From Deroplatys truncata (Eukaryota; Arthropoda; Insecta; Mantodea; Mantidae), in contig CM060978.1 in the NCBI GenBank assembly GCA_030765065.1, positions 216,585,498 through 216,649,497 on the forward strand: a stretch of DNA of 64,000 nt, read 5' to 3'. The notes under the pieces are model-generated. The model saw only the letters and a program-made list of their open reading frames with translations, did no database searches and had not been told where the DNA came from. The first letter of the stretch is position 1. Each line of letters starts with the position of its first letter. Shown here in pieces: positions 1 through 64,000 of the stretch. Both the position numbers and the translations under genes were made by a program.

Positions 1-374
1 CGGCTAGCCCTGCCTTAGCCACCTACAACCTGAGTGTTCCGGGAGTATACAAAACACTCCCAGGAAGGAAGGGACCTCAGGAGCCTCGCCAAGCGTCAGG
101 GAGAAATCTTTTCATAGCGGAAATTCCACCGTCCTCTCGCAGCATACAAACCGCCATCTCCTGGTCCCAGAACCCCGAAACAGCTGAGATGAAACAGATG
201 AAAGGAAATTATGGGGACGGATAATTCTTGTAAAAGGGGAACCACCATAGCATTCGCCTACCAACTCGGAGAAACCATGAAAAAAAAAACATGGTCAAAG
301 TGGTTGGCCCGGTAAGAATCGAATCCTGAACCTCCCGAATGCGAGTCTTACACGTTACCGCGGAGCCATCTTGC
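1..374 (-). repeat. tRNA-derived SINE, type 3 (cut by window edge)
   Basis: On the minus strand this begins with a tRNA-like head: an A-box-like stretch at about 353-368 and a B-box at about 316-332 (GGTTCAGGATTCGATTC). The body that follows is also present at 20268-20572, where GGGACCAGGAGATGGCGGTT is shared exactly, and more weakly at 27440-27947 and 42365-42955. The copy runs off the left edge, so its 3' tail is not seen. It would have been transcribed by RNA polymerase III and mobilised by a LINE. It has no coding capacity. Confidence 0.6.
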
Positions 375-414
375 GCGGTGCTAAGGCGTGTTTTGCTGAA
401 CCGTGTGAAACATA

Positions 415-1621
415 CACTACGTGATCAAAAGTATCCGGACACCTGGCTGAAAATGACGTATAAGTTCGTGGCGGCCTCCTTGGTAATGCTGGAAATCAAT
501 ATGGTGTTGGCCCACCCTTAGCCTTGATAACAGCGTTCACTTTCGCAGCCATACTTTCAATCAGGTGCTGGAAAGTTTCTTGGGGAATGGCAGCCCATTC
601 TTCACGGAGCGCGGAGGTCGGTGAGGCCTGGCACAAAGTGGGCGTTCCAAAACATCCCAAAGGTGTTCTATAGGATTCAAGTCAGGACTCTGTGAAAGCC
701 AGTCCATTACAGGGATGTTACTGTCGTGTAACCACTCCGTCACAGCCTGTGCAGTATAAACAGGTGCTCGATCGTGTTGAAAGATGCAATCGCATCCCCG
801 AATTGCTCTTCAACAGTGGGAAGCAAGAAGGTGCTTAAAATATCAATGTAGGTCTGCTCTGTGATCGTGCCACGCAAAACAAGGGGTGCAAGCTCCCTCC
901 ACGACCAGACCATAACACCACCATCTCCGAATTTCACTGTTGGCACTACACACGCTGGCAGATGACGTTCACCGGGCATTCGCCAAACCACGCCCTGCCA
1001 TTGGATCGCCACATTATGTACCGTGATTCGTCACTCGGCACAACGTTTTGTCACTGTTCAATCGTGTAATGTTGACGCTCCACACGAAGCGAGGCGTCGT
1101 TTGGCATTTTTCTGTGTAGTGTGGCTTATGAGCAGCCGCTCGACCATGGAATCCAAGGTTTCTCACCTCACGCCTAACTGTCGTAGTAATTGGATTGAAT
1201 CCTGATGCAGTTTGTAATTCCTGTGTGATGGCCTGGATAGATGTCTGCATATTACTCTTTACGACACTCTTCAAATGTCGGCAGTCTCTGTCAGTCAACA
1301 GACGAGGTCGGCCTATACGCTTTTGTTCTGTACATGTCCCTTCACGTTTCCACTTCACTATCACATCAGAAACAGTGGACCTAGGGATGTTTAGGAGTGT
1401 GGAAATCTCGCTTACAGACTTCTGACTTAAGTGATACCCAATCACCTGACCACGTTCGAAGTCCGTGAGTTCCACGGAGCGTCCCATTCTGCTGTTTCAC
1501 GATGTCTAATGACTACTGAGGTCGTGGATAATGAGTACCAGGCAATATGTGGCAGCACAATGCACCTAAGATGAAAAACGTATGTTTGTGGGGGTGTCCG
1601 GATACTTTTGATTACATAGTG
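415..1621 (-). mobile_element. Tc1-like DNA transposon, family A, copy 1
   Basis: The ends are inverted copies of each other (CACTACGTGATCAAAAGTAT at the left; its near-complement ending CATAGTG at the right). They are flanked by TA at 413-414 and 1622-1623, the target duplication expected of the IS630-Tc1-mariner superfamily. The 1207-bp length fits one transposase gene. Copies 2-4 lie at 35689-36897, 47573-48808 and 54796-56006. The left end abuts a SINE. Confidence 0.9.
496..1487 (-). pseudogene. Tc1-like transposase, family A, frameshifted
   Basis: This is the transposase of the surrounding element, which would cut and join DNA at the terminal repeats. The first 157 residues (1487-1014) are open and hold the N-terminal helix-turn-helix DNA-binding region, with FERGQVIGYHLSQKSV, then an AT-hook-like GRPR motif at about residues 59-62. 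The catalytic part is broken: the GGVMVWS region is in one frame (1012-740) and [12 protein letters not shown], which carries the catalytic Glu, is in another (743-561). The second catalytic Asp lies near a frame break. The C-terminal GGPTPY and stop at 496 are in a third frame. The start at 1487 matches copies 2 and 3. It is inactive. Confidence 0.85.
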
Positions 1622-1833
1622 TATAAAGGAAACAGGCTTTTCTTACCTTAATTGAAATTCGCTTTAAATTTACCTCTATAGAAACTTCTCAATTTTGGTT
1701 AATATTAGAATAATTTTAGAAACTATTGTTGTTAAGCGAACATGTAACAGCAAAACATTTAACAATAAGGAAACTTTTATCACGTCTGCAGTGCAAACTC
1801 GTAATACATATTAGCAGAAATATCGAGCTCGAG

Positions 1834-2010
1834 CTAGGGCTCGCTTAACGAAAGACTCGAGAGATGAGGCAGGTAATACTCTTCACCTTCACGTTTTACC
1901 ATACGCAGGGAAATACACTCAGCTCGAACCTTAAACTTGTCAGCAAAGACTCCAGGAGTTAAAAACTCGGTGAGCACATAGGCTTGTAAGACTTGCTCTT
2001 CTGCAGTTAC
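1834..2010 (-). other. Stop-free 58-codon stretch, unidentified
   Basis: Within the gap 1624-2404, which otherwise holds nothing I recognise, the minus strand has one frame open from just after a TAA to a TAG. The peptide (containing TPGVFADKFKVRAECISLRM) has a balanced amino-acid composition unlike the AT-rich flanks. There is no ATG near its start. An AG dinucleotide in CTGCAG at about 2001-2006 could be a splice acceptor, so it could be the last exon of a gene or a relic of one. No family is assigned and chance is not excluded. Confidence 0.2.
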
Positions 2011-2404
2011 TTAATGCACTGATGGTCAGTCCGGGCAGGGAAAAGCATACACCATTTATAATGCACCTTCTGTATTTTCCTGATTCAAGCCTGTCGGGCT
2101 GAGTGGCAAAGACGTTTGAGTATTGACCTTCTGAGCATATTGATATAGCTTCCTGTCAGAAAGTTTATCAAATGTAAAAGTTCTCCTGCGGGATAAAATT
2201 ATGGTATATGGAAGAAGTTAATAAAGATTTCAGCAGTTACTAGCGTCTTTAAAATAAACTTAAAGCTTCGCGTCATGAAATGGCCAATACCCGATTGAAG
2301 ACCAAGGGCATGTCTTCTGGTGACATAAGGCGGAGGAAAGTTTTACTGGCTGCATAAATAACAATGAAAATATCGCTTGAATTGGTGTATACATACGAGG
2401 GTGA

Positions 2405-4125
2405 CGGTAGCGGAGAAAACTTCTTCTTCTATTCCCTAGTGCCTTCCCAAGCGTCGGGGTAGCCTCGTTCAACCCATTTCCTCCATTTTAATCTATATTC
2501 ACTAAGCCTTTTGAGTTCCGCCATTGTCGTTCTAAATTTCTGCCCAATTCTTTCAATCCTCTCCTCCCATGTCGTTCGCAGCCTCCCTCTGGATAAACTT
2601 CCTCCCACACGCATTTCAAAGACCTGTTCATTTTTCTTTCTTTGCTTATCTGTCTTACATGTCCAAACCATTTTAATTGCTTCTCCTCTATTGTATCAAC
2701 CATTGGTTTCTTCTGCATTATTCGATCCTAACCCTTTCGTTCCTTATTCTATCTCTTCTAGTTTTCCTCGCTATTCTGACGCAGGTAATTCTTTCTGCCC
2801 CAGTTTAGGCGCAATATGACGCAGCCACGCGCCGTCCTCCAACAATGAAGCAATACCTTTGCCTCACGGTTGCTACTTGTCTCCTCCCAGTTGGTTCTTC
2901 TTTTGCCACGGCTGCCCCATCATGAAACCTTAACCTCAGGGTATGCGTGGGTGTGTACAGAGAAACACACAAACGCTGTCTTGGAACTCTTTTATTCACT
3001 ATTTAAAATAATACTTTAGGTTTGCCGATCACTTCTAAATGCATACCAAGACCGAAGAAAATTAACTACAGCTAATCGTTCTACCCTCCAGCATGTTCGC
3101 CACCAATGTCCACAACTCGACGAGAACGTCGTCGCGTCCTCACCAGGCACTCAGGACAGACTGACTTACCCACGCTGCACAAGGAAAACCAACGCCTAAA
3201 CTTCCCCTCTCTCCCCTAAACGCTCGTCATCACTCGGCTTAGAGTGGCCTTCACCAGGCTAAGTGCAGCTGTACTCGGCTGTTACCAGGAAAAAACTTGC
3301 TTCAATGATATTTACTCTTTCTACCTGAGGCTGCTCCCGAATTAACAAAGCTGTGCCTGTCTGGTCTTTCTGTCGCTTATAACAGTCAACAATTTTCACA
3401 ATGCTTCTCCTTTTTATACATACACTGATTTTAAATACATTATTACTTATTTCATGTCGCTATCCTTCTCATAATATTATGATAATTATTACCTTCATAA
3501 TTCCGGCTTCAGTTCTTATCAAGCATTTCATTTCCACTGCTGTAAATTTACTCAAATGCTTATCTTGTAATGCCAAACTTTCTGTTCCATATAGTATCTA
3601 CTATTGGCTCCAATATTGCTCTATACATTTTCAGTTTTGTTTTATTATTTATTTCCTTTCTTTTTCCAGTTATTGCATTGTTCATTCCATAATAGGCTGA
3701 GGTAGCTCTTTTAGTCCTTTTCGGTACCTCCTGTTCTATTTTCCCATCGTTACTTATTAACGTGCCGAAGTACTAAAACATTTTCACCTTCTACAATACT
3801 CGCCCTTCACATTCTATTTTAATGCTTTATCGCGTGTCTCTTGTTTTGACACCCATTACCTTGCTTTGCTCTGTGTTTATTTCCATTCCCTTCCCTTTTA
3901 GTTCCTCATTCCATTCCATTACTGCCTGTTGAAGCCTCCTCGGAGTATTTGCTATTAATACTTCATCCGTTATAACAATGTCTGTAGAAACTGGTCTCAT
4001 TCATTCCTGGTCTCATTCTCCACATTACCATCTTGTTCTTTTCTGTTCTTCTTTTACATATCTTGTTATTTCATCCATAAAGAGCGTAGAAAACTTTTAG
4101 AGTAAATAAGTGAGGCTGAAGAACT
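2405..4125 (-). pseudogene. Non-LTR retrotransposon (LINE) relic, 3' half of ORF2
   Basis: Read on the minus strand, 4125-3400 gives the end of a reverse-transcriptase palm and thumb with several stops: FMDEITRYVKEEQ, then a degraded YADD region (DIVITDEVLIANT), then YFGTLISNDGKIEQEV. After the interruption at 2770-3391, 2765-2430 gives the C-terminal block IEEKQLKWFGHVRQI and WRKWVERGYPDAWEGTRE, which is characteristic of insect LINE ORF2 ends. The 3' end is a short (GAA)n tail at about 2417-2425. The upstream half of ORF2 is missing. The LINE at 28190-30865 preserves the complementary half and may be the same family. Confidence 0.75.
2770..3391 (-). mobile_element. LTR-like segment plus leader, inserted in the LINE relic
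   Basis: On the minus strand a segment from 3391 to about 2923 starts TGTTGACTG and ends GGTTTCA, the TG...CA form of an LTR. It contains AATAAA shortly before its end, usable as a polyadenylation signal. It is followed by TGATGGGGCAGCCGTGGCAA, which resembles the leader downstream of two other LTR-like ends at 23060-23385 and 57661-58275. The segment separates two parts of one LINE ORF, so it is younger than the LINE. No gag or pol is present; the internal side is truncated at about 2770. A non-LTR origin is possible. Confidence 0.4.
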
Positions 4126-4138
4126 AGTGGACTCATAA

Positions 4139-4805
4139 CTTCCTCTACTACATACACAATAGGTAGAGAATGTATTGTATTGCACTGAAAAATTGATACC
4201 GAGATTTCAAGGAAATATATTAATAAAAAGCAGTTTTAGAAAAAGATCAGAAACAAAAAGTCCGATAAATACCAAACTTAGTATTTTAGTTCAGTATCTT
4301 TCAAAGATACAACACGAAGATTTTCAAGAAAATCCCCCACCCTAAACTGTTCTTTACACAGAATATTTTTCGAAGTTTTTGATTTTTTAAAAAATGGCTC
4401 TTAACGATTTTGATAAAAATACCATACATTAAAGATATTTACATGACAAATAAAATGTATATCTTGAATTTTCTGGAAATAGCCTGTGAAGTCCTCTTTA
4501 TTCGGAAAGAATTAATTAGCAAGGAATACCAGTTGTACAATCTTGTACAACTGGTAAACTTTAAGCGAAAGACGAAAACGTACCACACAGAAAATCTAGA
4601 TCTCTTTAAAACGCATAATTTATTTCAAATAATTTTTATGTAGCATCAGCCTTTTCCGAGATATCTGTTATTAATAGTTTCGAATCGTTCATACTTAGCA
4701 ATACTTTTAAAACTCCTGTTGATTTACAGTTGTTTCTCACGGTGTCGTGGAAAGAGTATGAAATTTTAAGGCCATTATTATTATTGTTATTATTATTATT
4801 ATTTC
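4139..4805 (+). repeat. HLR copy 1 (old subfamily)
   Basis: This is a degraded member of the dominant interspersed repeat (consensus best seen at 49241-50123). It keeps the blocks TTGATACCGAGATTTCA, AAATACCAAACTTAGTATTT and TCTTGAATTTTCTGG in order. Its right part shares TTTCTCRCGRTKTYGTGGAAAG with the copy at 12319-13050, which marks an older subfamily. It ends in an (ATT)n microsatellite at about 4771-4804 in place of the usual 3' end. A 14-bp perfect inverted repeat lies at 4527-4556. Confidence 0.75.
4527..4556. repeat. Perfect 14-bp inverted repeat, 2-nt spacer
   Basis: TACCAGTTGTACAA, then TC, then TTGTACAACTGGTA. Only the right arm is explained by the HLR consensus (ATAACTGGTAAACC), so the left arm appears to be a local inverted copy created in this repeat. 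Confidence 0.85.
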
Positions 4806-5039
4806 GAGTCTTATACAAATAAAGTATTTTTGGAACCTTCTGCGGATGCCTATAAAACTACATGAAAAGTAACGTTTATTCTGCTTTCTCCAACTGAAGT
4901 TGCCAAAGACAGAAGTTTAAAATTAGCCACTACTCCTAGCAAGAGGCTATATAAACCAGAGTGAGACTAAACTAATATTTATTTTGCTTTAGATTACTTA
5001 AGTTCTGGGCAATTTCCATGTGGGACATTCACATTTACT

Positions 5040-5178
5040 TCGCCTCCCCGTATACTTTGCCGTGCGTACGGGAGCGTGAGGGCGGCAGCCGGGTTGGCAG
5101 GTCTAAGCCCTTTGTGGGCTTTAGCGCCACGGGATTATTATTATTATTATTAATATTATTATTATTATTATTATTACA
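5040..5178 (+). repeat. Probable LINE 3' end with (ATT)n tail
   Basis: A short GC-rich block (CGTACGGGAGCGTGAGGGCG, GGGCTTTAGCGCCACGGG) is followed directly by an (ATT)n array at about 5136-5176. GC-rich 3' UTRs ending in ATT repeats are typical of several insect LINE clades. There is no coding sequence; the copy would be severely 5'-truncated. Confidence 0.4.
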
Positions 5179-5380
5179 TTCACATTCAGTGGGTACAAAC
5201 TACTTGTTATATTAACTCGAGGTAATGCATTAGAACGATGTCGTTACGTTATCTATATCAGAAAATAAATAACATGTTTAAATTTTAAGCAAGCAGGAAA
5301 GAAAAAAACAAAGCAAGAAAGAAATACACATAAAGGAATACAGAGATCCAATAGGCTAAGAAAAAACTTGCAATGGTCTA

Positions 5381-5513
5381 TTTTTACTTTCTCCACTACG
5401 TATGGTAAGTAGGGGAAGTATTGCATTCCACCAAAAAGTTGATACCGAGGTTTCACAGGAAATATATGTTTTGAGGTGCTCTGAAAGCATATAAAACATT
5501 TTTGGAAACATGT

Positions 5514-5551
<38 letters not shown>

Positions 5552-6683
5552 TGTGAACAGCATAACTCAGAAACGAACAGTCGGATAAACACCAAACTTG
5601 GCATGTAGGTTCAGTATCTTCCAGAGATGCGAAACAATGGTTTTCAAGAAAATCCCCCACCCCAGATCCCAGATTACCCTTTACATGGAACATTTTTTGA
5701 ACATTTTAATTTTCTCAAAAATGAATCTAAGGATTTTGATTAAAATATCATATATTTAAGATATTTTCATGACAAATAAAATTTATATCTTGAATTTTCT
5801 GGGAATGTCTCTAAAAAGTATTCTTCATTGTGAACGACTTTGCATAACTGGTAAACCATAAGAGATAGACAAAATTTTACTGCACAAAAAAGCTTGTATG
5901 TCAAATTTGACAAAAAAAGAACCAAATGGTGTGAAGATAAACTGTAACTTCTTGTTGATCACTTACAATAAAAACTGAAGTGGTTGTAGAAATAACTATA
6001 CAATATCTTAGTTTCAAATTAGAATTGTATCTAACAATCAGAAGTAATTAATTTCTTCAGCTAAGTTGACGATTTGTGTGCTGTACACTGCTCTACAATG
6101 ATTAAATATTTTTGGCTACATCAGTATTTTTGTTGTAGTTCTTGTTTACTGCATTTATGTAAGATGAAATTAATAGATTATTTGTAAATTAAAAAAATGG
6201 TTAAAAACAATTATTACTTTTTAATTCTGAACTGCTTGTCATGGCATGTACATTTTACTTGCTGAGAGAAAATACCTGAAGGCAGTATCAGCAAAACTGA
6301 AGTCCTTAAATTAAAAAAATATAGCGTAGATCGCGTTAAAATACACAATCTAGGTCATATACATTTTTGTTGTTGAGTGAACCATTTTCGAGATATTGCT
6401 TGTTATTCCCTTAAATTTTCCAATACTTATACTTTTTCTCAAATTCGTTATTCATTTTTTTTTGTCCTGGACATGCAAAGAGAATGGAATACTCCACGTA
6501 GCAACTAGCTCTTAAAATATTTGACTATCGCTTAAAGCCTACCAATTCCCCTTGTATCTGTGAAAAAATTAGCAATAAGATTAACATCTCGATTAACATG
6601 AAGCATATGGAGAATGAGCGTTTGTAAAAATAGTTTGTACACGAGTAGAGTAAGTCATGTGAGTGTAACACATCAGATTTTTT
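5381..6683 (+). repeat. HLR copy 2, interrupted
   Basis: A well-preserved copy from TTTTTACTTTCTCC to CACATCAGATTT, with a long (GT)n array at about 5515-5551. It is interrupted between about 5891 and 6325 by some 435 bp of unrelated AT-rich DNA. HLR sequence resumes at GTAGATCGCGTTAAAATACA, exactly where the first part stopped. Confidence 0.85.
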
Positions 6684-7421
6684 TGCCTGCTATGGAGAGA
6701 ATTGTAATTCAGTATGCTGTCTAATACATATCGTGTATTTCAGCCTATTCTAACTCTGCTCGGCTGAGTAAGAGTACTGGCGCGTAGGCAGCAACAGTGC
6801 TCGGAGTGCGACTGGAGAGGGAGCGTGATAGCGAATACGTCACTGAGCGAAGGTCATAGCACAAATGTTTTGCTTTCTGCCAATCTTGAGGTGGTTTCGT
6901 TTTTCATAGCATATCACTCAACATCAAGCCGGGAAGACCCGTTGATTATTTCGTGGGAACAACAGTTTCTGTTTACCGAAAAGGACGAACTCCCGTAGTG
7001 TCTTGTATGTCAAAAGATGCTGAACTCAACGAGGAAATGGAACGTACAGCGTCATTATACACCACTTCACTCAGCCTTGCCCTAGTGCTGGGCTGTATTG
7101 CATGCTGCAGGCAGACTCCTATGAGTACTTTTGGCGCACACCGAAGCTGTAACAGCCTGGCCCACTGTCCTTGAATGCATAACACCTATAGGGGTGATGG
7201 GAATTGGTAGGCGCGAGCTTGGTAAAGCTGCATATATTATCATTAAGGCTCGGAAGTTGGGGCCTAGCGTTCCTAAGCGACCGATATTCAATGACAACAA
7301 ACACCTCCTAATCATACAGAGGTACTGTCACTGAGTACACGTTGTGTTGATTTTGTTTACGTTATACCTGTAGTCCCAGTTAACTCCTGGACACACCGGG
7401 TGTCAATATCTAGTATTAATA
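6684..7421. other. Unassigned interval
   Basis: This is more CpG-rich than its surroundings, especially 6760-7330. It has short open frames on both strands (for example 6953-7174 plus and 7082-7315 minus), none of which I recognise. No repeat partner was seen in this window. It could be a unique host sequence or a single-copy TE fragment. Confidence 0.3.
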
Positions 7422-7424
7422 TAA

Positions 7425-8409
7425 GACTAGTCTGCATTTTCAATCTTGTTGTCAGATGATTTCTTAAAAGTAGGTGTTCATGAATCAAGTTTTATGCTGA
7501 TTCCAGAAATAACTTCCGTTTTTTTCTATCACGTCAGGTTTTTACACAAAATAAGAAGTAATATTTGACAATTTTACTAATGAGCTTAGAAAAGTATTCA
7601 AATACCATTTCACACAATGTAAGTTTTTATTAAAGAAGCATTATAAGAATACTCTCAACAACTCCAATAATTTATTTTATGACTACATTTTAACAAAACA
7701 AGAAGCCAAAGTGTTTCATTTAATTTTTTTCAAACTTTCTCATGTTTGACTTCCTTGCAGATCCTTGAAGATGACTGTCCCTTCTCAACATCCAACAGTA
7801 GTCGGTCATCATAGTTTCATTCCATCTCCCCTTAATATCTTGGTGAAAACATTCACCCTGCTCTTCACTATAATGTCCCAGATTTTCTGGAAACTAGTCG
7901 ATATGTAAATGCAGAAAATGCACCTTTACACTCATGTTACAACCCATCTTCTGAAATTTTCCAACATTGTTTCGACAATGGCCTTGTAATTAGGATCTTT
8001 GTTATTGCCTAAGAAGTTTTCAGTAACTGATGGGAAGGCGGTCCATGCTTCTATTTCTCTCTCATTCATTGTCTTCTCAAAATCTTCATCCTTCATCAAT
8101 TTCTTTATTTGAGGACCAACAAAAATTCCAGCCTTTAATTTGTGTTGTGTAATGAAGGGAAATTTCTTGGAAAGGTACTTGAATCAGGGTCCATCCTGTG
8201 GTAGAGCCCTTACAAATTGCTTCATCAAGCCCAATTTTATGCGTAGTGGCAGAAGCAATATCTTTATATCTCTATATTTTTGAAGTGAAATTGTAAAAAA
8301 AAACTGTACATGATAGAAAAAAAATTAAAAGCAGTTCTGAAATCAGCATATAAAAGTGACTTAGAATCACTTACTAGTTTTCAGTCATCCGATATCATGC
8401 AGACTAGTG
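7425..8409 (-). mobile_element. CACT-TIR element, short copy 1
   Basis: Closely related over its whole length to 28514-29523. The left end reads GACTAGTCTGCAT (consensus CACTAGTCTGCAT) and the right end ATGCAGACTAGTG, so the termini are inverted repeats. The flanks are TAA at 7422-7424 and TTA at 8410-8412; the other copies have TAA on both sides, so one base has probably mutated. It carries the C-terminal part of an unnamed arthropod protein on the minus strand. Confidence 0.7.
7720..8290 (-). pseudogene. Fragment of conserved arthropod protein of unknown function
   Basis: This is the C-terminal part of the protein carried by the CACT-TIR elements, recognisable on the minus strand by alignment to the better copy at 28811-29415. 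A 21-bp deletion removes the codons around MERRYQG, and further lesions break the frame. Related proteins recur in many arthropod genomes as uncharacterised proteins; I know no tested function. The link to a TIR element here suggests it is a transposon gene. Confidence 0.6.
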
Positions 8410-8412
8410 TTA

Positions 8413-9353
8413 TCATATTCCTAATTTATGACAGGAAACTAGGGAGCGTTATTTTATTCGTATATGCTTTTGTTTTATACAAGAAGAATGGATTTACAAT
8501 GCATTTACACGTAATCATTGTCTTAATAATTATCTTAAGCTAGATGAACGAACTTTGGGATACTTAAGATATTGTTCTTATTAATTTTAATCACGAAGCA
8601 GCTACGTTTGTCACTGAAAATCTCCTTTAGGTTTAAATAACTATTGTGAATTACGTATCGCTCGCTGGTTTTCTATCAGTGGGCTGCAGAAGACGTACAA
8701 CTCCTTTTACGGATATACCACGCTTACATTCTTTAACTGCTCCAAATTATTTGCTAGCGAATTCAAGTCATGCGAACTGCCAATCGAATGTATGTCCGTA
8801 AGTGCTGTAACTTTCTTGTTTTAATTTCCTAAGTGATATTTTGCTGTATATGTACACTTTCATACAAAAAGTCTTGTCCCTCTCTGCGGATCGCGATGTT
8901 ATTCCTTCATTAAGTTAAGAGTTGCTTAGCAACATTCGACTTCTCCCAACGCGTCTTCTTTATGCATTTGACAGCGGTTAACCAGTAAACAAACATCGCT
9001 GGAGTAGAACAAGAACGTAGTACATGTATTACAATTGGAAGTAAACATATGTGTGGACCAAGCATCTTGTAGTAGTGGTTGTTTGGTTAAAACCTACGTG
9101 CCATGCTTCTGTAATACGGAAGGTAGAACTGCGAGATAATCCCAATACCTGTTTGATATTTCAGTGCCAACTGCAATGTTCCTATATCAGCAAGAGTGTT
9201 TGCACTAAACTGTACATCTAATGTATCCCCATCTCCCTTTTTACAATTTGTAGAAATTTGAATCTGAGAAAACCACTGTTGATATTTGACAGAACAATGT
9301 AAGGTATAGAGCAAACCTTACTTGTGTAGTTGTAAATTAATCTTCAGAAGGGC
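8413..9353. other. Unassigned interval
   Basis: I see no coding frame, repeat partner or RNA gene that I can support. It ends at an (AAT)n microsatellite (about 9354-9379) that abuts a truncated HLR copy. Confidence 0.3.
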
Positions 9354-9584
9354 ATAATAATAATAATAATAATAAATAATACGATTAAATACCAAACTTG
9401 GTATCTGTGTTCAGCATCTTCCAAGGATACAACAAGAAAGTGTTCAAGAAAATCACCCTACCCCAAAGTACCCTTTACATGGAAAAAGTATTTGTTATTT
9501 TTTATTTTCTTAAAAATGGCTCTAACGATTTTGATTAAAATTCCATATCTTTAATATATTTAGATGAAAAATATAATGTATATA

Positions 9585-10887
9585 CACTGCCGTTTGTGAA
9601 AATTGCAACACCAAGAAAGAATTTCCCAAATAAATCCAAACTTAGTGGAAGTGTAGAAGAGTGTGCAAGCAATAAGTGATTAGGTTTGCAGAGAGATGGG
9701 ATACACGTAAGCCGAGCAGAGCCCTCTCATGTCGGTCCGACAAGGTCACTGTTGCGCCTAGTGTAGTCAATGCAGAGCTGTCAAACATGGTGGAAACAAT
9801 AAAGAGAGTGCCAGTATGCCTTGTCGACGTCAAAGGGAACCATATCGGCATGTGAGTGAGTTCGAACGGAGCAGAATGATCGGTTTCCGGGAAGCGAGTT
9901 TGTCATACCGTGACATTTCGGCTCGTACAGGGCATTCTGCTAAGACAGTGATGCGTGTGTGGAAGCAGTGGGTAGATGGATGTCGTACGCAGCGAAGAAC
10001 GGGTACTGGACCACGGAATATGACCACAGCACGGGATGACCGTCATCTTGTCCGCATGACCATAACGGACCGTACAGCTTCATCCACAGTGTTGGCTCGA
10101 CGCAGGAGCACTGCAACAGGTGTGAACTTGTCTGCATCAACGGTTCGTCGCCGTCTGCTGCAGATTGGACTGGTTGCCTGCATGCCATTACGTCGGCTTC
10201 CATTGTCCAGAAACTACAAGCTCTTTCGACTGCAATGGGCACGTGAACACCGTCACTGGAGTGCTGAGTGGCATACGTGTCCGGCGGTACTGTGGTGCGG
10301 GCAACCTGGAGGGCTGCATTGTTGAGCGGCATAGCGGACAAACAAGCGGTGTGACGGTTTGGGGCGGCATTGGTTACAACAACCGATCTCGCCTTCTACG
10401 AAATTGAGGGCACTTTGAACAGCAACCGGTACCTAATGTTGGTTGCAAAGCCGGAGGTACTCCCCCTACTTTAGGCATCTCCACAGGCCACATTTCAACA
10501 GGACAATGCCCGGTCACATATTGCGAGGAATGTACAGGCGTTTTTCGAAGAGCGACGGGTACCATTGTTTCCCTGGTCTGCACGGGATATGGTTGGTCGG
10601 CACCTGGTGCGTCACGGTCCTCCAGTAACCAGTGCAATGAATACAAGCTGCATGGAGGAAAATCCCTCCAGAACTTATTCAGAACCTTTTTGATTCAATG
10701 CCACGGCGTATAGCAGCTCTAATTGCGGATGGAGGCCACACCAAATACTGAACATTAGGACTCAAAGGTCATGTATAGACTTGAAAAGTTTATCATTTGT
10801 TACTTGTCATGTACCTAACCTGAGGTATTAAATTCGTTGATTTCAGGCATTTCTTTCTTGGTGTTGCAATTTTCACAAATGGCAGTG
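9585..10887 (+). mobile_element. Tc1-like DNA transposon, family B
   Basis: Terminal inverted repeats of about 38 bp with very few mismatches (CACTGCCGTTTGTGAAAATT at the left; the right end is the complement with A for G) are flanked by TA at 9583-9584 and 10888-10889. Its length is 1303 bp. The termini and protein differ clearly from family A. It is nested in HLR copy 3. Confidence 0.92.
9816..10751 (+). pseudogene. Tc1-like transposase, family B, catalytic region damaged
   Basis: The first 170 codons are open: an N-terminal helix-turn-helix with ERSRMIGFREASLSYRDISA, a basic linker, then STVLARRRSTATGVNLSAST and VRRRLLQIGL. Later, GVTVWGGIGYN and FQQDNARSHIA (second catalytic Asp) are in other frames. 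After FFPWSARD-like sequence (FPWSARDM) the frame goes straight to VGRHLVRHGPPV. In related Tc1 transposases this place holds SPIEHVWD with the catalytic Glu, so that residue appears to be deleted (about 27 bp, near 10591). A further frameshift and stops follow; the end at 10751 is a TGA after a GGHTKY-like end. It is inactive. Confidence 0.85.
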
Positions 10888-11368
10888 TATTATGGTTTCT
10901 GGGAATAGCCTGTGAAGTTTTCCTCATGCTAAACGACTTTTGCAGAACTGGTAAACCGTAAGAGGTAGACAAAATCCACCGCACAAAAAGTATACGAGTA
11001 GATACCATTAAAATGTACAATTTATGTCAAATAAGCTTTCTGTGGAGTTAACCATCTCCAAGATATTCTTTGTTACTAATTTGAATTTTTAAATACTTAT
11101 ACAATAGACAACCTACTGCTATTCACTACTGGCAAGTCACTGTATGTCTTTTTCCTTAGTATGCAAGGAGCACTTCAAAGCCATTACATAGCGAGTTTTT
11201 AAAAATCTGACTCGCTTCAGCATGTTTTTCCTCCTTATAGGTACCTAAAACAAACGTGTAACGAAATTTTGTTCGTTTAATAGAAGTAGATAGAGGAGTA
11301 AGTTTCGTAAGAATAGTTTGTTGAACAGTGAGTGGGGAAAGTCATGTGAATGCAACACATCAGATTCT

Positions 11369-12316
11369 AAAAATCTGATGTGTTACACTCACATGACTTT
11401 CTCTACTCTTGTACAAACTATTTTTACAAACTCTTATTCTCCATCTATTTCATATTAATCGAGATAAACATTTGCAGAAACAATCTTTTGACATGCAAAG
11501 AAAATTGCATTTTATACATAGCGACCAGTCCTAAAAATACTTGAATATCGCTACTATGTTCCCCTTGTTTTGTATTTGCAGGGGCAATATAGAAATACAG
11601 TAGCCTTTAAGCATAGACATATCTCTTAATAGCTGGTTCCTATGTGCAGCACCATTCTCTTTGCCACAGATTAATACTCTTTGCATATCCAAGACAAAAA
11701 CATGAATAACGAATTCCCATTTGAGAAAAAGTATAAGTATTGGGAAATTTAAGGGAATAACAAGCAATATCTCGAAAATGGTTCACTCAAAAATGATGTA
11801 TATGACATAAATTGTGTACTTTAACGCGATTTACATTTTTTGTGTAGTAAAATTTTGTCTATCTCTTATGGTTTATCAGTTATGCAAAAGTCGTTCACAA
11901 TGAAGAATACTTTTGGAGACATTCCCAGAAGATTCGAGATATACATTTCATTTTTCATGAAAATATCTTAAACATATGATACTTTAATCAAAATCGTTGG
12001 AGCAATTTTTGAGAAAATTAAAATTTTCGAAAAATGTTCCATGTAAAGGGTAATCTGGGGTGGGGCGATTTTCTTGAAAACCTTCAAGTCGCATCTCTGG
12101 AAGATACTGAACCTAAATACCAAGTTTTGTGTTTATCCGACTGTTCGTTTCTGAGTTATGCTGTTCACAGACACACACACATGGACATGTTTCCAAAAAT
12201 GCTTTTTTTTTGGATTCAGGCGGTCTCAAAACATGTATTTCCAGTGAAATTTCGGTATCGAATTTTTGGATGGAATACACTACTTCCCCTACTATACGTA
12301 GTAGAGAAAGTAAAAA
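11369..12316 (-). repeat. HLR copy 4
   Basis: Near full length, reading on the minus strand from TTTTTACTTTCTCTACTACG at 12316 to the 3' end at 11369. Its 3' end meets the 3' end of copy 3 with a gap of about 2 bp, giving a palindromic junction at 11339-11399. The microsatellite is short (about 12171-12180). Confidence 0.88.
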
Positions 12317-12318
12317 GG

Positions 12319-13050
12319 TCCATAGGTTTCTCTGTGAACAGCAATAACTCTAAAACAAAATGTTTGATAAATACCGAACTTGGTATTTAAGTTCAGTATT
12401 TTCCAAAGGTGCGACACGGAATATTTGCATGGAAAGATATTCAGTTTCTTTATTTTCTCAAAACTTCCTGTAACGATTTTCATTAAAATGCCTTATATTT
12501 AAGATATTTACATGAAAATAAAATATATATCTTGAATTTTCTGAAAACAGTCTGTGAAGTCCTCTTCATCGGAACAAATTTTACATAATCTTGTATAACC
12601 CTATACATTAAGCGATAGACGAAATCGTACTACACAAAAAGTGCATATCGCTTTAAAATACACAATTTATCCCAAATAACTTTTTCTGTGGCATACTTAC
12701 ATCATTTCCGAGATATCCGTTATTAATGGTTCGAATTGTGCAATACTTAGTCGTAACTTTAAAGTCGATTTTGAGTTGTTTCTCGCGATTTTGTGGAAAG
12801 ATTATGGAATTTTAGGCCAGTATATAGCATCCAATTCTTAAACAGTTGACTATTTCAATTCCCTTTGTATCTATAACGAATATATATCTATAAGTGTATC
12901 TATAAGTGTAATATAGCTATTTATGCAAAGGTTTATCTTGATTAAAATGAAGTAAATAGAAAAATAAACCTTTTTAAAAATAGTTTGTAAACCCACAAAT
13001 AAATGAAAGAGGGTATAGAAAGTCATGTGAATGTAATACACAAGTTTTTT
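12319..13050 (+). repeat. HLR copy 5 (old subfamily, 5'-truncated)
   Basis: Starts directly after copy 4, inside the repeat at CTGTGAACAGCAATAACTC, and runs to AAAGTCATGTGAATGTAATA at the 3' end. It shares the TTTTGTGGAAAGATTATGG block with copy 1 rather than the young block GCAAAGAGAATGGAATACTC. Confidence 0.75.
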
Positions 13051-13099
13051 TAAATCAAAGATTAAATAAAAGGAAATTATTACTTATTACGAGGGGTGC

Positions 13100-13167
13100 T
13101 TGGAAACGGACAATTTTATCAGAACTTTCGTTGTTCGGTTACACACACACACTCACAAACACACACA

Positions 13168-13229
<62 letters not shown>

Positions 13230-13446
13230 GTAATGCTTTTCGGATTCAGGGAGCCTCAAAGCACGTATTTCCGGTTAAATCCTGGAATCGAATTCCTGGA
13301 TGAAATGAATACTTACTCTACTTACTACAGGTAAGTAGAAGAGAAAGTAAAAATGCTTTTAATAAGGGAACCTCAAACGTATATTTGTGGTGAAATTGCT
13401 GTTTGATGTTTTTGGTGGAATGCAATATTTCCTAAATTTACTTTAG
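13100..13446 (-). repeat. HLR fragments with expanded (CA)n/(TC)n array
   Basis: The minus-strand pieces 13229-13353 and 13354-13446 both match the 5' quarter of HLR; the first ends in GAGAAAGTAAAAA. The internal microsatellite is expanded to about 88 bp of CA, TC and CA blocks (about 13141-13228). Confidence 0.6.
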
Positions 13447-13479
13447 GTAAATGGTAGAGCTCCAACTCCTAACTGATAA

Positions 13480-15816
13480 CACTGGCCAACAAAATTTCAG
13501 TTTTTTAAAGCTAAAAAACGTACAAAGGGTGATTCTTACTGATGTTTTTGTGCTGATTTCAAATCTTTTTACATAACGTTTCCATCACCCATAGTTTTTG
13601 AGTAATTGCATAAATAAGAATTCTGGTAATTATACATTTTAATATGTGTAGCACCTTAGCTAGAATACCTTTATGTGCTAAAATGAATGTGAAGTGGATA
13701 TTTGACTGTACTCTTAAGTGTCGAATAATAGCCACATATATGGAGTCCATCTTCCTTAGCGTTTTCCATTTCAGCATGTCCTGATGTAAACGCTCGCTAT
13801 TGTTCATTGCTGACATTGCCGAGGTTCTCAGGGAGGAAGTCAAGATCGGAGAGATTTTCAAAGACATATTGCATCCCATGATCTTGTAGTTCTCATTCAG
13901 CTCACTGACAAGTTCTCTGTAATGTTCAGAGCTGTAGCTTCCTTGAAAGTTTACGTTGTTTTTGAAAGAGAAACATGCAGCTCATTCTTGCATGTTTAAC
14001 AGACTTTCAAACTGTCAATGTTTCATAAGATCTCTAATTTGAGGAATGGCAAATATTTCCTCTTTTAGTTTCCCTTCACTAGTCTTTGGAAACTTAATTT
14101 TCTGGTACAGAATGCACACCCGTCACGATCCATTACTTTCACAAAGTTCTTAATAAAAGTAGTTTGATGTGTAATGGAGGCAATAACATTTTGTCAGCAC
14201 TTATAAGTGGTTGATGAACATTTGCTGTCCTGGATTTAACGACTCTCTTTGGCCAGCATTTTTTAACATAATGGTTGTTTTTATCTCTTCTGTCCCACAT
14301 GCACAAGAAACAGCAAAAGTTTGTATTCCCAAGTTGTAATCAAGTAAGATAGCTATCACTTTAATATCTGCACATATCTGCCATAAATAGTCATGCAGAA
14401 AGCTACGTTACGGTCAAGAATGTGGGGAGAGGTACATCAGGATGGAGACGTTAGGGAACCCTCCTGAATAGCAAGAGATGCATATTCCCGTAACTCTCCT
14501 TCATACCAACTGCGTGGGCTTTAGGAATGGATGGAAACTTGTAGCATTATGTAGCAGGACTCCTTTCAAGCTTGTTTTCGAGGAGTCAATGAACAAATGT
14601 CAGTGTTCAAATATATGTTGAATACCCAGGGACTCCATCAAGAAATCAACATTATTACAGAGAACTAGGTCCTCTTGTTTAGAAAATAAATGCTCAAATT
14701 CCTTTTGACATTGACAGAAAGAACTTACACTGGTGCCATTCTGCAGGAGGCAGCTTTTCAATCTTGAAGCGAATAACTTGACTTTACTCTTAGATAACGT
14801 AAGATCACGAACCAAATCATTTAGATCTACTTGTGTTAGAAAGTGCGGTTCGTTTATAATAGCTCCAACCACAAAATCTGGGTCATTCTGTTGTTGTAAT
14901 TCACCAATGTCATCAATACTTTCAAAATCTTCAGTTACATTTCTGTCGTCTGGTTGAGTTGATATGGGAAGGCCTGGTCCATGAGGCACTGGTCGAATTG
15001 CTGATTCTAAATATGGGTATTTAACAATATGTTTGGACTTTGAACTTATTCCAGATATGTCAAACAGAAGTAACAGACTGTTATGTGATCCATAGGTTCT
15101 CGCCATATATAGGAACTGCAAAAGACATATGACGGGACTCTTTTAGCCAGCCGGTTAATAGTGTTACGCATTTCGCACACAGATTTCCGGAGCCCAAAAC
15201 TTATTCTGGTCTATTTTACTGTCAAAATAACACTCATAAGCTCTTTTAATTCGAGGAGTAAAATTTCGCCTCTGTACTTTTAAAGTGAACTCACCACAAA
15301 TCTAACAAAAATTATTTTTATCGTTTACACTTTTGCGAGACTTTATCCTCCTTCTAATTCTCAATGACTAAGAAAGCACACTATTAGCTGACACTACACT
15401 TGTTAATTGCCAAGTAAGAACACACAGAATTAGTGTCTTTCATTAAACAAAGCTTCTACTCCTCTGGCAACTATGCAGGACCCTCTCTATCTGTAACAGA
15501 CCTTCCTTATCTGTTGTTGGAGTAAACATTGACCTGGGCGGCAAAGCCAGTTTTGTAAAGAGAAGCTCATTGTTGAACATTGTCATTCCTGAAATCCCAA
15601 AATCAAATATGTCTTTGTTGACCCAATGTAATAAAATTATTTTCTTTTAATCACTACATTCACTGCCCTATGCCAATAAACATGAACAGTTCTTTTAATA
15701 TTACAAAACAATGCTGGTTATGGAGCATTTCTGGCTTCATTTTTGTATTTTGACAGATGAAAATACATAAGAATCGGCAGAAATTATTCATTTAATATTT
15801 TCATTGTTGACCAGTG
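13480..15816 (-). mobile_element. CACT-TIR element, long copy
   Basis: The left end CACTGGCCAACAAAATTTC and the right end complement CACTGGTCAACAATGAAAAT form inverted repeats of about 13 bp with one mismatch, followed by weaker similarity. TAA flanks both sides (13477-13479 and 15817-15819). The right-end motif TGTTGACCAGTG resembles TGCAGACTAGTG of the short copies at 9 of 12 positions, and all three copies carry the same protein family on the minus strand. The length is 2337 bp, enough for one complete gene. Confidence 0.7.
13559..15121 (-). pseudogene. Near full-length relic of conserved arthropod protein of unknown function
   Basis: The first 173 codons (15121-14600) are open and contain PHFLTQVDLNDLVRDLTLSK (from about residue 92) and a CNNVDFLMESLG motif near the end. 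Further along, in shifting frames, come SSKTSLKGVLLHN, LWQICADIKVIAILL, a degraded cysteine-rich region, MLLPPLHIKL and GCNMSLKI. These blocks occur in this order in uncharacterised proteins known from many arthropods. At 14393-14466 the frame is broken by about 75 bp that match 19133-19205. The C-terminal part (13879-13559) is heavily mutated. Position inside a TIR element makes a transposase or accessory transposon protein plausible; no catalytic triad is identified. Confidence 0.65.
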
Positions 15817-15944
15817 TAAATTAACCTCTACAGTTGTAAAGAGTTAAACCATAATACTTTTGTTTCTCCCCCCCCCTTTCTTTTTGTGAGATTGAAATGC
15901 ATATAAATCATCACAAGTCTCCTTAGAAACAACTATTATGAGGC

Positions 15945-16660
15945 TCACAGGATGTTTGTAGAGAAATACTAGGATTACCGAATTCAATGGTAAGACAGGT
16001 AGCGCAATTAGAGGTGGGCACGGTGGCAACTAAGGGAAAGATAATGGAAAGAGCTTTGAAATTTTGGTTCAGAATTTTAAACTTAGGAAAACGTAATGTG
16101 TTAAGACAATGTATAGAATACCAAGAGAATAGTTTAAAGAATGGTGGATGGGTAAGTAGTTTACGTAACATTTTGGAGAAAAATGTGTTAGGAGACATGT
16201 GGAGAAGGAGAGTGAATAATGTGAATAACTTGGAAGAAGGCAAGGAAAAGACTAGAGGATATAGAAAATGTTTAGTGAGATAGCCGAAAAGAGTTTATTG
16301 GGTTGTTATATGCCAATGAAAAACACATGGGGTAGGGCAAAATATGTAGATAAACTAAATAAGAAGGGAGAGAATCTATTGCATGGGTAAGAACAGAAGC
16401 ATGGAGGCTAAGAGGGTTAAGACAGGGTATTCCTCAAAACCAATGTCCGATATGTAGTGGAAATGAAGACATTGAATACAATATTTATGTGCCAAGGAAC
16501 AGAAAATTGGAGAAGAGAATTTATGAAAAAGAAATGGTTTAAGGGGGATAGAAATATAGCTGTAATTGAAATGATGTGTAAAGACGGTAGAAGCATTGGA
16601 CAGTTTTTGTGCAAAGTTAAAAATAAATGGCTTTGGGCAGTGGATAGAGATAAGTAAGGG
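15945..16660 (+). pseudogene. LINE relic, C-terminal part of ORF2
   Basis: The plus strand encodes LEVGTVATKGKIMERALKFW followed by FRILNL, and VLRQCIEYQ, which are typical of the region after the reverse transcriptase in an insect LINE clade. A cysteine-containing motif CPICSGNEDIEYNI (about 16444-16485) follows, and after a frameshift QGTENWRREFMKKKW. Together these resemble the C-terminal CCHC-type finger of such LINEs. The frame breaks at about 16283 and 16490. The 3' side (16661-16780) is AT-rich and ends at an HLR copy. Confidence 0.6.
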
Positions 16661-16780
16661 GTAGCATAGCTTACCAATAAGACGATGGACAGAGGTAATG
16701 AGAAATCATAATTTCAATGAAATAAAGTGTTGAAATTTTGATTGTAAAATTGTGGTGAATATTTGATGGTAAAGTAATTA

Positions 16781-17057
16781 AAAAATCTGATGTGTTACAC
16801 TCACATGACTTTATCTACTTTGTACAAACTATTTTTACAAATGCTTATTCTCCATCTACTTCATGTTAATCGAGATAAACATTTGCAGACTCTATCTTAT
16901 TGCTAATTTTCTTGTAGATGTAAGGTGATTATATATTTACAAGGGCAATATAGAAATACAGTTGCCTTTAAGCACATATATATCTCTTAATAGCTGGTTG
17001 CTAGGTGCAGAACCATTCCCTTTGCCACAGATTATAACTCTTTGCATATCCAAGACA
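16781..17057 (-). repeat. HLR copy 7, 3' third only
   Basis: Contains the minus-strand 3' end (AAAAATCTGATGTGTTACAC at the left edge) and about 275 bp of adjacent repeat, then stops inside CAAGACAAAAA, where copy 8 begins with its own 3' end. The two copies are in tandem in the same orientation. Confidence 0.85.
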
Positions 17058-17979
17058 AAAAAATCTGATGTATTACACTCACATGACTTTCTCTACTCTT
17101 GTACAAACTATTTTTACAAACGCTTATTCTCCATCTACTTCATGTTAATCGAGATAAACATTTACAGACTCTATCTTAATGCTAAGTTTCTTGTAGATGT
17201 AAGGGAAATATATATTTACAAGGGCAATATAGAAATACAGTAGCCTTTAAGCACATACATTTCTCTTAATAGCTGGTTGATAGGTACAGCACCATTCCCT
17301 TTGCCACAGATTAATACTCTTTGCATATCAAAGACAAAAAAATGAATAACGAATTCCCATTTGAGAAAATAAGTATTGAAAAATTTAAGGGAATAACAAG
17401 CAATATCTCGAAAATGGTTCACTCAACAACAAAAATGTATATAACATATATTGTGTATTTTAACGCGATCTACATTTTTTGTGTAGTAAAATTTTGTCTA
17501 TCTCTTATGATTTACCAGTTATGCAAAAGTCGTTCACAATGAAGAATGCTTTTGGAGACATTCCCAGAAAATTCAAGATATACATTTTATTTGTCATAAA
17601 AATATCGTAAACATGTGATATTTTAATCAAAATCGTTAGAGCCATTTTTGAGAAAATAAAAATTTTCGAAAACTCTTCCATGTAAAGGGTAATCTGGGGT
17701 GGGGGATTTTCTTGAAAACCTTCGAGTCGCATCTCTAGAAGATACTGAACCTAAGTACCAAGTTTGGTGTATATCCGACTGTTTGTTTCTGAGTTATGCT
17801 GTTCACAGAGAGACACACAGACAGACACACAGACACACACACACACACGGACATGTTTTCAAAACTGCTTTTTTTTGGATTCAAGGGATCTCAAAACATA
17901 TATTTCCGGTGAAATCTCGGTATCGAATTTTTGGGTGGAAGACAATACTTCCCCTACTTACTAGTAGAGAAAGTAAAAA
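17058..17979 (-). repeat. HLR copy 8
   Basis: Full-length minus-strand copy of the young subfamily, with AAAGTAAAAA at its 5' border (17979) and a short (CA)n array at about 17813-17848. Its 3' end is joined directly to the interior of copy 7. Confidence 0.88.
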
Positions 17980-18390
17980 TGTCAAGTGAAAAGCAAGTGG
18001 AAAAGGGACATGAAAAACAGGAGCAAGATAATTTATTGATGGGTGATTGTAAAATGTAGATAAACTGTAGTGGATGTCTATTGAATGAGTGGCCAGGGCC
18101 AAATTTGAGTAGTCAATCTAATTGTAAATTCCTTAACACTGTGACAATAAATACAAAATATATGCTATGAAAGAATTATATGCAAATATTTGGCTAGACG
18201 GTGTACGTAGAAAAGAAATATTATCCCACGTTTCAGTAATGTCATACGAAGAACTAAGAAGGAGAACTGTGAAGTAGCAGTATAGTGGTAGGGGAGTGTG
18301 CCATTATAGTGCGGAAACTTTAACATTTCGATGAAATGTGAAAAAGCTGTTGGAAACATTTGAAATGTGAATGAATCCAAAAATAAAGCG
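17980..18390. other. Unassigned interval
   Basis: AT-rich with scattered stops. It could be 3' UTR belonging to the LINE at 15945-16660, split by the HLR copies, but I cannot show this. Confidence 0.25.
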
Positions 18391-18567
18391 CATTTTTTTT
18401 AAAGTTCCCTTGTACCCAGTTTATGCTACTGTGTTTTACTGTTTTCATACCGCTTATTTCCGCAACACACATACACCCATGCCCGTGGCGGGACTCGAAC
18501 CCGCGACCCTCAGCTAGGCGGAGCGCCGGAGCGACTACTCCAGCGACCACGGCTACGAGGGCCGGCT
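18391..18567 (-). repeat. tRNA-derived SINE, type 1, copy 1
   Basis: On the minus strand the head reads GTAGCCGTGGTCGCTGGAGT with a B-box GGTCGCGGGTTCGAGTCC (about 18490-18508). It is followed by a short body and an A-rich tail at the left edge. The second copy, also minus, is at 36989-37217 and matches through head and body. There is no coding capacity. Confidence 0.7.
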
Positions 18568-18632
18568 GCATTGAAATGGGAAGAGAAAATAACCAATGAA
18601 ACTGTTTTAGAAGGAGGGGGCGAAATTAAATT

Positions 18633-18924
18633 AAATTGAGTTTTATTTATGGACGCTCTTTTAACTACGATGGTCCTTAGCGTCCCATTATAAATTGGGC
18701 GTGAAAGACCAGAAATTTTGCTCAGAGGTCTCTATCAGGCTTGAGGTTCTTTTATGTGCCGTAAATCTACGACACGGGACCACCGGCTTTACTTCCCTTC
18801 CGTAGGAAGCCATGCTAAGAATTTGTACGCCCGAAAAAACCCATCGCCCTCCGCCGGGTTTGAACCCGCGACCTCGGAAACTAGAGGCTAGCACGGTACC
18901 ACTAGTTCACGGAAGACGACGGAG
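18633..18924 (-). repeat. tRNA-derived SINE, type 2, copy 1
   Basis: The minus-strand head has a B-box GGTCGCGGGTTCAAACCC (about 18856-18874). The body contains CGTAGATTTACGGCACATAA and GACGCTAAGGACCA, and the tail is rich in AATTT. The same body is in the opposite orientation at 58556-58826. Spacing and order of blocks agree over about 280 bp. Confidence 0.7.
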
Positions 18925-19132
18925 GGGGCGAAGGAAAACATTCCGTTACTGATCAGGTATAGTGAAAATGTTGCCTCAAACGCTGGGTGAGAAGAAACTG
19001 TTTTCTATGTGATATACTGGGAAAGAATGACTAATGTGAATAAGATTTGGGTCACAGAAAATACAAAACAATGGATAATACTAAAGCAAACGGTTCTAGG
19101 CGGAGACGAATAGGAAAGTGTGAAAGAGTGAA

Positions 19133-19600
19133 GAATGCAGAAAGCTGCGCTACAGTCAAGGATGTGGGTAGAGGTAAGTCAGGATGGAGACGTTAGGGAC
19201 CCCGCCTGCGTCCGAGCTTGCCGCCCTCTGTGTCGTTGGCTTCATCCCTTCCTCCTGGAGTTTTGCAGAAGCACAACAGGTGACTATGTATGCACTAAGT
19301 GCCGAAATCGACCTCCGCTTCCTGATAATCAGGCATAGGAATTTCCAAGCATTAAAGCCTAAAGAAACTTAGGTCGAACTATTACCGGACTTTATGCAAT
19401 GACGTGGTAGTTGACAACCACCCTCTATCCCTCCTTCAGCCTGTTAGCGTTTGCAGACCACTCACGACACGGTTTTACCTTCCGACAGTGACCCTTAGGA
19501 GGTATTGTTTAGTTCATTTGTACTCATAATGGTTTGAGTGTAGCTAACGAAGCCAACTGCTTAAAGATTCTTATGCCTGCTGATAACCACAACCATATAG
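19133..19600 (+). repeat. Interspersed repeat X, copy 1
   Basis: The right part (about 19328-19600) matches 35414-35680 in blocks such as AGCATTAAAGCC, GGACTTTATGCARTGACGT and ATAATGGTTTGAGT. The left part (19133-19205) matches the 75-bp insert at 14393-14466, both with TCAGGATGGAGACGTTAGGG. The family is unidentified. A short frame at 19135-19338 crosses the copy, but its protein is not recognisable. Confidence 0.55.
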
Positions 19601-20267
19601 TGAATGATCTGCCCTTGATTAGAAAATGATGACTGATAATATCATGGTCACTACCTTAACCGGCTGTGAATGCCAAGGACTTTTCTCAGGCTTATTAAAT
19701 CTCCACATAAACATGCAAGCCCAAAAATGAAATCGGCAGTGAAGTTTAATGCTATGCTAACTGCCGAGGGCGTGCATTGTCACGGAACTGACCGAAAGTA
19801 AACAAGCGACTGAATGGAAAATGCCGCACTCACTCTGTATCCTTTATAAAAGTACATTGTACAGGTAATACTTCTAGACAGCGTTTAGAGTTTGACTTAT
19901 GGTGATGCATGATGATGGAAGATGCTTTCCCTCTAATTTGGTATTATGCATACTTTCACTTTGCTTCGCTAAAACCTGTCCTTGTGACTATGCAATATTT
20001 TGACGTTCCCGACTAATTAATCCGGAACTATTATTTTATCGTTTTACTCTCTAGTGTCATTCTGCTTCCATTTCTAAAAGTTCACAATAACTGATATTAA
20101 AACGGTGACCTGAAACTGCGCGCTTAAGTAGTATAAGTGAACCTGTAAGCACACGTAAAGTCTTATACCGACTATTGCCTGACGATAAGATGAATGCTAA
20201 AGTGGACATCAAAACCTAGGCTTTCTAAGAGCAGCCAATAGGGTACTAGTGAGCACAGCGTTGTCAA

Positions 20268-20572
20268 TTCAATTCCGCCGGGCCGGTCACTCACCGGTTT
20301 TTCTGTGGTTTCCCAGGGTCGGTAGGCGCTGGGCGGTTCCCCTTCTACCAACATGAATTTCCTGTTCATCATTTCCTTTCAGCTGTTTTATGGTTGTGGG
20401 ACCAGGAGATGGCGGTTGATGTGTTGTGGCAGGACAATGGAATTTGCGGTCTGGAAAGATTTTTCCCTGGCGCTTGGCGGGAGTGCTAGGGCCCCCTTCC
20501 TTCCTGGGAGTGTCTCGTCTATTCCCGGGAACCCAGGTTGCGGATGAATAAGGCAGGGTTAGCTAGTATCAG
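20268..20572 (+). repeat. tRNA-derived SINE, type 3, 5'-truncated
   Basis: The body matches the copy at 1-374, including GGGACCAGGAGATGGCGGTT, CCTTCCTTCCTGGGAGTGT and the end AGGCAGGGTTAGCTAG. The tRNA-like head is missing. No TSD was identified. Confidence 0.65.
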
Positions 20573-22980
20573 GATTGGTGCCATGTTGGAATAGTTAAGG
20601 ACCTTCAAACGGATCTGATCACCCTTCGAATCTCTCCCCTTCCTCACAGGGGTCATTTTGGAAGCACAAAGAGCCCCTGTAACCTAAGTGCGGTGCTATG
20701 CTGCAGTTACTGGAGCCCCAACGTCCAGCTACTCCTAACAGTGTTGCTGGACAGATGAATGATAAATACAAAGTTACTAATCATATTTGTCACTTATATA
20801 CTGTCATCTAGTACTAAGATATGCAAAACAAAGCTGTCAACCTGAAGTCTATACAACGTTTCACTGTCAAGTTTCTTACGGAAGAGGGATAAAAGAGGCT
20901 GACATACTGAGTAGGTTAGGAATATGGTTTACTTTACAGTTTATTTATTATGGTTGCCATAGGATATTTTTATGAAAGGAGAACTTGAAGGAAAGCAGCC
21001 TGCAATTGCCAAGATTATTTCCATCGAGAAGTATATTTGGGTTGCTTACAACCTTATTTAAGTTTATCGCTATTTCAAAATAATTTAAATATTTTCCTAG
21101 ATAGGCACAATTCCATAATTAGCATATGATCATTTATTATAATCTGTAATACCGAGCAATCTTATCGAGATACATTCCACTCTGCCTTGCCGATGGAGGA
21201 AATTCACTAGACTCTTACTGAATATTCCTCATCTATTCAGATTCATTTTTCTGAAATATCCTATATTTGAACCAATGAAATCAGGACTGGAACGCTCAGT
21301 ATTTCGAAAACAATACAGTAATAGGTGACCCGTGCCCAATGCGAGTAGTTGCAGACACCCAGTTCTCTCTACCAAAACGGAGTCCTAAAATTGCGAACAA
21401 AAATGCATTTCTGTAGCAGAAAACCTCGCAGAGTATTAAGCATTTGTTGTTGTTGTAAGTTTCTAACAGTTTTTAACCCCTAAGGTGATACCACATGGCC
21501 AATACACTCATGACATGAATACCTAAAGTAGTTTGGGGACCTAAATCCTTACAATTTCCTGAAATTCGACCTAATAAGCGATGAAAAATCATGAATTAAA
21601 ACCTCAGCCAGGGTAATGAGCGTGAGAAGCAATATAACACCTTATAATACTGTGATGTCTCGTTTTCTCTGGCATTTATATTTTACAACCCTAGAGTATT
21701 TTATTTCTTACCAACGGTCATATCTGCGTAGTTTCTCAATATGATTTCAATGATTCGGGTATGAATTTCTTGTCTTTCTGAACATTTATACTTTAGGAAG
21801 AGAAGCATGCATAATCATGCTTAGCCGAGCTGAATATAAGGATATGTTTTTTGCTAATTCTTTGCGAACTTTCTCAGAAGTAGAATTGGTTTGGCTAACA
21901 TTTGGAACATTTGGTTAACTCGTGCCTTAAAACTACGTACTACATGTTCAGGCCTTAGAAAGAACGATTTCCTGGGTTGGCAATAACAAAGCCCAGTGGG
22001 AGAAATCCAGGAAACAATTGCCGGATTCCAACGATATTAGCTCACGATAACTTCTTCAGAGGAGACGGTAACTTCTGTGACTCAGGGTTCCAACACAACT
22101 TGTTTCGCAGGTTACCGAACTTCTGTTTTTCGCAACTTCTCAAGCACGTTCCGAATATTAACCTTTTGATGTAACGCTCTAGCAACTGTAAAATCAGATA
22201 AGAAGGATTTTAGATCCACGCAAACAAATTGTTACTGTAAGCATCAAAAAAGAAAGAACAGCTGTCACGACAGAGATGCGAGAGTTCGTATTTGGACTTC
22301 TGTATCATTTACATAATGTGGCATCTCCAGAACCACTCAACATCTTCGCAGCCACTGCTTCGAGAAACTAAGCACAAACTGTCTGTGAAAGAGCATCACG
22401 TTGCACACATTTATATAACATCGTGCTTCTTGTTATACCCCCGGATTTAAGCTGATTATTATTTATGGTTGTTTTAAGTCAAATGTCTTAATAACTATTG
22501 AATTTGAGACAGTAACTATGGTTATATATATGCCATATATACAATAATGTGAATTGTAATGTGAAATGGTATTAATAAGAAAAATACTTGTATAAATAGA
22601 AGTTAAGGCATAAGTTTTATGTATGTGCAAGTGTAGCTGGAGCTGTGGAATTCTTGTTAAAAGCCGACAAACATATCTTTGTGTTAGAATTAAGGCCCAG
22701 GCAAAAAGGACTTGTACGGGAAGGTCATAAAAGCCAGACCTTGAGTCTTTGTGAAATAGAAAAGGCGACAAGCGAACACAACATATTTTTGTAGAGAGGC
22801 CACATGTTTGCAAACGTAGAACAATAGCCGGGTAAGTCTTCTGGAAGGTTCCAAGCTGAACGAAGACAGACAATGAAATTTTAAGGAAGAATATGTTTAA
22901 AATCTTTAAGGGGAGAAATGTTAGTTCTAGCGTCTCCATCAGCCAGGGCGGTTGAGTATAAAGTACTGCGATGTGAATAA
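20573..22980. other. Unassigned interval
   Basis: No recognisable gene, TIR or repeat partner was seen in this 2.4-kb stretch. Short open frames (for example 20787-20975 and 21977-22174, plus; 22463-22987, minus) have compositions expected by chance in AT-rich DNA. Confidence 0.3.
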
Positions 22981-23059
22981 CATACATGTAAGCTCTCAGA
23001 AGCAGGCGATATTATTTACTTCTTATAATGTAGTAGGAACGGTGAAAGGTTATCGATAT

Positions 23060-23385
23060 AAAGGTCTATAGGAACGTGTGATAAATATTACAATTATTTC
23101 TAGAGCACGTATAAAATACTTAATTGCTCAGCGACCGCAAGTTTGGCTTACGAACAGGGTAGGGCTCGGACGTTCTACAGCTTCAACCAACTTAAGGAAC
23201 TGTGTAGATTATTACTAAGACAATCAATGCGTGTGCCATTAAAGCATAGTGTTCTTCAATAACTTGATCTATTGTTAGAGTTGTTACTTATTACCTCCCT
23301 TCCCGTATCACACCCTGCAAAGTTATACAAGCTCTACCAGAAACCTAAATAACAGCAGCCGTGGCAAGAAATATAAATAACACTT
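23060..23385 (+). mobile_element. LTR-like 3' border with leader motif
   Basis: A TATA-like TATAAAATAC (about 23110) and ATTAAA (about 23240) precede CGTATCACACCCTGCAAAG, which aligns with CGTATCACTCCCTGCAAAG at 58210-58228. About 30 bp later GCAGCCGTGGCAA follows, again as at 58 kb. This is the order expected for the end of an LTR followed by the start of the internal region. The left border is unknown and no gag or pol is found downstream. Confidence 0.35.
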
Positions 23386-24066
23386 TAAGAGTAACAACTA
23401 AAACATCGGATATTTAACAACATTACCATAGTTCATATATTAAATCATATATTAATATGTCGGACATACTGCGAGTTATGCTCTCCCTCCACGAGTATAC
23501 CGCAAGTTCTCTAATTTCTGTATCCAAATAACCATTCCTGCAGAGATAAATTCATGGAATTCATGTTGATAAATGGCAACAATGGCTCAATAAAAAGAAA
23601 TATATTTGTCGTGATATAACAGTTTCCTTAAATGTGAAGTATTCTTCTCTGATTATATACTAACACAATTTGTTCCTGGTCCCGGCAGATTTGGTACATA
23701 CTTCCGAAGATTTCATATTATCTCAGAAAAGGATCTCAATTCCCTTGTACAAATGAAGAAGCAGCAGCTTCGTCTGAGGTAAGCATGTCGTCTGGTTAAA
23801 CTAGTTATGATTTACTTTTCGTAATGATTTTCAAGAATCAGACTGACGCAGGTTCGTGTAGCAGTCCCTCTGGAGTCCCCCCATGTCCTAAAAGCCAGGA
23901 GTTTTTTAAGGTGCACTCCTGCTACCTCAGCAACCCTTCACCTCTTGGGCGAATGTCCTAACCCGAACCAGTAGAATTCGCGCACTGTTTCTAAGTTGAA
24001 AAAAACCCGACGCTGCGCCTAGTAACGACAGAGTGCTTGGACATAGGTACGTTCTGCGTGTCCGCC

Positions 24067-24930
24067 TTTTTACTTTCCCTACTACGTATAGTAAGTAAGG
24101 GAAGTATTGTATTCCACTCAAAAATTCGATACCGAGATTTCACCGGAAATATATGTTTTGAGGCCCCCTGAATCCAAAAAAAAACATTTTTGGAAGCACG
24201 TCCGTGTGTGTCTGTGTGTGTGTGTCTGTGAACAGCATAACTCAGAAACGAACAGTCGGATAACACCAAACTTGTTATTTAGGTTCAGTATCTTCCAGAG
24301 ATGCAAAACGACAGTTTTAAAGAAAATCCCCCCACCCCAGATTACCCTTTACATGGAACATTTTTAGAAAATTTTAATTTTCTAAAAATGGCTCTAACAA
24401 TTTTGATTAAAATATCATATATTTAAAATATTTTCATGACAAATAAAATGTATATCTTGAATTTTTTTGGAATGTCTCCAAAAGCATTCTTCATTGTGAA
24501 CAACTTTTGCATAACTGACAAACCATGAGAGAGATAGACAAAATTTTACTACACAAAAAATGTAGATCGCGTTAAAATACACAACTTATGTCATATACAT
24601 TTTTTTTGTTGAGTGAACCATTTTCAAGATATTCCTTGTTATTCCCTTAAATTTTCCAATACCTATACTTTATTCAAATGGGAATTCATTATTCATTTTT
24701 TTTGTCCTGGTAATGCAAAGAGAATGGAATGCGCCACACAGCAACCAGCTCTTAAAATATTTGACTGCCGCTTAAAACCTACCAATTCCCCTTGCATCTA
24801 CAAGAAAATTATCAATAAGATTAACATTTAGATATCTCCATTAACATGAAGCATATGGAGAATCAGCGTTTGTAAAAATAGTTTGCACAAGAGTAGAGAA
24901 AGTCATGTGAGTGTAACACATCAGATTTTT
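24067..24930 (+). repeat. HLR copy 9
   Basis: A full-length young copy, TTTTTACTTTCCCTACTACG to CACATCAGATTTTT, with a (GT)n array at about 24203-24232. The 12-bp motif recurs inverted about 30 bp before the right end. Confidence 0.92.
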
Positions 24931-25281
24931 AACTTTTATGGTGGAATAATTTCCAACGATACTGAGCTAAGAACAATGCTACAAAATTAATAAAGTAAAT
25001 CCATGCATCGTGAGACAATATATTAGTCGACAACAGATAATTTCCTCTCTTGTGTAGTTCGTTAAATTAACATTTTAATTTTGTTAATGAATTCTCCTAC
25101 ACCACCCGAATAATTTCTCTTAGAGATGCCACAACTACTGTTAAATATGGGGCAGATAGGGCTTATTATGTAGCAGTATTAAACGGTAAACAATAAACTT
25201 AAGTATATTATGTACTAATTTGTGGCAAAATGAGTGTAACATCCGAAAATGGTCAAAGTAGTTATGAATTGCGTTTTTGTT

Positions 25282-25332
25282 AAATAACTGGTTGCCATTT
25301 AACTTACACTGCATTTGGATGCGCACTATGAA
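25282..25332 (+). repeat. Short repeated block, copy 1 of 2
   Basis: GTTGCCATTTAACTTACACT and GGATGCGCACTATGAATAA recur at 27028-27075 in the same orientation with two differences. The flanking DNA does not match. Confidence 0.6.
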
Positions 25333-25837
25333 TAAACAATTATTTTTGACTAAATCAGTAAATCAGTAAATAGTCTTTAGAGTTTCTTTTAAGGTATTAA
25401 ATATGTTCTCAAATTGTGATATTTGTGAATGAACCTATTATACACTTCCTGCAATAATAACCGCAAGTTCTATTCAAAAAAATATTTTCCTGTCTTAAAG
25501 CAAATAGTCTTTTGAATTGAATCTTATGATAAAATGTTAAATAATTAGATACTTAAGTTTGAATAAAGATTTAAAAAAGCAAAAATGGTTAATGCTACAA
25601 AAGTTATTTATTACCAATTCCATAATTCAGCGAGATTTACATTTTTCCGGCGGTAAGTTTTCTTCTATCCCATGTCGTTCTCCATTTATGCAGAATTGTA
25701 TAACATTGAATCATAATTAACATGATTTTCAGACTGTTCATTGAAAGTTTAGCATATATTCTCTTGTCCACATATGAAGTAATTGGTATTTTATTTCAGC
25801 CGTATTTGAGAGAGTAAAAACAACGAACATTTTCCCA

Positions 25838-26076
25838 GGTACAAGGTTCCTTGAGGAGGATTTCGTCATAACCTTCTATGTTGCATCCTTGAAAGACTGT
25901 TCTTCAATAGGAGGTTGTTATTGTTGTTCACACACACACACACACCACAGACTTTTATCTAAAACTTCTGTTTTTGGATTCAAGGTGCTTGATAACATGT
26001 ACTATTTCTCGTGAAATCTCGATAGCTGGAATGCACTACCTTCTCTACCTAGAGATACGTGGTATATGAAGTAAAA
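25838..26076 (-). repeat. HLR copy 10 (very old fragment)
   Basis: The blocks for GGTTCCTTGAGGAGGATTTC, the (CA)n array at 25929-25945, TTTTGGATTCAAGG and TCGTGAAATCTCGATAG follow HLR minus-strand order but are strongly diverged. Only the 5' third of the repeat is present. Confidence 0.55.
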
Positions 26077-27439
26077 TGAGCTTCAATTGGATTTTGGCAC
26101 GCAAACTTATGGTTCAGAACCTAATATTTTATTCCCAGAACACACAGTTTGACAGAAGCAGGTGTATGAACTTAGCTGTGCAAAAGGACGATTGTTTCCC
26201 GAACTCTAATGCTATAATTTAAAAGCAGCAAACAACTAAACGCGCAAAAACCGTTGATATATTATACGAGGAAGATTTTATTGCAATATATTTCTTAAGC
26301 GTAAAACCGTCGCTGTAAAGATGGATTACACCTGTCTCGGTAGAAACAAACCACTCCAGAGCTTCTATTTTGCATCTGTTTCATCACTCCGTGAAAGTTA
26401 TATCACGTAACGTTCTCTATTCCACAGAGAATGACAAGCCCATTTTCAGGCACAAATTTTCGGAGATGTATCTTTCAATCTTTATGGAAACGAATAGCAA
26501 AGCTTTCGTAAGACGAGCGATAGAAAAACAAAAACGGTATTTGCTAAGGGATAAGTGGGGAAGATCGTTTTTATCATGAGTCTGTTTATAGCTTTTGCCA
26601 CATTTATGTTGTGGAGTTCATGTTAAAATGTTCGTGATTCTCCCACCTTATTGATGTATTGGTGAAACACATTTTAACCGAAGACTCTATACTTTCGTCA
26701 TTACTTTAATTACTTTAATCGTTTCATTGGCGACCACCTGAAGAACGTATAAGAGTGTCATTATGGCCGATGATTTGTAAGCCTCCAAAACGATTAGCCC
26801 ATAAACGATTATGAATCCCAGAGAAAGCTTCCATTCTCTAATAACTTCTTCTTCTTCATTCACGGGCTAAGTCTTTTGACTGCTTCTACTTCAGATCATT
26901 GCTTCCTGCGTCCTTCCACATCTATTCTCCTCCTTGTCTATGATGCATTACGTATTTTGGAAGTCATTTGTTGTTCACCCTAAAAACCGCTTCTGCTGAT
27001 ATGTTTATATTTCAACTATTATTACAATAGTTGCCATTTAACTTACACTGCGTTCGGATGCGCACTATGAATAATTCTAATATAATACTATATAATTCTT
27101 TCTTTGGAATACTTTCCTGCTCTAGGCGTAATTTATAAAAGCCAACTCTTTTCTCTCCCCATGGATGCTTTTTTGCGCTCTCTGGGAATGCTGATACTTG
27201 CAACGGCGATTCAAAATTTAAAACTCCGATCTCTGATACTCACCGAATTTTCTGTACTTATCGTTTTGTTTCATAGTTATTCTACAAATAATGACACAGA
27301 AGCTTATTCTTCGCTGGAAATAATACCCATACAAACGCTATTCCAGGCACACAAGGTCCTGAAGCATGCTGGAATACAGTCAACTGTTAATAAGGCAGGT
27401 GATTGCATGAAAGTCCTAATTTTTATATGCATTAAAGTA
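26077..27439. other. Unassigned interval
   Basis: Mostly featureless AT-rich sequence. Around 26845-26955 the minus strand ends in a short GAA run after a CGRRK-type basic stretch, possibly a LINE 3' remnant. The second copy of a 48-bp repeated block is at 27028-27075. A 125-codon frame at 27104-27481 runs into a SINE and is not recognised. Confidence 0.3.
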
Positions 27440-27947
27440 AAGGTAAAGTACACATTACGAAGGGGTTCCAAAACAGGGTGAACCTGCAAGCCGCTACGGC
27501 TCTTTCTGCTTTTAACTGCCCCCTGGGAGGAATGGAGGGATGACAGGAGTGACCCGAAGATACGATGACGACGGGAGCAAGTGACGGGGAGATAGAACGT
27601 ACCCGACCGCAACCGCGTGCCCCTAGCCCCCTGCAGTCTGTCCTGGTGGGGTCCACTTCGGAGGCAGGTCTCGACTGGACAGTCTGACCGATGCTTGGAA
27701 AGAAACCTCTACAAAGCATACATTCAGCGCCCAGCCAACCAGTTGAACACCGTCGCCTGATCCTACAACCCTGAAACAGTGGCATGAAGGAGATGATGGG
27801 CACAGGAAAGTTGTGGTAGAAGAGGAACCACCCCGGCATGCGCCTGCCGACCCGGGGAAACCAATGGGTTAGAGTGGGCTGTCGCCGGGGATCGAACCCT
27901 GAACCTCCCGAATGCGAGTCCACGCGTTACCGTGGCGTCACCTCAAT
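27440..27947 (-). repeat. tRNA-derived SINE, type 3, long copy
   Basis: The minus-strand head carries the B-box GGTTCAGGGTTCGATCCC (about 27888-27905) and the same GCATTCGGGAGGTTCAG stretch as the copy at 1-374. The GC-rich body continues for about 500 bp. A 163-codon frame across the body is a by-product of high GC content. Confidence 0.65.
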
Positions 27948-28513
27948 CGGCTGTTTGCATTAGTTCATGAGGTAGGAAAGAACGATCAATTGACACTTCG
28001 AATGTATTGCTTAAAGTACTGGAAAATTTAACCCAACAATGGTAAATATCTCGGAGTTGGTTAAGGTTACGAAACGTTTTATTTCAGTTAATATGTATAC
28101 CTTAATAAGGCCTATATTTTCTTCTTTAGGTTTTTGTCTTATTCTTTCACAGTTACAGTAATACCAATTACATTAACTCTCAGAGTTATGACATTCTTCC
28201 ATACTGTTTTGGAATCGCATTTTACGCAAAACTCGACTTTTTTGTATATTGACTGAAGTGCCCTAATAATGTTTCCTGATAAACCCTTCAGCCGTAATTT
28301 CACCCAGAATGCTTGCCTTTCCTCACAGTGTAACGCTTTACGAAAATCTATAAAAGCACATGTAGTTTTCCTCTCTTTTTCCGGGTTTTTTCACTGTAAT
28401 ACTATCTAATATAAATATATTGTCTACCGTACTGCGTTTCTCCCTGAACCCCGCTTGAAATACCCACAATTTCTCGTTTTCGTTGACCCATTGTCTCAGT
28501 CGCTCATATATAA

Positions 28514-29523
28514 CACTAGTCTGCATTTTCAAGCTTTTTGTCAGATGATTTCTTAAAAGTAGGTGTTCTTGAATCAAGTTTTTATGCTGATTCTCGAAAT
28601 AGCTTCCGTTTTTTTCTATCACGTCAGGTTTTTACACAAAATAAGAAGTAGTGTTTTGACAATTTTACTAATGAGCGTAGAAAAGTATTGAAATACCATT
28701 TCACACAAGGTAAGTTTTTATTCAAGAAACATTTTAAGAATACTCTCAACAACTCCACTAATTTATTTCATGACTACATTTTAACAAAACAAGAAGCCAA
28801 AGTGTTTCGTTTAATTTTTTTCAAACTTTATCTTCTTTGACTTCCTTGCAGATCCTTGAAGATGACTGTCCCTCCTCAACATCCAACAGTAGTCGGCCAT
28901 CATAGTTTCATTCCATCTCCCCTGGTACCTCCTCTCCATTTCCTTAATATCTTGGTGAAAACGTTCACCCTGCTCTTCACTATAATGTCCCAGATTTTCT
29001 GGAAAGTAGTCGATATGTGAATGCAGAAAATGCACCTTTACACTCCTGTTACAACCCATCTTCTTGAAATTTTCCAACATAGTTTCGACAATGGCCTTAT
29101 AATTAGGATCTTTGTTATTGCCTAAAAGTTTGCAGTAACTGATCGGAAGGCAGTCCATACTTCTATTTCTCTCTCATTCATTGTCTTCTCAAAATCTTCA
29201 TCCTTCATCAATTTCTTTATTTGAGGACGACCAAAAATTCCATCCTTTAATTTGTCTTGTGTAATGAAGGGAAATTTCTTGGAAAGGTACTTGAAGCAGG
29301 GTCCATCCTGTGGTCGAGCCCTTACAAATTGCTTCATCAAGCCCAATTTTATGTGTAGTGGCGGAAGCAATATTTTTATATCTCTATATCTTTGAAGTGA
29401 CATTGTGAAAAAACTGTACGTGAGAGAAAAAAAAACAACTAAAAGCAGTTCTGAAATCAGCATATAAAAGTGAGTCAGAATCACATATCAGTTTTCAGTC
29501 ATCCGATATCATGCAGACTAGTG
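28514..29523 (-). mobile_element. CACT-TIR element, short copy 2, nested in LINE
   Basis: CACTAGTCTGCAT at the left and ATGCAGACTAGTG at the right are perfect 13-bp inverted repeats, with TAA on both sides (28511-28513 and 29524-29526). The flanks are two parts of one LINE reading frame. Removing the element and one TAA leaves codons for CCKIIYERLRQ without a frameshift. At 1010 bp it is a probable internal-deletion form of the 2.3-kb element type, keeping only the 3' part of the gene. Confidence 0.85.
28811..29415 (-). pseudogene. C-terminal part of conserved arthropod protein of unknown function
   Basis: The minus strand gives LPPLHIKLGLMKQFV, a GIFGRPQIKKLMKDEDF stretch, then after one frameshift near 29140 LGNNKDPNYKAIV, HFLHSHIDYFPENLG, GERFHQDIKEMERRYQG and MMADYCWMLRRD, ending in a lysine-rich tail and stop at 28811. 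This is the best-preserved copy of the C-terminal half in the window. Conserved His, Asp and Glu residues in the HFLHSHxDxFPENLG and ERFHQD blocks could be functional, but no catalytic role is established. N-terminal domains are absent. Confidence 0.7.
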
Positions 29524-30865
29524 TAATCTTACAGCAAATTTTACTCATTACTGGAAGAAGCGCTACCTCCTGTAATTGTCCGGAAGTTTTGTGCTTCTGT
29601 TTTTATATATTGAACATACAATTGTCGTCGTCCATTCCTGTGAAAATGTGCCTCCCCTTAAAAATTTTGTTCAATACTTTTAGCGCCAAACTTTTAAAGA
29701 TCTTGATTTTCATCCCCTCCTTAAATAGTTCAGCTGGTTTGCTATCTTTTAAACTCTTCATTGCCTGAATTACTTTCCGCATAGTTATATTGTTATCTAA
29801 GTTTTCGATTTTTGGCGCTCCTAGTAATTGGATTTCAGTCAGTATCGCCCCCTCCCAATTCCTCCCAACGCCAAAATTTTCCTGAAAATGGCTTTTTTAT
29901 TGCCCTGGTGTCATACAATTGTGCACAAGAGGACTCTTTCTAACCTTCTCAGAGTCCTCCACACAATAGCTTCCTGACACTGATATCATCTCCGAAATTT
30001 CCCCTACTATTTTCTGTCTCCATTCCTCCTTCTTACTGACTAATTACTCCTTGTATGTTTTTCTTAACAAAACGAAAATTTTTCCGTCTTTCTTCTGCCC
30101 CTTTCCTCCTAAAGACTTTGAGAACCCGGCCGATTGCCCTTTTACCTTTCTTGCATTCTCTGCTACACCAGTCACCCTAGGTAGAAAATGTGTTTCTCCC
30201 ACATTTTATTTTCATATTATTTTTAGCATCCCATATTGGAGGGATAAATTGGTTGTACAGTATTTCTGGGATCTTCAGTGTTATCCAGAATTTCTCTCAA
30301 GTTTTCTCTATATGTCTCCCCTTCCCCTTCCCTCCATTGATATCGTATTCTTAGTCGGCCTTGCCTTCAGTATTACCAACCCCCGGGACGTTCTCTCTTT
30401 CTTTTTCTACTGGGATACGTAAACCTAAAGGAAAATGGCAAGAGACGACCCTGTCCCCTACCCAGAAATCTCTAACTAATCGTATAGTTTCTGAGCTGCA
30501 GAAATTATACCATTTGCCTTTATAAATGCCAGTTCACCCTGTAAATCTTGACCATACGTGACATTGAGAATTTCTAAGTCTAGGGCATCTCAAAGCAGCT
30601 CTCTTCTTCGGATTAATTACTTTATCTTCGCTCATACTACACGCTAGCACTTTCCCCTGTGTCCGAAAGAGATGTTTTCGCTCCCTATCCTGGCATTGAA
30701 ATCCACTAATATAATGATCATTGTGCTGGAATGCATTTCCTGTAAATCCGTCATCTTTTCTGTTAAATCGTCAAAGAATGTCAGACTCAATATTTGGATG
30801 CGGTTGGCGCGTTATAAACAGAAATAATTATGAACTCTGTATAAAGGACATCCTAATAAGGTTCT

Positions 30866-31654
30866 AAACCGCACCTGAAAATATCACGACAATTACAAGC
30901 ATTAATCAAATTTGGATTTATACATTAATCTAGTCTTCTATACTGTGAGGTATTGAGGATTAATAATGTTTAGGAACTTGATATAAAATAATTACCACCA
31001 TTATTTTCTTTTTATTGGCTCTTAACTTTCCCTTTGGTAATTAAGGCAAAGATTCGGCGAGAAAATGAAAATGCGCAATTTTGTCCTTTGAAATTTTACC
31101 ATACAAGAAGAAATCTAGGCGTTTATAAATATATCTTAGGAGTTTTACGTTATACAACCCAATAACAGGCATGAATTTACTGTAATATCTGTTTTATTGC
31201 ACTTTAAATTTTCAATAATTTATATTTACTGAAATTCTACTGACGAAATTTGTGGAGTAACTAATCTAAATTTTTCACATTTGTTGAGGGAGCTTAATTT
31301 TTTCAGTCGAATAAATGTCTAGGCATAAAGAAAACAAGTTATTATTACAAGAAATGTTTAAATAACGATCTGTCTCCTTTCAACCTTTATACGAGTAGGT
31401 TAGGAACTCTGTATACAGCAGATTCACGCCAATGACATTTTTGTGTGATTCTGTTACAAATATTCTACGAGATATCTTAATTTCAATTTACAATTATACT
31501 GTATTGGATTTACACCAGTAATTGTAAATTCAGAACACGGAGGAAAGATGAGACGATCATTGATAATGGAGCTAAGTGATTTTAATCCACAAGCATAGAC
31601 AGCTTTGTAATAATTTGTTATAATTACGGAATATTTCTAGTGTATAGCTTTTAA
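30866..31654. other. Unassigned interval
   Basis: AT-rich, with no frame or repeat I can support. Confidence 0.3.
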
Positions 31655-31987
31655 ATGCCAGCTATGGTAGTACAGTCCTTTGTTACGGAAGTGAGAATTG
31701 GACCGTAAGCAGACAGGACAAAAGAAGAATTGAAATTTCGGAAATGAAGTTCCTCAGACCACTGGCCGGACATAAGTTAATAGATCAGAAGAGAAATGTA
31801 GAAATAAGAGAGGAACTGCAAATACATATATATATATATAACCTAATAGAGCATATAGTTCAATTAAGAACAGATTCCCGAAAATCATATTTAAACTATG
31901 ATCCCCAAGGTTACAGAAACAGAGGTTGACCGTTTTTAAGATGGCAAGACCAATTCTTGAAGTCGGAACAGGCCCGATGGTCTAATC
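31655..31987 (+). pseudogene. LINE relic, C-terminal end of ORF2 with (GAA)n tail
   Basis: The plus strand encodes VLCYGSENWTVSRQDKRRIE, EMKFLRPLAGHKLIDQKRN and, after small lesions, PQGYRNRG and GRPFLRWQDQF in successive frames. This is the standard order of the insect LINE ORF2 C-terminus. A GAAGAAGAAG tail at about 31973-31984 marks the 3' end. An (AT)n run at about 31819-31838 expands the coding part. Only the last 330 bp of the element is present, a typical 5' truncation. Confidence 0.75.
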
Positions 31988-32104
31988 CTTGTTGAAGAAG
32001 AAGTTTTTAAATAGAGTAGAAAAGTTACCACTTACAAGTTTTGAGTGACAAAGTCTGTTTAACAGTATGGACCAGAATCTTCTAAAAGCGTCATTGGCAT
32101 ACTA

Positions 32105-32472
32105 ATCTTATCTTTCTTTCTTTCTCTGTTTAACCTCCGCTTATGTGGGACTTACACCCCCCAGGGGTCAGAGGCCCGTTGAGGAGGAGCAGACACTCAT
32201 GGAGCAGACAGAAGATCCAGGTTGGGTGATCAGCCAGATGCCTGGTATGGGATGAAGGAAGTAGATGAAACGAAATGATGGTGAAATGGATGCAAGGAAA
32301 GGTGATGATGGAGCAGTTGGTGGAATGAATGGCGGGGGAAACCGGAGAACCCGGAGAAACCCACCCAGACGCCGCTTCGTCCACCACAAATTCCACATGC
32401 GGGTCCCTGGGATTGATCGCGGGCCGCCTCGGTGAGAGGCGAGCGGTCTAACCACTCGGCCACGGCGCCGCC
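32105..32472 (-). repeat. tRNA-derived SINE, type 4
   Basis: The minus-strand head GCCGTGGCCGAGTGGTTAGA is a good tRNA-Ser/Leu-like A-box region (about 32443-32464), with a B-box-like CGCGATCAATCCCAGG downstream. The body includes GGTTTCTCCGGGTTCTCCGG. The tail is (GAAA)n, seen as TCTTTCTTTC at 32108-32120. Several long minus-strand frames here result only from GC content. Confidence 0.7.
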
Positions 32473-33226
32473 CTAATCTTATCTAATGAAGTCAGATGTT
32501 CCATTTTAAGAAATGTAATTCGGCTATAACATTTTCTTTCTGAAATTAATACAAACCAATGCACCAAGTTTATGAATCTTTATCTACACTTCCAATAGAA
32601 CGTTTCGTTTTGATGATTCATTGAAAAAAAAATACCATTTGATATCGAGAATTTCAGAGATGTTATTGAATAACAACCAGTAAATCAATGTCATACAACA
32701 AGTACAAGACAGTCTTTGTTATCTGTCCTCTGACATACAAAGTGAGAGTATTCTGTCTCCTGCGATAATCGCTGTAATTATTTTATGTGCAACTGCTCCA
32801 GGCCATCACGCACAGAGCTAACGTTAACTGCAAGTACTGATTGTCCGTGCTCGTCACTTACATAGCGACTCCACGTATTTCTGCTGTTTCGTATACTCGT
32901 ACGTACACATCGAAGACATTGGTCTCTCTAATGTGCCCCCGAAATGTCTATCTCTCAAAGTCGTAATTAAAAATATATGAAAATGCTTTAAACTAAAAAT
33001 TAACTATTTTAACAATTTTTAACATTTTATGTTAATAAATTTTTGAATTATTACAAACTATCCAACTAATTTAATGAGCTCCAAAATGAGCTGATAAATA
33101 TCCTCATACGAGTATATACATTTAAAAACCAAAAGTGCTTTTAAAACTCTGTTCGTTTATAATTTATTTTATTTTTGTTAAACCGGCATCTTATTATTAC
33201 AGCCAAGCGCTAATAAGGTGGCAATA
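32473..33226. other. Unassigned interval
   Basis: AT-rich. No gene or repeat partner was seen. Confidence 0.3.
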
Positions 33227-33690
33227 TCCATAAGTCGTGCCGATATAATGCGTAGATTTTATGTTGGTAAGGAAATACTAAACCGTCCTCTCCCCTTACC
33301 AGGTTCTAGCACTTTTAGTGTTTGTCTCCCCCCTTTTCGTTCGCTCCTGAGCCTGAAACCGACCTGTGCTCATGGGTTAATGTTTGAGTGGCAGACTTTT
33401 GACTTCAAACCAATACGAGACGGACTCATCCAAGGGCTGACGTGGAACTGTCGTTGCGAAGCCTGCATTCCAGCTACTCAGATGAAATCTCTACGTGCTC
33501 CTCCCCTTTCGCCGCCCATCAAGGCCTGACTTTTGTTCGTAGGCTAATGCGTATGTGTCGGACTTGAATTCAACCCAATAAGAAATTGACTGGTGTGGAA
33601 CAACAGCCAATTGCTGTTATTCTGCCAACATTAAAAATAAAGCACTATAGGAAAGCAAAAGCACCATCACCTTTGCGTACATTCGACTGT
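33227..33690 (+). repeat. Interspersed repeat Y, copy 1
   Basis: Matches 51249-51430 over its left half (AATACTAAACCG, TCTCCTGAGCCTGAA) and 52225-52500 over its right half (CTCCTCCCCTTTCGCCGC, AAAAACACTATAGGAAA-like). Each right half contains two diverged units built on TTCATGGGYTAATG followed by TTCAAACCAATAAGAGATTG. The paired CCAAT and ATTGG in each unit resemble promoter CCAAT boxes, suggesting an LTR-like or promoter-bearing element. The type is unknown. Confidence 0.55.
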
Positions 33691-35413
33691 ACATACAATG
33701 TTATCACGATATACATTCACTAATATTAATTATAAAATATACATTCTAAAATAACTAATGGAGTTTGTTTTTAAGAAACATCAGCGTTTATAGGTGATTT
33801 CCCAAATACAGTATTTTGGAAAATTGTTTTACAAAAATAGTTGTAGCTCCGGGTTACGAAAAAAGTTTGATATATATCAGAAAAGAAAGCTAGCTATGTG
33901 CACCTCCGTTTTTTTTTTTGGTTCAAATAATAGCAGCATTGGATCCTTGAGTCCCCGAAGAAACTAAGGGTGTTAGCTGTTTTATGTGCCTGTGTGATGC
34001 CCTGTTTATAATAATATAATGACTTGTGTTTACCTATATTTTGATTGCCTGTCGTTGCAGCTTCGTTGGAGAATATAGTACGATTGCATGACTTATAAAA
34101 CTATCCGTACTAGTCGGTCACGACATGAGTGCGCTTGGAGGAGGGCGCCACTTTTTGTTGACAAAAACAACGTTTGGGATGAGAGGGAAGTGAGGGGTAA
34201 GGCGATAGGGGAATGTACAATTGCACAATGAAACCCATACTACATTTTTGCAGTCCTCAACCTCGCTAGCAAATGCAACTCGGAACTGCGGATGTTTCCT
34301 TTGCCTACTGTCCTTCCAATGCCACGCCCACTTGTTCTGTTGCTGTTTATTTTCTCTCCCCACCGATCCCATTCGTATCGTGGCCGATTAATATGTGTGC
34401 TGTTGATATATGTTAAATATCGTTTGATGTGCGCTTCCGATATTGCTTTTGTTAAATGAGAAAATCATGCTCTTACTTTATGTTTACCCATAAAGGATTT
34501 TGTAATGATAAGCATTATCATTATATAAGCAAGAATATATTTTTTTAAATTATTTTAGAATACAGAAAAAGTTATTATTCCCTAAAATACTGTCTTCTTC
34601 AACCGCCCCCACCCCGTTCTAGATATTTAGGAGAAAATATATTTCACTCTCTTAATGTGTACCAAAACAAACTTAATATCACATTATTTTGTAAAAAACA
34701 GTATCATAATAGAACATATTTCCCCTCGTTTAATGCCGTATCTAGTAATGCAGGGAGTCTGAAAAACACTGGAGCTAAGAAACATTTTAGAAACCTAATC
34801 CAAGAGTTAAAATAATTATTATAATGTTTTTTATTATTAAACATAGCATTGGTCCATTATAGACATGTTTCGAATATCAAATATTTGAAAGTAAATATTA
34901 ACCAGGTGTGACATTTAGTTATTTGTTGCCAATGAATTAATCGTCAGAGATCGTTAATGAAAAAAAAGTTGAGAAAGGGACCATTTTCATTATTTTTCAG
35001 CTCCATTCATTTTCAGGATTCCGCTACAGTTTTGTTCCGCATTTGGAAACACAGCTTCGTTTATTGTATTAATAAACTACCTTGTACTCTGACATTCTGA
35101 ATAAGTAGGAACCGCTATAAAATATTGAGTTTATTACTGTTCCCGCTGAGTTGGTAATAAGGCGATGTTTATTTGCTCCTAATGTGAGCTACCTGTCTAT
35201 ACTTATGTATGTCTCTGATCTGATTTCGTAGGTAGACATTAAATAGGCATTCACGATTCATAACTTTGAATTTATAACCATTTCAAAGTTATGGTAGCAA
35301 TATATTTAAACAAAAGCTTTTTAAAGCTAATTTATTGCAAAACCACACTTCTGGAAAACTACGGTTCATTTTGAGACAAGGTAGAATCTTATTTTGTGTT
35401 TATTTGACACATA
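33691..35413. other. Unassigned interval
   Basis: Mostly AT-rich. A more GC-balanced patch at 34100-34380 contains an 84-codon minus-strand frame (34372-34118) that I do not recognise. No repeat partner was seen. Confidence 0.3.
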
Positions 35414-35680
35414 CTAGAAGGCGTAGGCATTTGTAAGCATTAAAGCCAGGACGAAAGAAATTGAGGTTGAACTGTTACTGGACTTTATGCAGTGACGTCG
35501 CAGGCTAGAAAACACCCCATCCCTCGCAAAGTTTATAGGCAGTGTGTAGACAGCACTCGCTAGAGCGTGTTTACTTGCCCGTAAATGGCCTCTGTTATTC
35601 ACATTCTTTGTATTGATATAATGGTTTGAGTACAGATAGCTTGAAGACAACTGTAAGCGCTTCTATGCCTGCATTTTGGT
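35414..35680 (+). repeat. Interspersed repeat X, copy 2
   Basis: Aligns with 19328-19600 through the blocks listed there. It ends at the TA flank of Tc1-like copy 2, which may have inserted into or next to it. Confidence 0.55.
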
Positions 35681-35688
35681 GAGACATA

Positions 35689-36897
35689 CACTATGTGATC
35701 AAAAGTATCCGGACACCGCCACAAACATACGTTTTTCATCTTAGGTACATTTTGTGCTGCCACCTACTGCCTGGTTCTCATTATCCGCGACCTCAGTAGT
35801 CATTAGACATGTGAAACAGCAGAATGGGGTGCTCCGTGGAACTCATGGGCTTCGAACGTAGTCAGGTGATTGGGTGTCACTTGTGTCAGAAGTCTGTACG
35901 CGAGATTTCCACACTCCTAAACATCCCTAGGCCCACTGTTTCTGATGTGATAGTGAAGTGAAAACGTGAAGGGACATGTACAGCGCAAAAGCGTATAGGC
36001 CGACCTCGTCTGTTGAGTGACAGAGACCGCCGACATTTGAGGGTCGTAAAGAGTAAAAGCAGACATCTATCCAGACCATCACACAGGAATTCCAAACTGC
36101 ATCAGGATCCACTCCAAGTACTATGACAGTTAGGCGTGAGGTGAGAAACCTTGGATCCCGTGGTCGAGCGGCTGCTCATAAACCACACATCACGCAGGAA
36201 AATGCCAAACGACGCCTCGCTTGGTATAAGGGGCGTCAACATTACAGGATTGAACAGTGGCAAAACGTTGTGTGGAGTGACGAATCACGGCACACAATGT
36301 GGCAGGGTGTGGGTATGACGAATGCCTGGTGAACGTCATCTGCCAGCGTGTGTAGTGCCAACAGTGAAATTCGGAGGTGGTGGTGTTATGGTGTGGTCGT
36401 GTTTTTCCTGGAGGGGGCTTGCACCCCTTGTTGGCACGATCACAGCGCAGACCTACATTGATATTTTAAGCACCTTCGGGCTTCCCACTGTTGAAGAGGA
36501 ATTTGGGGATGGCGATTGCATGTTTCAACACGATACTGCACGGGCTGTGGCGGTGTGGTTACACGACAATAACACCCCTGTAATGGACTGGCCTGCACAG
36601 AGTCCTGACTTGAATCCTATAGAACACCTTTGGGATGTTTTGGAACGCCGACTCGTGCCAGGCCTCACCGACCTACATCGATACCTCTCCTCAGTTCCGC
36701 ACTCCGTGAAGAATGGGCTGCCATTCCCCAAGAAAACTTCGAGCACCTGATTGAAAGTATGCCTGCGAGAGTGAGCGCTGTCATCAAGGCTAAAGGTGGG
36801 CCAACACTATATTGACTTCCAGCATTACCGATGGAGGGCGCCACCAACTTGTATGTCATTTTTAGCCAGGTGTCCGGATACTTTTGATCACGTAATG
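35689..36897 (+). mobile_element. Tc1-like DNA transposon, family A, copy 2
   Basis: Inverted ends CACTATGTGATCAAAAGTAT and the complement at the right are flanked by TA at 35687-35688 and 36898-36899. The length is 1209 bp. Noncoding parts upstream and downstream of the transposase match copies 1, 3 and 4. Confidence 0.9.
35824..36815 (+). pseudogene. Tc1-like transposase, family A, broken
   Basis: Starts MGCSVEL, as in the other copies. A stop replaces a conserved Trp in the DNA-binding domain (VIVK-stop-KREG, about 35959-35961). A frameshift near 36060 leads to MTVRREVRNLGS and VVWSDESRHT, which carries the first catalytic Asp. Another frameshift near 36320 leads to [28 protein letters not shown] (second Asp) and [12 protein letters not shown] (catalytic Glu). 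The segment after FQHD lacks several residues found in copy 3 (APVHT region), so the D-to-E distance is shortened. It is inactive. Confidence 0.85.
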
Positions 36898-36988
36898 TAT
36901 TCATTGTTTTATCATGTGCAGGCAAAATGTAGCTTAATTTACAAGCTGAGTAAAACACATTGTAAGTTGCTGATAAGAATTTGATACT

Positions 36989-37217
36989 ATGGCTATTTTT
37001 TTTTTTTTTGTCTTTTGTTTTTGTTTTTATGTTCCCTTGTGTTACAGAGTTAATCTTACTGTGCTTTTACTGTTTTCGTTACCGCTTATTATGCAATTAC
37101 ACAACACACCGACACACACACTCAAACACCCATGCCGGGACTCGAGCCCGCGACCCTCAGCTTGGCGTAGTACCGGAGCTATACCCTCCAGCGACCACGG
37201 CTACGAGGGCCGGTTCT
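36989..37217 (-). repeat. tRNA-derived SINE, type 1, copy 2
   Basis: The minus-strand head GTAGCCGTGGTCGCTGGAGG and B-box GGTCGCGGGCTCGAGTCCC (about 37137-37155) match copy 1 at 18391-18567. The long T-rich stretch 36989-37028 is the A-rich tail on the minus strand. Confidence 0.7.
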
Positions 37218-38060
37218 AGTGGTCATATAAAAATATAATGCCAATCAGAATGAGTGTTGCTCCCTCTATGGTTTTATTCGTGGCTCTAGGACTTTTTCAA
37301 AAGAATCTTTCGATATTTATTTACACCGGGCTTTATTTCATTTATCAAATGGGAAACTCAGAATGCTCTTCAATCCTGTTCCGTTCCGTTCCATTCTAGT
37401 AGCATTTTAGAATATTTGCTTTATTGATCATCGGTTTTGTTGCACTACTGTAGTTAATGCACTGTCAGTACATTTTGCATAAAGGTAGTTCAACACTGCA
37501 AAATCAGAAAATGATATTTGTTTTTATTGTTCACTTGCATACTTTCTCTACTTGTTGGGTCATTTCGTTAACTTGGAACTTTTAACACACACTATTGTTT
37601 TGTATATTGATCTGAAGGAAGCAAAGAAATCAAACACAACAATCGAAATGATGTAAGTGCTAAGTACGAGGGTTCATTTACTATGTTTGATTGTAACTTT
37701 AGATGATAATTATATCCAAAATCGAAGAAAATGATACGAAAGTATTTCCCAACTTCCCTCTCTATCTTAAATTGAAAGTTACAATTTTCGCTAAATTTTA
37801 GTTTAGTGATTAAAAATTAAATTTGTAATTCATTCAATCCAAAAGATAAATCTACAATTTCTTTACTTTGTAGAGCATTTTATTGAAAATGGTCTAAATT
37901 ACACGTTTTAATGAGAAATGAATCAGAAAAAAAATTCTACTTGGCGTGACATGTGAAATGGGGAAGGGGAATTAGGTAAAACGTGACAGACTTGGACATG
38001 GTGAGGGAGGTTAAAAAGTGTTAAAATAGCCTAATCTATTAAATGAACTTTCACTAACAA
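37218..38060. other. Unassigned interval
   Basis: AT-rich. No supported gene or repeat. Confidence 0.3.
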
Positions 38061-38855
38061 TTTTTACTTTCTCCACCACATATAGTAAGCAGGGGAAGTA
38101 TTGTATTCCACCCAAAAATTCGATACCGAGATTTTTGGAAACATGTTCGTGTGTGTGTGTGTCTGTGAACAGCATAACTCCGAAACGAACAGTCGGATAA
38201 ACACCAAACCTGGTGTTTAGGTTCAGTATCTTTCAGAGATGTGACACGAAGGTTTTCAAGAAAATCCCTCCACCTCAGATTACCCTTTACATGGAATATT
38301 TTTCGAAAATTTTAATTTTCTCAAAAACGGCTCTAACGCTTTTGATTAAATATCATATGTTTAAGATATTTTTATGACAAATGAAATGTATATCTCGAAT
38401 TTTCTGGCAATGTCTCCAAAAGTATTCTTCATTGTGAACGACTTTTGCATAACTGGTAAACCCTAAGAGATAGACAAACTTTTACTACACAAAAATGTAG
38501 ATCGCGTTAAAATACACAATTTATGTCATATACATTTTTTTGTTGAGTGAACCATTTTCGAGATATTGCTTGTTATTCCCTTAAATTTTCCAATACTTAT
38601 ACTTCTTCTCGAATTCGTTATTCATTTTTTTTGTCAGGGTAATGCAAAGAGAATGGAATACTCCACATAGCAACGAGCTCTTAAAATATTTGACTATCGC
38701 TTAAAACCTACCAATTCCCCTTGCACCTACAAGAAAATTAGCAATAACGTTAACATCTCGATATCTGGAATAACATGAAGCATATGGAGAATAAACGTTT
38801 GTAAAAATAGTTTGTACAAGAGTAGAGAAATTCATGTGAGTGTAACACATCAGAT
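38061..38855 (+). repeat. HLR copy 11
   Basis: Nearly full length. A deletion of about 50 bp after ATACCGAGATTT removes the CACCGGAAATATATG block. The 3' hairpin ATGTGAGTGTAACACAT is intact at about 38833-38849. Confidence 0.9.
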
Positions 38856-38861
38856 ATTTTT

Positions 38862-40780
38862 TCTTCCAGAAGCAGCTGTCGAACAGCTTTATTGGTACAG
38901 ATGCAGCTCACGATTTCCATGCCTCTTCCAAAGCAACTTACACTTTAAGTAAATTTTCAACTTTAAACACGTGTTGCATTTGTGCCGAAATTACACCAGA
39001 GGTGTAATCCAGGAGGTAATCGGAAGAGGCTTGCAGTGTGCGAAGGCATTCCTTTTCTTACCTAATATTTATTAGACCAAGGATAATCAACATGTGTACC
39101 ACAGTGAAGAAAGTTGATGACGGTAGCTATACCGGCGGATATTACAAAGTGTGAAGAGTCCGTGCAGTATTTAAGTAGTGCAATTAGAAAGCAACTGGCG
39201 GAAACGGGTTTCCCAACCCCCGGTAAGATAGCATCGTTATACAGCATGAGGAAGTCTGGCACACAATGGTACCACCTACTTCATTAACATCATTGTTACT
39301 GCACATGAGCAAAAACAATAACACTTTAAAATGAATTACTATTGGTACAATAGGGTTTCTCAATGTCTGGCACGAAAACAACAGGAGTTACAATAGGTTG
39401 AATTAAATTGCTTGCACACATGTGCAAATTAGTTCTATTTGAAATTAGCTTTTATATATATATATATATACCTTTTTATTTATTTCTTTTTATCCATGAG
39501 TTGTAAGACTCTGCTTGGTTAAATTTCCTCGTACTTATTTAAGGTTTATCACGTTTTATTTCTAAGTACTCGTGATATTTTCTTTTCATAATTAATTAAT
39601 TAAAGTCAGCTATGAATATGTGCTTCCTACGGTGTCTTATTTACCACAATCATGCATTTTCTCGCTCCTTTAACTTTTAGAACGCGATGCAGTTTTGTAC
39701 CAATTTGTATGCAATATTAAACCCACCTCTAGTATTGACTTTAAAACCAGCATACCGATATAGCTTTTACTTACTTTCATTTTACTCAGCTCAAAACACT
39801 TTAGAATTAAAAATCGCTTTGATCGTAAAACAAAGAAAAAACCAGAAGATATGTTCACTTCCGTAATTGATCGAATAGTAGTGTGAGTGTTCCGTTTTCA
39901 CTGTCACTTCGGTTTGATTTTCTTGCGCGAAACGTTGTAATGGAATATGAGTTCCCTCCGCTTCACTTACTGGCGTGTCGAACGCTGGACTTCTCTTCTC
40001 TGGCATGCCGAGTAGCATTCACTCTCCGTCATAACCAGGCCTCGGTGCAGGGTCCCGAGACGCATGAAGTCAGGAGCACACAAATCACTGTTGTTTATGT
40101 GCTCCTAACTAATGGCAGGTAACGTGTGCAGGCAGTCCTTGCCTCAACCTATAAACATCTAGTCACAGTAGGGCACAAAATAAACGTCACATTTTGCAGT
40201 GCGTATCGAGTACAGAAACTAATAGCCTAACATAACAATGTTGCATGATTGTACCTGTTTTAACTTTCTGAAATAGCCATTTTCCACGACAGAAAAAAGT
40301 GCAAACAATGTACACATCACAAAATGGATTTCTTCCAACTTCATTGTACCATATACATAAATATTTAAAATAAATAAATAAATACATAAAGTAATAACCC
40401 AATTAATGCAAATGAATACAATACACTTCTTTACATGTCATTGCAGCGAATTACAAGGTGCATACGCAATGTATCAAATAAAAACATCTCCTATTTTCAC
40501 TTAAAATGAATTTATAGCTAGAAAAACTTCGTTCTTCGTCACACGACGGGACAGGTGCATAACTAAAGATTGGGGTATCACACGAAACAAATTTTGTGGA
40601 TTTGTATTCATTGTTTGAATCCAATAAAACGTCCTTAATGGCACACATATTTGCAAAGCCAAAAGGACATTTTTTAATTTGGCGTTCACACTTGCAATGC
40701 ACGGCCCACAGTAGCTGCTTCACAGTACCTACCCACGTTTTTTACTCGCCATCTGAAAGTTTCTGCATAATATATGCCTT
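38862..40780. other. Unassigned interval
   Basis: Contains an (AT)n run at about 39450-39471 and a CpG-richer patch at 39880-40110 with a 79-codon plus frame (39883-40122). I recognise nothing else. Confidence 0.3.
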
Positions 40781-40782
40781 TA

Positions 40783-40810
40783 TTTTTACTTTTTCTACTA
40801 CGTATAGTAG
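40783..40810 (+). repeat. HLR 5'-terminus fragment
   Basis: TTTTTACTTTTTCTACTACG followed by TATAGTAG is the first 28 bp of HLR with nothing of the rest. It could be a deletion scar or the shared end of an abortive insertion. Confidence 0.5.
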
Positions 40811-41666
40811 AGTATGTGTCAGTTTTGCACAGAATGGCTTTCATAAACTATATAAACCATTATCCACTACACAGAAACACAGTGTTATTTCTGGAGCGAG
40901 AGTTTCCAAATAGACGTAATTTAATTCTGGTTTAATTCTCGCGTTTTAATTACTAGCATTATAGTCTCGTTGCATAATATACTATTAAATCACTAAAAAC
41001 TCAACTTAACCTAAAGGCTGCGCACATATCTTTCCTCTCACACAGCGTTAAAGAATTATTCCTTAGCAGCTTCAGATAAGTGTGCAGATGGTCGTGCCTG
41101 GAGTAATAAAAATACTGTATAATACAGTAATCTTCACAACAACAATGATCGCCATCGTGCATAACCACCAGGCGACATGTCTTTATGTCTGATGACAGTG
41201 GAATAATCGTGGCTAACTTAGCCGAATTTAAACCTAGAGATGACACTTTTTTCTCAAGACACTGGGGACCTGCTCAACATCTCATTTTCTACCTGGCGGA
41301 GAGGACTGTGTTGCAAACAACCGGTAAGTTCACGGGCATCTAACATTTGCTCTACCCATGGGTGAATCAACACAAAAACCAGGGACAGACTTTTTCGGCA
41401 ACAATCGAAAAAAATGATTTCAGTACATTGGAATCTCCAATAAAAGGACGACCAAGCAGATGCAACAGAATCAGATGAGAATCACTTACCGCAATTGCCA
41501 TCTAATCAAGAGATCGATTAATTTTAAAAACTGTTACACATATTAATAAAAACATCACAATTCTGGCATAAAATATTATACTTTTGTTTCCTTACTTTCG
41601 TGAAATCCGTTGATAAAGAATATTTAATATTATTTGTGCCTTATTTTGCAAGTATGAATGCACTTA
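40811..41666. other. Unassigned interval
   Basis: No gene or repeat that I can support. Confidence 0.3.
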
Positions 41667-41898
41667 TTACTTTCTCTACTACGTATAGTAATCTGGGATG
41701 AGGGATTTTCTTGAAAACCTTCGTGTCGCATCTCTGGAAGGTGCTGAACTTAAATACCAAGTTTGGTGTTTATCCAACTGTTCGTTTCTGAGTTATGCTG
41801 TTCACAGACAGACACACACACGGACATGTTTCCAAAAATGCTTTTTTTGGATTCAGGGGACGCAAAACATATACTATACGTAGTAGAGAAAGTAAAAA
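41667..41898 (-). repeat. HLR copy 13, fold-back mini-form
   Basis: The interior is the 5' quarter of HLR in minus orientation. Its right edge is the normal 5' terminus, but the left edge is a second, inverted 5' terminus (ACTTTCTCTACTACGTATAG at 41669-41688). The 232-bp unit therefore has 23-bp near-perfect inverted ends. Compared with full copies, the block between the TTTTGGATTCAGGG region and the right terminus is also deleted. Confidence 0.8.
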
Positions 41899-42364
41899 TA
41901 CATCGGGAAATGTGAAGAAGATAAGCCCTTCACCTCTTAATGCCTGTGAGTGTTGTGTACCTACACACTTCAAGTAGTGAGGACGCTACGTCCCTGTGCC
42001 TACCAAGTGTGCGAGGTCAACATTGGGTGACAATGAGGAGAAGGTGAAAGAAGATTGAACGGATTGGACATCAGTTTGGTTAGCAGCATAAACTGATAAA
42101 GGACAATGGGATGCTGTAGTTGCAAAATACATCAAAGTTAAAACATATTTAAATCATGCGATGTTTAGAAGCGCAGATTACACCATAATCTGCAATGAGT
42201 AGAATAAGGAATGTTACCACCAATTAATTGGAAATTCTGCTAAGCAAAGAGCGCAATAGAGCATTCTGGAATTCTCGAGGAAGATCACTCTATAAGTAAT
42301 CACGGTACGTAATTGTTATGTTCGCAAAAACAGACATAAACCTTTAACCGTTTTTGTCTACCCT

Positions 42365-42955
42365 TGCTTACCGAGCGGGATGGCTCAGGCGGTGACGTCT
42401 GTAGCCCGCATTCAGGAGGTCCCGGGATCGATCCCCGGAGACCGCCCACTCTTACCCATAGGGTTTTCCTGGGTCGTCAGGGTATAATGGGGCATCTTTC
42501 ATCCCTCGAATTTCCTGTCCCTCCATTTCGTTCCATTGTTCTTTCATCCTATTGATCTTTTTCAGGATCGAAAGTGTCGGCGATGGTGTTTCGGTGTGGC
42601 GTGGCAGAGAAAAAGGATGCTCTTTGTGACTCTCTCTCTATCACTCGGCATTCGGCTGGCTGCCGGGGCATTCGAAACTCTTTGAGGGGCATTGGACTCC
42701 CCAGTCTGTCTGTCCGTCTACTGAGGTGTTTCTATCTGGAAGTTTAAGGACCCTGTCATTGCTGTGTCGTCGCTTCTGGTTCCGGACGCCCGTGTCTCCT
42801 CTCGCCTCATCCTTCCTCCCGGGGATGACCTCTCATGGGGCGTAGATACAATATCCACTCTGGATCGGTGGCGAGTCCCCTCCGTAGCCAATCCTAGCCT
42901 ACCCTATCCTACTCTTGCTTCATATCGTGCAACACTGAATGGACGAGAAGTCAAC
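42365..42955 (+). repeat. tRNA-derived SINE, type 3-like, long
   Basis: The head GCGGGATGGCTCAGGCGGTGA has the A-box and the B-box is at about 42418-42436 (GGTCCCGGGATCGATCCCCG). Then come CCGCCCACTCTTACCCATAG and GGTTTTCCTGGGTCG, which parallel the copy at 27440-27947. The right border is uncertain. Confidence 0.6.
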
Positions 42956-43944
42956 ACCGGCATGCCTTGTTTTCTGGTCAAGAATTGTATTATGGTGTGT
43001 TTTAGCAGAAATACCGTATTTACGACGCTCACGTTCTGGATAAACTATACCTTTGAGTTTTCGTTCGTTTGGTTGTTCTTTGACTGGGTACTTACATTCA
43101 AACTTGAACGCAAAATTTGAATTTGTTGAGGACTGCGTAGAGCTAGATATTAACAAGATCTAACGGTTTTGCAATATTTCGAAGATTTCTCTCAGCTGAC
43201 ATTTGCAAGAAAGTAGTTCAAATGCCGGTTACAAATGTTCGACATGTGTACCTATAATAACGGCATTCAATTCTATGTTGCTTCATTTCTGTACTGCACC
43301 CTACTTTCTCGTTCAAGTTCTCTGATGTTTTAAAAGTAATTGAGGTGGTAGGCATTATCGTATCGTCTCTATACGAGTTTTAGGGTATAATTCTTCAATA
43401 TTTACTTTTATTGGTTGATTATTGTTTTCTTATTTTTTTCTTTTTTGCAGTTGTATAAACCTGATCAAACTTGATTGGACCTTAATCTATAGTAAGAATC
43501 ACCTAATCACGATATGCGTCTCAATGATAATCGAGCGCTGGTCGGATTAGACAACAAATCTTCGTTCACTACTTTGTTGTGATACATTTATCAGTTTATT
43601 CGCATAAAAAATAAATTTTTTGTTAGATTCCTCGGATAAATAAATATTTTAACAATATGAAACAAGATGTACTAATGGATAGGACAATAGGATGCCCATT
43701 TATCGTCCCTTAGTGTCAAGAAAAAACCTTATTCCATTCTCTGGTAGAGGCTATAGCTACAACGAATGATTTAAATTAACTTGTTTAAAATTTATTATAT
43801 AATCTTAGTTCTGTCAATAGAGTTCAGTAGGTTATGTATGCAGTATGAAATAATACGTTTGAATTGTAACTAATTCTATAAATATAGAGATTTAACTTTA
43901 TCAAGTTAAAGAATACATAAACTTCTTTAGTTTAAATCAAGAAT
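42956..43944. other. Unassigned interval
   Basis: AT-rich. No supported gene or repeat. Confidence 0.3.
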
Positions 43945-44730
43945 ATTACTTTCTCAACTACGTATAATAATTAGGGGAAGTATTGTATTCCATCCAAAAC
44001 TTCGATACCGAGATTTCACCGGAAATATATGTTTTGAGACCCCCTGAATCCATAAAAAGCATTTTTGGAAACATGTCCGTGTATGTGTGTCTGTGAACAG
44101 CATAACTCAGAAACGAACAGTCGGATAAACACCAAACTTGGTATTTAGGTTCAGTATCTTCCAGAGATGCGACACGAAGGTTTTCAAGAAAATCCCCCCA
44201 CCCCAGATTACCCTTTACATGGAACATTTTTCGAAAATTTCAATTTTCTCAAAAATGGCTCTAACGATTTTGATTAAAACATCATATGTTTAAGATATTT
44301 TCATGACAAATAAAATGTATATCTTGAATTTTCTGGGAATGTCTCCAAAAGTATTCTTCATTGTGAACGACTTTTTGCATAATGGTAAACCATCAGAGAT
44401 AGACTAAATTTTACTACACAAAAAATGTAGATCGCATTAAAATACACAATTTATGTCATATACATTTTGTTTTGAGTGATCCATTTTCGAGATATTGCTT
44501 GTTATTCCCTTAAATTTTCCAATACTTATACTTTTTCTCAAATTCGTTATTCATTTTTGTTTGTCCTGGTAATGCAAAGAGAATGGAATACTGCACATAG
44601 CAACCAGCTCTTAAAATATTTGACTATCGCTTAAAGCCTAGATTAACATGAAGTATATGGAGAACAAGCGTTTGTAAAAATAGTTTGTACAAGAGTAGAA
44701 AAAGGCATGTGAGTGTAATACATCAGATTT
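43945..44730 (+). repeat. HLR copy 14
   Basis: A full-length frame from ATTACTTTCTCAACTACG to CATCAGATTT. It lacks about 70 bp before the 3' end (the CCAATTCCCCTTGCATCTAC block). The microsatellite is reduced to GTGTATGTGTGTC. Confidence 0.9.
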
Positions 44731-47319
44731 GTTTTTTAATAGTATTGAATACACTTTATGGAATATTCTTTTCCGAGCATGCAACTATAGTGAAACTACT
44801 CATTGCACTGAAACCGAAATGTTCTCTAGTATGTGAGTGTGTTATGTTTATATCAGCTGCACTCTTGATACCACTGAGTTTTCAAACCCACACCTAATTA
44901 TAGCCATGGAGTCTTCAGAGCTTTCAGCGAACCCTTCCAAAGGTTTTATTTTTAGTTTTACTTATTTGTACACAGCAGGGAAAGTATAGTCATAGCTGCT
45001 CCACAGGTACCCACTAATCTATATTTCCAGGGTGATCAGAGAGTTCATCCATGAACTTGGATCATCATCGCAGGCTTGTGCTACTATTACGGAAACGGGA
45101 CCTCTTAAATTCAGAGCAAATTTTAATTCCAGTCAGGATTCCGAAGAGTAATTTAGTAATACTGCCTGCATTCATAATCCCATTATATAATCCGTAGAGT
45201 AATTACTGAGCTTAACCGAGTGCTGTTTGTGTATAGTTTTTATGGTTTAAGAACATTAAATATCTCCTGGAAGCTTCTGCACATATTCATAACTATACTT
45301 TTATGTGTAGATTACGCGCAGGTTATGTTTAACTTTAAGACGAATGAGAGGAAAAGTCAACTAACTTCTGACATCTCGTTTGTAATCTATACAAAGAATA
45401 CCTCTACAAATCTAGAAGTATACGGCGTACTCACGACAATGATAATAAAAGGAAAGTACAACCATTTACATTGAGAGACGAGCAGGAATTCACGTGGAAC
45501 TGTTACAAAACAGCGGTTTTTGTGCATGGTGCACGACCGACGATGCCGTTAAGAATCGCATCACGGTATTAAATAAATAATGTTCTCGTTAGCAGTTAAT
45601 GCGGTAAGACGTGAACACGGACTACTACATTACACATCGAGATAAAAACACGGCGGTTCTTCGAAACGTTACTATGGTATGCTGCTAAATTAAAGTTAAA
45701 AAATACAAGTTGAACAACAATATGTTCTTGATAATATTTTAAATTTACTTAATTTAATCATATACACATAAAAGATGGTTTTCAGAAGGATTAATGCTGT
45801 ATTCGTGTTATGTGTTATATTATTTCAATATGTAACAAATGAAAAAGAAACTTGAAGTTGGTAGATGTATAAAAATTTGATCAAGTTTAGGATCACATCC
45901 ATAATGAAAATTAATCCTAATAGGAAACTCAGACACTAAAGAAATCTTTTATTTATTAAACGAATGCCGCTATTTTCTCTAAATGGTGAGTGTCTACAAT
46001 TTTAACACCCTTACAGTTCACAATCTCCTTTTGACGACCCTAGTAGAGCGGAGCTTTGTAAGGAAAATGCCTGTCGCCATTAATCAATCGCACAGATAGT
46101 TGTATTATCAACTTTGTTACAAACTTTAGGCAGTCGTCATGATAACATCTACTAACTTAGGAAAGAGCCAGAAATCTGCCTGAACTACTGGAGATTTTTA
46201 ACACCTGTACCATTGCAGTGTATATAATGCATAACACTTGCAGGTGTTTACTTTTAGACACTAAGATATGAGAACTTCACTGTTAACATAAATGAATATG
46301 CTTGGAGCATAGTGTTCAAGTTTTACAAGCAGCATAGTAAACAGGGCGTAGAAGGAATACTAATACATTAATGTTAAGGTAACACTTTTACTGTAGATGT
46401 AACAAAGTTGTCGAATAAAATCGTCCTGCTTCTATGGACAAAAAGGAATAACAAACTCAACCATATTGAATGTTTGAACCCATTTACGAGCAAGTCTCTG
46501 GGTACTTTTAAACCTTCATAACATAATATTAAAGGAAGTACCATAAAGAGCAATTTTTGTCATTGTTATATTTTAATAATGCAATTATGATTTAAATGAA
46601 TTATGAGTAACGAATATAAAACTGAGTTCAGACATTAAACATACCCTTTTTTGTCTAAACGGGAAGTGTTTTTTTCCCTGTTATATACTCTTAATATTCA
46701 GTTATAAAACTGGAAAATATCCAGAGACCTCTCTATAAACCAGGTTCAAAAATAGAGCCTACATCATTTTTTTTCTAAACCATTAACTAGAGAAAACATC
46801 AACACTTACAAGTGATGATGCTCCACTGTGCGTGGAAAAGGAATTTGTTGGAGGAAAAGTCGCATGCTTAAAGAGAATTCTCTAAAATTTGGGGAAGCAT
46901 TCCATATATCCGTAAAAGAAACACGATTGTTAAAAACGCAGGCGAATAGAAATACTGAAATATGTGTAAAAAACACTCTCTTCATTTAGGTACAGGCATA
47001 AATGTCTGCTAGTATTAGTATTTGATGCACGCTTTTGCATCAAATATGTTTAACCAGGAAGTAAATTATACTAAATCTGAAAAATACACACGCTATAAAG
47101 GGCTGCAAAAATCTTCACATGCTTTTTCTTTGTTATACGTGCATGCTCTGTATAATAACTATTGTTTCAAGGGTCAAGTGCTACCATTTTACTACCGCGA
47201 CGATGGTCCGAATACCCATTTACATTTCTCTGATCTATACCCCTGTGAATCTTCGAGACGATCTCAATTAGCCTGAGTTATCGTAGCTTAAAGGCAGCTA
47301 GCAATTTGGCAAATATTAT
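44731..47319. other. Unassigned interval
   Basis: This 2.6-kb AT-rich stretch is the longest with nothing recognisable. The open frames at 45220-45474 and 47022-47276 (plus) are 84 codons each, without family features. Confidence 0.3.
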
Positions 47320-47412
47320 TTTTTACTTTTACTACAATGTGCATACTAAGTAGGGATGGTATTGCATTCTAACCAAAAATTTGATATCGAGATTTCACCG
47401 AAAATACAATGT
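47320..47412 (+). repeat. HLR copy 15, 5' fragment
   Basis: The first 90 bp of HLR (TTTTACTTTTACTAC, GATATCGAGATTTCACC), diverged, stopping 160 bp before Tc1-like copy 3. Confidence 0.6.
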
Positions 47413-47572
47413 AGTTTGCTGGATAGAAGGAATGACAGCCCGTCAAGCGATGAGATCCCGGGCTGCAACCATGAGCGAGTCCTACGTGCAGTAGTCCGGG
47501 GAGTTGGGGTGATGGTCAGGTGTGTTTTCGTGGCTTTCAAATGGTTTGTTAATGGTAAGGTTGTTAATACTA

Positions 47573-48808
47573 CACTATGTGATCAAAGGTATCCGGACAT
47601 CCCCACAAACATACGTTTTTCATCTTAGGTGCATTGTGCTGCCACCTACTGCCTGGTACTCATTAACCGCGACCTCAGTAGTCATTAGACATCGTGAAAC
47701 AGCAGAATGCGACGCTCCGTGAAACTCACGGACTTCGAACGTGGTCAGGTGATTGGGTGTCACTTGTGTCAGAAGTCTGTACGCGAGATTTCCACACTCC
47801 TAAACATCCCTAGGTCTACTATTTCTGATGTGATAGTGAAGTGGAAACGTGAAGGGACAAGTACAGAACAAAAGCGTACAGACCGGCCTCGTCTGTTGAC
47901 TGACAGAGGCCGCTGACATTTGAAGAGGGTCGTAAAGACATCTATCCAGACCATCATACAGGAATTCCAAACTGCATCAGGATCCACTCCAAGTACTATG
48001 ACAGTTAGGCGTGAGGTGAGAAACCTTGGATTCCATGGTCGAGCGGCTGCTCATAAGCCACACATCACGCAGGAAAATGCCAAACGACGCCTCGCTTGGT
48101 GTAAGGAGCGTCAACATTACACGATTGAACAGTGGCAAAACGTTGTGTGGAGTGACGAATCACGGTACACAATGTGGCGATGCGATGGCAGGGTTTTGGG
48201 TATGGCGAATGCCTGGTAAACGTCATCTGCCAGCGTGTGTAGTGCCAACAGTGAAATTCAGAGGTGGTGGTGTTATGGTGTGGTCGTGTTTTTCCTGGAG
48301 GGGGTTTGCACCCTTTGTTGTTTTGCGCGGCACGACCACAGCGCAGACCTACATTGATATTTTAAGCACCTTCTTGCTTCCCACTGTTGAAGAGCAATTC
48401 GGGGATTGCAATTGCATCTTTCAACACGATCGAGCACCTGTTCATACTGCACGGGTTGTGGCGAAGTGGTTACACGACAATAACATCCCTGTAATGGACT
48501 GGCCTGCACAGAGTCCTGACTTGAATCCTATAGAACACCTTTGGGATGTTTTGGAACGCCGACTTCGTGCCAGGCCTCACCGACCTACATCGATACCTCT
48601 CCTCAGTTCCGCACTCCTGAAGAATGGGCTGGCATTCCCCAAGAAACCTTCCAGCGCCTGATTGAAGGTATGCCTGCGAGAGTGAACGCTGTCATCAAGG
48701 CTAAGGGTGGGCCAACACCATATTGACTTCCAGCATTACCGATGGAGGGCGCCACGAACTTGTACGTCATTTTCAGCCAGGTGTTCGGATACCTTTGATC
48801 ACGTAGTG
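47573..48808 (+). mobile_element. Tc1-like DNA transposon, family A, copy 3 (best preserved)
   Basis: CACTATGTGATCAAAGGTAT at the left and its complement at the right are flanked by TA at 47571-47572 and 48809-48810. The length is 1236 bp, the longest of the four and so closest to the ancestral element. Confidence 0.92.
47707..48726 (+). pseudogene. Tc1-like transposase, family A, nearly complete
   Basis: The protein would be about 340 residues, the usual size for Tc1 transposases. The N-terminal helix-turn-helix with FERGQVIGCHLCQKSVREIS is open to a TGA at 47914-47916. The second frame holds MTVRREVRNLGFHGRAAAHK and VVWSDESRYT (first Asp). After a frameshift near 48190 come [34 protein letters not shown] (second Asp) and [12 protein letters not shown] (Glu). 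Counting gives 34 residues between the second Asp and Glu, so this is a DD34E enzyme, the Tc1 signature. A last frameshift near 48620 separates the C-terminal GGPTPY end. Three lesions make it inactive. Confidence 0.9.
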
Positions 48809-48810
48809 TA

Positions 48811-49240
48811 GGTTACATGAGGCTTTTTTTAAGTTCTACGTGAGTTAGCATGCAGTTGCATGGTGAGGTGGTGGTATCTGTGGAGTATGTAAATTTGCGC
48901 GGTCTCCTCAGTGGGAGCCGCATAACCTTTAGTATGAGCAATTCTGGTAAACAGTCTAAAATAATTTGTTGCATTACCTAAATGCAATTTAAATAACTTT
49001 CAGTGCAATATCGTCCAAAAAAAGAGCAAGGCATTCACTCAACGCGTTTTTTTATAGCAACCACCTCTTTTTTTTTAAATTTTAATTTTTTTTTTCGTAA
49101 CCATCGGTCCTTCCTTATTGGGGGGGGGTAATTGAATGGCAGTTCTCTGCCAAGGCTAATTTGTTTTATTTTTATTTTTTTAAAGTTTTTTTTAGTTTTT
49201 TTATTTTTATTTCATTTTATTTATTTATTTTTTTAATGTT
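48811..49240. other. T-rich low-complexity stretch
   Basis: From about 49046 the plus strand is dominated by T runs with one G8 run (about 49122-49130), leading directly into the T run at the HLR 5' border. Confidence 0.5.
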
Positions 49241-50123
49241 TTTTACTTTCTCTACTACGTATAGTAAGTAGGGGAAGTATTGTATTCCACCCAAAATTTC
49301 GATACCGAGATTTCACCGGAAATACATGTTTTGAGACTCACTGAATCCAAAAAAAGCATTTTTGGAAACATGCCCGTGTGTGTGTCTGTCTGTGTGTCTG
49401 TGTGTCTGTCTGTGTGTCTGTGTGTCTGTGAACAGCATAACTAAAAAACGAAGAGTCGGATAAACACCAAACTTGGTATTTAGGTTCAGTATCTTTCAGA
49501 GATGCGACACGAAGGTTTTCAAGAAAATCCCCCCACCGCAGACTACCCTTTACATGGAACATTTTTCGAAAATTTTAATTTTCTCATAAACGGCTCTAAC
49601 GATTTTGATTAAAATATCATATGTTTAAGATATTGTCATGACAAATAAAATGTATATCTCGAATTTTCTGGGAATGTCTCCAAAAGTATTCTTCGTAATG
49701 AACGACTTTTTCATAACTGGTAAACCATAAGAGATAGACAAAATTTTACTACACAAAAATGTAGATCGCGTTAAAATACACAATTTATGTCATATACATT
49801 TCTTTTGTTGAGTGAACCGTTTGCGAGATATTGCTTGTTATTCCCTTAAATTTTCCAATAGTTATACTTTTTCTCAAATTCGTTATTCATTTTTTTTATG
49901 TCCTGGACATGCAAAGAGAATGGAATGCGCCACATAGCAACCAGCGTTAAAATATTTGACTATCGCTTAAAACCTACCATATTCCCCTTGCATCTACAAG
50001 AAAATTATCAATAAGATTGACATCTCGATATCTTGATTAACATGAAGCATATGGAGAATAAGCGTTTGTAAAAATAGTTTGTACAAGAGTAGAGAAAGTC
50101 ATGTGAGTGTAACACATCAGATT
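49241..50123 (+). repeat. HLR copy 16 (reference copy)
   Basis: This complete young copy was used as the reference. At the 5' end ACTTTCTCTACT (49245-49256) follows TTTT, and a near-palindromic CTACTACGTATAGTA overlaps it. A (GT)n/(GTCT)n array lies at about 49374-49430. Near the 3' end the same 12 bp recur inverted as AGTAGAGAAAGT (50088-50099), then the hairpin ATGTG-AGTGTAA-CACAT (50101-50117), then CAGATTT. No long gene is present. A minus-strand frame starting MFHVKG recurs between copies, but its end depends on the microsatellite phase. Confidence 0.93.
50101..50117 (+). other. 3'-terminal hairpin of HLR
   Basis: Five-bp stem ATGTG/CACAT with a 7-nt loop, placed 3-4 nt before the repeat border. 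It is also present at 24905-24921, 38833-38849 and 62719-62735, and inverted in the minus copies. Confidence 0.7.
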
Positions 50124-50214
50124 TCATGTTTTTTTTTTAATTTTGTGCAATGTATTTATTTATTTACTTTATTTTGGGATAGGTTTTCAGGAGAATATGG
50201 AAACTACTACACAA

Positions 50215-50690
50215 GGATAGATCACCTTTGTTTCTTCTTCTTCTTATCCCTATTCTTAGCATATGCCCTCCTGCAGTGGACACTTAGAGCTTCCTTAAAT
50301 GCGGGAGGTCCAAGGCCAAAGTGGTCCTTATGTCCAACTCCCAGCGTTTCTTCCGGATAAATCTCTGGAAGGCCTGCAGATTCACTGCGTCCCCAACTTT
50401 TAGTACTCAAAAATAGGTGGCAAAGATGAGCCAAGTAAGGGCATGTGTCAGTTTCTTGTCACCGTGTTTGACTTCGAGATTCAGATAGACCTCACGTGGA
50501 AACATCTGCACGCTACTACAAATCACTCCTATGCGACCATATATCCAGTCCCATATTGGGCGTACGACGGCACAATCCACCAACTGTGACTCAATGTCTT
50601 AACGAAGTGTTTCCGCCCGCAATTGAACCGAGGACCTCCCGTAACGTTGAAAGAGTTTTGCGTTGTAAGAGCTATACAATATTTTATGCA
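50215..50690 (-). repeat. Possible tRNA-derived SINE, type 5
   Basis: On the minus strand TAGCTCTTACAACGCAAAAC followed by GGTCCTCGGTTCAATTGCGG (about 50619-50637) looks like a decayed tRNA head with a B-box. About 400 bp further on, the segment ends in an (AAG)n tail (about 50225-50240). There is only one copy here, so the family is unconfirmed. Confidence 0.35.
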
Positions 50691-51248
50691 GCGCATCAAG
50701 CAAAGAAACATTCTAATCTACATTTGCTTTGAAGAGTTTCGTTTAGAATCTAGCATTTCGTCCGTACATAACCATTATATAATTATGCTTTGTAACGACA
50801 CTTAATAGCTTGAGTACTTAACAAAGATGGGATCTACAACAATAAAAATTAAAATGTAAACTTTGATAGCAATCTCTGTAACCAGAGAGGTCATGGACAG
50901 TGGAACTTTTTCTCTCTGGGTTTGAGAAAAGTTCAGCAAGATGCTGAGGGTAGATAATATTATGCTAATATAAAGCGAAATCTTAAGCAAGGAAACGAAA
51001 TCCAACGAGTTACAACCATGATCAAGATCATCAAACTACTAGAAGCTGAAATTACGTGTATGAGCAATAATATCCTCTTATACTCCTCTCCAACAAAATT
51101 ATTAAAATGCTCAATACTTTGCATATATCTATAGATACAGACATAAGAAATTTGAGTGCTCTGTAGAATTTAGGTGTACCAAAATTCTATAATTTTTAGG
51201 CAGTGCATAAAATTGATCTCACTGGTGAACTTATGTATACAGTCGATT

Positions 51249-51430
51249 TCATGGAATCGTGCCGATGTAAAGCGCAGTGCTACATGTTGATAAGAAAATA
51301 CTAAACCGCTTCTGCCATGCCCAGTTCCCACCTTTAGTGATTCTAACACTCCACTTAGTGTTTGTTTCACTCCCCGCTTTTCTTTCTCTCCTGAGCCTGA
51401 AGCTGACATGAATTCTGTCGCAGTTCTCAT
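51249..51430 (+). repeat. Interspersed repeat Y, copy 2, left part
   Basis: Aligns with 33235-33370. The right part of the same copy seems to resume at 52225 after an insertion. Confidence 0.5.
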
Positions 51431-52228
51431 GGCTCGCGATATCTTATTTACTGGGCGCCTCTTGTTTTATTATTTTAAATTTGGGTTCCTTTTCCTCCGG
51501 CTAGTTATTATAACTCAGTCGAGCAAGTATCTCTAAGCAGGGCGTGTAAACGGAAAGGAGTTGTTGCTAAAAGATAACACTGATAAAAACAATTTGTTTT
51601 TACATTTTTATTGCCGTCACACTTAATAATTCACATATTTAATCTTTATACACGCCTGACTGAAACTGTGATATTTCTAAATGTAACTACAGTCGTTATA
51701 GTTGCCGCGCACCAATTACTTCGTGTACTTTACATTTCTGTAACTAATTCTGCGACGTGCACCTCGTGAGAGATTCTTCAGAACTGTGTGACGTGCATCT
51801 CGTGAAAGACTCTTCAAGACTGCGCGACATTTGCTTATGGCTCGAGAATATATACTCCTTCACCTCGAATTGCCTAAACATTATAATAGAGCTGCTATTG
51901 ATTACCAAATCGCGCCCACTTTAGCGTCTGTTTTGGTCAGCCAATCACTACTACTAACATATACTCTAGGGAAGATATTCCCTCCAATTATAAATAAAGG
52001 CACGCTACCCTGACGTCATTTGTTTATCTCTTCTTAGTGATAAACAACTCACACCCTCGGTTTATTGTTACCCACTTCTATTGTCAGTTTCAGTGAGGCC
52101 GTGTAAACTTATTTCATAACAATACTTATGGCTAACAAACATCTAAAATCCTGTACATACAATAATATTAATTTACACTACAATCACTTTGGCATTCACA
52201 GCATGTTATGATATAAAATATTGCCTCA
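51431..52228 (+). mobile_element. Possible insertion splitting repeat Y
   Basis: The two halves of repeat Y are separated here by about 800 bp that starts TGG and ends CCTCA, so TG...CA ends are possible. It contains a CCAAT box (about 51939), TATAAATAAAGG (about 51989-52000) and a tandem repeat at 51751-51834. This is compatible with a solo LTR. No clear target duplication (left TCTCA, right GTTCA), so the call is tentative. Confidence 0.3.
51751..51834 (+). repeat. Imperfect tandem repeat, unit 34-36 bp
   Basis: Two full units share GACGTGCAYCTCGTGARAGA and YTCTTCA, with a partial third unit GCGCGACATTTGC. It lies upstream of CCAAT- and TATA-like boxes. Confidence 0.7.
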
Positions 52229-52500
52229 GTTCATGGGTTAGCATATTTGGCATCAAACCAATATGAGATTGGATCGTCGATCATTGTTGCGAAGCATGCC
52301 TTTCAGCCACTCAGATGTAATGTTTCCTTACTCCTCCCCTTTCGCCGCACACCTAGCCTGACCTTTGTTCATGGGCTAATGCATGTGCATCGAACTTGGA
52401 TTCAAACCAATAAGAGATTGGCTCACCCAGGTCTGGTGTGGAATACAGAATATAAGAAAAAACACTATAGGAAACAAAAATCATCGGCACGTTTATTTAA
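52225..52500 (+). repeat. Interspersed repeat Y, copy 2, right part
   Basis: Aligns with 33365-33660, including both TTCATGGGYTA units and CTCCTCCCCTTTCGCCGC. Confidence 0.55.
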
Positions 52501-53475
52501 TAGAGTGGACGTTAATAAAGTGCTTAAACGTTATTAAGCTGCAACAGCTGTGGTATTGTTATATTGAACCTGGACTATAAACAGAGTTTTAAGCAGAGGA
52601 TTGGAGGTACAAAAATAAACTTTCTGAGCTTGGTGGCGGAGTATGTCTTCAAATGTAAATACCGAAAAGGGAACATTTGGAAACCATTGGGAATATTTAA
52701 ATTTTCTATATCTGACTGAAGTATAAAACATAAATTGATGCCACCTCTTCTGAAGGATGTCAGACAACAGCACAGCTTGCAGAGCAATGCATAGTTGTGC
52801 TCCCAGAGAACAACAAAGATGATGACCTGACAGAAGGTACATGGGATGACTATAAATTGGATTCAGTACAGATCATTATTGGTCTAAATTCTCTAAATTA
52901 AGATAACGCGCCTAGAATATATTTCTAGCTCTATTAGATAATTTTCCTCATTTGTAACACCTAAAGAGATGAAAATACAACTAAAATTACTAAACTATTT
53001 CGTGAATAAAATTACATAAACAGTATTAATATTAAATTTGAATTTTTATTCATTATGACGCACTTACAAATCTAATTTTAAAAACTGAGAAAGATTTTCC
53101 TTAATTTTATTTGTTTACTGGTTACGACAGTTGACAATTAGGTGCGATAATTTCATAGACAGCTGAAAATCAAGTGCGACAAGAGAACAGTCAACCGATG
53201 GCCGTGATGGTTGAAACTGAAGCCATGCTTGAAGCGATTGGTCTGTTTCAACCTGTAAACCCTAGGATATTAACACAGCGTTAAACAATGCAGAAGTCAT
53301 CAGGTCCAACAAATTCCGAGTAGGTGTCAGCTAAAGAGTTTGTGATATAGTTACGAAGAACCGTGCAATCAGTAATCAGATTGAGAGATAGTACTAGTCC
53401 CATAGTAGTAAGCACTAGTTTGTCTTGTGTTCTGTCTAAGGGAGGGGAGGAGGAATTACAACAAGGCAAAATATA
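52501..53475. other. Unassigned interval
   Basis: AT-rich, with a 102-codon minus frame (52842-52534) that I do not recognise. No repeat partner. Confidence 0.3.
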
Positions 53476-54375
53476 TTTTACTTTCGCTACTGCTTAGTAA
53501 GTAGAGGAAGTATTGCATTCTACCCAAAAAATTGATACCGAGATTTCACCGGAAATGCACGTTTTGAGACATCTGAATTAAAAAAGAGCACTTTTTTTAA
53601 ATAGAACTCTGTGTGTGAATAGCATAATTCAAAAACGAAAAGTGAGTTAAATACCAAAGTTGGTATTTAAGTTCAGCATGTTTCAAGGATAAGACACAAA
53701 GATTTCCAAAAATTCCTCTACCAAAAACATGAAAAAAATAGAAAATTTTGATTTTCTAAAAATATTTCTAATGCTTTTGTTAAAATACCCTGTGTTTTAA
53801 GATATTCGCATGACAAAATGCATTCTATATGCTATTGTATATATTTATTTATTTATTTATTGGATTTTCTGGGAATAGCCTGGGAAGTCCTCTTCTTCTG
53901 AATTAATTTTGTATAACTTGTAAACCGTAAGAGATAGACATAAACTTACTGCACAAAAAATTTAGATCACTTTAAATCACACAATTTATGTCAAATTAAA
54001 TGTTTGTCTAATTAACCATTTCCGGGACATTCTTTATATTGGTTTGAAAATATCAAATACTTTATACTTTTTCAACTGCATTTTTTTTCCACTCACACAC
54101 ACACGCACTCTCTCTCTCTCTCCCCCCTCTCTCTAGGTCGTGAAAAGAAAACGGAATTTCAAAGGCATCAAATAGCTAACCACTTCTTTTAAGATTTGAT
54201 TAACACTTAAACCTACCATGTCCCCTTCTTCCCTTATACCTACAAGAAAATAGGTATAAAGTCATTTCTGTAAATCTTTATCTGGATTAACATGAAGCAG
54301 ATGAAAAAATACATTTTGTAAGAATAGTTTATTCAAGAATGGATAGAGAAAGCTATGCGAGTTTAACACTTCCTA
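53476..54375 (+). repeat. HLR copy 17 (old)
   Basis: Order and length as in the reference, but diverged throughout. It has an extra ATTT-rich insertion at 53836-53862 and a (CA)n/(CT)n array at about 54094-54134 in an unusual place, in the 3' half. Confidence 0.8.
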
Positions 54376-54795
54376 TTTATTTATTTGTTAGTTTATAGTC
54401 GCCAATATACCATAGGTTTATAGCTAATTTTACAAGGTAACACACAATGCAATATGTAATACTATATAGAGTTCTTATTTATGTTTGGAAACATTAAGAA
54501 TAACACTGGGTGAACTACATAGAAATATTATGATGGGTAAAAGTACAGTTGATCACTGTACTTAGTTGTGAGACAGTAACTATAATTGCGGTTAGTATGC
54601 AATATAGTATCTATAGCATATGATTAGGGTGATTTACAGTTTATTTAGCACTTCAGCGTTACTGAGGAAAATCTTCAACTTGAAAAAAGCTGACGAGTTT
54701 TCTGTTGCTCTATGGTTTGACGATTAAAAAACATTCAAACGATGACAACTGCTGATCTCGACTATGACAGGCGGATGACATTAAGGAACTACGTA

Positions 54796-56006
54796 CACTA
54801 CGTGGTCAATGTACCCCGGACACCTGGCTGAAAATGACGTACAAGTTCGTGGCTCCCTCCATCGGTAATGCTGGAAGTCAATATGGTGTTGACCCACCCT
54901 TAACCTTGATAACAGTGTTCACTCTCGCAGACATACTTTCAATCAGGTGCTGGAAGGTTTCTTGGGGAATTGCAACCCATTCTTCACGGAGTGCGGAACT
55001 GAGGAGAGGTAACAATGTAGGTCGGTGAGTCCTGGCACGAAATCGGCGTTCCAAAACATCCCAGAGGTGTTCTATAGAATTCAAGTCAGGACTCTGTGCA
55101 GGCCAGCCCATTACCACTCCGCTACAGCCCGTGCAGTGTAAACAGGTGCTCGATCGTGTTGAAGATTTCAATTGCCATCCCCGAATTGCTCTTCAAGTGG
55201 GAAGCAAGAAGGTGCTTAAAATATCAATGTAGGTCTGCGCTGTGATCGTACCACGCAAAACAACAAGGGGTGCAAGCCCCCTCCACGACCACACCATAAC
55301 ACCACCACCTCAGTATTTCTGTGTTGGCACTAGACACGCTGGCAGATGACGTTCACCGGGCATTCGCCATACCCACACCCTGCCATCGGATCACCACATT
55401 GTGTACCGTGATTCGTCACTCCACACGTTTCGCCACTGTTCAATCGTGTAATGTTGACTCTCCTTATACCAAGCGAGGCGTCGTTTTGCATTTTCCTGCG
55501 TGATGTGTGGCTTATGAGCAGCCGCTCGACCATGGAATCCAAGGTTTCTCACCTCACGCCTAACTATCATAGCACTTGGAGTGAATCATGATGCAGTTTG
55601 GAATTCCTGTGTGATGGTCTGAATCGATGTTTGCCTATTAATCTTTACGACCCTCCTCAAATGTCGGCGGTCTCTGTCAGTCAACAGACGAGATCGGCCT
55701 GTACGCTTTTATGCTGTACATGTCCCTTCACTTTTCCACTTCACTATCACATCAGAAACGGTGGACCAAGGGATGTTTAGGAGTGTGAAAATCTCGCGTA
55801 CAGACTTCTGACACAAGTGACACCCAATCGCCTGACCACGTTCGAAGTCTGTGAGTTCCACGGAGCGTCCTATTCTGCTGTTTCACGATGTCTAATGACT
55901 ACTGAGGTCGCGGATAGTGAGTACCAGGCAGTAGGTGGCAGCACAATGCATCTAAGATGAAAAACGTTTGTTTGTGGGGTGTCCGGATACTTTTGGTCAC
56001 ATAGTG
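54796..56006 (-). mobile_element. Tc1-like DNA transposon, family A, copy 4
   Basis: CACTACGTGGTCAATGTACC at the left (diverged) and GGTCACATAGTG at the right are flanked by TA at 54794-54795 and 56007-56008. The length is 1211 bp. Confidence 0.9.
54878..55873 (-). pseudogene. Tc1-like transposase, family A, start lost
   Basis: The start codon is ATA instead of ATG at 55871-55873. Several frames carry FERGQAIGCHLCQKSV-type DNA-binding sequence, the VTNHGTQCGD region, and finally [20 protein letters not shown] in an open stretch to the stop at 54878 (GGSTPY end). In the catalytic Glu motif Asn-Pro has changed to Asn-Ser. The FQHD block is disrupted by a deletion and frameshift near 55150-55200. 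It is inactive. Confidence 0.85.
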
Positions 56007-56008
56007 TA

Positions 56009-57099
56009 TTACATGAATCTTGCATATTATAATAACTAGGTCCCTGATTCTGATGACATGCCATGTTTTAGTTGTATCATATGCCTTGCTAAGGTGTGCA
56101 TAAATCCTTATCATCGGTCCACAATTATGGAAGTGTACATTTATTAGGTCATTTTGGTCATTTTTTGCCGTTTTTTGTTTTCGGGCATTTTTTCCCGATT
56201 TAACATTATTATTCTTTCATTTTTCTTGCGTTTTGCGTCTTTATTTATTTATTTTAATTGCTATTCAGTGTTAAACGATTCTTATATTATCGGCATTTTA
56301 TATAAGAATAACTTTTGAAACATCATAAAGTTCACTATTCACTGTACTCATTCCTGTTTAGTGGTTAGTCTGAAAAGGGTGGCCAATGTTAGGGGAGCAG
56401 GTATGATTACAGTAATGAATTCATGTCCCTAGCTAGGGATGAGATGGGTCAACTTTCCTTTTATCGCGTTAATGAGTGGGTACAGTGAAGTTGCTATTGT
56501 CATAGGCTGTGAAGTCGATTTCATTTGCTATGAATTTTGTATAATCTGAGAAATCAAAAGAGTTTTGTAAGACCTAATTCAGAAACAATTATTTTGAAAT
56601 TCTTCAAATAAGAACATGGAACAACTATATTTTTAATTACATTTCTAAATTATCTCATCATAGTTTTTATATCTACATTTTCTACTTGTACAGCAGTTTT
56701 ATCCAAGTGTAAGTTAATTTGTAAATTTCTATACATTAATTTTAAAAATTAAATCTCAGTTTTAGGCATTTTGTAATTGTGTAATTTTTTACAAAATGAC
56801 TACATTTTATATGCCAATCTTCAAAATCTGGGGCTTGGTAATAACCCTAGTTTTAGTATAGGAGTCTGGATAATGACAGCTGTTCAGTTTGTGACATTTT
56901 CTAGCTTCGCTTTCAAAGGATTTGTGCCTCAGTTTCGGTAAAGGATTTTTATCGTGTTCAGGTCTGGCTCTGGATCTAGAAGCTCTTCGTTGATCTGATC
57001 GTCCCATATACTGTAACGTGTAATTGCCCGATTTGAAGTTACCGCTCCAATAAATCAGTTGGTATTATCATGTCTGACTGGTGTGGCAGAAGTGATTCT
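56009..57099. other. Unassigned interval
   Basis: AT-rich except for 56800-57010, where a 66-codon minus frame is basic and arginine-rich (GRSDQRRASRSRARPE). It could belong to the hAT relic to the right, but I cannot align it. Confidence 0.3.
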
Positions 57100-57560
57100 T
57101 ATAGCTCCTCTCAGTAATTGTTGGGCTGTGGTAGCGTGTTACACTTCAGAATTTTGTTAAATCTGTTAAATTTACACACAGTGTTTCCTGATGGATAATG
57201 CAATGGAATAAGCGTACGTTTTTGGGGATTTGTAACATTTTAAATAATTTCTTTGATCTCCCTACCAGACCCTCTTTTTCCCCAATCATTGCTGGAGTAC
57301 CATCTATCGCTTTTTCAGGTCTAGGTTCCTTTTACTGGTTATCTTTTCAATGCCCGGAACAGTTTTTCTCCCTTGTTTGCTCCTTAAGGTTTACAACAGG
57401 ATTCACGAGATATTCATGTACGAATGAAGATTAATCTGAGCCTCGTAGTTTATGTCTGTTGTCTCATCTAGTGCTAGAGAGTAGTTTAAAAACTCATTAA
57501 CTTTATTTTTAATATCGTTTTCAGTTACTTCTGCAATTTTTAGCACTCTAGTCTGAGGCA
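57100..57560 (-). pseudogene. hAT-type transposase relic (GTF2IRD2-like group)
   Basis: Three minus-strand blocks appear in family order, in different frames: FLNYSLALDETTDINYEAQ (about 57440-57505), DGTPAMIGEKEGLVGR-like sequence (about 57245-57310, with small lesions) and HCIIHQETLC (about 57164-57200). In domesticated and active hAT transposases of the group including GTF2IRD2 and related zinc-finger proteins, these flank the first catalytic Asp. The gene is a decayed internal fragment without visible TIRs. Confidence 0.55.
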
Positions 57561-57660
57561 GTATTTTTAGCACTTAAATGATTTCAGTCTAATTATATAA
57601 TATAAAATATAATAACAGCCCTCCTTAAAGCAATATGTGTATAAATAACATATAAAATGT

Positions 57661-58275
57661 ATGTAACAGTCATTGTAATAATGTTTATATTATTGTGTAC
57701 ATGTATAATAATATTATGTGAATGTATTAGGTAATTTAACAATATAGGAGCTGTGATAATAATAGGTCAAAAGTTTCTAACAATGAGGTAACCTTGAGGC
57801 AATAATGAACTGGAAAGTTTAATAATGCTACTGGTTGTTTAGAGCAACAATAATGTAATTTTTGAGACAGCTTATAAATAGTCAATCAACAACCGGAAAA
57901 TCTGAAAATAAAATAAAAGTATTCTATTGGAGTAGGATTAGCCAATTAGAAACTAAACTAGAGCAAAATGTACAAATTCAGAAGTCAGTTGCTAGTAGAC
58001 AGCGTTCCTAAACGGACGCGACACGCGTCCTCGAGAAGTTTAATACGTATTCAGTGCGAGACGAAAATAGTTTACGTGTGCAAGTGTGCAAAGTAATTAA
58101 TACATAATCTCACAGATCTCTATATAAGTGAAGTGTTATTTAATCCTATCAAGGATTAATAAAAGGAGTGAAGTAAAAATTATAATCTGTGTAAGCCTAC
58201 ATTCTTTAGTCGTATCACTCCCTGCAAAGAGAAACATGTCTCTACAAATTAATACTGTCGCAGCCGAGGCAAACA
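57661..58275 (+). mobile_element. LTR-like segment with leader motif
   Basis: A possible start TGTAACAGTCATTG (57661) is followed by TATATAAG (about 58117), AATAAA (about 58158), the block CGTATCACTCCCTGCAAAG shared with 23 kb, and then GTCGCAGCCGAGGCAAAC. The order promoter, polyadenylation signal, border, leader fits a 5' LTR. The left border is a guess. No gag or pol follows. Confidence 0.35.
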
Positions 58276-58555
58276 TAAATATATGATATTTAAAGAAGCA
58301 TTCAAAATACAAAGTTGATTGTTAAACTTGGGGCAAAGGCCACCGGAAAGTAAATTTGGGGCGAAGGATACCGGAAACTTTGTACCATTCGCGGTTGCAA
58401 CTACTTCAAGTGTTCGGCATCCCAACAGTTGAACTACAATACAACTCCTCCAAAAATAAAGGTTTCATACTTTTCCGAGTTTCTAAGCTACATGATAGCT
58501 TGCAAGCAGCTGCTTTTGAATCACAGTCGGAGTTTCTATATTGTCATGTCTACAA

Positions 58556-58826
58556 TGTCGTCATCCGTGGTGTAGTGTTTACCATGTAGCTACCGAGGTC
58601 GCGGGTTCAAATCCGAAGGAGGATTTTTTTCGAGAGTAAAAACCCTTAGAATGGCTTCCTTCGGAAGGGAAGTAAAGACGATGGTTCCGTGTCGTAGATT
58701 TACGGCACGTAAAAGAACCTCAAGGGTGATAAAAAGGCCTCTGAGCAAAATTTCGGTCTTTCGCGTCCAATATAGAATAGACGCTAAGGACCAGTTAAAG
58801 AGCGTCAATAAATAAAAACTCAATTC
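58556..58826 (+). repeat. tRNA-derived SINE, type 2, copy 2
   Basis: The head is at 58556-58615 with the B-box GGTCGCGGGTTCAAATCC. The body has CGTAGATTTACGGCACGTAA and GACGCTAAGGACCAG, and the tail is AATAAATAAAAACTC. It is the opposite orientation to the copy at 18633-18924. Confidence 0.7.
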
Positions 58827-59212
58827 ATGTCTATTACATTTGCTAGAGTTTGCTACCTTTGAGTATAGTAAAGCTGTTATCCGTTCATGACCTAAAACAT
58901 CATAATAATTGACTCCATGAATTTATACACAACTACACTTATAGGAAATGAATCTGTGACTTTGACATTCGTATAGAAAGTCTCTTAAATCTCGTATTAC
59001 TTCACAATATGAATTACCTGTAATTTACATATTCAGTCAGTATTAAACTTATCTGATTTCGTAGCTGATCTTTCTGACATTTCACATAATGTGGTTGCAT
59101 ATTGCTGCTGTTGGCACCCACTAATATTTGGAACACAAGTCACATTTGTCACTGAAAACATTTCACGCACTACTCAGATAATGGACTGTACCACCGCTGG
59201 CACGACTACCTA

Positions 59213-60397
59213 TACCCCCGCCGTTGAATCTTTGCACTTGACAGTTCATGTGGCTTTGCTTAAAGTTGGCTGTATTGTGGTTGCGATGTTGCCAGAGTGG
59301 CTAGTAAACAAGAACAGCTGATAGTTCTTTCTATCGTGTCTAAGCCGCATACAAAAGTGTATGTAGTAGCGAACGTCAAAGTATAATAACCATTTTGTAT
59401 TCTTATTGTTAATTGAAAATAACTCTGCATAAACATTGCAGCGTATGTAGAATAAATTACGCACTTTTGACAATATAGAAACAGAACAATGCAAACTTGC
59501 CTGCCACATTGAGGAGAAATAAAACAAATTATAAGCATGCGATAACAAAGTTATTTTCATTCACCGATTTAAAACTGCAATGGCTCAATTCCATCCAAAT
59601 CCCCGTCATTATTTTCACCAAGGCATATCATTAATAGTTCACACTCACTAATAACTCCATCTTTTTCTTGTGTTTTTCGTATTAGCTTATTCACGTGATC
59701 TACTTTCTTCTTCCAGGAAGCCGCGTCCACCGTCGCCACACCTTCCCACAAAAGCCTTTCCACCTCGGTAATGGTAAATTACTTATTGTTCTCCCTCACA
59801 TAAACCTTAATTCGCACCACACTAATTCGATAGGGTTGAAGTGACAGTGTATGGCTTTATCAGCAGGAATAGAAGGATGCCCGTGAAGCTTCACGTACTC
59901 CTTTTCCTGTTCAAAGAATTCTCGGGTCCTCCTTAATAGTTTCAATGCCTGACTATTAAGTGGCGCAAAGGATTTTCACTTCGTGAATCATCACTCGGTG
60001 ATCGACGTCATTTTTCAGACATTGTCACACTTAAATCTTGTATAAATAAATAATGACTTAAATGTATACAAAATAGATAAATACATATATGTATAAACGA
60101 ACAATAACAAAACTATAAAACAATAACCACAAATACAAATAACAATATGTAGCTTGCAAAGAACAACTCGACGCTCGCTAGAGATTCACAAACTGAAGCA
60201 CGTGGTTGGGAATAACTACATCCGGCAACAGAGCAGCTTCCAGCTCCCGTTCCGCTTCCGCTTTGTCATCGACCATCCGGAATGCAGACTTGTGATTGGC
60301 TTAGAAAGTCAAACGGTGAAAGCTTTTCATCTGTTTTTTTGCGAGTGTACCAACTTAAACGCGAGCTGTCAAGTGCAACGTTTCAGCGGCGGGGGTA
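59213..60397 (-). mobile_element. TIR transposon with TACCCCC ends
   Basis: The left TACCCCCGCCGTTGAATC and the complement of the right end (TACCCCCGCCGCTGAAACG) are inverted repeats that extend through TTTGCACTTGACAG, about 35 bp. TA flanks both sides (59211-59212, 60398-60399). The length is 1185 bp, with a decayed transposase inside on the minus strand. TA duplication and the transposase type both suggest the IS630-Tc1-mariner superfamily, but a different family from A and B. Confidence 0.8.
59569..59940 (-). pseudogene. DDE transposase relic, C-terminal third
   Basis: The minus strand reads CHFNPIELVW (about 59821-59850), where the Glu would be the third catalytic residue, in one frame. 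A second frame holds WKKKVDHVNKLIRKTQEKDG and ECELLMICLGENNDGDLDGI, then IEPL at 59569. This is the usual C-terminus of a widespread insect DDE protein group. The upstream catalytic Asp residues are not found, so the gene is truncated or very decayed. Confidence 0.65.
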
Positions 60398-60504
60398 TAA
60401 GCCAGGGAAGGGAGTTGAGTGAGGAGAGGGATGTTGTGACGTGAAAATTGGTCAAAGGTCAGGCGCTGTCTCATGAGACCCAAATTTGCGGTGCCTGTCC
60501 AAAT

Positions 60505-60665
60505 ATACATTTTATTTCCTATGTAAATAGCTTAAACACATGGTACCTTTATCAAAATCGTTTAGGCCATTTTTATGACAATAAAAAATTCCGAACTATT
60601 TTCCTTGTAAAAGATACTTTGAGGTTGGAGGGGTTTTCTGGAAATCTTAAAGGTTTCAATAACCC
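60505..60665 (-). repeat. HLR copy 18 (ancient fragment)
   Basis: TTATCAAAATCGTTTAGGCC, TTCCTTGTAAAAGATACTTT and GGGGTTTTCTGGAAATCTT follow the minus-strand HLR order with many changes. Confidence 0.5.
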
Positions 60666-61880
60666 ATGGTTTTAGTAAGCAGGCCAATTTTTATATCAAC
60701 ATCTTAATCTAAAATTAATGTTTAAATACATCTCTGTCTCCTATGAGCCAAACTGAAGCCAAACTTCCCTATGCTATGCGCGTTTGTGTATTTGCCCAAC
60801 TTATTACAAGCTTTATTCTTGTTACCTTTTCCAGAACTGAAAACTGCTAAAGGAATACTGTTAACGTAAGTCATGCAATTTACTGACATCGGTGTTGAAA
60901 ATGTGAACCCATTATCAGCACTGTTTTTGCATTCACTCAACCTGACCAGCAGCTACCTACTAAGGTACCCCCTCTGTGATACAACCCACAGACACGTTGC
61001 ATGTTTTAAAATTTAAGGACATTTTATGTTTTTAACACAGGAATGTATTATTCATTACCCAAGAGGAGGAAGTCGCATGTTTCTGACTTGTAAATAAACC
61101 TTGAGACATCATAAAATATGACTAACGAGTGTTTTATTTACTTTCAGGTAAGAGTTTCCATCGACACGCGACGCGGGAGATTAGTCTGAACTTGTGTGTG
61201 TACAGGTATGTTTACCTTAAGATATACTGGTATTATTTGAACTTTGGCACCTTACACGTCACGTGTTGCTGTTTTTATTTCTATGCGGGAGTTTTTATTA
61301 TTCGTCCTTCAAATACCTGATGGAGACAAAAAAAACGGGACTTAGGTCGTTATTACATATTTTATTTCTTAAACTCGAGAAACATAAACCATTTTTGAAA
61401 GCTTGCAGAAGACAGATTAGCGTGTTAGCAAAACTTTGTATGACCGCCTTCTTTCCCCCTTTTTCATATTTATGTCCGCTATGTGACATCTTTCTTTGTT
61501 TCATTCTTTCTCTCTTTCTTTCCCCACCAGCTTCTCTGTTTGTATGGAGTTTAGGTGCATTTGCTACTGCAGAGCACCCACCAGCGTTGCTTTTTATTGT
61601 TCCAAAGTAGAACTGCAGTGAAAATTTGCTTTGAATGCCTACCAACGTTACACGTTTCAAATGAAAACTAAATTACTGGGAATTTTATACTGAAACAATT
61701 CCAAAAATTCTAAAAATATTTCATTCTTTTAGCCTCTAGATCTACTTCTACATGACGAAGTAATGAATCTATGACTATGCTATGAACAAAGACGCAAGTT
61801 GCACACTTAGTCATAACACTATTCTCTAAAATCTCAAATGAAAATTCTATATAGTGTATGTGCTGTTTTCTTAATTTAAT
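60666..61880. other. Unassigned interval
   Basis: AT-rich. A pair of overlapping opposite frames at 61263-61660 (115 and 120 codons) has no family features; one is rich in Phe and Leu, as expected from a pyrimidine-rich strand. Confidence 0.3.
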
Positions 61881-62744
61881 TTTTACTTTCTCTACTACGT
61901 ATAGTAAGTAGGGGAAGTATTGCATACCACCCAAAAATTCGATACCGAGATTTCACCGGAAATATATGTTTTGAGGCGCCCTGAATCCAAGAAAAGCATT
62001 TTTGGAAACATGTCCGTGTGTGTGTCTGTGTATCTGTCTGTGAACAGCATAACTCAGAAACGAACAGTCGGATAAACACCAAACTTGGTATTTAAGTTCA
62101 GTATCTTCCAGAGATGCGACACGAAGGTTTTCAAGAAAATCTCCCCTCCCCAGATTACCCTTTACATGGAACATTTTTCGAAAATTTTAATTTTATCAAA
62201 AATGGCTCTAACGATTTTGATTAAAATATCATGTGTTTAAGATATTTTTATGACAAATAAAATATATATCTCAAATTTTCTGGGAATGTCTCCAAAAGTA
62301 TTCTTCATTGTGAACGACTTTTACATAACTGGTAAACCATAAGAGATAGACAAAATTTTAGTACACAAAAAATGTAGATCGCGTTAAAATACACAATTTA
62401 TCTCATACATTTTGTTGTTGTTGTTAAGTGAATCATTTTCGAGATATTGCTTGTTATTCCCTTAAATTTTCCAATACTTATACCTTTTCTCAAATGGGAA
62501 TTCATTATTATTTTTTTTGTCCTGGTAAAGCAAAGAGAATGGAATGCTTCACATAGCAACCAGCTCTTAAAATATTTGACTACGCTTAAAGCCTACCAAT
62601 TCCCCTTGCATCTACAAGAAAATTAGCAATAATATTAACATCTCGATATCTAGATTAACATGAAGCATATGGAGAATAAACATTTGTAAAAGTAGTTTGC
62701 ACATGAGTAGAGAAAGTCATGTGAGTGTAACACATCAAATTTTT
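61881..62744 (+). repeat. HLR copy 19
   Basis: A full-length young copy: ACTTTCTCTACT at 61885-61896, inverted AGTAGAGAAAGT at 62706-62717, hairpin at 62719-62735, CATCAAATTTTT at the end, and a (GT)n/(GTCT)n array at about 62017-62040. Confidence 0.93.
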
Positions 62745-64000
62745 ATGATCCACTGATTCACTTATTTCATTTTAAACTTTATCACATAGAAGGCCTTGTC
62801 ATTAATTATTATTTTTCTACAAATTATTATACCTATAATACAGTTTATGATTAACACAGCATGTCCCTAATATCACATCAAACGTACTGTTTATTCGGAT
62901 TCGTATAAGCGTTCACTTATAGTTAGAATGCAATCCTTATGTAAAATTCTTAATTTCATTTTTAATTTATTAAACATGAATTTCAGTAAACTGTGATGAT
63001 TTATTATCAATTCTAGAATAATTAATCTCTTATCTGTTGTACTAATGTCCTTTTGGGGGGGAGGGCTTTCTTAAGTTCTTCTCTCTAATCAACAGTGTAT
63101 TTAATTTATTTTGTAATTATAATCATAGTACATTTTGCTAAGTAAAAATTGTAATTGGGGGAAATCTGTAATATTCATATAAATCGATTAAAAAACTTTC
63201 AAATAAACCAGCTACATCAGTTTCTCTTAAGCATTTTAACATGTTAAATTCTGAGAATTACACCTTTAAAAGTTAAGAAGATGAAGATTTTAGACATACA
63301 TAAATCATGTCATAACTGCAATCATTTATGGATCTTTCTTCAGCGATGGCGAAGAATCTGAACTTCAGGAGTAATAATTATATCGTACGTTAGCACTCGA
63401 TCCTCAGAGTATTTACTATATGGATGAACTCGAGCTATAAACCTTAGGAATGCGCAGAGCAGGTAATATGTGTAATACTACACGTTTTTCCACAGCCATA
63501 TAACAGCGAGCATTAATTTGGCAATAACTTGTTTAGAAGCAACATGCAAAGTGATTAAATGTGTAGGTAGCACAGATACTTTTGTGCTATAAAACTCAGC
63601 AACGCCTCCGAAACCAGTACCACCTATGTTTACTGCCTAGTGAATCATTTATACGGGACATAAATAATATTCAGGGAAATAATAAAATTGCATGCAAATA
63701 ACATTCTTCAACGCACAAAGTGCTCTGGAAATAAAACTACCTAATCTGATTAATTTGCGGACAATGAATTCGAAAGTGATGCTGAAGTTCCAGGATTAGC
63801 TTGAATTTTGCATCGTAGACATTGCCAAATATTGTGGTTAATTTAGTATATATTTTTTTGTCTGCGAGATATTGGGTAAATTTATTTGGGGTAAACTACT
63901 GGCGGTATACTGCAACAGCATGCCATATTACTGTCTCAGCAATAGCATGGGTAAATATTAAACAACATGTATAAGTTCACATGATTCAGAAGGAACCTAG
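62745..64000. other. Unassigned interval
   Basis: AT-rich to the window edge. No gene, TIR or repeat partner that I can support. Confidence 0.3.

Follow-up and report, generated by a model that had tools for sequence, protein, structure and literature searches.

Chapaev transposons are described as having CAC/GTG termini, and for the Chapaev3 group the same account reports TWA target duplications, verified at paralogous empty sites, with insertion between an A and a T (PMC4079192). It also gives C(2)C, LH and H(4)H as the motifs of the Chapaev3 transposase, describes Garfield_BM as 2289 bp long with a transposase of 556 aa, and reports internal-deletion derivatives from silkworm and lizard (PMC4079192). 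A motif order with C(2)C and LH past the second D, and H(4)H between LH and E, is described for EnSpm, Mirage, Chapaev and Transib (PMC12730594). In the account of PMC4411706, Chapaev3 bears a zinc-finger (Chapa) domain, and Chapaev and Chapaev3 are drawn as clades of the Transib superfamily, not of CMC. Chapaev3 copies are listed in a fly (PMC3630058), and Chapaev is reported among the DNA transposons found in all arthropods investigated in PMC6327564.

We analysed a 64,000-nucleotide stretch of the Deroplatys truncata genome (the window), in which positions 28514-29523 hold an element that is very probably a dead, non-autonomous member of the Chapaev3 group of DNA transposons (DDE cut-and-paste type, CMC superfamily), derived by deletion. 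The ends, the target site, the size and several short motifs are the basis of this assignment; the copies are decayed, and they are set beside Chapaev3 by its published description, not by transposase or TIR sequence.

Insertion of a TIR element into a LINE reading frame

The element (copy 1) and its surroundings comprise the following features:

28514-29523, no strand: copy 1, very probably Chapaev3-type, non-autonomous and internally deleted; 1010 bp, with 13-bp TIRs, TAA flanks and a split LINE frame
28514-28526, plus strand: left TIR CACTAGTCTGCAT, identical to the right TIR (13/13)
29511-29523, minus strand: right TIR CACTAGTCTGCAT, identical to the left TIR (13/13)
28511-28513, no strand: left target duplication TAA, preceded by A
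29524-29526, no strand: right target duplication TAA, followed by T
29527-29896, minus strand: upstream part of the LINE reading frame, seen in the open frames and in the joined frame
28139-28513, minus strand: downstream part of the LINE, reverse transcriptase (RVT_1)

Both the perfect 13-bp inverted ends and the TAA on each side, which a preliminary description had read from the sequence, were seen at these positions. Allowing up to three mismatches, the 13-mer of copy 1 occurs 15 times in the window compared to a mean of 15.42 expected from shuffles, so that a single inexact TIR match is uninformative. The ends were also evaluated as pairs in 200 shuffled windows, counting CACT...AGTG pairs with the same TWA on both sides and a spacing of 500-4000 bp. 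A 13/13 pair was found in none of the 200 shuffled windows and a pair of at least 11/12 in one of them, while the real window holds two pairs of at least 11/12, namely 28514-29523 (13/13) and 13480-15816; chance TIRs were ruled out by these shuffles. A wider scan of the window (TWA+CACT...AGTG+TWA, spacing 100-6000 bp) gave 55 pairs, the top two being copy 1 and the relic at 13480-15816 (copy 3), and copy 2 (see below) is absent from it because a G replaces the first C of its left end.

When the flanks were joined without the element and one TAA, an 83-aa frame (KQKHKT...SKICCKIIYERLRQWV...) was open across the junction, and the Pfam RVT_1 match improved from E 0.051 (unjoined frame 28338-28631) to E 0.00078 (joined), both under the Pfam cut-off score. 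We confirmed the claim that a LINE reverse transcriptase frame is rejoined by this deletion. The LINE frames 29603-29896 (upstream) and 28139-28390 (downstream) had zero Pfam matches when searched alone. Against PDB sequences, the joined fragment gave four weak matches, to a mannosyltransferase (E 0.21), an R2 retrotransposon protein (E 0.27) and a pair of chains listed as reverse transcriptase-like protein (E 0.98). Weak Pfam matches of LINE pieces to Herpes_BTRF1 (E 0.073) and Meiosis_expr (E 0.069) were taken as chance.

The rejoined frame had also been put forward as defining a 3-bp duplication. The duplication of TAA is right, but at the junction only drops of 1, 2, 4 and 5 bp are disfavoured; the frame stays open with a drop of 6 bp and, by arithmetic, of 0 bp. 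The length of 3 bp leans on the identity of the two TAA and on the other copies, because the frame test cannot separate 3 from 0 or 6. A look for empty sites in related LINE copies had been suggested; within the window, blastn found no LINE paralogue that spans the junction without the insertion. Overall, copy 1 is confirmed as a genuine mobile DNA element that inserted into another mobile element and duplicated TAA.

Related copies in the window and their transposase remnants

A second, full-length copy was found by blastn, and both of the approximately 1-kb copies hold remnants of a transposase:

7425-8409, no strand: copy 2, full length, the same putative deletion derivative as copy 1 (blastn)
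7723-8294, minus strand: copy 2 transposase remnant (tblastn), with HFLHLH at 7903-7920
29125-29406, minus strand: copy 1 transposase remnant, first part, with the LH motif LPPLHIK at 29347-29367
28814-29125, minus strand: copy 1 transposase remnant, second part in a different frame, with the H(4)H motif HFLHSH at 29015-29032

Copy 2 matches copy 1 with 91.8% identity over 1012 columns by blastn; in a full alignment of the two, 929/1013 columns are identical, with 53 substitutions and 31 gap columns (94.6% without gap columns). Since the two copies can be aligned end to end, the part that they miss is the same in both; their coding remnants differ in where the frame is broken. Apart from the G that starts its left TIR, the ends of copy 2 are as in copy 1, and it is flanked by TAA (7422-7424) and TTA (8410-8412), a mismatch best read as a single later mutation inside the duplication. 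Both copies retain about the last third of the transposase, roughly from LPPLHIK to the end. With the C-terminal part only, they would be internal-deletion derivatives, movable only in trans. The protein words quoted in the preliminary description are present on the minus strand. The second part of the copy 1 remnant also has a candidate catalytic E (GERFHQD, 28949-28969), and the counterparts of LPPLHIK, HFLHSH and GERFHQD in copy 2 are LPLRIK, HFLHLH and GECFHQD. Structure prediction of the E-bearing piece (28811-29173) from its single sequence was poor, with a mean pLDDT of 53.6, too low to bear on an RNase-H fold.

A distant third relative was detected by tblastn at about 13.8-14.2 kb, and reading outward from it led to a longer element, whose ends are of the CACTGGYCAACA type and which is flanked by TAA at 13477-13479 and 15817-15819:

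13480-15816, no strand: copy 3, a 2337-bp relic of a longer element that bore a transposase, with TIRs CACTGGCCAACA / CACTGGTCAACA
15064-15301, minus strand: cysteine-rich N-terminal region, broken by frameshifts
14576-14593, minus strand: candidate first catalytic D (FIDSSK)
14354-14383, minus strand: candidate second catalytic D (WQICADIKVI)
14295-14315, minus strand: C(2)C motif (CCFLCMW)
14163-14183, minus strand: LH motif (LPPLHIK)
13775-13832, minus strand: decayed C-terminal part (PENLGNVSNEQ), with ERLHQDM, a candidate catalytic E, in another frame

Read along the minus strand in several frames, copy 3 presents, in sequence, the cysteine-rich N-terminus (ICGEFTLK at 15278-15301, APEIC at 15179-15193 and WREPMDHITVCYFC at 15064-15105), a 180-aa open stretch, FIDSSK, WQICADIKVI, CCFLCMW, LPPLHIK and ERLHQDM. 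By this reading, copy 3 holds most of a broken transposase. Its cysteine-rich N-terminus would fit the Chapa zinc finger; Pfam matched no domain model to this region in the read-through. The motifs are spread over the copies, none of which has all three: C(2)C was seen in copy 3 only, copies 1 and 3 share LH, and H(4)H is found in copies 1 and 2. Copy 2 no longer has the H of LH, and copy 3 no longer has the histidines of H(4)H; the candidate D words are found in copy 3 only, and E-bearing words in all three copies. Pieced together, the order runs in copy 3 from the second candidate D to C(2)C and LH, and in copy 1 from LH through H(4)H to the candidate E, which agrees with the order described for EnSpm, Mirage, Chapaev and Transib (PMC12730594).

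An alternative explanation is that the protein-like frames, which do exist here, are a fragment of a host gene rather than of a transposon. We dismissed it as having next to no probability, given three separate copies that are each bounded by TIRs and TWA and whose frames are decayed.

Two further repeats were noticed around copy 3. A 74-bp stretch between its candidate D residues (14393-14466) matches 19135-19208 with 87.8% identity and seems to belong to a different repeat. Upstream of its left end, at about 13183-13356, lies a repeat of roughly 150-180 bp with seven further sites (61879-62042, 49240-49416, 24064-24231, 17814-17981, 5380-5556, 43946-44095 and 12166-12316; 72-78% over 156-184 columns) and shorter matches elsewhere.

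Target sites and termini compared to described transposon groups

All six sides of the three copies have TWA flanks (TAA/TAA for copy 1, TAA/TTA for copy 2, TAA/TAA for copy 3). Outside these flanks, A precedes the left one in 3/3 copies and T follows the right one in 2/3, copy 3 having A there, so that five of the six sides fit. CACT...AGTG termini are present at both ends of copies 1 and 3 and at the right end of copy 2, with G for C at its left. These features resemble Chapaev3 as described for Merrow, Garfield and Conan, with CAC...GTG ends and an A-TWA-T target (5/6 sides here); further likenesses to that description are the C(2)C, LH and H(4)H motifs, here scattered over the copies, the occurrence of internal-deletion derivatives, and the size, with 2289 bp for Garfield_BM compared to 2337 bp for copy 3 (PMC4079192).

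The TWA duplication had first hinted at a PIF/Harbinger element, the type with which the preliminary description associated it, and TAA is indeed duplicated at copies 1 and 3. This type of duplication is not confined to PIF/Harbinger, being a Chapaev3 signature in PMC4079192 as well; by itself it is no proof of PIF/Harbinger, as Chapaev3 reportedly makes the same one. PIF/Harbinger TIRs are described as usually beginning with A or G, while the ends here begin with C; most candidate autonomous elements in that account have two ORFs, one of them Myb/SANT, compared to one protein here, and their average length of about 4.1 kb exceeds that of the 2.3-kb relic (PMC4482050). Pfam matched no Harbinger transposase or Myb/SANT domain in the protein pieces or in the read-throughs of the decayed copies, in agreement with the earlier statement that the encoded protein is not recognisable as a Harbinger transposase. 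With no domain match and ends that begin with C, a PIF/Harbinger identity was dropped as extremely unlikely.

A closer neighbour is CACTA/EnSpm in the narrow sense, which belongs to the same CMC superfamily and would be expected to end in CACTA and to duplicate 3 bp without preference for their sequence. The first bases of copy 1 are indeed CACTA and its target duplication is 3 bp long; EnSpm shares the C(2)C and H(3-4)H motifs and their order, and CAC..GTG ends with 3-bp duplications are deemed consistent with EnSpm in PMC12730594. However, TWA is found on 6/6 flanks, which is the pattern described for Chapaev3 (PMC4079192), and a 2-bp duplication is reported for some animal CACTA derivatives (PMC6004678). 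The ends of the copy 3 relic, moreover, are CACTG, and we consider CACTA/EnSpm unlikely. Transposase_21, the Pfam model for EnSpm-type transposase, was unmatched in our Pfam search.

Subterminal repeats

Inside the TIRs, end alignments revealed a pair of repeats in copy 1:

28558-28639, plus strand: left subterminal repeat, element positions 45-126
29403-29484, minus strand: right subterminal repeat, element positions 890-971

These are mutually inverted (84% over 31 nt) and match the opposite ends of copy 2 (72% over 75-79 columns). The repeat has a counterpart close to the left terminus of copy 3 (13528-13571; 45 columns, 77.8%, E 0.004); the alignment of the right end of copy 3 is only a loose one. 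The subterminal repeats are likely transposase-binding sites. One could also suppose a separate CMC lineage beside Chapaev3, with a core of its own (LPPLHIK, HFLHSHIDYFPENLG, GERFHQD) and with distinct subterminal repeats that families with different TIRs have in common. We regard this as quite improbable; if it were true, a single transposase could mobilise elements with unlike ends.

Searches for relatives

The profile search that had been suggested for the protein gave no Pfam family above cut-off, with protein pieces or with read-throughs of the decayed copies. Matches to DUF4756 (frame 13562-13981, E 0.0049, below cut-off) and of the copy 3 read-through to OKR_DC_1_N (E 0.2) were taken as chance. 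Relatives of the transposase were not found in viral, prokaryote, phage and plasmid collections. Pattern scans returned 5 and 126 matches in viral contigs and 55 in genome contigs, none of them backed by tblastn, and other patterns had 0 matches. The scan with the LH motif in viral contigs produced three stretches (L001-L003), which were discarded as chance because the best tblastn E value with the copy 1 protein was only 0.096. PDB sequences had zero matches to the A1 profile or to the copy 3 relic, Rfam had zero matches at gathering scores, and a full-text literature search with the protein words found no paper. Similar uncharacterised proteins are present in insect and Hydra genomes.

The lack of any matched named family or relative in Pfam and in these collections could be taken to favour a new transposon group, separate from the known ones, in which CAC...GTG ends and A-TWA-T targets arose by convergence, and the preliminary description had raised an undescribed group. 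The missing relatives weigh little, because viral, prokaryote, phage and plasmid collections are unlikely homes for animal transposons. The structural features tested agree with those published for Chapaev3, except that copy 2 departs in its flanks and left end and copy 3 in its right neighbour, and that the motifs are scattered; the ends, target and relic motifs match the Chapaev3 description (PMC4079192). We therefore hold a new group to be highly improbable; of the earlier identification, the TIR element and its TAA duplication in a LINE stand, and the undescribed group lacks support. The clean insertion in a LINE frame and the nearby relic of a longer relative help to annotate the genome, and they represent no new transposon class.

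Proposed mode of transposition

For a Chapaev3-group element, the transposase would be supplied by an autonomous relative of the 2.3-kb kind, of which 13480-15816 would be a relic. The ends would be recognised through the cysteine-rich N-terminus of the transposase and the subterminal repeats, both with presumed DNA-binding roles. The DDE core would then cut beside CAC/GTG and insert the element at a staggered 3-bp break in A-TWA-T, whose repair would generate the TWA duplication. The part lost by the derivative would begin shortly inside the 5' end and stop shortly ahead of the LH motif; the derivative keeps both ends and therefore would be movable in trans. In the window it occupies two sites, one of them the LINE.

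Other repeats in the window

Four Tc1/mariner-type transposase fragments were identified among seven scanned frames by HTH_Tnp_Tc3_2 or DDE_3, at 1014-1496 (minus strand), 9762-10325 (plus), 36319-36750 (plus; DDE_3 match just under cut-off) and 48020-48661 (plus). A dispersed repeat of approximately 60 bp at 6625-6708 has 10 other blastn matches with 81-97% identity (eight of them at 87-97%), at sites including 11369-11426, 16780-16837, 24873-24930, 38802-38861, 50069-50124 and 62687-62747.
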